Assembly: GCA_019135865.1 (NCBI GenBank)
Contig: JAGVVD010000026.1
Location: 1 to 49,589, forward strand
Length of the DNA: 49,589 nucleotides
Direction of reading: 5' to 3'
Source: Elusimicrobiota bacterium
Lineage (GTDB): Bacteria; Elusimicrobiota; Elusimicrobia; Elusimicrobiales; UBA9959
Both the position numbers and the translations under genes were made by a program. This document shows, one piece after another, positions 1 through 49,589 of this stretch. Within the stretch, counting starts at the first letter, position 1, and every line of letters starts with the position of its first letter. The notes under the pieces are model-generated. The model did not search any database. It had not been told where the DNA came from and saw only the letters and a list, made by a program, of their open reading frames with translations.

Positions 1-23
1 CATCTGGCCTGTGGGCTCATCAT
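1..23 (-). CDS. Start of a transposase gene, cut by the window edge
   Basis: On the minus strand a purine-rich site (GGGAGA) precedes two adjacent ATG codons at 23-21 and 20-18, and the frame reads M-M-S-P-Q-A-R before the sequence ends. The identical arrangement occurs at the right end. A reading frame beginning just inside an IS-like end is expected for a transposase or its helper, but seven codons identify nothing. The call is an inference from position. Confidence 0.4.
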
Positions 24-114
24 AAATGTCTCCCGAAAGGGCATAGCCCCTTCGGTAACATCTTAGGTGATTTAACGATACCCGCTTCGGTAACATTTTA
101 AGTGATTGAATACG
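1..114 (-). mobile_element. Insertion-sequence end (left copy of a 113-bp inverted terminal repeat)
   Basis: Bases 2-114 are the exact reverse complement of 49477-49589. Inside the repeat a 22-bp unit occurs twice, at 51-72 and 86-107, 35 bp apart with two mismatches (TTCGGTAACAT then CTTAGGTGATT or TTTAAGTGATT). Multiple short repeats at an element end, followed inward by a ribosome binding site and a start codon, are typical of insertion sequences; IS21-type ends are the closest pattern I know, but the family is uncertain. The outer edge of the element is at 114, where identity between the two copies stops. The body of the element lies outside the window. Confidence 0.75.
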
Positions 115-163
115 GGGCCTTGCCGAAACGGCGCGGCTCTGCTAGACTATATATACGATAATA

Positions 164-247
164 GCACTCCCGCTCGCCGAAAGGCCGGGAACGCAAAGCT
201 GCGGGGCTAATGGGACTGTGTCTCGATGCCGGACGAGCTGCCGAAAC
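164..247 (+). ncRNA. GEMM-like (cyclic di-GMP-I type) riboswitch candidate
   Basis: This lies right after a -10-like GATAAT at 157-162 and upstream of the kelch gene. A GCC-GAAA-GGC tetraloop hairpin is followed by GGAACGCAAAGC, then a helix carrying CTAAT on one side and GATGCC on the other, then GAGCTGCCGAA. This matches the order in GEMM-I aptamers (GNRA-capped helix, ACGCAAAGC joint, tetraloop receptor with UAA, closing GCUGCC strand). The 5' strand, usually GGCAAACC, is CCGCTCGCC here, so the ligand-binding joint deviates. A second copy of GAGCTGCCGAA at 277-287 could form an alternative pairing. The fold is read by eye only. Confidence 0.5.
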
Positions 248-347
248 GGGTCAGTAGTACAGTCTTTACGCCAGTCGAGCTGCCGAAATGAACGCCTGTT
301 CCCTGCGGGGGACCGGACTTTCGGCGGCTTTTGTTTTTGGGGAAAAG

Positions 348-2606
348 ATGAAACCCGGACTGGCCAGAACCTTGGAGAGAGCGGCGCTTTACGCGGCCGC
401 CCTGCTCCTGTGCGTGACGCCGCTCGGTGCCCAGTTCATCCCCGCCACCCCTCTTCCCCAGGCGCTGATGTCCCATACCGCCGTAAAGCTTAGCGGCCAT
501 ATCTACGTGGCGGGCGGCATTTCGGATACGGGCGGCCTCAAAGGGCAGGGAGGCTACCTCAATAACGTCTACTACTGCGCGCAGATGAATCCCGACGGCT
601 CGCTCGGCGCCTGGCAGGTGGCCAGCCCCATGCCGGACCTCCTGGGCCTGGGCATGCACGCCTCGGTGGAGAAGAACGGCGTCATCTACGCTCTCGGCGG
701 GGCCAACCTTTTCGGCGCGCGCGAGACCGTCTACTACTCCCGCGCCAACGAGGACGGCACGCTCGCGGCCTGGAGCACGACGACCCCCATGCCCGCCAAG
801 CTCATGGCCCATGCGGCTGCGGAGTACGGCGGAAGGATCTACGTCATGGGCGGCATAGCCCGCAGCCTCGGGGCACAGTCAGCCGTCTATTCCTCGCCCA
901 TAAATGAGGATGGCACGCTTGGCGCGTGGCGCTCCGAACTCCCGCTTCCCGGGACCATGATGGGGCAAAGCGCCCTGGTCAAGGGAAGCCGGATATACCT
1001 GCTCGGCGGCTCGTCCGATTCCAATCTCTACACTTCCGAGGGGCAGCCCGCGACGCCGTCCGCCAAGGTCCTCTCGGCCGCCATCAACCCGGACGGCACG
1101 CTCGGCGCCTGGCAGGAACTCCCTCCGCTGCCCGAGCCCATGATGCTGCACGCGGCGGCCGCCACGGCCAACAGCGTCTACCTCTTCGGCGGCTTCAACG
1201 GCGGCGTCAGCAACGCGGTCTATTTCGCGCCTTTCCTGGAGGACGGCGGCCTGGGCGACTGGCAGGCGCTGCACGCGCTGCCCGAGAACCTGCTCTCGCT
1301 GGCCGCCCTGGCCACCGAGGACTATGTCTATACCCTCGGCGGCGCCCTCTCCTACATCGAGGAGCCGCGCGACGCGGTATATTTCCTCAAGGTCAAGTCG
1401 GAACTGAAGGCCTTCGTGCGGCTGCTGCCCCGGACCCTGAACGCCAGGTCCCGCGGGAAATGGGTCCACGTCATGCTCGGCTTCGCGGAAGGGGACGCCG
1501 GCCTCATAGACCCGGAGAGCGTCAGGATAACCGCCGTGGACGGACGGACCATAACTCCCATTTACGCCGATATACCCAAGCACTTCAAAAAGTTCTTCTG
1601 GCGGAACGGCTACGACGACCGCGACGACCATGACGACTGGGACGGCGACGATGATTATGCCGGCGACGACCGGGCCTTCCGTTCGCGCCTGTCCGGGCAC
1701 AGGCTGGCGGTCTTCAAGTTCGACAGGCGCGACATCCAGAAAGCCATGACCGGCGAAGGCCAGGTGGAGATAAAAGTGGAAGGCAGCCTGACGGACGGCC
1801 GCTCCTTCTCCGGCGAGACCGTCGGCCGGGCGCTGAACAAGCGGCCCCGCTTCGTCTACGAAATCCGGAAGCGGATCGGCGAGCGCGTCGGCCCCGGCGG
1901 CGTCAAGGTCCATCTCCCCGAAGGCTCGTTCAAGGGCAATCCCGAACTGCTGCTGACGGCCGCGCCGGAGGAAAAAGCCGCCGTCACGAAGACCGAGAAA
2001 GAGAAGCGCGATAACGGCATGAAAGCGCGGGGCATGGCCGCCGCCGGTCAGCCCTTCGAGTTCGGCCCGCACGGCATGACCTTCGGGACGCCGGTGAGGA
2101 TATCGCTGCCTTACGACCGGAGCGCCGTCGTGCCCGGCAAGGCCCTGGCCGTGGGCTACTGGAACGCCGTGAAGTCCGAGTGGGAGCTGCTGGCCTCCAC
2201 GGTCGACGAGGAGAACGGGCTCGTCTCGGCCGAGACCTCCCACTTCTCCGTCTACCAGGTCATGACCGCCTCGCCGGCCGACGTGCCCGTTCCCGATGCC
2301 GCCCTCGCCTTCGGCGAGGTCTACGTCTTCCCCAACCCGGCCGTCAACAGGCGGCCCGTCATACACGCCGAGGTGCCGTCCGGCGACGGCATGACGGTCA
2401 AGGTTTATACCGCGTCCGGCAGACTGGCGGACGAAGGCAGGGTGAGCGGGGCTCCCGGGCAGGTGGACGACGGCGCCGGGCCTGAAAGCGCTTACGAGTA
2501 CGAGGTGCGCGAAAAACTTCAGGCCGGCGTCTATTATTTCACGGCGGAGGTGACGAAAGGAGCGCAGAAGATCTCCAGGTCGGGAAAGTTCGCGGTGCTG
2601 AGATGA
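348..2606 (+). CDS. Secreted kelch-repeat protein with C-terminal sorting-type domain
   Basis: A 752-residue exported protein. I chose the ATG at 348 because GGGGAAAAG lies just before it and the product then begins with a clean signal peptide (MKPGLARTLERAALYAAALLLC). Residues about 28-340 hold kelch units with recurring Y-x-x-GG strands and the phrase NPDG(S/T)LGAW, which should fold as a beta-propeller. An Asp-rich stretch at about residues 420-440 could bind calcium. The C-terminus has FPNPAV and VKVYTASGR, as in FlgD-Ig-like or type IX-type sorting domains. The substrate is unknown. A PorV/PorQ-like barrel follows 4 bp downstream, which fits an outer-membrane secretion link, but this is inference. 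Expression may be set by the GEMM-like leader upstream. Confidence 0.8.
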   Translation: MKPGLARTLERAALYAAALLLCVTPLGAQFIPATPLPQALMSHTAVKLSGHIYVAGGISDTGGLKGQGGYLNNVYYCAQMNPDGSLGAWQVASPMPDLLGLGMHASVEKNGVIYALGGANLFGARETVYYSRANEDGTLAAWSTTTPMPAKLMAHAAAEYGGRIYVMGGIARSLGAQSAVYSSPINEDGTLGAWRSELPLPGTMMGQSALVKGSRIYLLGGSSDSNLYTSEGQPATPSAKVLSAAINPDGTLGAWQELPPLPEPMMLHAAAATANSVYLFGGFNGGVSNAVYFAPFLEDGGLGDWQALHALPENLLSLAALATEDYVYTLGGALSYIEEPRDAVYFLKVKSELKAFVRLLPRTLNARSRGKWVHVMLGFAEGDAGLIDPESVRITAVDGRTITPIYADIPKHFKKFFWRNGYDDRDDHDDWDGDDDYAGDDRAFRSRLSGHRLAVFKFDRRDIQKAMTGEGQVEIKVEGSLTDGRSFSGETVGRALNKRPRFVYEIRKRIGERVGPGGVKVHLPEGSFKGNPELLLTAAPEEKAAVTKTEKEKRDNGMKARGMAAAGQPFEFGPHGMTFGTPVRISLPYDRSAVVPGKALAVGYWNAVKSEWELLASTVDEENGLVSAETSHFSVYQVMTASPADVPVPDAALAFGEVYVFPNPAVNRRPVIHAEVPSGDGMTVKVYTASGRLADEGRVSGAPGQVDDGAGPESAYEYEVREKLQAGVYYFTAEVTKGAQKISRSGKFAVLR

Positions 2607-2610
2607 CCTT

Positions 2611-3567
2611 ATGAACAGGGAAGAGGCCGGAAGAACTGACGTCCTCAACAGCCTGATCTGGTGGCTGTCGAGGCCCTATGTCCTGTTCCTGGGCCTGGCC
2701 TTCCTGCTGACCCCCTCCTGCACCCTGCTCAACGCCCTGGAGTCCGGCGCGGAGTTCCTCAATATCGACCCCTCGGCCCGCGCGGCGGCCATGGGCAACG
2801 CCCAGTCGGCGCTGGCCCTCGGAGCGGAATCCGCCTGGTCCAACCCGGCCGGGCTGCTGGGCCTGCGCGGCCGCGAGCTGGCCTTCATGAAAGCCGACTG
2901 GCCCGAGGACGGGACCTACAGCGCCGCCGCTTTCGCCGCCCCGATAAAGGACGGCTGGTCCGGGGCCTTCTCCTACGCCCGGCTGGATTACGGCGGCTTC
3001 GAAGGCCGCGACGAGAACAGGGCCGCCACCGGCTCCTTCGAGGCGGCCGACCGGGCCTTCGCGCTCTCCGCCGCCGGGCCGATAGGCGGCGGCTTCGGTC
3101 TCGGTGTGACCGCCAGGCATTTCTCCTCCTATATCGCGGGCCGCACGGCCTCGGCCCTCTCGGCCGACGCCGGGCTGACGGCCAGGCTCTCCGCCCCGGT
3201 CAGGCTGGGCCTGGCGGTGCGCAACATGGGCGGCGGCATGGACTACGGCTACGGGACCTCCCGCCTGCCTCTTTCGGTCAGCCTGGGCGCGGCGGTGAAC
3301 CTGCTCCCGGGCATGGCGCTGGCCGCAGACGTAAAGCGCCTGGTCTATGACCGCGAGACCACCGTCAGCGTGGGCACGGAATACATGCTGGGCGGCGCGA
3401 TGACGATGCGCGGCGGCTACGCGGCGCGGATGGGCGGCGCGGACATGCTGGGCGGCTTCTCCGGCGGCCTCGGCGTAATGATGTCCGGCCTGCGGCTGGA
3501 TTATTCCTTCACCCCCTTCGCCGGCTTCGGCTCCTCCAAGCGGCTGACCATGGCCCTCGCCTTCTGA
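2611..3567 (+). CDS. PorV/PorQ-like outer membrane beta-barrel (UPF0164 type)
   Basis: A 318-residue product with a hydrophobic N-terminal export segment (residues about 20-38). It is followed by the family signature GAEFLNIDPSARAAAMGNA and then SAWSNPAGLLGL, the start of PorV/PorQ (UPF0164) barrels. The remainder alternates short hydrophobic strands and Gly/Tyr-rich turns and ends in an aromatic residue, as barrel proteins do. Members of this family sit in the outer membrane and some act as shuttle or anchoring factors in type IX secretion; no other such components are visible here. It lies 4 bp behind the kelch gene and probably shares its transcript. A terminator follows at 3589. Confidence 0.75.
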   Translation: MNREEAGRTDVLNSLIWWLSRPYVLFLGLAFLLTPSCTLLNALESGAEFLNIDPSARAAAMGNAQSALALGAESAWSNPAGLLGLRGRELAFMKADWPEDGTYSAAAFAAPIKDGWSGAFSYARLDYGGFEGRDENRAATGSFEAADRAFALSAAGPIGGGFGLGVTARHFSSYIAGRTASALSADAGLTARLSAPVRLGLAVRNMGGGMDYGYGTSRLPLSVSLGAAVNLLPGMALAADVKRLVYDRETTVSVGTEYMLGGAMTMRGGYAARMGGADMLGGFSGGLGVMMSGLRLDYSFTPFAGFGSSKRLTMALAF

Positions 3568-3588
3568 ACCCTCGCGGATCCCGCCATA

Positions 3589-3610
3589 CCCGGCCCCGGC
3601 CGGGTTTTTT
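3589..3610 (+). terminator. Rho-independent terminator after the PorV/PorQ-like gene
   Basis: CCCGGC and GCCGGG form a GC-rich hairpin directly followed by six T residues and TATT. It ends the kelch-barrel transcript. Confidence 0.8.
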
Positions 3611-3630
3611 ATTGCCCATCGGGCCCCTTA

Positions 3631-3642
3631 GGGCTTAGGTCC
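3631..3642 (+). promoter_or_regulatory. GGGCTTAGGTCC motif upstream of the 3713 gene
   Basis: This 12-mer occurs again, identical and in the same orientation relative to its gene, at 24779-24768 upstream of the clostripain-like gene. In both cases it sits about 70-80 bp before the start codon and upstream of an AT-rich -10-like box (here TGTAATATAT near 3694-3703). It may be an operator or a promoter element; the role is inferred from the repeated position only. Confidence 0.35.
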
Positions 3643-3712
3643 ATTTACCGGGCCGCGGGGGGCCGCTGGTCCATTGTGCGCGTCCCCGTGGCGGTGTAAT
3701 ATATATACATCG

Positions 3713-4951
3713 ATGCCGTCGTTAAAGCCCATTCTCCAAGGAACTATCGCCGCGGCCCTGCTGGCCCTGTCCGCCGTAGATTCGCGCGCCGGCGGCCTGG
3801 AGGACCTCAGGGCCAGGTCCGGTCTTTCTCCCGCGAGCCTGGCGCTGATCTCCGCGCAGGTCGCCCCGGAGGCTGTCCTTCCTTCCGCCCGGAACAAGGA
3901 ACTTTTCTCCGATTACCGCATCCGCTACATAGTCAGGGGCCGCATTGATTTCAGGACCTCCCCGCCGACGCTCACGGCCGGAACGGGCAAAGTCTTCAAC
4001 GTCACGAAGTACCCCCTCTGGCTGCGGCTGGCTCAGGGCAGGACGGTCTGCGTCGAGGCCTACGCCCGGCAGCGCGACGATACCGCCGAGCTCGCGATAG
4101 AGAAGGTGCTGCCGCCGGACGCGCTGGAAGGCCTGGAACCCTCCGACAAGATACGCGGCCTGCAGCGGGACCCCAGGCTGGCTTCCCGGGAGGGCGGCGT
4201 TTTCACGGTGGACAATATCGGCTGGGCGATGGAGCACGACGGCGAAGGCGGCATAGCCCGCGACGCCGACGGCAATTTCATCAGCGTCTGGAGCAGCGGC
4301 GTGCGCGTGGACGCCTCGAAACTGCTGAACGCCTATTTCGTCAAGAAGACCGCCCTCAAGCCCGTGCGTTACGGCGACCACGGCATGCTGATGTTCACCT
4401 TCGCCCCCGGCGGGGCGGTCACGCCCGATGGTTCGGAGACCAACGCGCTGGTGGTCTCGCTGGACGCCTACTACAACGATCCCGAGAGGATGGTCTATTC
4501 CCCGGTGGACGCGCTGCGCGGCAAGTACCAGGTCTATTACAGCATGCAGACCGCCGAGCGCTACAGCGAGCTCAAGTTCAACTACAACGAGTTCGGCATG
4601 CCCAACGACCTGGTGCTGGTGCCCTACCGCCTGAACCTCGACCGCTCCGAGCTCGAGCGCCTCCTGGAGAACGCCATAGCCAAGGCCACGGACGACAATA
4701 AAGGCGAGATGTATTCTCTCTTCTACAACAGCTGCGCCAACTCGGCCCTTTCGCTGATAAACAGCGCGGTCAACGGGGAGCGCAAGATAAAGGAAGGCTG
4801 GCTGCCGGAACTGGTCTACCGCACCCAGGCCACCCTGCCCGATACCATGGCCCGCCTGATGGTAAAGCGCGGCCTCTCGGACGAAGCCCTGCCGGACATC
4901 ACCAAAGACAATTACCTCTCCTACCTCGAAAGCCTCACCGCGGCGGAGTAG
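3713..4951 (+). CDS. Unknown secreted protein, possibly DUF4105-like
   Basis: A 412-residue product with a signal peptide (MPSLKPILQGTIAAALLALS, cleaved near DSRAGG). I prefer the ATG at 3713 to the upstream in-frame ATG at 3674 because the -10-like TGTAATATAT lies between them; the mRNA may therefore have almost no leader. The middle holds a soluble domain, and YNSCANSALSLINS near residue 345 resembles the Asn/Cys segment of DUF4105 (Lnb N-terminal) proteins, which are thought to be papain-like periplasmic enzymes. That match is weak. Terminators on both sides suggest its own transcript. No substrate can be inferred. Confidence 0.6.
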   Translation: MPSLKPILQGTIAAALLALSAVDSRAGGLEDLRARSGLSPASLALISAQVAPEAVLPSARNKELFSDYRIRYIVRGRIDFRTSPPTLTAGTGKVFNVTKYPLWLRLAQGRTVCVEAYARQRDDTAELAIEKVLPPDALEGLEPSDKIRGLQRDPRLASREGGVFTVDNIGWAMEHDGEGGIARDADGNFISVWSSGVRVDASKLLNAYFVKKTALKPVRYGDHGMLMFTFAPGGAVTPDGSETNALVVSLDAYYNDPERMVYSPVDALRGKYQVYYSMQTAERYSELKFNYNEFGMPNDLVLVPYRLNLDRSELERLLENAIAKATDDNKGEMYSLFYNSCANSALSLINSAVNGERKIKEGWLPELVYRTQATLPDTMARLMVKRGLSDEALPDITKDNYLSYLESLTAAE

Positions 4952-4978
4952 ACCGCTTCGATACCGGACAAGGCGGAA

Positions 4979-5012
4979 GCGGCCCGGGCCCCGTACCCGG
5001 GCCGCCGCTTTT
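4979..5012 (+). terminator. Terminator hairpin after the 3713 gene
   Basis: GCGGCCCGGG (4979-4988) and CCCGGGCCGC (4996-5005) are perfectly complementary around a 7-nt loop, followed by CGCTTTT. The U-run is short but the stem is very strong. Confidence 0.7.
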
Positions 5013-5131
5013 CCCGAGCCTCTCGGTGTCCAAATAATTCACAGGCCCCAGGGCCCACCTTGAATATGGACCCAAAGACCCTTCCACACGCAACCCCCGT
5101 CAGCTAAACTCTGTTTGTAGTTTCCTTGTAA

Positions 5132-5220
5132 CCGGGAGAATCGGCTCTCGGGCATCCACGGCTCGGCCATAACCGGGCGCAACCCAGGGAAAGCGTGAGC
5201 ATTACGCTTTCTCTTTTTTC
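5132..5220 (+). ncRNA. Structured leader RNA ending in a terminator, before the first peptide gene
   Basis: Between the unknown secreted protein and the 62-aa peptide gene lie three hairpins in series: CCGGGAG/CTCTCGG (5132-5151), CTCGG/CCGGG (5162-5177), and AAAGCGT/ACGCTTT (5190-5210) followed by CTCTTTTTTC. The last is a rho-independent terminator whose only downstream target is the operon starting at 5282. This reads either as an attenuator or riboswitch controlling the operon or as a separate small RNA. I do not recognise a known riboswitch class. The rest of 4952-5281 (330 bp) holds only the preceding terminator. Confidence 0.5.
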
Positions 5221-5281
5221 TTGTAAGACCGCACAGAAAATGGCAGAATTAAGAACTCAGGTTCAAGTTAAGGGGGATAAA

Positions 5282-5470
5282 ATGAAAAACACGAAACTCT
5301 TTATAACACTGGCCGGCCTATCCGCCATGCTTTTCGGGATTACCGTAAAAAGCGCGGACCCGTTTGCGGCAAAGCTTGAGAAAAGCATTAGGATGAGCAC
5401 CGAAAAGTATCTGGCCGGGTCGGAGTGTGGCGGCGGGGGCGACAGACCCCCCACACAGAAGACGGCTTAA
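5282..5470 (+). CDS. Small exported peptide with Cys-Gly-rich tail, candidate YcaO substrate
   Basis: A 62-residue product. The ATG at 5282 is fixed by AGGGGG at 5271-5276; an earlier in-frame start at 5195 would run through the terminator. Residues 1-24 form a Sec-type signal (MKNTK, hydrophobic core LFITLAGLSAMLFGI, then VKS). The rest is a short charged helix (ADPFAAKLEKSIRMSTEKYL) and a tail with one cysteine followed by four glycines and an acidic residue (SECGGGGD), ending RPPTQKTA. YcaO enzymes act on Cys, Ser, Thr or the backbone of small peptides, and a YcaO gene lies two genes downstream, so this is the natural candidate precursor. A leader that is also a secretion signal would be unusual. 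Precursor status is inference. Confidence 0.6.
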   Translation: MKNTKLFITLAGLSAMLFGITVKSADPFAAKLEKSIRMSTEKYLAGSECGGGGDRPPTQKTA

Positions 5471-5485
5471 CTCCAACGGCTTGAA

Positions 5486-7087
5486 GTGCAGGTTAAGGGA
5501 TTGTGGTTTAAACAGATCTTCCTTACGTTAGCCGAAAATCTTCGCCGGCGAAAAACCACAGTGGTTTTTTTGCCGGCGTTGTTTATTTTATCTATAGTCT
5601 TCATCTGGTCCGTAAGACCGAATAGGAGCAATGGGATGTCAACAATACTGCGGGTCGCTTTCCCTGGCAGAGTGTCAGCATCAAAGTATGACCCGGCCAA
5701 GATCGAATACGCCATGGAATACACATTCCTGCAGAATATTTACAGCCCCCTGATAGAATACTCTGTTTCCGGGGAACTTGTTTCCGCGATAGCAGAAAGA
5801 TTTGGGTGGCGCGGCACCAACGCCGTTTTTCAAATACGCAAAGGTCTTAAAACCATAGATGGGGACACGGTTAACGCCTATGATGCCGAGGCTTCATTGA
5901 AAAGGCTGTTTGTTATCGGCGGGAACACGCATGGCGACCTAAAAAACCTGTTATGCCCGGGAACCAGGTTGAAAAGCCTGCAATCCGTCTGCGAGGGAAT
6001 CGCGGTAGAAAATAATGGAACCGACCTTGTTTTAAAGTTTAAGAAAAAAAAGACTTTCCTCTTTCCCATGCTCGCAGCGATGGATTTTGTGGTCATTCCG
6101 CGAAAAGCAATAGACCCCGCGACCCTAAAGATAAAAGATTATCGGAATACCACCGGGCCGTACTTCGTTTCCAAGGATGGCGCTGACGGGAATATCACGC
6201 TCTCCGTGAACCCAGGCCATTTTCACTGGTCACCGAAGATACCCCAGAAAGTAATAATCATCCCTTCCAAAAAAGGGGATGCGCTCTGGTCCGTCAGGAT
6301 GTTTTCTGCACGGAAGATCGACCACATTACCAACAAAGATAGTTCTGACTGGGCAAAGATTAATCTGGCTAAAGAGGATACTGAGGCCAGTCTGCATCTG
6401 ACGTATCCGATTTACCTCCACGCACTTGTATTTACAAAGAAAGGAATGAAGCGGCTATCGGAAAATGAAAGAATCACCATAGCAAGACGGCTAAAGAGTC
6501 TCTTCCTTAAGAATTATTTAAAACGTCCGGGGTTCGAGGAAACAAAGCAGGTCATCCCTGTTTTTGGAGAAGGCGGCCTCTCCCGCAAGCAGTTGGCGGA
6601 TATTGAAAAGAAGTCCGGCGGCGTCGACACAGGCAAGCCATTCGTAAAGGGGTTTATTTGCTGGAACTTTTTTGGAGCCTCAGACCTTGAACTAAAAAAG
6701 GAGTTTCCGAATGGTCAGTTCCCGTGGACAGGCGTGATACCTGATTTTGTTAAGGATTTCCGGGAGCACGGCAAAGAACCGGATTGCTATTTGTTCAGGG
6801 GCGATACCGGCTTCCAGGAAGATATCGGGTTTATTTATTACTACTCCGGGCTGGATTTCTTCAACATTGGAGAAGCTGATAAAAAGAGGTGGCTGGACAA
6901 GTATATCTCCACCAGATCAAAAAGCGAGAGAAGCGGCCTTCTCCGGGCTATCCATTATAAAACACTCTTAGACGTAAAAGTTGTGCCTGTCGCAGTGGCA
7001 CCCTACAGCGCGGTAGTCCGTAAGCCCTGGCGCATGTCGCTCTCAAAATTTCACGCGAATAATCCAATATGGCGGATACATCGTTAG
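5486..7087 (+). CDS. Membrane-anchored peptide-binding protein (SBP_bac_5 family)
   Basis: A 533-residue product. The frame opens at GTG 5486; no strong ribosome binding site is visible, so the exact start is uncertain. A basic segment and one membrane helix (about residues 25-43, VVFLPALFILSIVFIWSV) anchor a large extracytoplasmic domain. The phrases PLIEYSVSGELVSAIAERFG, then FQIRKGLKTIDGDTVNAYDAEASLKRL (interrupted here only for family reading) are typical of oligopeptide-binding SBP_bac_5 proteins. No permease or ATPase gene is nearby, so uptake through its own ABC transporter is not supported. In this operon (peptide, YcaO, histidine kinase) it may present a peptide to the kinase, which is inference. 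Base composition is clearly more AT-rich than the flanking genes, a sign of transfer. It overlaps the YcaO gene by 19 bp. Confidence 0.75.
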   Translation: MQVKGLWFKQIFLTLAENLRRRKTTVVFLPALFILSIVFIWSVRPNRSNGMSTILRVAFPGRVSASKYDPAKIEYAMEYTFLQNIYSPLIEYSVSGELVSAIAERFGWRGTNAVFQIRKGLKTIDGDTVNAYDAEASLKRLFVIGGNTHGDLKNLLCPGTRLKSLQSVCEGIAVENNGTDLVLKFKKKKTFLFPMLAAMDFVVIPRKAIDPATLKIKDYRNTTGPYFVSKDGADGNITLSVNPGHFHWSPKIPQKVIIIPSKKGDALWSVRMFSARKIDHITNKDSSDWAKINLAKEDTEASLHLTYPIYLHALVFTKKGMKRLSENERITIARRLKSLFLKNYLKRPGFEETKQVIPVFGEGGLSRKQLADIEKKSGGVDTGKPFVKGFICWNFFGASDLELKKEFPNGQFPWTGVIPDFVKDFREHGKEPDCYLFRGDTGFQEDIGFIYYYSGLDFFNIGEADKKRWLDKYISTRSKSERSGLLRAIHYKTLLDVKVVPVAVAPYSAVVRKPWRMSLSKFHANNPIWRIHR

Positions 7088-8043
7088 CAGATTGGGCGCT
7101 TAATAACGCCGCCAGGCTAAAACTAGAGGCAATGAAAGTTACCTGGGTGGATGACTGGCTGCCGGGTTATTCCGATTATCAGGTCAAAGTCTTCATTTCC
7201 GGATATGCCTATGTCGGGCGTGGAATTGCCGCCGGTTCGGCTCTTGCGTTTACAAAGGCGGTTGCCGAGGCGCTTGAGCGCGCCGCCGTCGCGCAGCTTA
7301 ACGAACCTTGGGCCACCGCGGCACACCGAACTCTTGCTGAAGCCCAGGAGAACGCCTATTTTGAATTACTAGGGATAGACAGGGTAATCTGCCATCACTA
7401 CGCGCGCCGCAAACTGCGGGTTCTCCCATTAGAATCGGCGGGCAGAGATTTCCCCAAAAAGCAACTTTCAAGGTTGCTGCATAAGAACGATCTGAAGTTG
7501 ACTATCGCCGAGTTCCGTTCCGCAGCGGACGCCAGGATAATAGGGGTTTTCGTGAATAGCGTTGGGAAGTCTCCCGTGGAGGGTTTTATCAAAGGCTATG
7601 GGGTATCGCCTGAGCTCGAGACTGCCGTCCGCAACGCCATTGTGGAATGCATGCGGAATGTAACGGCGGTGTTCCTCGGCAATATCAAGCCGGAAGATAA
7701 AGAACTTGTATGTGGTCCCCATAATCCGCGCTGGCATTTCTGGCGCGCTCAGACAAAAGAAAGCCTAGCCTTCCTGCAACAGATCCTTTTACCACTTCCC
7801 GGAGAAGAGCCTGACCAGCCAGCCGAAGCGATATCCATAAAAGACGCCCGCTTTATTGAGATAACAACTTTAAAGGAATCTTTTCCAGATTTACCATTAT
7901 TCTTCGCGCAAGCCAGATCTACTAACCTTATTCGGCCGCAATTCGGTAGTTTCATCCCGGATAGAAGCGATATGGAACGCCTGGCCAGATTCAACGGCGG
8001 ACCAGTTGAGATCAGGATAGATGTCCCGCATTTTTACGGATAA
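7069..8043 (+). CDS. Divergent YcaO-domain protein (RiPP-type ATP-dependent modifier)
   Basis: A 324-residue product. YcaO enzymes use ATP to activate peptide backbone amides, making azolines, thioamides or amidines. The three ATP-binding segments can be aligned: TKAVAEALER (E67, E70, R71), AEAQENAYFELLGID (E94, E99, D104) and ETAVRNAIVECMRN (E193, R196), together with the glycine-rich GYAYVGRGIAAGSA start. The second segment lacks the usual Glu-Arg of the ELIERD motif (here ELLGID), and the C-terminus ends in VPHFYG without a PxPxP tail. No E1-like or TfuA-like partner gene lies in the island. It overlaps the gene before it and is 2 bp from the kinase gene, so all four genes form one operon. 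A degenerate or specialised member is likely. Confidence 0.7.
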   Translation: MADTSLADWALNNAARLKLEAMKVTWVDDWLPGYSDYQVKVFISGYAYVGRGIAAGSALAFTKAVAEALERAAVAQLNEPWATAAHRTLAEAQENAYFELLGIDRVICHHYARRKLRVLPLESAGRDFPKKQLSRLLHKNDLKLTIAEFRSAADARIIGVFVNSVGKSPVEGFIKGYGVSPELETAVRNAIVECMRNVTAVFLGNIKPEDKELVCGPHNPRWHFWRAQTKESLAFLQQILLPLPGEEPDQPAEAISIKDARFIEITTLKESFPDLPLFFAQARSTNLIRPQFGSFIPDRSDMERLARFNGGPVEIRIDVPHFYG

Positions 8044-8045
8044 GC

Positions 8046-9986
8046 ATGAGCGATAATATCGATAAGACGTTAAATACGCTTACGCGAAAGATAATCCTAT
8101 TCGACGTGATGATATTTCTTGGTGTAATCGGGCTCTCCATTATTCTAACAGCACATTTCAAACAACGCCTCGCCGTCCAGCTCTCCGAAGCATTTCGCGC
8201 CCCAATTATCGCCGGGGACAATCGCCAGATAATGCTGGATATGTCTCGACCGGTCTTTAATGACTTTGCCGGGTTTTCTTGGGAACCTGCTGACGCTCAG
8301 AATGGTTTTTCCGTGCCCCAGGATATAACGGATTTAAAGTGCGTATTCTATTCGTCCGTGCTGGTCAAACTCTTCTTTGATGAAACACGTCAAATCAGAT
8401 TAGGGGAACTTAGATTTTATTACCCCCGATGGACAGGGGTTTCATACGCACTGGGTCTATGGTTTCTCTTAACAGTGATTTCCGTTATCTTCGGATACCG
8501 TGAACGGCAAAGGCTATTACGGGAATATGCCCTTGCCGTGGACCTTCAGATTAAGGAGTCTAGAGCCCTTATAGCCGCCCAAGTCGCCCACGACATCCGC
8601 TCCCCGTTGGTTGCCCTGGACTCCGCACTCAAACACACGGATCAGCTCCCAGAAAAGCAGCGCGTCATCGTGCGCCACGCCGTCAACAGCATCCGCGATA
8701 TCGCAAACAGCCTCCTCGAAAAGAACCGCCAGCAGCCGGGGCTTGCGCCCACCACGGCCGCCGCCGGCCAAGCCACCCGCGAGCCCCTGGACGTCAACCT
8801 GCTCTCCAGCCTCATAAACCCCGTTATCACAGAAAAACGCCTGGCGTTCGAATCCAAGCCCGGCATCAGTATTGATTTTGAATTATCGCGGGAAGCCTAC
8901 GGCTTATTCGCTAGGTTGCAACCGGTTGAATTTCGACGCATAATCTCGAACCTGGTCAATAACGCCGTTGAGGCTCTGGGAGAGAAAGGCAAGGTAGATG
9001 TGCGGCTGGCCCGCAAGGGCGACGGTGTTCTTCTGACCATTGCCGACGATGGCAAAGGCATTCCGCGGGAAATCCTGGCGAAGCTCGGCCGGCGCGGCGA
9101 GACCCACGGCAAGGCCGGCGGCTCCGGCCTCGGCCTCTACCATGCCCGGACCACCACCGAGGGTTGGGGCGGCAGCCTGGGCATTTCTTCCGAACCGGGC
9201 AGAGGGACGACGGTCACCATTGAACTGCCGAAAGCCGAGGCCCCGGCCTATTTCGCCGGTGAAATAACGCTTGTGTTCGGCCGACCCGTCGTAGTGCTAG
9301 ACGACGACCCCGGCATACACGAACTCTGGCGCGGGCGCTTCGAGTCCGCCCGCCTCAAAGACCACGGAATAGAGATTTTTGATTTCAGCGAGCCCGCCGG
9401 GCTGCGCGCCTGGGTAAAGGATAACCTGGAGCAAGCAGGCAAGGCGGTTTATCTTTTTGACCACGAACTGGCCGGGCACACCGAAACCGGCTTAAGTCTT
9501 GCGGAGGAACTCGGCCTTTGCACCAGGACCATACTGATAACCAGCCACTCTGAAGAGAAACGCATTGTAGAGGCCTGCGCCGCGCTCCGAGTTCGCCTAA
9601 TCCCTAAAGAGATGGCGGATATAGTGCCGATCTCGGCAGGCGGCGGCCCGTCGCCGGCGCGCGCGGTACTGCTGGACGACAGCACAATAACGCAGATGAC
9701 CTGGGAAATGGCCGCCGAAGAGGCCGGGGCGGAACTGACAGGCTACACGGAGCCGGCTAAATTTCTGGCGGACCTGGGGAATTTCCCCAAGGACATGCCT
9801 ATATACATAGATTCCGAGTTAGGCGGGAACGTGAAGGGAGAGAACATCGCCGCCGAGTTGAAAGAGAAAGGTTTTACGAATATCTGCCTCGCCACCGCCC
9901 ACCCGCCGGAGCGGTTCGCCCATCTGCCCTGGCTCAAGGTCAGAAGCAAGGAAACTCCCTGGGGACAGGGCGGCGGGACAGTTTAG
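8046..9986 (+). CDS. Hybrid sensor histidine kinase with two C-terminal receiver-like domains
   Basis: A 646-residue membrane kinase. Two membrane helices (about 15-36 and 132-150) bracket a periplasmic sensor of roughly 95 residues. The dimerisation/phosphoacceptor motif is AHDIRSPLVAL with H182. The ATP-binding domain has an N box (SNLVNNAVEAL, 301-311), G1 (DDGKGIP, 334-340) and G2 (GGSGLGLYHA, 358-367). Two receiver-like domains follow: one with acidic cluster D419-D421, phosphosite candidate D472 and K521; one with D544/D545, D589 and K635. It is the last gene of the YcaO operon. Its stop codon overlaps the stop of the convergent small gene by 3 bp. Its likely output is the NtrC-type regulator opposite. 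Confidence 0.88.
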   Translation: MSDNIDKTLNTLTRKIILFDVMIFLGVIGLSIILTAHFKQRLAVQLSEAFRAPIIAGDNRQIMLDMSRPVFNDFAGFSWEPADAQNGFSVPQDITDLKCVFYSSVLVKLFFDETRQIRLGELRFYYPRWTGVSYALGLWFLLTVISVIFGYRERQRLLREYALAVDLQIKESRALIAAQVAHDIRSPLVALDSALKHTDQLPEKQRVIVRHAVNSIRDIANSLLEKNRQQPGLAPTTAAAGQATREPLDVNLLSSLINPVITEKRLAFESKPGISIDFELSREAYGLFARLQPVEFRRIISNLVNNAVEALGEKGKVDVRLARKGDGVLLTIADDGKGIPREILAKLGRRGETHGKAGGSGLGLYHARTTTEGWGGSLGISSEPGRGTTVTIELPKAEAPAYFAGEITLVFGRPVVVLDDDPGIHELWRGRFESARLKDHGIEIFDFSEPAGLRAWVKDNLEQAGKAVYLFDHELAGHTETGLSLAEELGLCTRTILITSHSEEKRIVEACAALRVRLIPKEMADIVPISAGGGPSPARAVLLDDSTITQMTWEMAAEEAGAELTGYTEPAKFLADLGNFPKDMPIYIDSELGGNVKGENIAAELKEKGFTNICLATAHPPERFAHLPWLKVRSKETPWGQGGGTV

Positions 9987-10165
9987 GCCTTCGGTCGCGC
10001 TTCCAGTTCCGCAAGCAGCTTTTCCATATCCCGCATAACCTCGCGCATCAACCCGATAAACTTCACCTTCTTATCCGGCGCGCACTTTTCCAGCAGCGCC
10101 GCGGCGTCCTTGAGGCTGATGGAGTTGGATTTGAGCCTGTGATATATCTTCTCAGCGTCCGCCAT
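9983..10165 (-). CDS. 60-aa HPt/DHp-like small protein
   Basis: A 60-residue helical protein whose ATG at 10165 is preceded by GGAGG. The N-terminal segment YHRLKSNSISLKDAAALLEKC resembles the phosphohistidine helix of HPt domains (H-x-L-K-G/S, here H9 and K12) and also HisKA_2-type helices (HRVKNNL). A second amphipathic helix follows (REVMRDMEKLLAELEA). Two such helices could dimerise into the four-helix bundle used by phosphotransfer proteins. The gene starts inside the end of the response regulator gene (14-bp overlap), so the two are translated together. Full HPt domains are usually about twice this length, so the role is a hypothesis. Confidence 0.5.
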   Translation of the reverse strand: MADAEKIYHRLKSNSISLKDAAALLEKCAPDKKVKFIGLMREVMRDMEKLLAELEARPKA

Positions 10166-11510
10166 TGTTTTCCTCCGTCTTCTGCGCCCTCTCCAGCGTG
10201 GCATACAAAAGGGTCTTGGATATATTGAGCTTGCCCAGCGCCGCGGCCTTCTTGCCGTGGTTCTCGGCGATACAGCGGTTGATAACCCCGGCACTGAACT
10301 GGTCCGCCGCGGCGGCGAGGCCATGCTTTAGGGCATAGTCATACTGTGCCTGCGTCACTGGTGCGCCTGTCGTCCGCTCCACCGTCACCACCTGTGTGAT
10401 GTGCCGCTTTACCGTCTCCAGCTTCACCGTGCCCTGCGCGCCTGCACCTATAAGGTCAACAAAGTGCTTCAGTTCCCTTGCGTTGCCCGGCCAGTTGTGC
10501 GCCAGCAGGTATTCTCTGGCCTCCGGCTCGAATGCAAGGCGCTTCTTTCCTTTTGTAAACGCGTGGACCAACGGCATAATGTCGCATTTTCTCTGCGCCA
10601 GGGGTCTCAGCGTTAACGTCAAGCCGTGCACGCGCTGGAAGAAGTCAAAGCGCAGTTTATCCTCGGCCAGCAGCTTCTTCACGTCCTCCAAAGTTGCACT
10701 TATCACCCTAAAATCAGAATATTCCGGCTTGTCCGCGCCGAGGGGGTAGAAGGACTTTTCCTCTATAGCCTTGAGGAGCTTCACCTGCATGTTCTGGCTC
10801 ATGGCCCCTATCTCGTCGAGGAAAATGGTTCCATTGTCAGCCTGCGCCAGCTTACCCTTGCGGTTCTCGTGTGCACCGGTAAAAGCTCCGCGCTTGTAGC
10901 CGAACAGTTCCGCTTCCAAAAGATCCTCGGTATAAGCGGCGCAGTTTATCGCCACAAAATCGCCGTCCCGTCCGGAATGGGCGTGAAGGAGCTGGGCCAG
11001 GGTGGTCTTGCCGGTGCCGGAAGGCCCCAGGAGCATCAGCGGCAGCTCGGTCGGCGCGTATTTTATGGCTTCGGATACCAGCGCGCGCGTTTCGGGGTCA
11101 TTGGTGACGAAATTCTCGGTGAAGACCGCCTGGGCCTTCTTGCCGCCGTCATCGCGCATATACCGGGCTATGATGGCGGCCACGTTCTGCTGCTCGTTGC
11201 CCTTTACATAGAATTCCTTACAGCCAAGTTCATAAGCCCGGCCTATGGTTTCTTCCGTGTCGCAACTGGACATCACCACCGGATAGGCTTTTTTTGAAAC
11301 GGCCAAAGGAATAAGCTTCAGGCCGGAGTAACCGTCATTGTCGCCCAGATCCAGGTCCAGGAAGCAGATGTCGTATTCACCCGCCTTCAGTTTGCGCTCG
11401 GCGGCAGCCCTGTCCGAGGCAAAGTCCACCACTTGTCCTTCCAGGTTGCCCGCCATGATTTCACGCACCAGAGCGTTGTCTTCCACCACAAGGATTTTCA
11501 GTTTGGTCAT
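10152..11510 (-). CDS. NtrC-family sigma54-dependent response regulator
   Basis: A 452-residue transcription activator. The receiver domain (1-120) has D10/D11 region VVEDN, phosphosite D52 in FLDLDLG and K103. The AAA+ domain has Walker A GPSGTGKT (162-169), the sigma54-contact loop GAFTGA (208-213), Walker B GTIFLDEIG (227-235) and the arginine-rich LRFDFFQR. A C-terminal helix-turn-helix of Fis type lies near 410-445. I chose the ATG at 11510 because the receiver fold starts there; an upstream in-frame ATG exists at 11540. Such proteins bind about 100-150 bp upstream of -24/-12 promoters. A near-consensus promoter of that type lies in the adjacent divergent intergenic region, before the Cys-rich peptide operon. 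Confidence 0.92.
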   Translation of the reverse strand: MTKLKILVVEDNALVREIMAGNLEGQVVDFASDRAAAERKLKAGEYDICFLDLDLGDNDGYSGLKLIPLAVSKKAYPVVMSSCDTEETIGRAYELGCKEFYVKGNEQQNVAAIIARYMRDDGGKKAQAVFTENFVTNDPETRALVSEAIKYAPTELPLMLLGPSGTGKTTLAQLLHAHSGRDGDFVAINCAAYTEDLLEAELFGYKRGAFTGAHENRKGKLAQADNGTIFLDEIGAMSQNMQVKLLKAIEEKSFYPLGADKPEYSDFRVISATLEDVKKLLAEDKLRFDFFQRVHGLTLTLRPLAQRKCDIMPLVHAFTKGKKRLAFEPEAREYLLAHNWPGNARELKHFVDLIGAGAQGTVKLETVKRHITQVVTVERTTGAPVTQAQYDYALKHGLAAAADQFSAGVINRCIAENHGKKAAALGKLNISKTLLYATLERAQKTEENNGGR

Positions 11511-11553
11511 ATGCCCCCGATTGGATAAATTGTAGCACAAATCCGGGGAATTG

Positions 11554-11585
11554 GTCTTATAAAAGAACTGGACAGTCTTACTAAA
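11554..11585 (+). promoter_or_regulatory. Direct repeat, candidate enhancer site for the sigma54 activator
   Basis: GTCTTATAAAA (11554-11564) and GTCTTACTAAA (11575-11585) are direct repeats 21 bp apart, two helical turns, about 107-138 bp upstream of the -24 element. A dyad TTGT-AGC-ACAA lies at 11530-11540. Position and spacing suit binding of the divergently encoded activator; there is no other evidence. Confidence 0.35.
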
Positions 11586-11690
11586 TGCCTGTTTTCTCTA
11601 ATATCGCAACAAGCCAAGGGATGTCTCCGATTTTCGTCCTCCGACGCCCCCCCCAGATTCTGCGGGGTTATGCACCCCTTATACCACCTT

Positions 11691-11706
11691 TGGCATAAAT
11701 ATTGCT
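11691..11706 (+). promoter_or_regulatory. Sigma54 (-24/-12) promoter of the Cys-rich peptide operon
   Basis: TGGCATAAATATTGCT matches the TGGCAC-R-N4-TTGC-W consensus at every fixed position except one (T for C). GG at 11692-11693 and GC at 11704-11705 are separated by exactly 10 bp, as sigma54 requires. The expected start of transcription is near 11717, about 70 nt before the ATG at 11787. Confidence 0.75.
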
Positions 11707-11786
11707 CTATACAAAGCGTAGGCGACTATAAACACCCGTGTCGCCAGGCAGTAAGAACAAAAAGCGGGAAGGGAGGAAATAGTAAA

Positions 11787-12092
11787 ATGAACAAGGAAAG
11801 TGTAATAAAGTCTTTGAATCTGACAACCGGGGAAGTGCTGATCCTGGAAAAGGCCGCGGACCGCATGGAGTTCGAGGCGTTGCCTATAATGAACATCGGA
11901 GCGAATAAATGCTTTGTCGATGTTTGCGATGAGGATGACTGCAACTGTAACCACGGCAATTACGAACAGCCCTGCACCAGCTATTGCAGCCCGGACACCT
12001 GCTATGTGGACGTGCCGATCATTCCCTGCATTGACGACTGCGACTGCGTAGGCCCGCACGGCTATATAGACTGCCGCCCGTACAAGGGATAG
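11787..12092 (+). CDS. Cys-rich peptide with 11 cysteines, candidate radical SAM RiPP precursor
   Basis: A 101-residue product; ATG 11787 follows GGGAGG at 11771-11776. Residues 1-41 have no cysteine and look like a leader (MNKESVIKSLNLTTGEVLIL, then EKAADRMEFEALP). Residues 42-101 hold all 11 cysteines (42, 47, 52, 54, 63, 67, 72, 81, 85, 87, 96), many acidic residues and pairs such as CNC and CDC, with no signal peptide. Leader-plus-Cys-rich core is the layout of ranthipeptide/SCIFF-type precursors whose cysteines become thioethers, and a radical SAM/SPASM enzyme follows two genes later. A metal-binding protein is the alternative. It is first in an operon behind a sigma54 promoter. Confidence 0.75.
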   Translation: MNKESVIKSLNLTTGEVLILEKAADRMEFEALPIMNIGANKCFVDVCDEDDCNCNHGNYEQPCTSYCSPDTCYVDVPIIPCIDDCDCVGPHGYIDCRPYKG

Positions 12093-12128
12093 AAGCCGAC
12101 GGGATAATATCACTCAAGGAGAAACACA

Positions 12129-12863
12129 ATGAAATCACTGTTGATAGCACTGGTCATGGCAAGCCCTTCTTTCGCCACGGACAATAACACCGTCCCGCAG
12201 GACCTGGCCGTGCCCATGGAAATAACGGTGGGCAGTTTCGAGGAGGACGCCTGCGGCGTCTGGGAAAAAGTGCGCCGGCTTATAGGCGAGTCCCGCCTGA
12301 AACAGTATGGCCGGGCGATCAACCAGGCTATCGCCAGACAGGACCCCGCCACCGCCCAGCAAGCGCTGAATGAAATGCTCCAGAAATACCCGGAAATCAA
12401 GAGCAAGGAACCTCATGCCATCGAATACCACCAGGGCAACATCAACTTCTGGAAGAAGGACTTCGAAGGTGCGTACGGGCAGTTTGACGCCATAGTCCGT
12501 GGTCTTGAGAAGAAATACCCTGACGGCGTTCCGCCCGGAGGGAAATACTCGGAAAGCAACGCCTACTTCATGTCGGACGTTTACTTCGGGCGTGCCGCCA
12601 CGCTGCTGCAACTCAAAAAGTACCACGGCGCGGTTGAGGACCTGGACAAAGCCATAGCGGTCACTCCACACAAGCGGGCGGTCCTGTACGTCAACAGGTG
12701 CCGTGCCCTGTTCAAACTGAAAGAGTATGCCGCCGCCGCCGAGGCTCTGGACCGGGCCTACCTAGTGACTCCGATGATGGTAGACAACGCGCCGGACAGG
12801 AATTATCTCTGCCAGGTCTTCGCCGAGAAGGGCGTACAGGCCAAAGTCTGCGCGAAGAAGTAG
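12129..12863 (+). CDS. Secreted TPR-repeat protein
   Basis: A 244-residue product. GGAGA precedes the ATG; the signal peptide is short (MKSLLIALVMASPSFATDN). TPR-like helix pairs follow from about residue 65, clearest at FGRAATLLQLKKYHGAVEDL and LFKLKEYAAAAEALDRAYLV. Cysteines near residues 42, 196, 228 and 241 could form disulfides. TPR domains bind proteins or peptides. Placed between the Cys-rich peptide and its presumed maturase, it may receive the exported product in the periplasm. That is inference; I know no such partner in described RiPP systems. Confidence 0.7.
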   Translation: MKSLLIALVMASPSFATDNNTVPQDLAVPMEITVGSFEEDACGVWEKVRRLIGESRLKQYGRAINQAIARQDPATAQQALNEMLQKYPEIKSKEPHAIEYHQGNINFWKKDFEGAYGQFDAIVRGLEKKYPDGVPPGGKYSESNAYFMSDVYFGRAATLLQLKKYHGAVEDLDKAIAVTPHKRAVLYVNRCRALFKLKEYAAAAEALDRAYLVTPMMVDNAPDRNYLCQVFAEKGVQAKVCAKK

Positions 12864-12884
12864 CGAAAAAAGAGGACTATCTCC

Positions 12885-14303
12885 ATGGGAAAACATATCA
12901 GCCGCTATCTCAACATTGTGGATCTGGAAAACTCGGCGCTGCTATTCAACGGCGTGAACGGCTGCCTCGACGAAGTACCTCAAAAGCTGGCGGAGATACT
13001 CAGATCCGGGGACCCGGAGCGCCTGGGCGCTCTGGGCTCCGGGGAGATTGACCTGCTTACCAAAAGGGGACATCTGACCTCCCTGTCACCTGCGGAGGAG
13101 CTGGAGAGGTTCAAGGAGTTCTCCGCCGTTCTGCACAAACGCCAGGAGCGCGCCATCCGGACCGGCGGCATAATGCTGCTGATGAGTTATAACTGCAACC
13201 TGGCCTGCAAGTACTGCTACCAGCAGGAGCACCGGCCCCATAAGTCGCGGGCAGTAATGACCCCGGAACTCGTTGAGAACATCTTCGAGAAGAACCTCTC
13301 CGCCATCATACCCGGCGCGAAACGCAAGGATTTCAGCGTCTCTTTTTACGGCGGCGAACCGTTCCTGCCCGCCAATGAAGCGACGATACGCAAGGCGCTC
13401 AGCTACACGAAGAAATACGGCATGAAGTCCAGCGCCATCACGAACGCCACCATGGTGGACAAGATGGCCGATATATTCGGGGAGGGCCCCGGTTTCGTCA
13501 ACCGCGTACAGATATCGCTGGACGGCTGCAGGGAACTGCATGACCAGTCGCGCATACCGGCGACCGGGGAGGCCACATACGACAAGATAGTGGCGAATAT
13601 CTCAATGCTGCTCAAGCGCAAGACGCGGGTGAGCGTAAGGCTGAATCTGGACAGGCGCACCATGGCCACGATACCGCAACTGGTCAAAGACCTCAAGGAA
13701 AGGGGCATACTCGGCAACAGATACGCCAGTATTTACGCCAGCCCCCTGCACGACAATCTGGCTGCGGTGGACGCTACGAATTTCCTGGACCTGGCCGAAC
13801 TCTCGTCCCAGGTTTTCGATCTCGGCATCGACCTGGAGCACCCTGTAAGTCTGCGCGCCAATGAAATGAGCTACCTGTTCAGCCTGGAAAAAGGCCTTGG
13901 GCTGACCCACACCTGTTTCTGCATGCAAACCATGCAGCGGACGCTGGTGGTTGACCCCTTCGGCGACCTCTATGCCTGTTTCGAGGAGGCGGGCTACCCG
14001 CAGTTCCGCGTGGGACACATATCGGAGGCCGGCGTAGAGTTCTTCCTGCTTCACGATACATACAAAACGCGGCATATCGCCAACATGGACGAATGCCTGA
14101 AATGCCCTGTCGCGCTGGCCTGCGGCGGGCAGTGCGGCGTCAGGTGCCGGGCCAAGACCGGGGACCTTTTTAAACCATACTGTCAGGACATCAAGCGGGT
14201 CATCCTCGACGGGCTGAAGCTGGCCTATCAGAAAAGGCGGGAGCAGAATGCAGACAGTTGCCGACTTCCACAGGTCGAGCCATCTCCCTCAACACACGGA
14301 TAA
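12885..14303 (+). CDS. Radical SAM/SPASM peptide maturase
   Basis: A 472-residue enzyme. Residues 1-95 precede the barrel and may bind the precursor leader. The radical SAM [4Fe-4S] motif is CNLACKYC (C104, C108, C111), followed by YGGEPF (155-160) for S-adenosylmethionine binding. The C-terminal SPASM region has C344, C346, C365, C404, C407, C413, C417, C421 and C433, enough for two auxiliary clusters. Enzymes of this build modify ribosomal peptides, for example by forming Cys-to-alpha-, beta- or gamma-carbon thioethers (SCIFF, ranthipeptides) or carbon-carbon links. AGAGGA precedes the ATG by 8 nt. The Cys-rich peptide at 11787 is the obvious substrate. The gene overlaps the M50 gene by 56 bp. 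Confidence 0.9.
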   Translation: MGKHISRYLNIVDLENSALLFNGVNGCLDEVPQKLAEILRSGDPERLGALGSGEIDLLTKRGHLTSLSPAEELERFKEFSAVLHKRQERAIRTGGIMLLMSYNCNLACKYCYQQEHRPHKSRAVMTPELVENIFEKNLSAIIPGAKRKDFSVSFYGGEPFLPANEATIRKALSYTKKYGMKSSAITNATMVDKMADIFGEGPGFVNRVQISLDGCRELHDQSRIPATGEATYDKIVANISMLLKRKTRVSVRLNLDRRTMATIPQLVKDLKERGILGNRYASIYASPLHDNLAAVDATNFLDLAELSSQVFDLGIDLEHPVSLRANEMSYLFSLEKGLGLTHTCFCMQTMQRTLVVDPFGDLYACFEEAGYPQFRVGHISEAGVEFFLLHDTYKTRHIANMDECLKCPVALACGGQCGVRCRAKTGDLFKPYCQDIKRVILDGLKLAYQKRREQNADSCRLPQVEPSPSTHG

Positions 14304-15429
14304 TTACATGGCGAAACCCGCGATCATCGAATACGAGAACCATCTCAAGAAGGCGTATTCGATAAAAACTGAAGGCAAGGTGCTGGCTATAACGGACACT
14401 TCCTGCTATTATCTGGCTGAAGAAACCGCCTGGCTGTCGGCCAATCTGCCGGAAACGGGACATAAGGCCGGATATCTGCGTTCCCTCGAAGAGCTGGGCC
14501 TGGATGCCCCCGAGAAGATATTCGACAAGTTGGTCTCGCTCGGAGCTCTGCGCGCGAAGGCGCGGCGCACCTGGAAAAATTTGCTCGGTGTGATACTCAC
14601 ACCCCAAATGCGTTTTATCCCGGCGCAACTGCAGGAAAAGTTTTTCGGAATTCTCACGGACAGGCCAGCAGCGGCGGCCAGAATCGTCCGTATACTCGCC
14701 ACGCTTTCGGCCGCCGGGCTGCTGTGGGGACTGGCCGCGGCCTGGGGCCACGTAAGCGTGGATGCTATCGGACCAGCGGTGCTCCTGCTGGTCATATCAG
14801 GCAGCCTGTTGCACGAACTGGGGCATTCTTTCGCGGCAATGGCGGCCGGCATCGGGTTAAGGCCTATAGGATTTTCGGTTTACCTGATCTACCCGGTTTT
14901 TTATACCAATGTGTCCGGCATCGAAAAAGTCCCGCTAGCCGGGCGGATACTCATAGACTGCGGCGGCTATATCTTCCAGGGGGTATTCCTGCTCGCGCTG
15001 ATGCTGGCCAACTATTTCACAGCCCATCCGGCCTTTGCCGAAGCGGCCCGCTGGATACTCCTGATAATCTTTTTCAACCTGAACCCGCTCTTCAGGACAG
15101 ACGGGTACTGGCTCTATAAGGACTTATATACTGAGCACAAGTCAAACCGCTGGGCGCGGGCACTGCATTATATTTATCTCGCGGCGTTCGCCGCGTTCTC
15201 AGTGTATTTTCTGTGGCGCGTCGGGGGCAGGCTGGGCGATATCTGGCGCGACCTAAACATACTGGCGCGTTCACCCGGATATTTCTTCTCCGGGGGCTAC
15301 CGGGTGGTGCTGGGGGCTTACTTCGTTTTTGTGGGCCTGGCGGGCGGCCTGCGCCGTTTTAAGGAAGGCCGCCTGGAGTTGAAAGAACTAAGGGAACAGC
15401 GGAGGCCGCGGCATGGCGATAAGGCTTGA
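14248..15429 (+). CDS. M50-type membrane metalloprotease with N-terminal PqqD-like region
   Basis: A 393-residue membrane protein. The zinc motif HELGH (189-193) and NPLFRTDGYW (279-288, the second metal ligand) define a site-2-protease-like M50 fold with about six membrane helices. The N-terminal 110 residues (ITDTSCYYLAEETAWLSANL and following helices) look like a small winged-helix peptide-binding domain as in PqqD-type leader-recognition elements. The 14248 ATG has GGCGGGAG before it and overlaps the radical SAM gene; an alternative ATG at 14308 has none. Similar M50 proteins accompany radical SAM genes in other peptide clusters such as yyd. Leader removal or export of the peptide is likely. 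Confidence 0.8.
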   Translation: MQTVADFHRSSHLPQHTDNYMAKPAIIEYENHLKKAYSIKTEGKVLAITDTSCYYLAEETAWLSANLPETGHKAGYLRSLEELGLDAPEKIFDKLVSLGALRAKARRTWKNLLGVILTPQMRFIPAQLQEKFFGILTDRPAAAARIVRILATLSAAGLLWGLAAAWGHVSVDAIGPAVLLLVISGSLLHELGHSFAAMAAGIGLRPIGFSVYLIYPVFYTNVSGIEKVPLAGRILIDCGGYIFQGVFLLALMLANYFTAHPAFAEAARWILLIIFFNLNPLFRTDGYWLYKDLYTEHKSNRWARALHYIYLAAFAAFSVYFLWRVGGRLGDIWRDLNILARSPGYFFSGGYRVVLGAYFVFVGLAGGLRRFKEGRLELKELREQRRPRHGDKA

Positions 15430-16147
15430 TTCAAGGATCGCCTGGCTCGACGCTCCCACATGGCCCGCGCTCGCGGCGGCGTGGCTGGCCGGCGTAGGCG
15501 GGGCGTTCCTCAGCATCGCGGCCGGAAAAAAAATACTTCCCGAGTATCTGGCGCCTTTCGCGCTCCTGTCGATATTTTTGTCTCTTTCTTTCGGTGTGGT
15601 GGCGTGGCGGCTGTGGTACCGTGACGAGATAGACGTGTTCTCGCTCAAGGGCTGGCCCGCAGCGCTGGTAATATTCGGCGGACTGTTGCTCAGCGAAATC
15701 ATCAACGCTTCGGCCCACCTGCGCGGCGACGTGCTGCATCCCAGGACCCTGATCGCGCTCTTCTATTGCGTGGTCCTGGTCGGTCTCCAAGAAGAGCTGT
15801 GGTGGCGGGGAATCTGGTTCTCAATGTTCAAAGGGCGGCCCGTCATGTGCATACTTGCCGGAAGTCTGCTGTTCGGGGCCTCGCATTACCAGTTGCACGG
15901 CTTCCGAAGCGTGGCTATGGCCTTCTTCGTGGGGCTCGTATTCTCGGCGGCGCGGCATCGTGGGGTTTCCATTGGCGCCCTTTCCCTGGCGCACGGCCTT
16001 AACGACTGGATAGCGCAAGGCCACGTCGTCCGCTGGCAGTGGCACGCTTCGCGCAGCAGAATAGACCTTATTCTGTATGGCATTTGCCTGTTGCTTACAG
16101 CCTGGCTCTTGTTCAGATGGCGGACGGAGCCAAGGTTCCGGGCATGA
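15413..16147 (+). CDS. CPBP-family intramembrane metalloprotease
   Basis: A 244-residue protein with about seven membrane helices. The CPBP (CAAX-protease/bacteriocin-processing, Rce1-like) motifs are in order: EELWWR (E127, E128, R132), GASHYQLHG (H158) and AHGLND (H194, N197). Relatives cleave peptides in the membrane or give self-immunity in bacteriocin clusters. The gene overlaps the M50 gene by 17 bp and ends the operon, with a terminator right after it. Two membrane proteases of different families in one peptide operon suggest successive cleavages, or processing plus immunity. Confidence 0.85.
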   Translation: MAIRLDSRIAWLDAPTWPALAAAWLAGVGGAFLSIAAGKKILPEYLAPFALLSIFLSLSFGVVAWRLWYRDEIDVFSLKGWPAALVIFGGLLLSEIINASAHLRGDVLHPRTLIALFYCVVLVGLQEELWWRGIWFSMFKGRPVMCILAGSLLFGASHYQLHGFRSVAMAFFVGLVFSAARHRGVSIGALSLAHGLNDWIAQGHVVRWQWHASRSRIDLILYGICLLLTAWLLFRWRTEPRFRA

Positions 16148-16151
16148 AGAA

Positions 16152-16188
16152 GGGCGGGGGCCTCCAGGCCGCCCGCCCCGTCCTTTTT
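16152..16188 (+). terminator. Terminator of the Cys-rich peptide operon
   Basis: GGGCGGG-GGCCT and AGGCC-G-CCCGCCC form a 12-bp stem with one bulge and a 2-nt loop, followed by CGTCCTTTTTT. It marks the right edge of the peptide island. Confidence 0.8.
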
Positions 16189-16196
16189 TCAGGTCC

Positions 16197-17192
16197 TTAC
16201 CGGAATTCGCCGGTGTAGGATACCGTGCCGCTGCCGTCCCTGTTTATGGTCCAGTGGTCTATGGTGGTGCCGCCTATGTCCGCCGCGTACTTGGCGGCGT
16301 CGGCCTCCAGCGCGCCCCGCGAGACGGGGCAGGTGAAAGCGGCGGGAGCGCCGCGCTTTGCGGCCGATTCCCCCAGGCTCACCCGGAACTTCTCCAGGCC
16401 CGATTCGCTGGCGAACTTGGAGCAGTTGTAATTCTCCTGGATGGTGCGGTCCATGTACCTGGAAAGGTCCACCGGCTTAGCCTTTTTCCAGTTCCCCGCC
16501 TCGCAGACCACGTAGGGGCCGAGATTGTATTCCCTGCCCAGTATATCGTCGCGCTTCTGCAGTATATGGTTCCAGAACCTCATGCCGTTGAAATTGGCCG
16601 AGAGGTCGGCGTAGGAGAACACGCCGGTGGCGGCCAGGTTCCCGCCCAGGTAGGTTTTCTCCGAGGCTGCCCCGAGCCAGAGCACGCGCTCCATGGGCAT
16701 GTCCTCCAGGTAATGGCGGGTGAAATAGCGCAGGCCATATCCGAACATATGTTCCAGCTTGTCCACGCCTATGACCAGCCCGCCGACCTTGATGTTCGGC
16801 GCCAGGGTGAGCTGACTCCTGGCCAGGAAGATGCCGCTGGTTATATCCCAGTCCTTGTAGACCGACTCCTTGAGCGGTATGACGGTGCGGGCCATCCGCC
16901 CGTCGAGTATGTCGTCCACCACGACGCTGCGGCCGTGTATGTTGAAGAGGCGCTTGAGGCCGTCGTAGAGCCGCTCCTCGTCCGTGCCGCCGAAGAAGGT
17001 CTCCCCTCCGCCGCAGCCGCCGGCGGCGTTGAGCCGGTCCAGCTCGCCGGCGAGCAGGCGGTTGACGTGCTCGTTGAGCTCGACCGTTATGTCGACGATA
17101 TCCTCGTCCGGGACCGTGTAATGATCGGCCTCGGAAGACCAGGCGGGGACCGCCGAGAATACTATCGCGGTAAAAAGGGCTTTCAGCTTCAT
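16197..17192 (-). CDS. Unknown secreted protein with an N-terminal GGCGGGE segment
   Basis: A 331-residue product with signal peptide MKLKALFTAIVFSAVPAWSS; GGGAGGAAC precedes the ATG at 17192. I do not recognise the family. It has a GGCGGGE stretch near residue 60 that echoes the Cys-Gly tail of the 62-aa peptide at 5282, which also lies about 40 residues after a signal peptide. Other conserved-looking parts are VDKLEHMFGYGLRYF, ASEKTYLGG and FSYADLSANFNGMRFW, with cysteines near the C-terminus. It is convergent with the peptide operon and divergent from the permease gene, so it may or may not belong to the island. Confidence 0.6.
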   Translation of the reverse strand: MKLKALFTAIVFSAVPAWSSEADHYTVPDEDIVDITVELNEHVNRLLAGELDRLNAAGGCGGGETFFGGTDEERLYDGLKRLFNIHGRSVVVDDILDGRMARTVIPLKESVYKDWDITSGIFLARSQLTLAPNIKVGGLVIGVDKLEHMFGYGLRYFTRHYLEDMPMERVLWLGAASEKTYLGGNLAATGVFSYADLSANFNGMRFWNHILQKRDDILGREYNLGPYVVCEAGNWKKAKPVDLSRYMDRTIQENYNCSKFASESGLEKFRVSLGESAAKRGAPAAFTCPVSRGALEADAAKYAADIGGTTIDHWTINRDGSGTVSYTGEFR

Positions 17193-17353
17193 GTTCCTCC
17201 CGGGCCGGGGTACCGGCCGCGCGTCATTAATATATTAACAGGAGGGGACCGGCGGCGTAAGGGCCATTGGGCGCATCGCCGCGGGCCGATGGACCGGGGC
17301 CGGAAGGCCCCCCTGCTTCCCCCCTACCCGCCAATTTGCTATTTTCATTATTA

Positions 17354-18649
17354 ATGGAAGACAAGCTCTATTACCCCGAAGACAGGATCCCCCTTAAAAG
17401 ACTTATACCGATGGGCATGCAGCATGTCGTGGCGATGTTCGGCGCCACGGTGCTGGCGCCGGTGCTTATGGGCTTCAACCCGCAGACCGCCGTTTTCTTC
17501 TCCGGCGTCGGCACGCTCATCTTCATAGCGATAACCCGCTTCAAGGTGCCCAGCTACCTTGGCTCCTCCTTCGCCTTCATCGGTCCCGTGCTGGCCGTGA
17601 CCGGCGGCCGGCCTGAGGGCATACCGGCGGCCCTCTGCGGCATAGCCGGCGCGGCGCTGCTCTACGCGCTGGCCGCGGCGTACACGATGAAGCGCGGCTC
17701 CGGCTGGATAGACCGCCTGATGCCGCCCGTGGTCACCGGCTCGGTGGTGGCGCTCATCGGCCTCAACCTGGCCGGCTCGGCCGTGCAGAACGCGGTCAAC
17801 GCCGATTTCATACTGGCCGCGCGCCACGATTATATCGTCTTCGGCGCGGCCGCCTTCACCTTCCTCGCCTCGGCCGCGGTCTCCATCTACGCGCGCGGTT
17901 TCCTGCGCCTGCTGCCGATACTCACCGGCGTCGTCGCCGGCTGCGTCCTGTCGGCCTGGCTGGGGTTGATAAGCCCGGAGAACTGGGCCGCCGTGGTGAA
18001 CGCGCCCTGGCTGGGCCTGCCGCCGTTCCAGTCGCCCGTTTTCTCGCTGCCCGCGCTGCTTGTCATAGCCCCCGTCTTCGTGGTGCTGGTCGCCGAGAAC
18101 AAGGGCCATATCGAGGCCATCGGCGGCTACATGAAGCGGGACCTCAACCCCCATCTCGGCCGGGCCTATATGGGCGACGCCGCCGCCTCCTTCGTCTCGG
18201 CGATGGGCGGCGGCACGCCGCAGACCACCTACGCCGAGAACATGGGCGTGATGGCGATAACCCGCGTCTTCAGCGTCTATAACTTCGTGGCCGCGGCCTG
18301 CATCGCCGTGCTGCTCGGCCTCTGCCCCAAGTTCGGCGCGCTGATACAGGCCATACCGGCGCCGGTGCTGGGCGGCGTCACGCTGATCCTCTACGGCCTC
18401 ATCGCGCTGATGGGCGTAAAGATCTGGCTGGACGCCAAAGTCGATTTCTGCTCGCATAAGAACCTGATAATAGCCGGCGCCTCCATCATAGCGGCCACCG
18501 GCCTCGGGGTGAAGGGCATCACGGTCGCCGGCGTGAACATAGCCGGCATAGCCTTCGGCACCGTGCTGGCCGTGCTGCTGAACCTGCTGCTGTCCCTGGG
18601 CGGCGCGGAGGACCCGCAGGACAGGCGGGCCTGCGAAACGGACATCTAA
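17354..18649 (+). CDS. Uracil/xanthine permease (NCS2 family)
   Basis: A 431-residue inner-membrane protein, the usual length for UraA-type proton symporters. The start IPLKRLIPMGMQHVVAMFGATVLAPVLMG is characteristic in its QHVVAMFGATVLAP part. The paired half-helix region AMGGGTPQTTYAENMGV, with the catalytic-type Glu, matches NCS2 transporters. About 14 membrane segments are visible. The ATG at 17354 has no ribosome binding site, and an AT-rich TATTTTCATTAT lies immediately upstream, so the message may be leaderless. It is followed 8 bp later by the organophosphate transporter gene. Confidence 0.88.
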   Translation: MEDKLYYPEDRIPLKRLIPMGMQHVVAMFGATVLAPVLMGFNPQTAVFFSGVGTLIFIAITRFKVPSYLGSSFAFIGPVLAVTGGRPEGIPAALCGIAGAALLYALAAAYTMKRGSGWIDRLMPPVVTGSVVALIGLNLAGSAVQNAVNADFILAARHDYIVFGAAAFTFLASAAVSIYARGFLRLLPILTGVVAGCVLSAWLGLISPENWAAVVNAPWLGLPPFQSPVFSLPALLVIAPVFVVLVAENKGHIEAIGGYMKRDLNPHLGRAYMGDAAASFVSAMGGGTPQTTYAENMGVMAITRVFSVYNFVAAACIAVLLGLCPKFGALIQAIPAPVLGGVTLILYGLIALMGVKIWLDAKVDFCSHKNLIIAGASIIAATGLGVKGITVAGVNIAGIAFGTVLAVLLNLLLSLGGAEDPQDRRACETDI

Positions 18650-18657
18650 GGAGCCTC

Positions 18658-20037
18658 ATGCTGGACAAATTCCTCTCGATCTACAGGCCCGCGAAGTTCA
18701 TCGCTCCGCTGCCTAAGGAAAAGATAGACCCCGAGTATAAAAAACTCCGGTGGCAGGTGATGCTGACCATCTTCTTCGGCTACGCCGGGTTCTACCTGGT
18801 GCGCAAGAACTTCTCGCTGGCCAAGCCCTACCTGATAAGCGAGTTCGGCTTCTCCAAGGGCGACGTGGGCCTGATCGCGGCGGCGCTCTCGGTGGCCTAC
18901 GGCCTGAGCAAGTTCGTGATGGGCAATGTCTCGGACCGCTCCAACCCGCGCTATTTCATGGCCACCGGCCTGATACTCTCGGGGGCGATAAACCTGGTGT
19001 TCCCCTCGCTTACCTCCGCGCTCTGGGCGCTGACGGCGCTGTGGTTCGTCAACGGCTGGGTGCAGGGCATGGGCTGGCCGCCCTGCGCGCGCACGCTGAC
19101 CCACTGGTTCTCGGACGGGGAGCGCGGCACCAAGTTCGCCATCTGGAACCTGGCCCATAACGTGGGCGGCGGCATAGTCGGGCCGATAATCAACTGGGCG
19201 ATGGCGATAGCGGCGGCGCTGTCGCTGGGCGCGCTGCTGGGCGACCGCCTGCCTTTCTACATCATCTTCTACGTGCCGGCCCTGATGTCGATAGGCATGG
19301 GCCTGCTGATAGCCGTCTTCCTGCGCGACACGCCGCAGAGCTGCGGCCTGCCGTCCATCGAGGACCATACCGGCGACCGGCCCGACACCTGCGTGGACGA
19401 CCCGGAGCGCGAGCTGGGGGCGAAGGAGATCTTCACCCGCTTCGTCTTCAAAAATAAAATGCTCTGGCTCATCGCCGCGGCCAATGTCTTCGTCTATGTC
19501 ATACGCTACGGCGTGCTCGACTGGGCGCCGACCTACCTCACCCAGGTCAAGCAATGCCCGGCCGACATAGCCCGCTGGCAGTTCTTCATCTACGAATACG
19601 CCGGCATCCCCGGCACGCTGCTGGCCGGCTGGGCCTCGGACCGGCTCTTCGGCGGCCGCAGGGGCCCCGTCTCCGTCATCTACATGCTGCTGGTGACCGT
19701 CGCGGTCTGGGTGTACTGGAAGAACCCGGCCGGCAATTTCATGGTGGATTCGGCCGCGCTGTTCGTCATCGGCTTCCTCATCTACGGCCCGGTCATGCTG
19801 ATAGGCGTAAGCGCCGTGGACCTGGTGCCCAAGAAGGCGGCCGGCACGGCGGCGGGCTTCACCGGCCTTTTCGGCTACATGGGCGGAGCGGTCATAGCCG
19901 AGCTCGGCATGGGCCGCGTGGTGGACAAATGGGGCTGGGACGGCGGCTTCTGGCTGCTGCTGGTCTCCTGCGCCCTGGCGATAATACTGCTGGCTTTCAC
20001 CTGGCGCACGCATCACCAGGACTGCAAACTCAGGTAA
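18658..20037 (+). CDS. Organophosphate:phosphate antiporter (GlpT/UhpT-like, MFS)
   Basis: A 459-residue major-facilitator protein with 12 membrane segments. The GlpT/UhpT (OPA) hallmarks are GYAGFYLVRKNFSLAKPYL near the start with its conserved Arg, and GWPPCARTLTHWFS in helix 4-5. AAGGAG precedes the ATG. Such carriers import glycerol-3-phosphate, hexose-phosphates or phosphoglycerate in exchange for phosphate. The next gene is a secreted glycerophosphodiester phosphodiesterase, which would release glycerol-3-phosphate outside the inner membrane, so glycerol-3-phosphate is the most likely substrate. Confidence 0.88.
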   Translation: MLDKFLSIYRPAKFIAPLPKEKIDPEYKKLRWQVMLTIFFGYAGFYLVRKNFSLAKPYLISEFGFSKGDVGLIAAALSVAYGLSKFVMGNVSDRSNPRYFMATGLILSGAINLVFPSLTSALWALTALWFVNGWVQGMGWPPCARTLTHWFSDGERGTKFAIWNLAHNVGGGIVGPIINWAMAIAAALSLGALLGDRLPFYIIFYVPALMSIGMGLLIAVFLRDTPQSCGLPSIEDHTGDRPDTCVDDPERELGAKEIFTRFVFKNKMLWLIAAANVFVYVIRYGVLDWAPTYLTQVKQCPADIARWQFFIYEYAGIPGTLLAGWASDRLFGGRRGPVSVIYMLLVTVAVWVYWKNPAGNFMVDSAALFVIGFLIYGPVMLIGVSAVDLVPKKAAGTAAGFTGLFGYMGGAVIAELGMGRVVDKWGWDGGFWLLLVSCALAIILLAFTWRTHHQDCKLR

Positions 20038-20048
20038 AGGGGACTTAT

Positions 20049-20933
20049 ATGAAGAAGACGGCTCTCGCGCTCATCGCGCTCATGCTGGCGGCCCCGGCCT
20101 CCGCGGAAGGGGTACGCCGGGTCTGGGTGGAAGGACACCGCGGCTCGCGCGGCACCCACCCCGAGGACACCATCCCGGCCTTCGACGAGGCCCTCCGGGC
20201 CGGCGTCGACGTGCTCGAGTTCGATATGGGGGTGACGAAGGACAATGTCGTGGTAGTCTCGCACGACCCCTACGTCAGCCCCGTCATCTGCCTGGGGCCC
20301 GGCGGGGAGAAGATGTCCGCCCCGGTGGCGATACGCTCGCTCACGCTGGCCGAGCTGAAGGGCTACGACTGCGGCACCCTGAAGAACCCGAAATTCCCGG
20401 AGCAGACCCCGGTACCGGGCACGCGGATACCGACGCTGGACGAGGTGCTCTCCCACGTGAAGGCCTCCGCTCATCCGGCGGCCGCCAGGGTCCGCTTCAA
20501 TATCGAGACCAAGCTCTCGCCCGGCGAGCCGGAACTGGCGCCCGCCCCCGCGGAGTTCGCGCGGCTGGCGGCCGCCGTGCTCAGGAAGCACGGCGTGGAG
20601 AAGCGCACCGTCGTCCAGTCCTTCGACTACCGCACCCTGGTCGAGATGAAGAAGCTCGCCCCCTCGGTGAAGACCGCCCAGCTCACCACCGACAACCTGC
20701 TGGACCCCGATTCGGTGGTCCGCGGCTCGAAAGCCGACATCTGGAGCCCCTACTTCAAATGGATAAACGCGGAGGCCGTGAAAAAGGCGCAGAAGGCCGG
20801 GATCCCGGTGGTGCCGTGGACGCTCAACTCCGAAGAGGAATGGGACCGGGCCGTCGCCTACGGCGTGGACGGCATCATCACCGACTACCCGGCGAAACTC
20901 ATAGAACACCTGAAAAAGAGGAAGCTGCGCTGA
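20049..20933 (+). CDS. Periplasmic glycerophosphodiester phosphodiesterase
   Basis: A 294-residue enzyme with signal peptide MKKTALALIALMLAAPASA. It hydrolyses glycerophosphodiesters to glycerol-3-phosphate and an alcohol. The active-site motifs of the GDPD TIM barrel are present: EGHRG with H30, HPEDTIPAF (E39), LEFDMGVTKD (E57, D59) and VVSHDP (H72). The C-terminus has the usual VVPWTLN and GVDGIITDYP. AAGGGGA precedes the ATG. It pairs with the OPA transporter upstream (11-bp gap), forming a scavenging route for phospholipid head groups. The last bases form part of a terminator for the opposite strand. Confidence 0.88.
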   Translation: MKKTALALIALMLAAPASAEGVRRVWVEGHRGSRGTHPEDTIPAFDEALRAGVDVLEFDMGVTKDNVVVVSHDPYVSPVICLGPGGEKMSAPVAIRSLTLAELKGYDCGTLKNPKFPEQTPVPGTRIPTLDEVLSHVKASAHPAAARVRFNIETKLSPGEPELAPAPAEFARLAAAVLRKHGVEKRTVVQSFDYRTLVEMKKLAPSVKTAQLTTDNLLDPDSVVRGSKADIWSPYFKWINAEAVKKAQKAGIPVVPWTLNSEEEWDRAVAYGVDGIITDYPAKLIEHLKKRKLR

Positions 20934-20948
20934 CCTCAGCGCAGCTTC
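20921..20948 (-). terminator. Terminator for the minus-strand cluster, overlapping the phosphodiesterase stop
   Basis: GAAGCTGCGCTGA and TCAGCGCAGCTTC are perfectly complementary around CC. On the minus strand the stem is followed by CTCTTTTTC, so it ends the cluster coming from 24696. It includes the stop codon of the plus-strand gene. A second hairpin, CCCCCGCC/GGCGGGGG, lies at 20957-20976 without a T-run. Confidence 0.65.
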
Positions 20949-20997
20949 CCGCGAGCCCCCCGCCGCCAGGCGGGGGATAGTCCCCTTCCGGCGGGCG

Positions 20998-21582
20998 TTA
21001 CACGCCCTTGAACGAATCCGCGAGCCGCCTGAACACCGGCAGGTACTTCCCGTAATCGGCCTTGGCGGCCGAGAAATGCAGCACGTGGAAGCCGCCGCCC
21101 TTCGCGGCCGGCACCACGTAGAACATCTCCTTCATAACGACGCTTTCTTCCGACCTGCTCTCCGGGTAAAGGAACCGCTTCTCCTCGTTCACCATGGTGA
21201 ACGCAGCGGCTTTCGCCTTGCCCACGACGGTCTTTTTGACGGGGCCGTAGGTCTCGGTCGGGCTTTTGGTCTCGCCGAGTGCGTTCCTCGAATTGCGCCT
21301 GACGAAGTCGTCCTTGTCCTTGAAATCGGCGTTGCCCGGGGCGTAATAGGTGACGTAGATGACGGCCGGGGCCTTGCCGGCCTTGGGCGCGGCCAGCTCT
21401 ATCCCGTAGATGCCGTCCTCCTCCTGGTAGGCTTCGTCGTGGGTGAACTGCCAGTCCGAAGGGAGTTCGCAGGAAAAATAGTCGCCGGGCATCGTATAAG
21501 CCTTGTACTTGGGAGACTGCGGGGCTTCCTTGGCCGCGGCGGGGGCGGCGGCCAGCAGCAGGGCGGCGGCGAGCCGGATCAT
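20998..21582 (-). CDS. Unknown secreted protein (194 aa)
   Basis: A 194-residue product with signal peptide MIRLAAALLLAAAPAAAK. I do not recognise a named family. The body (MPGDYFSCELPSDW, then IYGIELAAPK and VIYVTYYAPGN) resembles small proteins of the PsbP/DUF1795 type that begin with a phrase like fsidlPsgW, but this is weak. The start at 21582 overlaps the stop of the upstream gene in an ATGA, so translation is coupled to it. A perfect hairpin terminator follows. Confidence 0.6.
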   Translation of the reverse strand: MIRLAAALLLAAAPAAAKEAPQSPKYKAYTMPGDYFSCELPSDWQFTHDEAYQEEDGIYGIELAAPKAGKAPAVIYVTYYAPGNADFKDKDDFVRRNSRNALGETKSPTETYGPVKKTVVGKAKAAAFTMVNEEKRFLYPESRSEESVVMKEMFYVVPAAKGGGFHVLHFSAAKADYGKYLPVFRRLADSFKGV

Positions 21583-23357
21583 AAGGCCCCTCCGGGCATC
21601 GGCACGGCGGCGCCTTTGCCGGTCCTGGCGGGAGTTCCCTTGACGGAGCGTCCCCATTCGGTCTCTCCCCTGTAATGCGCCGTATAGGTCCGCAGGTCGT
21701 TCAGGTCGGCGCGTATCTCCGTGAGCGCCGAAGTTTTCAGGTCGCGGACCGAACCGGCCAGCTCGTCGGCCTGCATCTGCAGCGCGTCGGCCAGCGGCAG
21801 GCCCAGCGCGTCCAGTTCGTCCCGCTCCTCCGGCGAAAGGGCCGCCCGGCGGGCCAGTTCGCCGTTGACGGCCGACAGCACCTGGGAAGCGGCCGCGCCC
21901 AGCGAGGGCGTGGAGGCGTAGTACATGCTCCGCATCACGCTGCCGAACTTGCGCGAGCCGTTCTTCTCGAAAGTGGTCGCTATGTCCAGGCGCTTCTGGG
22001 CGTAGGCGGAGGGACCGCGCAGGTCCGTGAACAGGGTCCGGAAGGCCTCGTCGCCGCGCAGTTTCTCCAGCGTGTAGGTCGCTTCCAGAGTGGAAGCCTC
22101 GATCTCGCCCTCCTGGGTATTGGGCAGGTAGAGCCCCCTGTCGGACGCCCACTTGGCCTGCATCTGATGGGAGGATTCGCGGACCACCGCGGGAGCGAGA
22201 TAGCGGGTCAGTTCCGCCAGCTGGGCGGGCTCGCGCATCAGGGACTCGGCGCTGTAGCCGCGCAGGCGCAGGAACTGCTGCACCGCCTCCGAATCCACCG
22301 TGATCGAGCGGGTGGAGGCGTCGTAACGGGAATCGCAGCCGCCGCAGGGGGCCACCACGATATTGAGCCGCGCGTCGCGGGCGTAGAAGGCCGTGACCCG
22401 GTCGCCGGCGGCCGTACCCTTCACCTCGCGCAGGACGGAGGTCTCCAGCATGTCCCCCAGCAGCGCGCGCTGCTCGCTGGTCAGCACCTCCGTCGGCAGC
22501 GAAGCCCTGGCGGAGTTTATCCTGGCCTGTATGTCGGCCGGCACCGCCGCGCCGCCGTCGAAGAAATTGCCGAGCAGGTAGGCCTGCTCCTGGAGCGACT
22601 TGCCGTCGAGCGAGGACAACTGCTCCGGGGTGAGCGCGCCGGAGTCCCGGGCCGCGTCCACCGCGTTCTGCAGGTCCTGCAGCTCCCGGCGGCTCACCCG
22701 GGCGTCGTCGTTGAAGGCGAGGAAGGCCGGGTCGCGCGACAGCCGGTCCATGACGGCGTTGCGCTCGCGCAGCGTCCAGCCGCTCCAGTCGTCCCGGTTC
22801 ACGCCGACCGCGTTATATCTCCCCTGGGAGGGTTTGTCCACCGCCTGCCCCCAGTTCACGCGGATGGAGGTGGTGACGGTGCCGAAGACGACCTCCCATT
22901 TGCGTATCGCCTTTTCGACCGTGCGCTCCGTTTCGGGGGTCAGCGTCCGCCTGTAGGTCCGCAGCCAGGGCAGCAGTTTCTCGGGCTCGGGACCGAGCCC
23001 CACTTCGCAGAGAGGTTTATTGACGTCGATGCGGATCTCGAGCGACTCGCTGAGCCTGTTGGCGTCGGCCTCCCGCCAGTTCTGGCGGAAGAGCTCGTCC
23101 AGGTCCCTGAGCGCCTCCGCGCGGGCGATGAGGGCGGAAGCCCTTTCCATGTCGATGGCGCGTATCTTGTCCAGGAGATGCCCCTCCGCCAGGAAACGGC
23201 GCGCGACGGACGGGCTGGCGCTGGAGATGCCCGCCTCGTAGGCGTTCATCCGGGCGGCCTGCGCCTCGGTCAGGCCCTCGGAGCCGGCGCAGACCGCGGG
23301 CAGCGCCGCCAGGAGGGCGGCGGTCAGGCCGGGGCGGATGGTCTTCAGGAAGTCCAT
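21579..23357 (-). CDS. Unknown large secreted protein (592 aa)
   Basis: A 592-residue product with signal peptide MDFLKTIRPGLTAALLAALPAVCAGS. It is mostly helical, rich in Ala, Arg, Glu and Leu, without a motif I can name. VVAPCGGCDSRYDASTRSI, followed by a helix with VVRESSHQMQAKW, recalls the position of a metalloprotease HExxH helix, but the motif itself is absent. It lies 7 bp behind the clostripain-like gene and overlaps the next gene by 4 bp, so the three are one operon. It may be a substrate or partner of the protease; this is inference. Confidence 0.6.
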   Translation of the reverse strand: MDFLKTIRPGLTAALLAALPAVCAGSEGLTEAQAARMNAYEAGISSASPSVARRFLAEGHLLDKIRAIDMERASALIARAEALRDLDELFRQNWREADANRLSESLEIRIDVNKPLCEVGLGPEPEKLLPWLRTYRRTLTPETERTVEKAIRKWEVVFGTVTTSIRVNWGQAVDKPSQGRYNAVGVNRDDWSGWTLRERNAVMDRLSRDPAFLAFNDDARVSRRELQDLQNAVDAARDSGALTPEQLSSLDGKSLQEQAYLLGNFFDGGAAVPADIQARINSARASLPTEVLTSEQRALLGDMLETSVLREVKGTAAGDRVTAFYARDARLNIVVAPCGGCDSRYDASTRSITVDSEAVQQFLRLRGYSAESLMREPAQLAELTRYLAPAVVRESSHQMQAKWASDRGLYLPNTQEGEIEASTLEATYTLEKLRGDEAFRTLFTDLRGPSAYAQKRLDIATTFEKNGSRKFGSVMRSMYYASTPSLGAAASQVLSAVNGELARRAALSPEERDELDALGLPLADALQMQADELAGSVRDLKTSALTEIRADLNDLRTYTAHYRGETEWGRSVKGTPARTGKGAAVPMPGGAL

Positions 23358-23364
23358 AGCCGCC

Positions 23365-24696
23365 TCAGTTCATCCTCCGGCGCATCAGCGCCCGCAGGAA
23401 ATCGTCCCAGCTGGAGCCGGCGGCGAAAGCCAGCGACTCGTAGGTCTCCGAATCGTATATGCGGAAAGGGATATATACGGCCAGCCCGTGCGTCCGGCCG
23501 GTGTACGGCCAGGCCTCCTGGCGGTGCGTCCCGGCTCCCGACGCGGCGGCGACGACAAGGTCCCTCTTTATGTATTCCTTCAGAGCGTCTCCCGCGGCCA
23601 GCGCGGGGGAAGTCGCGGGGAGCTTGAACGAAACGGCGTCGATATAATCGCAGAGGTCCTTGGAATCCGGCATGCGGAAATAGAAGGTGTCGTTGATCAC
23701 CTCGTCCGAAGCGGCCGCCGCCATGGCCGTCTCGTCCACCATCAGCGCGGAAGTCCAGGCGTCGAGGCGCCTGACGAAACCGTCCAGGCGCGAGGCGCGC
23801 AGGGCCGAAAGAGTGGAACCGGAACGGGGATAGGCGGCGCCGTAGCGGGCGACGAGCGCCCGGCCGGCCTCTTCGGCGTCCATGCCCGGCTCGTCGTTAA
23901 GGGCCGCGAGCATGGTATGGTAGGGGTAGCCGGGGCCGGAGATCACCTCTTCGGAACCGACTATCACCGAGGCGTGGTCCTTGAGCTCGTAGGCTACGCC
24001 GGCCATCTGCATCAGGCAGGCGTCCGTGGCGAAAACGTCCAGTTTGGCCCCTTTCCTGACCAGTTTTATCTGATTCAGGGCGCGGCCCAGGTCTTTTATC
24101 CCTATCTTGGCCCCGCTGACATCGTCGTTGGCGATGCCCAGCGTTCCGGACCCGTGGTTCCAGAGCACCAGCATGACCTTTTTGGCCGGGAACTTCAGTA
24201 TGGCGCGGCGGGCGAACCTGGCGAGATGACTCCAGCTGCCCATGTCCATGTCCTCGCTGGTGTGTATCTCGGTAGAGTTCACGGTATCGGGATCGTCGTC
24301 ACGCTCCATCAGCAGCGTTTTGGAGCCGCGCTGGAACTGCAGGTCCCTGTCGGCGCCCTCGACCGAGAGCACGCTGTATTCGGCCACCACCGTCACCTGC
24401 CCGGTGGAACCGACCTGCTCCATCTCGTTGAGGTCCTTATGGGCGTAGCCCAGTATCCCCAGATCGTTGACGCCGCTGATGAAGACCAGGACCAGCCATT
24501 CCCTCTCCAGGACCGGGGCGGCGGCGGTGAGCGTCGAAACGGGCGCGGGCGCGGTCTCGGGCATGTTCCCGCGGGTCATGATGACCCGCATGCTGTCCTC
24601 GAGCACGGTGACGGTATCGAAAGGACTGTCCTGCGCGGCGGCGAAGGCGGGCGCCAGCAGCGACACGATCAAAAGCGTCAGGAACGGCTTCTTCAT
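23365..24696 (-). CDS. Clostripain-like cysteine protease (peptidase C11), copy 1
   Basis: A 443-residue secreted protein. The ATG at 24696 (MKKPFLTLLIVSLLAPAFA) follows AGAGGA; an earlier ATG at 24711 lacks a site. The caspase-like fold of C11 is shown by WLVLVFISGVNDLG, the catalytic His in VLWNHGSG (H181) and the catalytic Cys in ATDACLMQ (C227). Clostripain-type enzymes cut after basic residues and often self-activate. A paralogue lies at 33432 with the same His and Cys motifs. It heads a three-gene minus-strand operon. The GGGCTTAGGTCC motif and an AGAATATAT -10-like box precede it. Confidence 0.85.
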   Translation of the reverse strand: MKKPFLTLLIVSLLAPAFAAAQDSPFDTVTVLEDSMRVIMTRGNMPETAPAPVSTLTAAAPVLEREWLVLVFISGVNDLGILGYAHKDLNEMEQVGSTGQVTVVAEYSVLSVEGADRDLQFQRGSKTLLMERDDDPDTVNSTEIHTSEDMDMGSWSHLARFARRAILKFPAKKVMLVLWNHGSGTLGIANDDVSGAKIGIKDLGRALNQIKLVRKGAKLDVFATDACLMQMAGVAYELKDHASVIVGSEEVISGPGYPYHTMLAALNDEPGMDAEEAGRALVARYGAAYPRSGSTLSALRASRLDGFVRRLDAWTSALMVDETAMAAAASDEVINDTFYFRMPDSKDLCDYIDAVSFKLPATSPALAAGDALKEYIKRDLVVAAASGAGTHRQEAWPYTGRTHGLAVYIPFRIYDSETYESLAFAAGSSWDDFLRALMRRRMN

Positions 24697-24767
24697 AACA
24701 TCCTCTTGCATATATTCTGCCGCGCGGCTTGATTTTAATCAAAGGCCCTAAGTCCTACCTGCGAATA

Positions 24768-24779
24768 GGACCTAAGCCC
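24768..24779 (-). promoter_or_regulatory. GGGCTTAGGTCC motif upstream of the clostripain-like gene
   Basis: This is the same 12-mer as at 3631-3642, pointing toward the gene, 72 bp before its start. An imperfect mirror copy (GGCCCTAAGTCC) lies at 24744-24755, making a degenerate palindrome. Its role is unknown. Confidence 0.35.
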
Positions 24780-24821
24780 CATCAGCCCTAAAAGTATACC
24801 AGAGATACCCCGCCTGTCAAT

Positions 24822-24955
24822 AGGGGACGTTGTTGACTTGTTGAGTTGTTGAGTTATTTGACGCATCTGGGGCAGGACCGGCTTTATTAGTGCCCTGTGA
24901 GTTTCCATTAAGTTGGGGGAAAAGTCAACAACTCAACAAGTCAACAACGTCCCCT
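24822..24955. repeat. 31-bp perfect inverted repeat, possible MITE or REP-like element
   Basis: Bases 24822-24852 and 24925-24955 are perfectly complementary 31-mers that begin AGGGGACGTTGTTGACTTG, with a 72-bp interior. No gene is inside. GGGGAC-ended palindromes are known from small elements mobilised by REP-type (Y1) transposases, which is the likeliest origin; none is encoded nearby. The arms contain TTGTTGA-like repeats. The rest of the 329-bp gap 24697-25025 holds the upstream region of the minus-strand cluster and the start of the TolC-type gene. Confidence 0.55.
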
Positions 24956-25025
24956 TACCCCTGTGAAACTTTTGAAGGTTATTGGCATCTTAAGGGAGGC
25001 GGCGACAAGGCCGCCGGAGGGAAAT

Positions 25026-26375
25026 ATGTTCAAAATTTCGATCTTTCCGTATGTGCTGGCCGCGGCCCTGCCCCTGCAGGCGTCCGCCCTGGGTCTGGAA
25101 GAGGCCGTCAGGGACGGGCTGCGGGCCAGCAGCGACCTGGAGCTGATGCGGGCCAAGAAGACGGAAGCCGGGGCGCTGCTGGACCAGGCCAAAGGGAACC
25201 GCCTGCCGCGGCTGGCCGTGAAGTCGGCCTATACGCGGGGCGACGAGCCGGTCTACGCCTTCGCCTCGGCCATGAAGCAGGGCACTTTCAGCATGGCCTC
25301 GATGGCCACGATAAACGACCCGGAGCCGGTCGGCAATTACCAGGCCTCGCTGGAGGCCGGGGTGCCGCTTTTCACCGGGCTGGCGATCTCCAGAGGGATA
25401 GAAATGAGGGAGGCAGGAGCGAAGGCGCTCGACGCCGCCTCGGCGCGGGCCGAGGCGGGCGTGCGCTTCTCGCTGGTGCACCAGTGGCTGACCGCGCTGC
25501 TGCGCAGGCACCTGCTGGACACCGTGGAGGCGGCCGTGGCCGACTCCGAGAAAGAGCTCAGGACCGCCGACAACCTGCGCGAGAAGGGCATGGTGCTGGG
25601 CTCCGATTATTACGCGGCCGAGGCGATACTGGCGGGCCTGAAAGCCTACAGGAGCCAGTGGCGGCGGGCTTATGACCTGGAGCGCGAGCGACTCAATATC
25701 ATGCTCGGCCGGCCCAAGGATACGGCTTTCGAGCCGGCCGGCAGGCTGGACGAGGCCGATTTCGGCGTGGGCGTCCAGAACGAATACCTGGCCGGCGCCC
25801 TGTCGCGCCGCGCGGACCTGAAAGCCGCCGCCGAAGCGGAGAAAGCCGCGGTGGCCTGGGCCTCGCTGCAGAAGAATTCGATACTGCCGGTGGTAGAGGC
25901 CTTCGGAGTGCTGGAGTCGAACTCGGCCAGCCTTTCCGGTTTCAAGTCGGCCACCCTCTACGGCCTGCGGCTGACGCTGCCCATAGGCGATCCCGGCTGG
26001 TCGGCCCGCTCGCGCGCGGCCAGGGCCGGCCTGCGGGCGCAGGAGGCCGAGACGGCGGGACTCAAGCGCCGCGCCGCGGCGGAGGTGGCCTCCGCCTGGC
26101 AGAGCTACATGGGCGCGGTGGAGTCGGCCAGGGACGCGGCGCTCACCCATGAGAAGGCGCGCCAGTCGCTGGAGCTGTTCCGCCCGCTCTACCGCCAGGG
26201 CCGGCAGAGCGTGATGGAGGTCCTGCGCGCCGAACAGGCGGTCCTGGAGGCCAAGGCCGCTTATTACGAGAACCTTTTCAAGATAAACCTTTTCTACGCC
26301 CAGCTCCGGCTGGCGTCCGAGACGCTCGACGATAAGGCGGTCTCCGAGATAGCCGCGGCCACGGCCGCGAGATAA
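25026..26375 (+). CDS. TolC-family outer membrane efflux channel
   Basis: A 449-residue protein. GGAGGG precedes the ATG at 25026; the upstream in-frame ATG at 24963 gives a longer N-terminus without a signal peptide. The signal peptide is MFKISIFPYVLAAALPLQASA. Two long helical repeats typical of OEP/TolC proteins follow, with ALGLEEAVRDGLRAS at the start and LRAEQAVLEAKAAYYENLFKI near the end. Trimers form the outer-membrane exit duct of tripartite pumps. The RND pump gene is 11 bp downstream. A periplasmic adaptor gene is missing from the operon. Confidence 0.88.
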   Translation: MFKISIFPYVLAAALPLQASALGLEEAVRDGLRASSDLELMRAKKTEAGALLDQAKGNRLPRLAVKSAYTRGDEPVYAFASAMKQGTFSMASMATINDPEPVGNYQASLEAGVPLFTGLAISRGIEMREAGAKALDAASARAEAGVRFSLVHQWLTALLRRHLLDTVEAAVADSEKELRTADNLREKGMVLGSDYYAAEAILAGLKAYRSQWRRAYDLERERLNIMLGRPKDTAFEPAGRLDEADFGVGVQNEYLAGALSRRADLKAAAEAEKAAVAWASLQKNSILPVVEAFGVLESNSASLSGFKSATLYGLRLTLPIGDPGWSARSRAARAGLRAQEAETAGLKRRAAAEVASAWQSYMGAVESARDAALTHEKARQSLELFRPLYRQGRQSVMEVLRAEQAVLEAKAAYYENLFKINLFYAQLRLASETLDDKAVSEIAAATAAR

Positions 26376-26386
26376 GGGGCATACCC

Positions 26387-29300
26387 ATGAGCAAGAACAT
26401 CAAATACGGCATGGCGGGCAATACGGCCCGCGGCTTCATAAACTCCCGGCTCACGCCGATCCTGATACTGAGCTTCATCCTGCTGGGCGTGTTCTCGACG
26501 CTCAAGCTCCCCCGCGAGGAGGAGCCGCAGATAAACGTCCCGATGTTCGACGTAATGGTGCCTTTCCACGGCGCCACGCCGGCCGAGATAGAGAAGCAGC
26601 TGGTCGAGACCGGCGAGCGCAAGCTCTGGGAGATACCCGGCGTGGAATACATCTACTCCACGGCCTTCCCCAATTTCGCGATGTTCACGGTGCGCTTCGA
26701 AGTGGGCACGGACCCCGACCGCGCCTCCAGCCTCATCTACGCCAAGACCTTCGACAACAGCGACCTGGTGCCGAGGGGCGCCTCGCAGCCGCTGATAAAG
26801 TACCGCAGCATAGACGACGTGCCGGTGCTGGCGCTCACGCTCTGGGGCGAAGGCAGGGACGGTTATAACCTGCGCCGCGTCGCGGCCCGGATAAGGACCG
26901 AGATAAACTCGGTCAACAATGTCTCCGAGACGCGCATAATCGGAGGCCATAAGCGGCAGTTCATAGTCCATTTCGACCCGGCCGCGCTGGCGCGGCACCG
27001 CCTCACCCCCCCGCAGCTGGCCGGCATCATCAAGATGTCCAACGCCAAGCTGCCCGCCGGACACTACAATCTCGGCGGCGAGAAACTACTGGCCGAGACC
27101 GACGCCTTCATCCGCTCGGCGGAGGACCTGGGCGGCATAGTCATCGGCGTCTACGACGGCAGGCCGGTGAAACTCGACGACGTGGCGAAGATCGTGGACG
27201 GCCCGGACGAGGACGAGCGGTCGGTCGCCATGCTGCAGGGCCCCGCCTCGGCCTCGGGCGACAAGACCCTGCGCGAGGCGGTCACCCTCAGCGTGGCCAA
27301 GCGCCGCGGCGCCAACGCGACCGCGGTGGCGCGCGAGATACTGGCGAAAGTGGACGGCATGAAGGGCCGCGAGATCCCCGACGGCGTCAACGTGACGGTC
27401 ACGCGCAATTACGGCGAGACCGCCAAGGCCAAGTCGGACGAGCTGATCTACCACATGCTGCTGGCCACGGTCTCGGTCACCCTGCTCATCGCTTTCACGC
27501 TGGGCCTGCGCGAGGCCCTGGTCGTGCTGGTCGCCATCCCCGTCACGCTGGCGCTGACCATGCTGGTCTATTTCCTCTACGGCTACACGCTCAACCGCAT
27601 CACGCTGTTCGCGCTCATCTTCTCCATCGGCATACTCGTCGACGACGCCATAGTGGTGGTGGAGAACATAAACCGCCACTGCGCGATGAACCGGGACAAA
27701 TCGCTGCTGCGCAACATAATCGACGCGGTGGACGAGGTGGGCAACCCCACCATACTCGCCACCTGGACCGTCATCGCCTCGATACTGCCGATGGCCTTCG
27801 TCAGCGGCCTGATGGGCCCCTATATGCGGCCCATACCTATAGGCGCGTCGGTCGCCATGCTCTTCTCGCTGGGCGTAGCCTTCGCCTTCACGCCCTGGCT
27901 CTACGCCCGCATCGTGGAGAAGTGGCCGCTGAAACACCTCGAGCACGACAGGGAAGGCCTGCTGGACCGGCTCTACCGCTCCTTCATGGAGAAGCTGATA
28001 TACAAGCCGTCGGCGGGCAAGGCCTTCCTGGGCTTCACGGCCCTGCTGCTGGCCGGCACGCTGGCCATGGTCGGCTTCCGCCTGGTCGTCTTCAAGACGC
28101 TGCCCTTCGACAACAAGAACGAATTCCAGGTCGTCATCAACATGCCCGAGGACTCTTCGCTCGAACGCACCGGGAAGGCCGCTCGCGAGATGGCGCAGTA
28201 CCTGGCCGGCGTGCCCGAGGTGCGCGACCTGCAGCTCTACGCCGGCACCTCGGCGCCCTACAACTTCAACGGCCTCGTCCGCCATTACTTCCTGCGCGGC
28301 GAGTCGCACCAGGCGGACATACAGGTCAACCTCGCCGACAAGAGCGACCGCAAGCGCCAGAGCCACGACATCGCGCTGGCCGTGCGCGCGCCGCTCAAAG
28401 CCATAGCCGACAAGTACGGCGCCCGCCTGCAGGTGGCCGAAGTGCCGCCCGGCCCGCCGGTCATGGCGACCATGCTGATAGAGGTCTTCGACCCCAACCC
28501 TAAGAACCAGCTCGCCCTGGCCGAGGACATCAAGACCCTCCTCAAAAAAACGCCAGGCATAGTGGACGTGGACTCCTACATCCCCGGGCCACAGCCGATA
28601 ACGCGGCTCGTCGTGGACAGGCAGAAGGCCACGCTCAACGGCGTCGCGGCCGCCGACATAGCCCAGACCGCGGCGATGTCGCTATACGGCGCGGACATAG
28701 ATTCGGCGCATGTCGAGGAGGAGAACGAGGTGGTGGACATACGCCTGCGCCTGCCCCCGGCCAAGCGCCGGGAGCTCGCCACGCTCAAGGACATCAAGTT
28801 CTTCTCGCCCAACGGCACGGCCATACCCATGGCCAGCTTCGTGCGCGCGGAGAACGGCCTGGAGAACAGGCCCATCTACCGCAAGAACCTCCAGCGCGTC
28901 GCCTATGTCACGGCCGACATAGCCGGCGGCACCGGGAGCCCCGTCTACGCGGTCATCGACCTGCGCAGGGACATAGAGGCGCTGGCCAAAGCCCGCGGCG
29001 GCGAGATAAAGCAGTACTTCACCCGCCAGCCGGTCTCATCGTCGGAGACCGCCATAAAGTGGGACGGCGAATGGCATATCACCTATGAGGTGTTCCGCGA
29101 CCTGGGCCTGGCCTTCGGCCTGGTGCTCATACTGATATACATACTGGTCGTGGCCTGGTTCGAGGACTTCCTGACGCCGCTCATCATCATGGCCGCCATA
29201 CCGATGGCGCTCATCGGCATCATCCCGGCGCACTGGGGCATGGGCGCGTTCTTCACGGCGACCTCGGCCATCGGCTTCATCGCCTCGGCCGGCATCGTCG

Positions 29301-29638
29301 TGCGCAACTCCATCATCCTGGTGGACTTCATCAAGCTCAGGCTCCGCGAGGGCGTGCCGCTCGACAAGGCCGTCATCGACGCCGGCGTGGTCCGATTCCG
29401 CCCGATGCTGCTGACCGCGCTGGCCGTCATCGTCGGCGCGGGCGTGATACTCTTCGACCCGATCTTCCAGGGCCTGGCCATCTCGCTGATAGCCGGTCAG
29501 ATCGCGGCGACGCTGCTCAGCCGCGTGGCCGTGCCGGTGCTCTACTACCTGGCCTTCAAGGGGAAGGAGAAGGACCTGATCTCTTACGGCCGTGGCGCGC
29601 CGGAGAGCGACGAACTGCCGGGTGCCACCGGAGAATAA
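26387..29638 (+). CDS. RND-family efflux pump, inner membrane subunit
   Basis: A 1083-residue transporter with 12 membrane helices and two large periplasmic loops, the AcrB/HAE-1 layout and length. The first helix region RLTPILILSFILLGVFS and the helix 4 motif SIGILVDDAIVVVENI (the Asp pair carries protons) are clear; a second internal repeat begins near residue 560. Substrates cannot be told from sequence; the motif GILVDDAIVVVEN is nearer to drug/solvent pumps than to metal pumps. It is translated right after the TolC-type gene and before a DUF2892 gene. No membrane-fusion protein is encoded here. Confidence 0.92.
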   Translation: MSKNIKYGMAGNTARGFINSRLTPILILSFILLGVFSTLKLPREEEPQINVPMFDVMVPFHGATPAEIEKQLVETGERKLWEIPGVEYIYSTAFPNFAMFTVRFEVGTDPDRASSLIYAKTFDNSDLVPRGASQPLIKYRSIDDVPVLALTLWGEGRDGYNLRRVAARIRTEINSVNNVSETRIIGGHKRQFIVHFDPAALARHRLTPPQLAGIIKMSNAKLPAGHYNLGGEKLLAETDAFIRSAEDLGGIVIGVYDGRPVKLDDVAKIVDGPDEDERSVAMLQGPASASGDKTLREAVTLSVAKRRGANATAVAREILAKVDGMKGREIPDGVNVTVTRNYGETAKAKSDELIYHMLLATVSVTLLIAFTLGLREALVVLVAIPVTLALTMLVYFLYGYTLNRITLFALIFSIGILVDDAIVVVENINRHCAMNRDKSLLRNIIDAVDEVGNPTILATWTVIASILPMAFVSGLMGPYMRPIPIGASVAMLFSLGVAFAFTPWLYARIVEKWPLKHLEHDREGLLDRLYRSFMEKLIYKPSAGKAFLGFTALLLAGTLAMVGFRLVVFKTLPFDNKNEFQVVINMPEDSSLERTGKAAREMAQYLAGVPEVRDLQLYAGTSAPYNFNGLVRHYFLRGESHQADIQVNLADKSDRKRQSHDIALAVRAPLKAIADKYGARLQVAEVPPGPPVMATMLIEVFDPNPKNQLALAEDIKTLLKKTPGIVDVDSYIPGPQPITRLVVDRQKATLNGVAAADIAQTAAMSLYGADIDSAHVEEENEVVDIRLRLPPAKRRELATLKDIKFFSPNGTAIPMASFVRAENGLENRPIYRKNLQRVAYVTADIAGGTGSPVYAVIDLRRDIEALAKARGGEIKQYFTRQPVSSSETAIKWDGEWHITYEVFRDLGLAFGLVLILIYILVVAWFEDFLTPLIIMAAIPMALIGIIPAHWGMGAFFTATSAIGFIASAGIVVRNSIILVDFIKLRLREGVPLDKAVIDAGVVRFRPMLLTALAVIVGAGVILFDPIFQGLAISLIAGQIAATLLSRVAVPVLYYLAFKGKEKDLISYGRGAPESDELPGATGE

Positions 29639-29650
29639 AGGAGACCCTGT

Positions 29651-29842
29651 ATGAAAATGGGAGAAGCATTGAGACTGCTGGCGGGGTTCATGGTGCTGCT
29701 CAGCGTCGGCCTGGCGGTCTATGCCGACATCCGCTGGCTGTGGCTGACGGCCTTCGTCGGCGCCAACCTGCTGCAGTCGGCCTTCACGAAGTGGTGCCCC
29801 GCCATCTGGGTCTTCCGGAAGATCGGCCTCAAGGAATGCTGA
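29651..29842 (+). CDS. DUF2892-like small membrane protein
   Basis: A 63-residue protein with two membrane helices (LRLLAGFMVLLSVGLAVYA and WLTAFVGANLLQSAF), followed by KWCPAIWVFRKIGLKEC. The paired-helix layout and the CP motif after the second helix fit DUF2892 (YgaP transmembrane region). AAGGAGA precedes the ATG. Such genes are often found beside RND pumps; the function is not established. Confidence 0.75.
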   Translation: MKMGEALRLLAGFMVLLSVGLAVYADIRWLWLTAFVGANLLQSAFTKWCPAIWVFRKIGLKEC

Positions 29843-29922
29843 AGGGGACGGTCGGCTATTGACGCCTCGGCGAATCAATCAATAGAATCATGGGAGGCGG
29901 GCCTCCCCGCCGGGAGGCTCCC

Positions 29923-31530
29923 ATGTTCCGTTCCCGCAACCTCTTCCTTCTCGCGCTGTCGCTGCTGCTGACGGCCGCCGCGCAGGCCAGGACCGACAAG
30001 ACCGATCTTCCTTTCGCCGACGACCCGGCCGTGATCGGCCGCTGGCTCAGCGTGGCCTATGTCCCCAAGGCGGAAATGTTCTCCCCCTCCGCCCCCGTCC
30101 CCGCCGGTCTTTTCTTAAAGGGACTCACCTTTCTGCCCGGCGGCAGGATGGACAAGCCGGGCGTTTCCTGGACGAAAGGGTTCGTGCTGAACCCTCGGTC
30201 GGAGACGGCCAGCGCCTACACCTTCAAAAAACTGAAGGGCGTCGAATACCTGTTCTTCGAATGGAAGAGCGGGGATTACACCGTCAGGGACATGGACCCC
30301 GGCTATTACGTGCTAGTGCGCGAGCGGGACTACGCCGGGCTGACCGGCGCGAAACGCAAGCCGGCGGACGAGAAGACCTGGGACTGCCTCAACCCGGGGA
30401 CTTCGGCCGGCATCTGCCGGCGGCCGGAGGCCTGGGCCCGGGAAAGCGCTCCGCTGAGAGCTCTGCCATCCTACGACCCGGACTCGGGAGACCAGTGGCA
30501 GATGGACCTGCGCGGGCGGGACCTCTCAGGTCTGGACCTCTCAGGCCGGACCACCGACCTCCTCTACGCCGATTTCGACGGCTCGACCAGATTTCCGGCG
30601 GCGCTGCCGGCCGGTTTCGACCCCGCGAAGATAATGGAGCTGGGCAAGGACCCCGGGCTCGGGGTGCGCGCCCTGCACCGGGCGGGACTGACCGGCAAGG
30701 GCGTCTCCATAGCGATCATAGACCAGCCCTTGCTGACCACGCACGGCGAATACGCGGACAGACTGCGGTCCTACGAGGAACTGCACATGTTCGACCGGCA
30801 AAGCGCGGCGGCCATGCACGGGGCGGCCGTGGCCTCCATAGCGGTCGGCCGGACCTGCGGCGTAGCGCCGGACGCGGAACTTTACTATGTCTCCACGGAT
30901 TTTTTCGACGGAGACCGGAATATCGATTACCGCTGGCTGGCCAAGGCCATAGACCGCCTGCTGGCGGTAAGCGGCTCCCTGCCGGCCTCGAAGCGCGTGC
31001 GGGCGATCTCCATCTCCCGCGGCTTCAGGCCCGGGGAGAACGGGGCGGAGGAACTCCTGGCCGCTATCGGCCGGGCGAAAAAGGCCGGGATGCTGCTCCT
31101 TACTACCTCGCCCGAGATTTACTATGACTTCAATTTCAACGGCCTGGGCAGGGAGCCGCTGGCCGACCCGGACAAGCCGGGTTCCTACGGGCCGGGGCTC
31201 TTCTGGCGGAAAGGTTTCATGGCCGGGGAAAAATGGACGCAGAAAAGCCTGCTCGTCCCCATGGATTCCAGGACCACCGCATCCCCCGCGGGCGACGACG
31301 ACTATGTCTTTTACCGCAGCGGCGGCATGAGCTGGTCGGTTCCTTATATAGCGGGGCTCTACGCCCTGGCCTGCCAGGCCGAGCCGGAAATAACCCCGGA
31401 GGCTTTCCTGAAAAAAGCGTTCGGCACCGCCAGGCCCGTGAATCTTTCCGGCGGCGGGGCGCAGGTACTGGAGAAAGTCGTAGACCCTGCCCGGCTGCTG
31501 GGGAAAGAGGCCGGGGATATAATAGAATGA
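29923..31530 (+). CDS. Secreted subtilisin-like serine protease (S8)
   Basis: A 535-residue protein. The ATG at 29923 follows GGGAGG and gives signal peptide MFRSRNLFLLALSLLLTAAAQA. Residues about 25-230 form an N-terminal region of unknown fold, possibly a propeptide. The subtilase catalytic triad is in order: SIAIIDQP (D267), MHGAAVASIA (H299) and GGMSWSVPYIAG (S470). The GTSMA-type motif is altered to GMSWS, so activity may differ from classical subtilisins. GRTCGVAPDAELYYV is typical of the family. It stands alone, with a -10-like TAGAAT about 40 bp upstream. Confidence 0.85.
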   Translation: MFRSRNLFLLALSLLLTAAAQARTDKTDLPFADDPAVIGRWLSVAYVPKAEMFSPSAPVPAGLFLKGLTFLPGGRMDKPGVSWTKGFVLNPRSETASAYTFKKLKGVEYLFFEWKSGDYTVRDMDPGYYVLVRERDYAGLTGAKRKPADEKTWDCLNPGTSAGICRRPEAWARESAPLRALPSYDPDSGDQWQMDLRGRDLSGLDLSGRTTDLLYADFDGSTRFPAALPAGFDPAKIMELGKDPGLGVRALHRAGLTGKGVSIAIIDQPLLTTHGEYADRLRSYEELHMFDRQSAAAMHGAAVASIAVGRTCGVAPDAELYYVSTDFFDGDRNIDYRWLAKAIDRLLAVSGSLPASKRVRAISISRGFRPGENGAEELLAAIGRAKKAGMLLLTTSPEIYYDFNFNGLGREPLADPDKPGSYGPGLFWRKGFMAGEKWTQKSLLVPMDSRTTASPAGDDDYVFYRSGGMSWSVPYIAGLYALACQAEPEITPEAFLKKAFGTARPVNLSGGGAQVLEKVVDPARLLGKEAGDIIE

Positions 31531-31709
31531 GACCCGCGCCGACGCGGGCGCGCTGAAAAGTGTTGATAGGGACGATATTTTATTCGGCGGTCTTCGCCGG
31601 GCTATGCGCCTGGGCGCGTGAAACCGCGGGCAGAGCTAAAGACAATACTGAAGCGAGGAAGGGCTTTGTCCCGTTCATACCTACAGCATGTCGGAACGGC
31701 GGAGGGCTT

Positions 31710-32417
31710 TTAAGTGTTTGAGGCTCCTGTCCGGGCCGGGCCTTTGGTCCCGGCGGCCCTTTTGGAGCGCCGGTGGCGCAGGTATTCGAAAAGGCCCGGC
31801 AGGACGGAAATGACTATTATGGCCATTATCACCGCGGTGAAATTATTCTTTACCGCGGGGATATTGCCGAAGAAGTAGCCCGCCAGGGTTATCGAGAAGA
31901 TCCAGAGCAGGCCGCCGGCGATATTGTAGAGGATGAACTTACCGTAGGTCATCGCGCCGACGCCGGCCACGAAAGGAGCGAAGGTGCGGACTATCGGCAC
32001 GAAGCGGGCGATGATGATGGTCTTGCCGCCGTATTTTTCGTAGAACTCGTGCGTCCGCTTCAGGTATTCCTTTTTGAAGATCCGCGAGTCCTTGTAATGG
32101 AAGACCTTGGGGCCGATGTAATGACCTATGCCGTAGTTCACGGTATCTCCCAGCACGGCGGCGGCGGTAAGCAGGCCCAGCACGCTGACCAGGTCCAGGT
32201 AACCCAGCGCGCAGAAGGTGCCGATGGCGAAAAGCAGCGAATCGCCGGGCAGTATGGGGGTTACCACTAGTCCGGTTTCACAGAAGATTATCAGGAAAAG
32301 TATAAGGTAGGTCCAGCCGCCGTAGGACTGTATGAGCTGGCCAAGGTGCCTGTCCAGGTGCAGGAAGAAGTCCACGAAGTGGAGCAGGTAGCGGGTCAGT
32401 TCCTGGATGATTTCCAT
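31710..32417 (-). CDS. DedA-family membrane protein
   Basis: A 235-residue membrane protein. The DedA/SNARE-associated hallmarks are [19 protein letters not shown] near residue 48, [13 protein letters not shown], and the reentrant segment [20 protein letters not shown] with its conserved Arg residues. DedA proteins are proton-dependent lipid flippases that recycle undecaprenyl phosphate or phospholipids. The gene is 1 bp behind DUF190 and thus third in the operon headed by the fluoride riboswitch and crcB, an unusual place for it. The 180 bp beyond it (31531-31709) hold no gene that I can support. Confidence 0.88.
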
Positions 32418-32418
32418 T

Positions 32419-32760
32419 CTACGGCGCCTTCGATGTCCTGTATTTTATCACTTTGACGTCCTCGAGCGTGATCAGCCCTTCCTTCACGCGCTCGTCCAGG
32501 AAAGGCGTCAGTTTGTCCAGGTTCTCTTTAGAGTCAACGATCTCGATAACGACCGGAAGGTCTTCCGAAAGCTCCAGTAATTTGGCCGTATGCATGCGGC
32601 TGTCGGCGCCGAACCCCATTATGCCGCGCAGGACCGTGGCGCCCGCCAGGTTCAGTTCGCGGGCTTTCAGGACTATAGCCTCGTAAAGAGGCTTGCCGTC
32701 CGCCCTGTCGGATTCCCCTATGAATATCCTCAGCAGTCTGCCATCCTCGGGTAATTTCAT
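32419..32760 (-). CDS. DUF190-family protein, partner of CrcB
   Basis: A 113-residue soluble protein with the ferredoxin-like (PII-like) pattern of DUF190: [21 protein letters not shown], then [12 protein letters not shown], and [13 protein letters not shown]190 genes commonly sit beside crcB. Its start overlaps the crcB stop as ATGA. A regulatory role for the channel is often proposed but not proven. The operon order crcB-DUF190 supports a part in fluoride resistance. Confidence 0.88.
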
Positions 32761-33149
32761 GCCGATACCTTCCCCATTATAAAGTTAACGCAGAAGAACC
32801 CCGCCAGCACCAGACCCACACCGGCTATATTATTGACCGCTGCGTTCAGCGCGGCGGCCCAGTATTCCCCGTCGCGCATCAGGCTGAAAGTCTCCAGGCC
32901 GAAGGTAGAAAAAGTGGTGAAGCCGCCGAGGAAGCCGGTCATCAGGAAAAGCCGCTGCCCGGGCGAGATCAGGGAGCGCTCGAAAAGGGCCCAGAGCGCG
33001 CCGATCAGGAAGCAGCCGGCCAGGTTGACGGCCATGGTGCCGGCCGGGAATACCCCGCGCGCGGCCCTGTCGGCCCAGACCGAGACGCCATACCTCGCGA
33101 GAGTGCCCGCGGCCCCGCCCGCCGCCAATAAAAAAAGCCTCGACAACAC
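32757..33149 (-). CDS. crcB: Fluoride channel CrcB/Fluc
   Basis: A 130-residue protein with four membrane helices that works as a dual-topology dimer to let fluoride out of the cell. Family motifs are GGAAGTLARYGVS, TMAVNLAGCFLIGALW (conserved Asn) and GFLGGFTTFSTFGLE (the Phe box and central sodium site). The start codon is GTG at 33149, preceded by AAGGAGG at 33160-33154. The fluoride riboswitch lies directly before the ribosome binding site, giving the function strong independent support. Confidence 0.95.
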   Translation of the reverse strand: MLSRLFLLAAGGAAGTLARYGVSVWADRAARGVFPAGTMAVNLAGCFLIGALWALFERSLISPGQRLFLMTGFLGGFTTFSTFGLETFSLMRDGEYWAAALNAAVNNIAGVGLVLAGFFCVNFIMGKVSA

Positions 33150-33163
33150 GATACCTCCTTGTT

Positions 33164-33211
33164 GTAGGAGTCATCAGCCCTGCCGAGGCGGTTATGGCGA
33201 ACTCCATCGCC
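33164..33211 (-). ncRNA. Fluoride riboswitch (crcB motif)
   Basis: On the minus strand the segment reads GGCGATGGAGTTCGCC, then ATAACCGCC, a short variable loop, and GATGACTCCTAC. These are the conserved blocks of the fluoride aptamer. The ribosome binding site AAGGAGG begins only 4 nt after it. CTCCT at the aptamer's 3' end is complementary to AGGAG of that site, so a translational switch is plausible. No terminator is visible between aptamer and gene. Confidence 0.92.
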
Positions 33212-33233
33212 GTAGTGGGTAAGTCAAAAAATC

Positions 33234-33308
33234 TGGTGGGTGGTACAGGATTTGAACCTGTGACATCTGTCGTGTGAGGACAGCGCTCTACCGCTGAGCT
33301 AACCACCC
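33234..33308 (-). tRNA. tRNA-Val (anticodon CAC)
   Basis: A 75-nt cloverleaf on the minus strand. The acceptor stem is GGGTGGT/ACCACCC, the D stem GCTC/GAGC, the anticodon stem CTGTC/GACAG with loop CTCACAC (anticodon CAC reading GUG), and the T arm ACAGG-TTCAAAT-CCTGT. The discriminator is A and the 3' CCA is encoded. A T-rich stretch and the fluoride riboswitch follow 22 bp downstream on the same strand. Confidence 0.95.
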
Positions 33309-33431
33309 GAAGTCATTATTCTACAAAAAATGCCCCCGGTTTAGGCAGTCAGGCCGGCGCGGCAAAAGACCCAGCCCGCCAAGGCCTTATGGCTCATGAC
33401 CCGGCGGCCCCGGATCTATAGAATATAAAGA

Positions 33432-34733
33432 ATGAACGGTCTCATAGCCCTCTCCGCCCTGCTCGCTTTCGTCTTCCCCTCTCCCGCCCTCTGCGCGGAC
33501 CTGCCGTCCATGCGCGCCGCCGACATCCCGGCGGACATGAGCGTGCCGCCCGCGCCGGAAGCCGCGCCGCCGGCGGACCGCTATACGAAGGACTGGACCG
33601 TCCTCATCTACGTAAGCGCCCGCAACAACCTGGGGATAGAGGCCATAGCCGACGTCAACGAAATGGAAGCCGCCGGCACCACCGGCCGCGTGAACGTCGT
33701 CGCGGAGCTGGGCCGCATACCCGGCAAACCCGTCTTCAACCCTTTCGCCAGAGTGCAGGAGGAGCCGCCGCCGCAGAACGACTGGACCGGCTCGCGGCGG
33801 TTCCTGATACGGAAGGACTCCGACCCGCTCCTGGTAACGTCCCCCGTTCTTTCCCACGACCCCGACGCCGACCTGGGCGACTGGCGCCGGCTGGCCGACT
33901 TCATAAAGTGGGGCAAGTCCAATTTCCCGGCCCGCCGCTACCTGCTGATAGTCGGCGGCCACGGCTCGGGCTGGCGCGGAGTGAAGCCCCCGCCGCGGAA
34001 CAAGGGCATCTCCTACGACGAGGTCTCCAAGAACCATATCTCCCCCGCCGAGCTGGCGCAGGCCATCAAGGCCGGCGGGGGCGTGGACGTCTACGCCTCC
34101 GACGCCTGCCTGATGCAGACCTTCGAGGTCATCTACGACCTGCGCGGCGCCGCGGAATACGTGGTCGGCTCGCAGGAGACCACCCCCGGCACCGGCTACA
34201 ATTACGAGCTCCTCCTTACGCGCCTCGACGCGAACCCCGGCGACGCCAGGACGGCCGCCGACATAGTAGTGGACGCTTTCGTGGACTACTATCACGGACA
34301 GAAGCAGCGGTCCGTGACCATGTCCATAGCCAGGCCGGACCGCGCCGACGCCCTGGCCGCGAAGCTGGACGCTTTCGCCCGGCTGGTCGAGGCCTCCCCG
34401 GCGGACCTCAAGCTCTTCAACCAGAAGAAGTTCGGCCTGCGCAACTTCGAGGACGAGGACGCCCGCGACCTCTACCAGTTGATGAAGATGTATTACGAAA
34501 ATTCCGCCACGCCCGCCGTCGGCGAGGCCGCCCGCGAGGTCATCCTCGCGCTGGCCGAAGGCGTGGTGGTCCGCAACGAGGCGAAAGGCTACAAATCCAA
34601 GGAAGCCTGGGGCATGTCCATCCATTTCCCGTACTTCCAAATGAATTACAAGGAAAGGTACGAATACCTGACGCTCTCCCGCGACACCCGCTGGGACGAG
34701 ATGATCAAAGCTTCGGTCAACGCCCCGAAATAA
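33432..34733 (+). CDS. Clostripain-like cysteine protease (peptidase C11), copy 2
   Basis: A 433-residue secreted protein with signal peptide MNGLIALSALLAFVFPSPALC. A proline-rich linker (about 30-50) precedes the C11 domain: WTVLIYVSARNNLG, the catalytic His in IVGGHGSGW (H177) and Cys in YASDACLMQ (C226). It is similar in layout to the copy at 23365 and clearly a paralogue. TATAGAATAT lies about 15 bp before the ATG and no ribosome binding site is seen, so it may be translated from a nearly leaderless message. A strong terminator follows. Confidence 0.85.
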   Translation: MNGLIALSALLAFVFPSPALCADLPSMRAADIPADMSVPPAPEAAPPADRYTKDWTVLIYVSARNNLGIEAIADVNEMEAAGTTGRVNVVAELGRIPGKPVFNPFARVQEEPPPQNDWTGSRRFLIRKDSDPLLVTSPVLSHDPDADLGDWRRLADFIKWGKSNFPARRYLLIVGGHGSGWRGVKPPPRNKGISYDEVSKNHISPAELAQAIKAGGGVDVYASDACLMQTFEVIYDLRGAAEYVVGSQETTPGTGYNYELLLTRLDANPGDARTAADIVVDAFVDYYHGQKQRSVTMSIARPDRADALAAKLDAFARLVEASPADLKLFNQKKFGLRNFEDEDARDLYQLMKMYYENSATPAVGEAAREVILALAEGVVVRNEAKGYKSKEAWGMSIHFPYFQMNYKERYEYLTLSRDTRWDEMIKASVNAPK

Positions 34734-34757
34734 AGACGTCACGGCCCGGCTGAGGAG

Positions 34758-34780
34758 AAGGCGCGCTCGCGCGCCTTTTT
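34758..34780 (+). terminator. Terminator after the second clostripain-like gene
   Basis: AAGGCGCGC and GCGCGCCTT pair around a 2-nt TC turn, followed by a T-run (TTTCATTTT). Confidence 0.85.
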
Positions 34781-34853
34781 CATTTTCCGCGGGCTCTCTC
34801 CCCGACGATGTTGTATAATCATCGGGTTCCCAAACTTATCGCCGGGGTGGTCC

Positions 34854-37800
34854 ATGCGCTTTTTAACAGTCCTGTTGCTGTCGTCAGTCCTGTTCTCTTT
34901 CAGACCTCTTTTCGCCGCTTTACACGCGCCGGACCCTCTTTCCCGCTTCGACGAGGCCGTCAAGGCGGATAAAAGCCTGTCCGGCGGAAAGGAACAATGG
35001 GCCGGACTCTCCCGGGAATTCGCCGCCGACCCCCTCTTCGCCGCGCTGGGCCTGGACAAGGCCTCTTTCGCCGGCGGGAATCATCTTACCTACGACAATA
35101 AACTGGCTCTGGGGGGTATGGAGTTCGACCTGAAGGGCGATCTCTATTTCGACCCGCAGGCGGCCGAAGACTTCCCCCTGGCCAGCCTGAGAGCGAAAAC
35201 GCGCCCCGCCTCCGGCGACCTGCTCACCATCGGTGCGCTGCGCGCCCGGGCTGCCACGCTGGACGTCGTCATATATAAGGAAGAGGCCGCCTATAAGGTC
35301 CACGCCAGGCTGATACCGAACTGGACCGATCATAACAAGGCTCCCATACCGAGCCTGATGATCTCCAGGTCCGGCGAAACCCTGGACTGGGTCCTGACCG
35401 GCGGCGACATAAAACTGGAGGAGATAGTCCCCGCGGCCGCGCACGTGCCTTATTACAAGCAATTTTCCTTCGAAAGCCTCGCGAAGACCGGCGATATGTA
35501 CGCCATAAGCGGCGCGGTGGGCGGCAAAAAAATAGCGGCGAAGGCCGACGCGGCCGGCAGCACCCTCGAGGTCACCGGCAAAGAGCTGCTGCTCTCCGAC
35601 TTCATACCCGAGGTCTCGGCCGTGCGCCTGCTCGACGGCTTCGCTTTCACGCGGTTCTATCTCGAAGGCGAGGACATGACGGTCTCGGGGACCATCGGCG
35701 CAAAGAAGGCCTCCGCGACCCGCAGGACCGTCGACCGCTCCTTCACTTTCAGCGCCGAGGGACTGACGCTTGCCGACGTGGCTCCGGCGGCCGCCGCGGT
35801 GCCGGCGCTCGCCAGGTTCTCGCTGGAGAGCGTGGAATACACGCCCAAATCCCTTTCGGCGAGCGGCAGGATCGGCGGCAAACCCGCCTCGGCGGTATTC
35901 TCCGATTCCGGCCGTGCGGTGACCGTCACCGCCGACTCGCTGAAGCTGCAGGACCTGCTGCCGGAGGCCGCCGGGCTGCCCTTCGCGAACGACTTCTCCT
36001 TCCGCAGCCTCGACCAGTCCCCCGGCGGGCTCGTGGTGCACGGCTCGCTCAACGGCGTGGACGCCGCCGTCTCCCGTTCCACCGCCGCCGCGACGCTGGC
36101 CATCACCGGCGACCACCTCAAACTCTCCGACCTGGTGCCGGCCGCGTCCGGCCTGAAGGCCCTCGACCGCTTCGACTTCGTCTCGGCCGTCAGGACGGCC
36201 GCCGGGCTGACCGTCACGGGCCGCCTGAACGGCAAGGATATCTCGGTGAAGGCCGAGACCAGCGGCAGGACCACCGTCACGGGCGAGGGGCTCAAAGCGG
36301 CCGACTTCCTGCCCGAAACGGGGGATGTCCCGCTGCTCTCCTCCCTCGAATGCGACAGGGTCTCCTGGTCCGCCGACGGGACCGCTATTTCCGGCCGCCT
36401 GCGCGGCAGGGCGATAGCCGTGAACCGCAGCGCCAGGTCGGGCGAGATCTCGGTGACCGGCGACGGCCTCAAAGTCTCCGACTTCGTGCCCGAGGCCGCC
36501 GAAGTCGCCTTCCTCGATAATTTCACCCTGGACCGCGTCCGCATGACCGGCGCCGATATAGACGTTTACGGCAAGGTCGACGGCAAGCCCGTCACGGTGG
36601 ACGACCACCCCGCCAGCAATATCTTCACGGTAACCGGCCAGGACCTGAAGCTTTCCGACTTTTTCCCGGAGGCGAAGAACATCGGGGCGCTGGACAAGTT
36701 CGCCTTCGACAGGTTCACCCATACCGCCGACTCCGTGGAGTCGGCCGGTAAGGTCAACGGCAAGTCCGTAAGCGTCGCCCGCAAGACCGGCTCACCGGAA
36801 CTGGTCGTAAAAGGCGAAAGTCTCAAACTGTCCGATTTCGTGCCGCAGGCCTCCGGCGCGCCCTATCTCGACCGGTTCGCCTTCCTCGACCTGGCCTGGA
36901 CGCCGGAACTTACCCGCGTCGACGGCAAGGTCAACGGCAGGAACGTCTCGGTGAACCTCGACAACGCGAAGAAGACCTATACGGTCTCCGGCTCGGCCAT
37001 GAAACTGACGGATTTCGTCCCGCAGGCCGCCCAGGTGCCCTACCTGGAGGAGTTCGACCTGCAATCGGTTCAGAGCTCCCCCTCCGGCGTCATAGTGATG
37101 GGTCATGTCAGCGGCAGAAAGACCGAGGTCGACTACGAGAAAGCCTCCGGCGCCTTCAGGATCACCGGCGACGACATAAAGCTCAAGGACCTGGTCCCCG
37201 AGGCGGCCGCCGTGTCCTACCTGGATAATTTCGCCTTCGAGAGCTTCAGCTGGTCGGAAGCCCGCTGCGAGGCGGCCGGCAAGGTGAACGGCAGGAAGCT
37301 TTCCGTCTCCAAAGAGCGCAACGCGCCCTACTTCTCCGTGAACGGCGACGGCCTGAGACTGGAGGATTTCGTCCCGGCAGTCTCCCAGGTCCCCTGCGTG
37401 AACGCCTTCGCGCTCGACACGGTGCGCCGCTCGCCCTCCGAGCTGGCCATAGCCGGCCGGGTGGACGGCAAGCCCGTAGCGGTCTCCGCGTCGTCCGACG
37501 GCAAGGTCGCCATGACCGGCGCGGGCCTGAGCCTGCCGGCCTGCATGCCGCTCTCGCTCAATATCCCCTTCCTCAAGTGGTTCAGCTTCGGCGGGCTCTT
37601 CCACTGGCCCGACCGGCTGGAGATAGACGGCACGGTCAACGGCAAGGCGGTAAAGGTGGTCTGGATCTTCGCGCCGGACACCGTCACGCTCACCGGCGGC
37701 TCCATAAAGCTCGCCGACCTGGTGCCGGCCGCGGCCAAGGTGCCCGAGCTGAACAACTTCGCCTTCCTCTCCATGCTCTACGCCCCCTCCGGGACCACGG

Positions 37801-40800
37801 TCTCCGGAACTCTCAACGGCAAGACCGTCGGCGTCATCGTCTCGAAGACCGACGGCTCTTTCGAGATAAAGGGCGACAAGCTGACCCTGTCCGACTTCGT
37901 ACCCGAGGCGGCTTCGGTGCCCTTCCTCGACAACTTCGCCTTCTACGACTTCAAGGAGGACGCGTCCGGCATAACGGTGGAGGGCGCCATACACGGCAGG
38001 AAAGTGGCCGTCTCCAAGCCCGCCGGCGCGAGCGGCTCCTTCACCGCGGCCGGCGAAGGCCTGGCGATGAGCGACCTGGTCCCCGAGGCCGGCGCGCTCA
38101 AGGCTTTCGACGCCCTGCAGCTGGACAAGGTCTCCGTCTCGCAGGCGGCCGTCGAGGTCGCCGGGCGGCTCAACGGCAAGGCCGTCAAGTTCGTCCGCAC
38201 GCGCGGCGACAAGCCGGTGGTCACCGTGACCGCCGACGCGCTGACGCTGGGCGACGTCTTCGCCCCGCTGGCCGGCCTGCCGGCCATAAACGCCGTGGGG
38301 ATAGAGAAGATAGAACTCGACGGCAGGTCCGTCGAGGCCAAGGCTAAGCTCAACGGCGTGACCGTGGACGTGGTCGCGCACGCCAAAGCCGGCTCCGACT
38401 TCGCCTATACCGCCATTTTCTTCGACCGGCTGGGCGCGGCCGCCTTCGTGCCCGCCGCCCAGGGCCATGTCGTCAACGACATCGCGCTGGAGAAAGCCCT
38501 GTTCGTGGTGCAGCCCGCCGGTTCCCCCGCGCGTACGGTGAGCGCCGCGGAGCTGCCCGGCGACCTGCCGAAACTGGCCGGCTGGTCCGGCGGCGACGCC
38601 ATGAAACTCTCCGAGGGCGTCAACATGTCCGCCTGGCTCAATGTCGCCGCTTCCGGCGGCCTGGCCCGGGCCTTCAAAACGGCCGGCCTGCCTGCCAATG
38701 CGCGCCCGCTGCTGCGCGGCACGCTGCCGCCCGGGGCCTTCAAGGGCATGAGCGCCGGCAAGGCCGCCTCCGCCCTGGCCGACGCCGACAAGCAGTCCAT
38801 GCTGGCCGGCCTGGAGCTGGAGGTGGACCTGCCGCTGCCTTCGCTGCCCGCCATCGCGGGGCTGGTGACGGTGAAGAGCCCGGTCACGCTGCGCATAGGC
38901 GGCGACGCGCGCTCCAAGAGCTCGCTCTGGACCCGCGTGCCGGAGCCGATAGCGGCCTCCCGCCCCGCCGGCGACCTGGACGTCTCCGTGCAGTTCGGCC
39001 TGGACATAAAGGGCTCCGGCATAAACGAGAAGATAGACGCGCTGGTGAACCTCGACAAGGGCTCGCGCGCCGGCTATTCGCTGCTGGCCCTCTATGAAGG
39101 CGCCTGGAAGGAGCCTTTCGGCATAAAGGGCTTCACTCTCGACAACGGCGGCTTCGAGTTCTCCCTCGAAGGCGACAAGGGCGCGCAGAAGGACGCCGAG
39201 TTCGCCTTCTTCGCCACGGCCGACATCGCCTCGAAGAAAGTCTCCGTCACCGCCGACCTCAAGCGGACGGACGGCAAGCTCGCGCTCGAATACTTCGAGC
39301 TCGACGGCAAGTTCGGCCTGGGCGACTTCCCGGGCGGGAAGAACATACCGAACGCCGACAAGTTCGAGCTGGACATGGTCAAGCTCTCGCCCAAGGGCGT
39401 AGAGGCCGCGGCCATGATAGCCGGGAAGAAGGTCAAGGCGTATCTCTTCGACGCCGGCGCGGCCGGGACGCCCAACTGGATCTTCGCCCTGGAGCAGAAG
39501 AACTTCAACATAACCGAGCTCATACCGCCCGCGAAGGACATAAAACCGCTGGCGGCCATGACGCTGCCGCAGGCCGCGCTGATAGTATCGGAAAAGGGCC
39601 TCACGGCCCCCGGCCGCAAGGGCCTGGGCGTGATAGCCAGGGACATGCTCGACGGCATCTTCGGCGATACGGACGTGCCGCTCAACATCCCCTCCGGCGT
39701 CGCGCTGCTGGCCGCCTTCGACCAGAAGGCGATGGGCGACCTGGGCAAAGGCCTGAGCAAGCTGGGAGTGCACGAGGACGCGATAATAATGGGCGCCGTC
39801 ACCGGCGTCTTCCAGGGCAATCCCGGCGTAATGCTGTCGCTGGCGATGCAGCAGCCGGGCCAGGCCCGCGGCCTGCCCGGCAAGGTCATGAACTACAAGG
39901 ACGGCGTGCGGCCCTCCTTCTTCATACAGTGGGCAGGCACGGAATTCGACGCGGGCCTGAAGATACCTATGTTCGTCAAAGCGGGCAAGGACACGCTGGT
40001 GCTGGCCTCCTCCGTCGAGCTCGAGTTCACCGTCGAAGGCGTAGGGATAAAGGTGCTCGGCGAAATGGACGGGGTCTGGCGCCAGCCTTTCGGCATCAAG
40101 GGCTTCGCCCTGGCCAATGTCAAAATGGACGCCGCCATAAACGATATAGGCGAGGTGCGGTTCGGCGTGGCCGGCGACCAGCAGTACGGCCACTGCGGCG
40201 ACCCCGGCTCGCCCGATTGCGTGGACGTCGACCTGGCGATGAGCGTCAAGATACTGCTCGAGGACGCCCTCCCCGACGGCGTCGCTTTCGCCGGCAAGGT
40301 CAACAAGCTGAGCGCGCCGGCCCTGGTGGAGATAACGGAACACCTGATGGGCCTGCCTCCCGGCAAGCTCGGGAAGCTGCCCTTCCCCTTCTTCCAGATC
40401 AACGACGCCCTGCTGGCCTTCGCCACGCCGGGCGCCTCGGACCCGCAGTTGGGACTCGTCAGCGAGGGCTTCGCCTTCGGCGGCGACTTCTTCTTCATGG
40501 GCCGTGAGCTGGGCAAGGTGAAAGGCGCGGGCGGACCGCAGGGCCTGACGCTCAAAGGCAAGATCGACGACATCGACCTCGACGTACTGCAGTTCCGCAA
40601 TAATAACGTCGACATAGCCCTGGGCCTGGACCCTAAATACGTGATCGACTCGGACATAGAGCTGCTCGGCGGCAAGCAGCACGTCAAGCTCGACATCGAG
40701 CCGCCGCACATGGAGTTCGACCTGACCGAGAAGCTGGGGGTCTTCGGCGACGCCGCCCTGACCGTCACCATCGAGGGCTTCGACCTCAAGACCGGCGCCT

Positions 40801-42728
40801 TCGACAAGGCCGCCGACATAAGCATCATCGGCGCCTTCAAATCCACGCTGGTGCCGTGGATGAAGAACGAGATAAAGAAGGGCATCGACGACCTGCGCGC
40901 CTCCGCCGGGGCCAAGTTCGACGCCGACCTCAAGGCGCTCAAGTCCGCCGAGAAGAAAGTGGACGAACTGACCGCGAAGATACAGAAGCTCAAGGAGCAG
41001 GACCAGAAGGCCAAGGACCGCGCCGAAGAGGTGCTCAACTCCGCCATCCGCCGCGTCAACTCCCTGCGCAGCCAGTACGACCACGAGGACCACCAGGCGC
41101 ATCACTGCGGCTCCAAGTGGACGCACTGGGCCTGCGCCCCCGGCTGGCGCATAGCCGCCTCCGCCACCTGGACCGTGATGAAGGTGGCCGAAGGCGCGCT
41201 GCAGGCGGCCAAGAAGGCCGTCGCCGCCGCGATGGAGCTGGACCCGCGCATAGCGGCCCTGATAGCCGAGCGCGATATAGAGCGCGCGGCCCTGGCCGTG
41301 GCCGAAGCCGTGGTGGAGGTCACCAGGGCGGTCGAGGACTTCGTCATGAAGGAGCTCGAAAAGATCCTCGAAGCCACCGTGTCCCGGCTGCCGCTGGAGA
41401 TAGACGAGACCGTGATCGTCGGCGACCTGCGCGGCATGATACTGCGCAACGAACCGATGGTGCTGGACATGAAGTTCAAGCTGGCCGGGGCCCCGATGCG
41501 CGAGTATTTCGCGGTCAAGGTGCCGGACCGGCCGGAGAATCTGGAGTTCGACGCGAAGGCTTTCGCCCTGCTGCCGGTGCTGGCGCTGGACACGCTGACC
41601 GAGGCGCCGCTCAAGAAGATCTCGCCGGACGCCGCCAAGTGGGTGCACTCGCACATAGCGACCAAGCTCGCCTCCGCGCAGGAGGAGGTCAGGAAGCAGG
41701 TGGAGGAGCAGGAGGCCAGATACAGGAAGGTGCTCGATTCCTTCGAGAACGGAAGCGCCAAGTACCGGAAAGCCTTCGAGGACCAGTCGGAGGAGCACCG
41801 CCAGCTGGTCGAGGAAATGGACATCACCGACCTGATGCCCGACAGCCTTCAGTACGCCAACACCTACCTGGCCATCGGCCACAGCAACCTCTGCCTGGCC
41901 GTCTCCCGCGACGGCGTCAGCGTGGAGCAGCTGCACTGCAAGGACTCCGACGTGGAACAGTGGCACACGGTCGCCCTCAAGGACGACGACGAGGGTTATG
42001 TGGAGCTGCGCAACAAGGGGCTCTGCCTGAAAGCGCGCAAAGGCGACTCCGCGGACAATTACGAGCCGCTGATCCTGGCGGCCTGCGACGCCAAAGACAG
42101 GCATCAGCAGTGGAAGATAATCTCGTCCGACGGCTTCTACGACCAGATAGTAAACCGCTTCTCCCAGAAGTGCCTGCACTTCGACAACGAGAGCGCCAAC
42201 CCGCGGTCGGCCTACGCCGTCTGGACCTCCTGCCTGGGGGCGGACAGCCAGACCTTCCGCGACATACCCGACGCCGAGAAGCCCACCCGGCACGAGGTCA
42301 ACGCGTTCGTCAAGGCGGAGAACGGTCTCTGCCTGGACGTGCTGGAAGAGACGGAGAACTCGCTCAAGCTGACCGCGCAGAACAAGGAGGCCAAGCTCTA
42401 CGCCCATCCCTGCGGCGACAAGAGCGAGCGCTTCAACTACATAGAGGAAGTGGACGGCGACATACAGCTGATCCACTCCGAGACCGGCGCCTGCGTCTAC
42501 CCGGCGGAGAAGTCGACGCACCTCGCGCTGCGCGCCTGCGACCGCGGCCAGGACATGTTCTGGCGCCTCAATGTGGAGGACAAGGACACGCTGCAGTTCT
42601 TCAACCCCGCGAGGAATTCTTGTATGATGCTTCCGGCCCCCGACAAGGGCACTTCTAACTATAAGGAGGCCGGGACGGCGCCCTGCAGCAAGACGGACGG
42701 CGCCCAGCTCCTGGACCTGGTGAAATGA
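34854..42728 (+). CDS. Giant secreted repeat protein with C-terminal ricin-type lectin domains
   Basis: A 2624-residue exported protein. TATAAT at 34814-34819 gives a short leader; the signal peptide is MRFLTVLLLSSVLFSFRPLFA. Residues 182-1185 are 17 tandem repeats of about 59 residues (see the repeat entry). Residues about 1186-2015 contain beta-rich segments resembling AsmA/TamB-like or lipid-transfer architecture (paired phrases such as EPFGIKGFTL and QPFGIKGFAL, about 320 residues apart). Residues about 2018-2085 form a charged coiled coil. Residues about 2335-2624 look like two ricin-type beta-trefoils (NLCLAVSRDG, QWKIISSDG, and cysteine pairs), which bind sugars. The function is unknown; adhesion, or binding of surface glycans, is suggested. 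It overlaps the secretin-domain gene by 4 bp (ATGA), so they are made together. Confidence 0.8.
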   Translation: MRFLTVLLLSSVLFSFRPLFAALHAPDPLSRFDEAVKADKSLSGGKEQWAGLSREFAADPLFAALGLDKASFAGGNHLTYDNKLALGGMEFDLKGDLYFDPQAAEDFPLASLRAKTRPASGDLLTIGALRARAATLDVVIYKEEAAYKVHARLIPNWTDHNKAPIPSLMISRSGETLDWVLTGGDIKLEEIVPAAAHVPYYKQFSFESLAKTGDMYAISGAVGGKKIAAKADAAGSTLEVTGKELLLSDFIPEVSAVRLLDGFAFTRFYLEGEDMTVSGTIGAKKASATRRTVDRSFTFSAEGLTLADVAPAAAAVPALARFSLESVEYTPKSLSASGRIGGKPASAVFSDSGRAVTVTADSLKLQDLLPEAAGLPFANDFSFRSLDQSPGGLVVHGSLNGVDAAVSRSTAAATLAITGDHLKLSDLVPAASGLKALDRFDFVSAVRTAAGLTVTGRLNGKDISVKAETSGRTTVTGEGLKAADFLPETGDVPLLSSLECDRVSWSADGTAISGRLRGRAIAVNRSARSGEISVTGDGLKVSDFVPEAAEVAFLDNFTLDRVRMTGADIDVYGKVDGKPVTVDDHPASNIFTVTGQDLKLSDFFPEAKNIGALDKFAFDRFTHTADSVESAGKVNGKSVSVARKTGSPELVVKGESLKLSDFVPQASGAPYLDRFAFLDLAWTPELTRVDGKVNGRNVSVNLDNAKKTYTVSGSAMKLTDFVPQAAQVPYLEEFDLQSVQSSPSGVIVMGHVSGRKTEVDYEKASGAFRITGDDIKLKDLVPEAAAVSYLDNFAFESFSWSEARCEAAGKVNGRKLSVSKERNAPYFSVNGDGLRLEDFVPAVSQVPCVNAFALDTVRRSPSELAIAGRVDGKPVAVSASSDGKVAMTGAGLSLPACMPLSLNIPFLKWFSFGGLFHWPDRLEIDGTVNGKAVKVVWIFAPDTVTLTGGSIKLADLVPAAAKVPELNNFAFLSMLYAPSGTTVSGTLNGKTVGVIVSKTDGSFEIKGDKLTLSDFVPEAASVPFLDNFAFYDFKEDASGITVEGAIHGRKVAVSKPAGASGSFTAAGEGLAMSDLVPEAGALKAFDALQLDKVSVSQAAVEVAGRLNGKAVKFVRTRGDKPVVTVTADALTLGDVFAPLAGLPAINAVGIEKIELDGRSVEAKAKLNGVTVDVVAHAKAGSDFAYTAIFFDRLGAAAFVPAAQGHVVNDIALEKALFVVQPAGSPARTVSAAELPGDLPKLAGWSGGDAMKLSEGVNMSAWLNVAASGGLARAFKTAGLPANARPLLRGTLPPGAFKGMSAGKAASALADADKQSMLAGLELEVDLPLPSLPAIAGLVTVKSPVTLRIGGDARSKSSLWTRVPEPIAASRPAGDLDVSVQFGLDIKGSGINEKIDALVNLDKGSRAGYSLLALYEGAWKEPFGIKGFTLDNGGFEFSLEGDKGAQKDAEFAFFATADIASKKVSVTADLKRTDGKLALEYFELDGKFGLGDFPGGKNIPNADKFELDMVKLSPKGVEAAAMIAGKKVKAYLFDAGAAGTPNWIFALEQKNFNITELIPPAKDIKPLAAMTLPQAALIVSEKGLTAPGRKGLGVIARDMLDGIFGDTDVPLNIPSGVALLAAFDQKAMGDLGKGLSKLGVHEDAIIMGAVTGVFQGNPGVMLSLAMQQPGQARGLPGKVMNYKDGVRPSFFIQWAGTEFDAGLKIPMFVKAGKDTLVLASSVELEFTVEGVGIKVLGEMDGVWRQPFGIKGFALANVKMDAAINDIGEVRFGVAGDQQYGHCGDPGSPDCVDVDLAMSVKILLEDALPDGVAFAGKVNKLSAPALVEITEHLMGLPPGKLGKLPFPFFQINDALLAFATPGASDPQLGLVSEGFAFGGDFFFMGRELGKVKGAGGPQGLTLKGKIDDIDLDVLQFRNNNVDIALGLDPKYVIDSDIELLGGKQHVKLDIEPPHMEFDLTEKLGVFGDAALTVTIEGFDLKTGAFDKAADISIIGAFKSTLVPWMKNEIKKGIDDLRASAGAKFDADLKALKSAEKKVDELTAKIQKLKEQDQKAKDRAEEVLNSAIRRVNSLRSQYDHEDHQAHHCGSKWTHWACAPGWRIAASATWTVMKVAEGALQAAKKAVAAAMELDPRIAALIAERDIERAALAVAEAVVEVTRAVEDFVMKELEKILEATVSRLPLEIDETVIVGDLRGMILRNEPMVLDMKFKLAGAPMREYFAVKVPDRPENLEFDAKAFALLPVLALDTLTEAPLKKISPDAAKWVHSHIATKLASAQEEVRKQVEEQEARYRKVLDSFENGSAKYRKAFEDQSEEHRQLVEEMDITDLMPDSLQYANTYLAIGHSNLCLAVSRDGVSVEQLHCKDSDVEQWHTVALKDDDEGYVELRNKGLCLKARKGDSADNYEPLILAACDAKDRHQQWKIISSDGFYDQIVNRFSQKCLHFDNESANPRSAYAVWTSCLGADSQTFRDIPDAEKPTRHEVNAFVKAENGLCLDVLEETENSLKLTAQNKEAKLYAHPCGDKSERFNYIEEVDGDIQLIHSETGACVYPAEKSTHLALRACDRGQDMFWRLNVEDKDTLQFFNPARNSCMMLPAPDKGTSNYKEAGTAPCSKTDGAQLLDLVK
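35397..38408 (+). repeat. Seventeen tandem coding repeats of about 59 residues (177 bp)
   Basis: Each unit starts near TG(D/E)xLKLSDFVPEA, continues VPYLDxFAF, then a variable stretch, then GxVNGKxVxV and a closing hydrophobic strand. Units 5-11 and 14-15 are the clearest; units 12, 13 and 17 have drifted. One further degenerate unit is visible around 39290-39530. Every unit keeps the acidic LSDF/LxDL and the small beta hairpin NGK, so the array probably forms a long rod or curved beta solenoid. I know no named domain with this pattern. Confidence 0.85.
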
Positions 42729-44623
42729 AAAAGACCCTGAACTGCCTGCTCTGCTTCTCGCTCCTGGCCCCTTCGCTGGCCGGCTGCTCCGCGTCGGCGC
42801 GCTCGGCGCGCCGCGTGCCCCTGCACCCTTCGGTGGAGGGCATGCTCGACGAGGCGTCCCGCCGGACCTCGGTCAGCGGCGTCGCCGCGGCCGCCCGCGA
42901 CGGCATACGCGAACTGCGCCGCGGCCGCTACGCCGCGGCGGGGAAGGAATTCGCCGCGGGCCTGCGGGCGGACCCCGTGAACGCCGACCTGCATTTCCTC
43001 AACGCCCTGGCCTATCACCTGGACTCGCGCTCGGGCGACCTGAGCAAGCTCGACCTGGCCGAGGCCGGCTACACGCTGGCGCTGCGCTTCGACCCGGACA
43101 ATCACTGGGCCTCTTTCTTCCTGGGCCACGTTTATTTCGCCCAGAAGCGCTACAAGGACGCGCAGAACCAGTTCTCCGGCGCCCTGCTCTACTCGCCTGG
43201 CGACCCCGAGTTCCTGCGCGCGCTGGCGGTGGCCTCCTACTACGCCCGCGACGCGCGCACCGGCGGCTGGGCGGCCGAGAAGGCCGCGGCCGCGGACCCG
43301 GAGAGCCGCTCCGGCTGGCGCATAGCGGCGCTGACCAGGGCGGCCGGCGGCGACCTCAAGGGGGCCGAAGAGGCCTTCCTGCGCTACGAGGGCCTCGCCG
43401 GCAAGCCGGGGGCCGGCGGCGAACTGTTCAAGTGGAACGAAGAGCGGCTCCGCGCGCGCCTGGACGACTGGAAGGCCTTCCACGCGGCCGACCCGGCGGC
43501 CGTGCCCGCCGGCGTGTTCGGCCGAGGCGCCCAGCCCGAAGGACGCCCGCTCGACCTGGGCGACGAAGGCGACAATTACGAAGAAGGGGCCGCCGCGTCC
43601 CCCTCTCACGCCGAAAACGGCGGCCAGCCGGCTCCCGCCGACGACCCGAACGCCCCCAAAATGGCGCTTGTCGACGTGGTCATACTCAGCACCGAAGAGA
43701 GCCGCAGCCAGTACAAGGGCATGAACATCCTTTCGGGGCTGAAGGCCACCCTGACCGGGACGCTGTTCCAGTACAAGTGGGCCACCGGCGGCAGCATCAT
43801 GGGCCAGAGCGGCCACGGCGCCGCGATGTCGCCCACCTTCGCGCTCGAAGGCCTGGAGTACAATCTCAATATCTGGAACGACAGCGTCAACAAGGCCGAG
43901 GTGCTGGCCCGCCCCTCGCTGCTGGCGGTGGAGAACCAGACCTCGCAGTTCTACTCCGGGGCCGTGCTGCACGTGCAGCTCAACAGCAACAACTCGGACG
44001 GCTCGCTGGTCGACGTCCCCGTGGGCATAAATCTCTCGGTGACGCCGACCTTCCTCGACAAGGACACCGTCAGGGTCAAGGTCCACGCCGACCGCAGTTT
44101 CATAGAGAGCCGCAGCGAGAAACTGGGCTTCTCCGCCTTCTCGCAGACCACCAAGACCTCGGTGGACTCGACCGCGATACTGAAATTCGGCGAGACCCTC
44201 ATACTCAGCGGCCTGACCGAGAACGAGACCACCGTCTCCAAGAGCGGCGTACCGCTGCTGCAGAGCATACCGGTGGTGCAGTGGTTCTTCTCCAACAAGA
44301 CCCAGGAGGAGACCAAGAAGTCGGTGCTGATACTCCTCTCGCCGCATAAGGCGCGCCGGGCCGCCGAGCACATGACGCCGCGCGAACTGCGCGAGATGAA
44401 GCGCGCCGAGCGCCTGGGCAACCAGGCCGGCGACAAGCTCCAGGCCCTGCGGAAGAAGGAAGGCCTGGACGGCAAGAACAACCTGGACGCGGTCTTCGAG
44501 ATCATGGACAAGGGCAGGTACTACCGCGAGTTCCGCACCGGCGACCTGCAGCTCGACGAATGGCACAATTCCGACTCGCTCTTCGGCTCGCTCAAGCGGG
44601 CGCTGGGCTTCCTCTGGTACTGA
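42725..44623 (+). CDS. Lipoprotein with TPR repeats and a C-terminal secretin domain
   Basis: A 632-residue product. Signal peptide II motif LAGC with lipid-bearing C21. Residues about 60-260 carry TPR-like units (ALAYHLDSRSGDLSKLDLAE, ASFFLGHVYFAQKRYKDAQN). A linker follows, and residues about 330-545 form a secretin domain: LVDVPVGINLSVTPTFLD, then TAILKFGETLILSGL and VPLLQSIPVVQWFFSN, the signatures shared by type II/III secretion and pilus secretins. A TPR-fused secretin lipoprotein could form an outer-membrane pore. No ATPase, pseudopilin or other secretion gene is near. It is coupled to the giant protein upstream and the S1C protease downstream by overlaps. Confidence 0.85.
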   Translation: MKKTLNCLLCFSLLAPSLAGCSASARSARRVPLHPSVEGMLDEASRRTSVSGVAAAARDGIRELRRGRYAAAGKEFAAGLRADPVNADLHFLNALAYHLDSRSGDLSKLDLAEAGYTLALRFDPDNHWASFFLGHVYFAQKRYKDAQNQFSGALLYSPGDPEFLRALAVASYYARDARTGGWAAEKAAAADPESRSGWRIAALTRAAGGDLKGAEEAFLRYEGLAGKPGAGGELFKWNEERLRARLDDWKAFHAADPAAVPAGVFGRGAQPEGRPLDLGDEGDNYEEGAAASPSHAENGGQPAPADDPNAPKMALVDVVILSTEESRSQYKGMNILSGLKATLTGTLFQYKWATGGSIMGQSGHGAAMSPTFALEGLEYNLNIWNDSVNKAEVLARPSLLAVENQTSQFYSGAVLHVQLNSNNSDGSLVDVPVGINLSVTPTFLDKDTVRVKVHADRSFIESRSEKLGFSAFSQTTKTSVDSTAILKFGETLILSGLTENETTVSKSGVPLLQSIPVVQWFFSNKTQEETKKSVLILLSPHKARRAAEHMTPRELREMKRAERLGNQAGDKLQALRKKEGLDGKNNLDAVFEIMDKGRYYREFRTGDLQLDEWHNSDSLFGSLKRALGFLWY

Positions 44624-45393
44624 TGAAATACGCGGTCCTGACGCTCCTGCTCCCGTTCGCGGCCGCCCCGGCGGCCGCCGCGGGAGCGGCGGAGCTCCAG
44701 GACGCCTTCGCGGCGGCCGCGGCCAAGGCCGCGCCGGCGGTAGTGGCGGTATCCGGGCCGGGGAACGGCGCGGACGCGCCCTTCGGCGAGCCGGAGGACC
44801 TGCTCGGCGGTTTCCTGTCGGCGGCGGAACTCCCCGCCGGGCCGGGCCCGACGCCGCCCGCCTATCCCCGCTCCGGCTCCGGCCTGATCATAGACCCCGC
44901 CGGCTACATCCTCACCAATGAACATGTCGTGCGCGGCAGTACGTCCGTCGTCGTATCCCTCGCGGACGGCTCGCGGGCCGAAGCCGCGGTCATCGGCGCT
45001 GACCAAGCCGCGGACCTCGCTCTGCTGAAAGCGAAGACCGACGCGCCCCTGCCTTTCCTGGCGCTCTCCGGCGCGGCGCGGCCGCGGGCCGGCGACTGGG
45101 CCCTAGCGCTGGGCAACGCGCTCGGCATGGAAGGCTCCGTGACCGTGGGAGTGGTCTCGGCCCCGCTGCGGAAACTGAAAGGGCCGGACGGCGTCCGGCG
45201 CGAGGCGATACAGACCGACGCGGCCATCAACCCCGGCAATTCCGGCGGGCCGCTGCTCAATCTGAAAGGCGAAGTGATAGGCATAAACGCGTCGGCCTAC
45301 GCGCCGTCGGGCGCCTATCCCGGCATAGGGTTCGCGATACCCGCGGCGAAAGCGAAGGATTTCGCGGACGGCCTGCTCGAGCGGGCGAAATAA
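44623..45393 (+). CDS. Trypsin-like serine protease (S1C, HtrA-type) without PDZ domain
   Basis: A 256-residue periplasmic protease. The ATG overlaps the preceding stop (TGATG). Signal peptide MKYAVLTLLLPFAAAPAAAA. Catalytic triad: LTNEHVV (H101), ADLALLK (D131) and NPGNSGGPLLN (S207). DegP/DegS-type proteins normally have one or two PDZ domains after this; here the protein ends at residue 256, straight after the protease domain. It could process or quality-control the giant protein or the secretin-domain lipoprotein encoded in the same operon. That role is inference. Confidence 0.88.
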   Translation: MKYAVLTLLLPFAAAPAAAAGAAELQDAFAAAAAKAAPAVVAVSGPGNGADAPFGEPEDLLGGFLSAAELPAGPGPTPPAYPRSGSGLIIDPAGYILTNEHVVRGSTSVVVSLADGSRAEAAVIGADQAADLALLKAKTDAPLPFLALSGAARPRAGDWALALGNALGMEGSVTVGVVSAPLRKLKGPDGVRREAIQTDAAINPGNSGGPLLNLKGEVIGINASAYAPSGAYPGIGFAIPAAKAKDFADGLLERAK

Positions 45394-45408
45394 GAACAGG
45401 GGGATTCC

Positions 45409-46836
45409 ATGTCCAGGACCATAAAGACCGACGTGGCGGTCATAGGCGCCGGCACGGCCGGGCTTTTCGCGATCCATCACGCCATGAAAGAAGGCGCCCG
45501 GGCCCTGATCTTCGACCCGGGACCGCTGGGCACCACCTGCGCGCGCGTAGGTTGCATGCCCTCCAAACTCCTCATAGCCGCGGCCGAGGCCGCCCACTCG
45601 GCGGAGAAGGCGGAGATATTCGGGGTAAAGGCCCGCGCCAGGATCGACGGCGCCAGGGTAATGTCCCGCGTCAGGGCCTGGCGCGACCGTTTCGTCGGCG
45701 GGATGATGGAAGATTACGATGAACTGTTAAAAAAGAAGCTCCTCGTAAAAGCTAAAGCCCGGTTCACCGGGCCGAATACGCTGGAAGCGGGAGGCCGGAC
45801 CTATGAATTCAGGACGGCCGTCATAGCCACCGGCAGCGTCACCGTCGTCCCCCCGCCCTACCGGGAGCACGCCCGTTTCCTGCTCACCCGCGAGGAGATC
45901 TTCGAGCAGCGCCGCCTGCCGGCGAGCCTGCTGGTGGTCGGCGGCGGTCTGATAGGCCTGGAACTGGGCCAGGCGCTCGCCCGCCTGGGCGTGCGCGTCA
46001 CGCTGCTCGGCCTGGACCGGCTCGTCGGCCCGTTGTCCGACCCCGGCCTCCGCGCGCGGGCCGCTGAAATATTCTCGGAAGAGTTCGATCTGCATCCGCA
46101 TCACGAACTGCTGGGACTTAAACCCGCCGGGAAAACGATCAAGGTCTCGTTCCGCGGCGCGGACGGCAAAAAGAGTGCGGCGTCTTTCGAAAAGATACTT
46201 ATAGCCGCCGGCCAGCGCCCGGACTTCGACGGCCTGGGCCTGGAGAACACCGGCGTCCCGCTCGACGACAGGGGCCGCCCGTCCGCCGACCCGCGGACCA
46301 TGCGGATAGGACGCTCTCATTTCTTCCTGGCCGGCGACGCCGACCCTTTCAGGCCCTCGCTGCACGAGGCCGGCTTCGAGGGACGGCTGGCCGGCGCCAA
46401 CGCCGCCCGCTTCCCGAAAGTCGGGCGGGAAACCCGGAGCTGCGCCCTGGCCGTGGCTTTCACCGACCCGCAGATGGCCGTCATCGGCGCGGGGCCGTCG
46501 GAGCTGGAAAAGGGATCGTTCTGCTGCGGGGAACTGGACTTCTCGGAGCAGGGGCGCGCGCTGATCATGAACGCCGGCCGGGGGAAGCTGCGCCTCTACG
46601 CCGACAGGGCCTCCGGGCGGCTGCTGGGCGCGGAAATGCTGGGCCCCCGGGCCGAGCACCTGGCGCATCTCATCGCCTGGGCGATAGAAAAGAAGATGAC
46701 GGTCAAGGCGCTGCGCGCCATGCCTTTCTATCACCCCGTGATCGAGGAAGGCCTGAAGCGGGCGCTCGAGGACGTTTCCGCGAGGCTGAAGGGCCGCAAA
46801 CCCTGCGTCTGCGAGGATAAAAGGCCGGGGGACTGA
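45409..46836 (+). CDS. Flavoprotein disulfide reductase (dihydrolipoyl dehydrogenase-like)
   Basis: A 475-residue FAD enzyme. VIGAGTAGLFA binds FAD, GTTCARVGCMPSK holds the redox disulfide (C44, C49), VVGGGLIGLELGQALARLG binds NAD(P), and MPFYHPVIEEGLK near the end has the active-site His-Glu pair (H442, E446). This is the class I pyridine nucleotide-disulfide oxidoreductase layout; dihydrolipoyl dehydrogenase, mercuric reductase or an electron-transfer relative are possible. No 2-oxoacid dehydrogenase genes are near. It ends in KPCVCEDK, an extra Cys pair. It follows the S1C gene by 15 bp, with GGGGG before its ATG; its link to the secretin operon is unclear. Confidence 0.85.
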   Translation: MSRTIKTDVAVIGAGTAGLFAIHHAMKEGARALIFDPGPLGTTCARVGCMPSKLLIAAAEAAHSAEKAEIFGVKARARIDGARVMSRVRAWRDRFVGGMMEDYDELLKKKLLVKAKARFTGPNTLEAGGRTYEFRTAVIATGSVTVVPPPYREHARFLLTREEIFEQRRLPASLLVVGGGLIGLELGQALARLGVRVTLLGLDRLVGPLSDPGLRARAAEIFSEEFDLHPHHELLGLKPAGKTIKVSFRGADGKKSAASFEKILIAAGQRPDFDGLGLENTGVPLDDRGRPSADPRTMRIGRSHFFLAGDADPFRPSLHEAGFEGRLAGANAARFPKVGRETRSCALAVAFTDPQMAVIGAGPSELEKGSFCCGELDFSEQGRALIMNAGRGKLRLYADRASGRLLGAEMLGPRAEHLAHLIAWAIEKKMTVKALRAMPFYHPVIEEGLKRALEDVSARLKGRKPCVCEDKRPGD

Positions 46837-46851
46837 AGCTGCCGGTTGCCA

Positions 46852-46885
46852 ATGAAAAAGGCGCGGACTTCCGCGCCTTTTTCAT
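46852..46885. terminator. Bidirectional terminator between convergent genes
   Basis: ATGAAAAAGGCGCGGA and its perfect complement TCCGCGCCTTTTTCAT form a 16-bp stem around CT. An A-run before and a T-run after allow use from both strands, ending the oxidoreductase operon and the papain-like gene. Confidence 0.9.
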
Positions 46886-46903
46886 TTCAGAACGGCTGCG
46901 GGA

Positions 46904-47911
46904 TCACTTCCAGCCGGTCTCCAGCATAGGGGCCACGCGGCCGAAAGTATCGTCCGCCTTGTGGAGATGCGCCTCGGGCGCGCCGTAACCGTCCTTGCCG
47001 GCCTTGGGCCAGTAGGCGATGGTGCTCATACCGAAATAAGACTTGCCCGCGACCTCCGAATAGGCGATGCGGAAGAAGCCGTCCTCGCCCCAGCCCTTGT
47101 CCCAGCTGTTCTTGACGATGAAATACCCCTCCTCGTCATTGTAGCCGACCAGGAGCACCGCGTGGCCGCCGAGCCGCTTGCCCTCCACATAGGAATAGAC
47201 TCCGGACTTGTAGTGCATGAAGTCCTCGTACACGTACATCGCGGTGGGCAGCGGGCCGTACTTGAGCAGCGCGGCCTTCATCTTGTCGATGCTCCGGGTC
47301 ACGGAGCCCCAGCCGCCTATCTTCTGCGCGCCGGCCTGCCAGCCTTCGCCGGCCGCGGAGCAGGAGCCGTCGGTCGCGGTATAGGGATAGACCTCCTCGC
47401 CCGGAAGGCCGGTGCGCTGGAGATAGGTCGCGGTAAGCCTGCCGCCGTTGCACGAGCCCGCCCCGCTGCACGAGAGCATCACCTGCTCGGACAGGTCCAG
47501 GTCGACGCCGGGCGTCCCTTTCTGGAGGAGGCCGTAGGATTCCAGCGCGCCGGTCATGGCGAAGGCCCAGCAGGAACCGCACTTCTTCTGGTTGCGCGCC
47601 GGGGTGACGAAATTGCCCTCATTGTCGCGCCAGTCGAACGAGACCGGGACTTCGGTCATGGAGAACTCCGGCAGCGGCGGGGCGTCCACCGGCTCGAAAT
47701 TGAGGCCGACCAGGTATTTCCAGTCCTTTTCCGAAAGGCCGGAAATATCCGTTTCGCCCGCGATCCAGGCCGCTCCTTTCCCGTCGATGGCCTCCTGAAG
47801 GGCCGCGATGCGCTCTTTCAGTTCGGCGGAGCTCATCTGCGCCGCGGCCGGCGAATAAGCCGACGCGGCCAGCAGCGCGCCTAAAAACAGTTTTATCGTT
47901 CTTTTCGTCAT
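46904..47911 (-). CDS. Secreted papain-like cysteine protease (peptidase C1)
   Basis: A 335-residue protein with signal peptide MTKRTIKLFLGALLAASAYSPAAA and a short propeptide (about 25-85). The mature papain fold starts at PVSFDWRDNEGNFVTPARNQ. The catalytic residues are oxyanion Gln108, Cys114 (KKCGSCWAFAM), His250 (GGHAVLLVGY) and Asn268 (VKNSWDKGWGEDGFFRI). CSGAGSCNGG is the family's disulfide segment. Bacterial C1 proteases are less common than other classes. A GGGGAGGA site precedes the ATG. It stands alone between a bidirectional terminator and the TcdA-like gene. Confidence 0.93.
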   Translation of the reverse strand: MTKRTIKLFLGALLAASAYSPAAAQMSSAELKERIAALQEAIDGKGAAWIAGETDISGLSEKDWKYLVGLNFEPVDAPPLPEFSMTEVPVSFDWRDNEGNFVTPARNQKKCGSCWAFAMTGALESYGLLQKGTPGVDLDLSEQVMLSCSGAGSCNGGRLTATYLQRTGLPGEEVYPYTATDGSCSAAGEGWQAGAQKIGGWGSVTRSIDKMKAALLKYGPLPTAMYVYEDFMHYKSGVYSYVEGKRLGGHAVLLVGYNDEEGYFIVKNSWDKGWGEDGFFRIAYSEVAGKSYFGMSTIAYWPKAGKDGYGAPEAHLHKADDTFGRVAPMLETGWK

Positions 47912-47950
47912 AGTCCTCCCCTTTCGCGGGACCGCTATATATGGATTCTA

Positions 47951-48709
47951 CTATATCAGGGCTTTCTTTTGGCCGGAAAGGAACTTTATCGCCTCGTTGG
48001 CTATGGCCAGGCCGAAGATGCCTGTCAGCGTGGGCAGGCTGCCCAGCGCGGCGCGCTTGCGTCCGCGCTCGTAGAAATCGGGCCCGGGTTCCATCAGGCG
48101 CGCGCCGGTGCGGAGCTTTCCCAGCGGCTCGATGGAATAGGCGCAGGCGAAATCGCCGGGATGGCCGTGGCGGCGCAGCAGCCGGCGCACGCGCGCGGCC
48201 AGCGGGCAGCCGGAGGCTTTTGAAAAGGGCCCCACGCGCACGGCCGTTATGTCGGTGCGCAGCGCGGCGCCCATCGATGAAATAAGAGGTATCCCGGCTT
48301 TCAGCGTTTCCGAGATGAGCCCGACCTTGGGGCCCAGCGCGTCTATCGCGTCCACCACCAGGTCCGGCGGCCCGGCCAGGATCTCCGCGAAGGTCTCCGG
48401 GGCGGCGAAAGTCTTCAGTGCTTCCACGCGGCAATGAGGATTGATATCCAGCACCCGCTCCGCGGCGAGGTCCGCCTTGCGGCGGCCGATGGTGGAGCCC
48501 AGCGCGTAGAGCTGCCGGTTTATATTGCTGGCGCGCACCTCGTCGAAATCGACCAGCCGCAGCCGGCCGACGCCCGAGCGCGCCAGACCTTCCACCACGT
48601 AACTCCCGACCGCGCCGAGGCCGACCACGGTCACGGACGACTTTTTCAGGCGGGAAAGCCCCTCCTCCCCGAGCATGAGCTTTATCCGGGCCAGCCGCTC
48701 GTCGCTCAT
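47951..48709 (-). CDS. tcdA: TcdA-like E1-type adenylating enzyme (tRNA t6A dehydratase)
   Basis: A 252-residue cytoplasmic protein, close to the family length. The Rossmann ATP site VTVVGLGAVGSYVVEGLARSG is followed by DFDEVRASNINRQLYAL with the adenylating Arg, and DAIDALGPKVGLI. The end, TLTGIFGLAIANEAIKFL, is typical of CsdL/TcdA. This enzyme cyclises threonylcarbamoyladenosine at tRNA position 37. The start at 48709 overlaps the TatD-like stop (ATGA). Other E1-like proteins (MoeB, ThiF) are possible but usually carry a CxxC zinc pair, which is absent. Confidence 0.8.
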   Translation of the reverse strand: MSDERLARIKLMLGEEGLSRLKKSSVTVVGLGAVGSYVVEGLARSGVGRLRLVDFDEVRASNINRQLYALGSTIGRRKADLAAERVLDINPHCRVEALKTFAAPETFAEILAGPPDLVVDAIDALGPKVGLISETLKAGIPLISSMGAALRTDITAVRVGPFSKASGCPLAARVRRLLRRHGHPGDFACAYSIEPLGKLRTGARLMEPGPDFYERGRKRAALGSLPTLTGIFGLAIANEAIKFLSGQKKALI

Positions 48710-49434
48710 CGCCCCTCCGCCAGCGCTCCCAGGAATTCCGCGCCGTTGCGCGCGGAGAGTTCCGCGGCCGAGCCCGCCGGCAGGCCGAGCAGCCCCTCCG
48801 CCCCGGCGTGCACCCGCGCCAGGATTTCGGCGGGGGCGCCGTTCGCCTGCGGTGCCTCGCTCTCGAAAAGCAGCCTCTCGCGCGGGACTTCGGCCAGCGC
48901 CGCGCGCGCCTTGACGCGGCGCTCGTCGAGTATGGCGGGACCGAAGGAGAAATAACCTCCCAGTGCCGCCAATTCCCGTGTGACTTCCGCCGGACCGGAA
49001 TAGGAATGGACCAGGAAACGCAGCGGGCGGGAAGCGCGCAGGATGTCCAGCAGCGGCCCCCAGGCCTTCACGCAGTGCAGCGAGACCGGCCTGTCCAGCA
49101 GTACTGCCAGCTCCAACTGGCGCTTGAGGACTTCCGCCTGCTCCGCCAGGGACGGGGGCTTGAGCGCGTCGAGACCGCATTCCCCCACCCCCGAGCGCGT
49201 ATCGCGCAGCAGCTGGCCGAGCGGCGCCAGCCAGTCCCCGCCCGCTTCCGGTATAAGCCAGGGATGCAGGCCGAAGAAAGGCACTACGGACGGCGAGCCC
49301 TCCGAAAGCTTCCGCACCGCCTCCCAGTCGGAGGGCCCGGTGGAACAGCAGACTGCCGGGCGCAACCCCGCGGCCGCGTCGGCCGGGTCCGGGAATTCCT
49401 GGAAATGGTTGTGCGCGTCGAAGAGCCGGGGCAT
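48706..49434 (-). CDS. TatD-family metal-dependent hydrolase (nuclease)
   Basis: A 242-residue TIM-barrel enzyme. The first metal motif FDAHNHF (H8, H10) is at the N-terminus, VGECGLDA gives the central Glu, SLHCVKAWG and FLVHSYSG the next His ligands, and LLFESEAP the final acidic residue. TatD enzymes are deoxyribonucleases or 3'-5' exonucleases. The usual final motif is ETD; here it is ESE. I chose the ATG at 49434; the upstream in-frame ATG at 49485 lies inside the insertion-sequence end. That element ends 42 bp before this start, so it may have replaced or displaced the promoter. Confidence 0.8.
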   Translation of the reverse strand: MPRLFDAHNHFQEFPDPADAAAGLRPAVCCSTGPSDWEAVRKLSEGSPSVVPFFGLHPWLIPEAGGDWLAPLGQLLRDTRSGVGECGLDALKPPSLAEQAEVLKRQLELAVLLDRPVSLHCVKAWGPLLDILRASRPLRFLVHSYSGPAEVTRELAALGGYFSFGPAILDERRVKARAALAEVPRERLLFESEAPQANGAPAEILARVHAGAEGLLGLPAGSAAELSARNGAEFLGALAEGR

Positions 49435-49476
49435 CGCGGAAAGTTTACACGATAATCCCCCGCCCCGGCAATCGGT

Positions 49477-49589
49477 CGTATTCAATCACTTAAAATGTTA
49501 CCGAAGCGGGTATCGTTAAATCACCTAAGATGTTACCGAAGGGGCTATGCCCTTTCGGGAGACATTTATGATGAGCCCACAGGCCAGAT
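49477..49589 (+). mobile_element. Insertion-sequence end (right copy of the 113-bp inverted repeat)
   Basis: This is the exact reverse complement of 2-114, with the same two internal repeats. The outer edge is at 49477. The same IS end faces inward at both sides of the window, so two copies in opposite orientation flank it, or one copy was collapsed by the assembler. Confidence 0.75.
49568..49589 (+). CDS. Start of a transposase gene, cut by the window edge
   Basis: GGGAGA at 49557-49562 precedes ATG at 49568 and 49571; the frame reads M-M-S-P-Q-A-R to the end of the sequence. It is the same start as at the left edge. Identity is inferred from its place inside an IS-like end. Confidence 0.4.

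Follow-up and report, generated by a model that had tools for sequence, protein, structure and literature searches.

The window, by which we mean the whole 49,589-nucleotide stretch of Elusimicrobiota bacterium DNA that was analysed (contig C19 of a 2.95 Mb source genome), carries two sets of peptide-modification genes with a regulator gene between them (Table 1). The upstream set, a sensor operon behind a riboswitch, encodes a short exported peptide (peptide 1), a binding protein, a YcaO-family enzyme and a hybrid histidine kinase. An NtrC-type activator is encoded on the opposite strand, and divergent to it a sigma54 promoter precedes an output operon for a Cys-rich peptide, an exported TPR protein, a radical SAM/SPASM maturase and two intramembrane proteases. 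An earlier sequence-only reading of this DNA had listed genes at 5282-9986 (+), 11510-10152 (-) and 11788-16147 (+), and all of them were found at these places.

Table 1. Features of the sensor operon, the activator gene and the output operon in the window
Feature	Position	Strand	Evidence and remarks
2dG-II (2'-deoxyguanosine class II) riboswitch aptamer, RF03165	5121..5192	+	73.1 bits, gathering 60, E=7.7e-18
Intrinsic terminator	5186..5219	+	-16.5 kcal/mol, z=-4.4
Peptide 1	5282..5470	+	62-aa exported peptide; putative YcaO substrate and signal
Family 5 solute (oligopeptide-type) binding protein, membrane-anchored	5486..7087	+	PF00496 E=2e-9; start codon uncertain
YcaO-family enzyme, type YcaO57	7069..8043	+	PF02624 28.5 bits, cut-off 25.7
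Membrane hybrid histidine kinase, two C-terminal receiver-like domains	8046..9986	+	PF02518 E=9.6e-25; HisKA, Response_reg weak
NtrC-type sigma54 activator (REC-AAA+-HTH), group A	10152..11510	-	PF00158 183 bits, PF00072
Tentative group-A activator site	11552..11567	.	degenerate GTNCCATAWGGNAC; weak
Sigma54 -24/-12 promoter	11691..11706	+	TGGCATAAATATTGCT, exact match
Cys-rich precursor peptide	11788..12092	+	leader SLNLT-GEVL-LEKA-DRMEFEAL
Exported TPR protein of radical-SAM cassette	12129..12863	+	TPR_2 E=9.4e-10; syntenic homologues
Radical SAM/SPASM peptide maturase	12885..14303	+	PF04055 E=4.5e-15
M50-family intramembrane metalloprotease	14248..15429	+	PF02163 E=1e-5, just below cut-off; start probably near 14308
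CPBP (Rce1-like) intramembrane protease	15413..16147	+	PF02517 E=2.5e-13

The sensor operon opens with an element that was absent from the earlier reading, a 2dG-II riboswitch lying directly 5′ of peptide 1 with the YcaO operon behind it. The match scores above the Rfam gathering threshold and has the consensus three-way junction, and in three syntenic relatives the riboswitch likewise precedes this operon. Junction J2/3 of the window aptamer reads GCAUCCACGG (position assigned by eye), where C replaces U51 (AUCCAC), the feature held responsible for nucleoside selectivity in 2dG-II (PMC8872408); J3/1 carries one extra nucleotide. The 5′ arm of the terminator and the 3′ strand of aptamer helix P1 share 7 nt, an overlap that recurs at many sibling riboswitches. 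Since the terminator uses these nucleotides of P1, ligand binding should block it, and the element is therefore predicted to be a ligand-ON switch. Among 61 relatives we found 2dG-II riboswitches in 31, all of them of the window's own family. A match to the BjrC68 sRNA at 8470-8547 was under the gathering score, lies inside the kinase gene and was dismissed as chance.

Peptide 1 keeps its N-terminal half in four syntenic relatives, while its C-terminus varies. The sequence-only reading had described an exported Cys-Gly peptide; the exported peptide is there, but the Cys-Gly stretch is not conserved in the relatives compared, and neither did the C-terminus show in them the Cys/Ser/Thr pattern typical of azoline RiPPs. 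The binding protein is 40-51% identical to its counterparts in syntenic relatives. For the enzyme that follows, the Pfam score over the cut-off and a YcaO fold argue with modest strength for membership of the YcaO family, as had been proposed: the sequence match is weak, the AlphaFold model is of low confidence (pLDDT 54.6), and its top PDB matches are YcaO structures, the nearest being archaeal YcaO enzymes. A YcaO-family sequence profile gave no match when compared with the PDB. Residues E67xxE70R71 and E193xxR196 are invariant in YcaO57. Because the model is poor, we draw no catalytic claim from it. NCBIfam places the protein as SagD-like at 28 bits against a curated cut-off of 219 for TIGR03604, which leaves it outside the SagD/TOMM cyclodehydratases.

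To see how far the sensor operon recurs, about 100 riboswitch sites of the family were read, up to 9 kb downstream of each. One large group of these sites encodes a peptide, a modifying enzyme, a binding protein and a hybrid kinase; as judged from gene content, a riboswitch-controlled sensor cassette is a recurrent unit across one uncultured Elusimicrobiota family. The kinase is the last gene of these cassettes and belongs to one family throughout. The modifying enzyme is swappable, with two YcaO and two radical-SAM types: YcaO57 (the window and L027-L029), a second, divergent YcaO58 (L084, L104 and L213; PF02624 30.3 bits), rSAM17, a 290-aa radical SAM protein found in about ten cassettes, and a radical SAM/SPASM type (L082/L203, L088/L185 and L168). 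Each is paired with its own binding protein (YcaO57 with SBP35, YcaO58 with SBP59, rSAM17 with SBP18 and rSAM-SPASM with SBP72), and the peptide family tracks both. A short exported peptide is encoded in 22 of the 23 riboswitch-kinase modules examined, in 19 directly behind the terminator and ahead of the enzyme or binding protein, and in three directly behind the enzyme. Within each cassette type the peptides agree in their conserved N-terminal half and differ strongly in the C-terminal part, the pattern expected of a precursor whose leader or export segment stays constant and whose active segment changes. The L073 cassette has a binding protein and kinase without an evident peptide or enzyme, and that of L102 a peptide without an enzyme. 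In none of the cassettes read was a gene for a transporter permease seen to accompany the binding protein.

The activator has the receiver domain, the AAA+ domain with its GAFTGA loop, and the position divergent to a -24/-12 promoter that mark a sigma54-dependent NtrC-type regulator. Its orthologues (69-79% identity) adjoin the kinase in six genomes (G031, G026, G020, G034, G007 and G005), with other genera among them, and we therefore assign it to the sensor cassette. The named genomes related by the activator are uncultured Elusimicrobia/Elusimicrobiota, several of them from groundwater. In five loci, those of the window, Elusimicrobia bacterium GWB2_63_16, G034, G031 and G026, the activator start has a divergent sigma54 promoter at a distance of about 186-212 bp. 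In the window and in GWB2_63_16 this promoter drives a Cys-rich peptide with the radical-SAM/M50 cassette; it precedes a 692-aa hybrid kinase in G034, an exported protein in G031 and two 34-35 aa Cys/Gly peptides in G026; beside the activators of G020, G007 and G005 no consensus sigma54 promoter was seen. The window promoter at 11691, already noted in the earlier reading, is exact and is one of six matches to TGGCAYNNNNNTTGCW in the whole 2.95 Mb genome. The reversed pattern gives none, so a chance match is unlikely.

The output operon begins with a Cys-rich precursor whose leader is conserved and whose Cys-rich core is variable among ten aligned sequences. Orthologues of the maturase, at 52-70% identity, occur in eight other genomes, and the source genome has a second copy. 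Its nearest NCBIfam models are those of CefB, PapB, TIGR04463 and the geopeptide maturases, all far under the equivalog cut-offs, which places it outside each of these families. The M50 protease shows NCBIfam similarity to the LiaK/daptide protease.

Whether the two operons form a single system can be judged from relatives. The gene-order search proposed with the sequence-only reading found the window layout repeated in GWB2_63_16 (L213), there with the second YcaO type. Of 61 genomes 5 have the YcaO cassette; those with the radical-SAM cassette are for the most part different ones. G034 has the sensor cassette and activator without a radical-SAM cassette beside the YcaO cassette; in G003 and G001 the radical-SAM cassette goes with a group B activator and sigma54. 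Obligate pairing of the halves is ruled out by these cases, and with it the earlier picture of one dedicated two-peptide system, whose own stated counter-evidence was the independent occurrence of the halves. That picture was too narrow; the INDEPENDENCE of the halves favours, on comparative grounds, a regulon in which sensor and output cassettes are exchangeable. The proposed wiring into one circuit, from kinase and activator to the sigma54 promoter with its RiPP operon, fared better, in view of the orthologues beside the kinase, the recurring divergent pair and the promoter census described below.

The sigma54 machinery of the source genome is almost wholly accounted for by this system. Five of its six consensus promoters are in system loci, and five are of the form TGGCATWWWWATTGCT. 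The latter precede the Cys-rich peptide of the window, a second Cys-rich/radical-SAM cassette next to an operon of riboswitch, binding protein and kinase, two exported proteins sharing a DFDG-type motif, and a 31-aa peptide behind which the sigma54 gene lies. The single sigma54 gene (351 aa, of which Pfam recognises the DNA-binding domain only) thus has its own sigma54 promoter, and it lies between a paralogous activator and a riboswitch sensor cassette. Genuine sigma54 activators number two, including that of the window; the other PF00158 matches score 20-35 bits and are of a kind that also matches in archaea. Genome-wide lists from two relatives, sorted by eye, look similar: an RiPP-like peptide, sigma54, a sensor cassette or an exported or membrane protein follows at 8 of 8 promoters in G003 and 8 of 9 in G002. 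Other genomes of the phylum have additional, more distantly related sigma54 genes, and exclusive use is therefore claimed for the source genome and its near relatives, not for the whole phylum. In some genomes feedback may reach the sensor cassette itself: G002 and G018 have a sigma54 promoter immediately 5′ of the riboswitch.

A palindrome search upstream of 70 promoters returned TATTTTCAtaTGAAAATA with a log-likelihood of 471, compared with 38 for the best shuffled set. In a fixed scan the corresponding enhancer dyad, TATTTTC-N4-GAAAATA, was present at 46 of 75 promoters versus 6.2% of random 400-bp windows; many of the promoters come from loci selected for an activator, kinase or maturase, the whole-genome lists of G000, G002 and G003 being the only unbiased ones. 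The dyads are concentrated at -60 to -130, frequently in pairs spaced by about 20 bp, a position and pairing that match the geometry of NtrC-type enhancers. They occur where the promoter adjoins the paralogous (group B) activator; the same scan found none at the window promoter or at the matching promoter of GWB2_63_16. For group A, a GTNCCATAWGGNAC-like block is loosely common to the window, GWB2_63_16, G026 and G034 in a MAFFT alignment from which G031 was left out, and the motif search rose only weakly above shuffles. The block is not statistically secure, and a group-A enhancer motif was not established. The putative pairing of the window activator with the 11691 promoter is instead supported by their conserved divergent position.

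These results suggest the following course of events. At high levels of 2′-deoxyguanosine or a closely related nucleoside, such as the breakdown of DNA could supply, formation of the terminator would be prevented and the sensor operon transcribed. Peptide 1 would be modified in the cytosol by the YcaO enzyme and then exported, and the anchored family 5 binding protein may capture the matured peptide and signal through the hybrid kinase. The kinase would phosphorylate the neighbouring activator, which in turn would open the divergent promoter for production of the Cys-rich peptide, its maturase and the proteases. Elsewhere in the genome the paralogous activator, with the same sigma54, would drive the second Cys-rich cassette, the exported proteins and sigma54 itself, in positive feedback. 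We consider it probable, with some reserve, that the window holds one sensor and one output cassette from a peptide-signalling regulon whose sigma54 is encoded within the system. The identity of the ligand and the direction of the switch are taken from the aptamer and terminator, and that peptide 1 is the YcaO substrate and the sensed signal is suggested by the make-up of the cassettes; phosphotransfer is likewise presumed, and so is what the final product does.

Another reading concerns the binding protein. Nutrient peptides are the usual ligands of SBP_bac_5 proteins, and the binding protein and kinase might sense an external solute, such as oligopeptides or the debris of DNA and cells, with the riboswitch reporting lysed neighbours, the regulon serving scavenging or antagonism, and the small peptide and enzyme tuning the sensor or acting separately. 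In these genomes 2dG-II riboswitches also stand before genes for secreted ComEC-like metallo-hydrolases, in agreement with the published list (PMC8872408), which would fit such a role. Against it, no permease gene was seen with the binding protein among the cassettes read, and almost every copy of the cassette has its own exported peptide and enzyme that co-vary with the type of binding protein. We regard sensing of an external solute as rather unlikely, though the strongest of the alternatives.

The enzyme could also act on something other than peptide 1. YcaO enzymes are known to modify proteins, for example methyl-CoM reductase, and the YcaO or radical-SAM enzyme might modify a cassette protein such as the binding protein or kinase, the 62-aa peptide being an accessory or anchor. 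The archaeal enzymes nearest to the poor model and the lack of a shared residue pattern in the peptide C-terminus are consistent with this; four enzyme types, each with a different peptide family beside a constant kinase family, are not, and we think it improbable. Least probable of all, and very improbable, is that two unrelated operons are adjacent by chance and that the activator serves another process. The halves do occur apart, but GWB2_63_16 shares the layout, the divergent activator/promoter arrangement is conserved, and nearly all of the sigma54 equipment of the source genome (promoters, the gene for sigma54, the two activators) falls within the system. The sequence-only reading had also offered a role in defence; PADLOC matched only generic AAA+ (RtcR) and radical-SAM (viperin) domains, and membership of an anti-phage defence system was rejected. 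Extended further, the peptide-signalling regulon would represent a new class of intercellular signalling, in which a riboswitch for a nucleoside of DNA breakdown licenses a modified peptide pheromone with interchangeable enzymes, a binding-protein/hybrid-kinase receptor perceives it, and a dedicated sigma54 turns on an arsenal of RiPPs and exported proteins, as a danger- or kin-sensing circuit. This we put forward tentatively, as a possibility somewhat short of even.

Should sensing of the peptide be confirmed, modified peptides would here act as signals along a route for which the open-access literature that we found has no description. The analysis also gives the 2′-dG-II class an abundant natural host and a biological context, identifies a sigma54 whose recognisable promoters sit almost wholly in one peptide regulon, and describes in a little-known phylum a family of swappable modified-peptide sensors for which precursors, enzymes, receptors and promoters can all be named.

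Compared with known 2dG-II regulons (RF03165; PMC8872408, PMC9295807), the system has the same aptamer family, and a receiver-domain protein and ComEC are downstream in both; the published downstream genes are ComEC, endonuclease I, phospholipase D and a receiver domain (PMC8872408). That study places the class in Bacteroidetes, whereas we found it in 97 of 341 genomes of the phylum Elusimicrobiota. A connection of 2dG-II with RiPP enzymes, exported peptides, binding proteins or sigma54 regulators was not found in the published accounts (PMC8872408, PMC9295807). With YcaO RiPP clusters (SagD/TOMM) the sensor operon shares a YcaO-family enzyme beside a small exported peptide; unlike them, it shows no E1-like or leader-binding partner protein or dehydrogenase, its peptide lacks a conserved Cys/Ser/Thr core, and it is coupled to a binding protein and kinase. 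The output operon resembles ranthipeptide-type, Cys-rich radical SAM/SPASM systems (CefB, PapB, TIGR04463 and geopeptide) in having a SPASM maturase beside a Cys-rich precursor with a conserved leader. It differs in the maturase, which scores 125 bits against a cut-off of 600 for CefB, and in being sigma54-driven with TPR, M50 and CPBP partners.

The closest overall parallel is with the pheromone two- and three-component systems of Firmicutes (nisin, plantaricin and ComCDE, which control bacteriocins and lantibiotics), where a short exported peptide, a membrane kinase and a response regulator likewise control a downstream peptide cassette. An exported peptide is encoded beside a kinase and regulator here too, but the receptor combines a family 5 binding protein with a hybrid kinase, and an NtrC-type regulator with a sigma54 domain, working with sigma54, replaces the LytTR- or OmpR-type regulator. 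Furthermore, the presumed signal has its own modifying enzyme, expression is gated by a nucleoside riboswitch, and the phylum is Elusimicrobiota. The sequence-only reading had known of no described system with this layout, and our search of the open-access literature, with subscription papers outside its scope, likewise found no description of the architecture. Each part belongs to a known family, and there is a substantial chance that the whole deserves a class of its own.

Among the loci from Elusimicrobiota genomes (L numbers), the 2'-deoxyguanosine class II (2dG-II) riboswitch stands ahead of a gene for a small exported protein, followed by one for a CPBP protease, at L077, L080, L090, L091, L097, L109, L114 and L130. 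In other genomes, exported proteins that resemble those preceding the CPBP protease and have a DFDG-type motif stand under sigma54 promoters. Since similar-looking exported proteins are found under both controls, the riboswitch and sigma54 regulons may overlap in content.

Two further arrangements of the riboswitch were seen. In the second 2dG-II platform (L093, L111, L119, L121-L123, L133, L151, L154 and similar riboswitch loci), AUCCACCUCC of the aptamer is complementary to the ribosome-binding site GGAGGTGGAT, and the loci checked encode downstream a secreted ComEC-like protein of ~335 amino acids with a metallo-beta-lactamase fold. The third platform (L112, L113, L115, L129, L143, L150, L152 and ~12 further loci) has a terminator of its own and precedes a gene for a secreted protein of ~300 amino acids, after which comes a conserved stretch resembling ftsX, envC-type, ctpA and tsaD genes.

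The sigma54 gene of the window's own genome (G000) is driven by a sigma54 promoter and preceded by a 31-amino-acid peptide rich in glycine and aromatic residues; this layout is matched at L187, L188 and L248, with peptides of 31-33 amino acids. Radical-SAM proteins are densely clustered on contigs C36 and C42 of this genome (L208, L209), where the stretches read contained no promoters or riboswitches of the system.

Additional features of the window and the sigma54 gene locus
Feature	Position	Remark
Xanthine/uracil-type permease	window 17267-18649	closely 3' of radical-SAM cassette
AcrB-type pump and outer membrane efflux protein	window 24963-29638	paired
2624-aa protein	window 34854-42728	C-terminal ricin-type beta-trefoil lectin domain
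Secretin-domain protein	window 42725-44623	directly after gene of 2624-aa protein
sigma54 gene locus	L190:9264-10489 = G000 C15:263763-264985	sigma54 promoter ahead

Within the window, the permease is notable for its proximity to a nucleoside riboswitch system.
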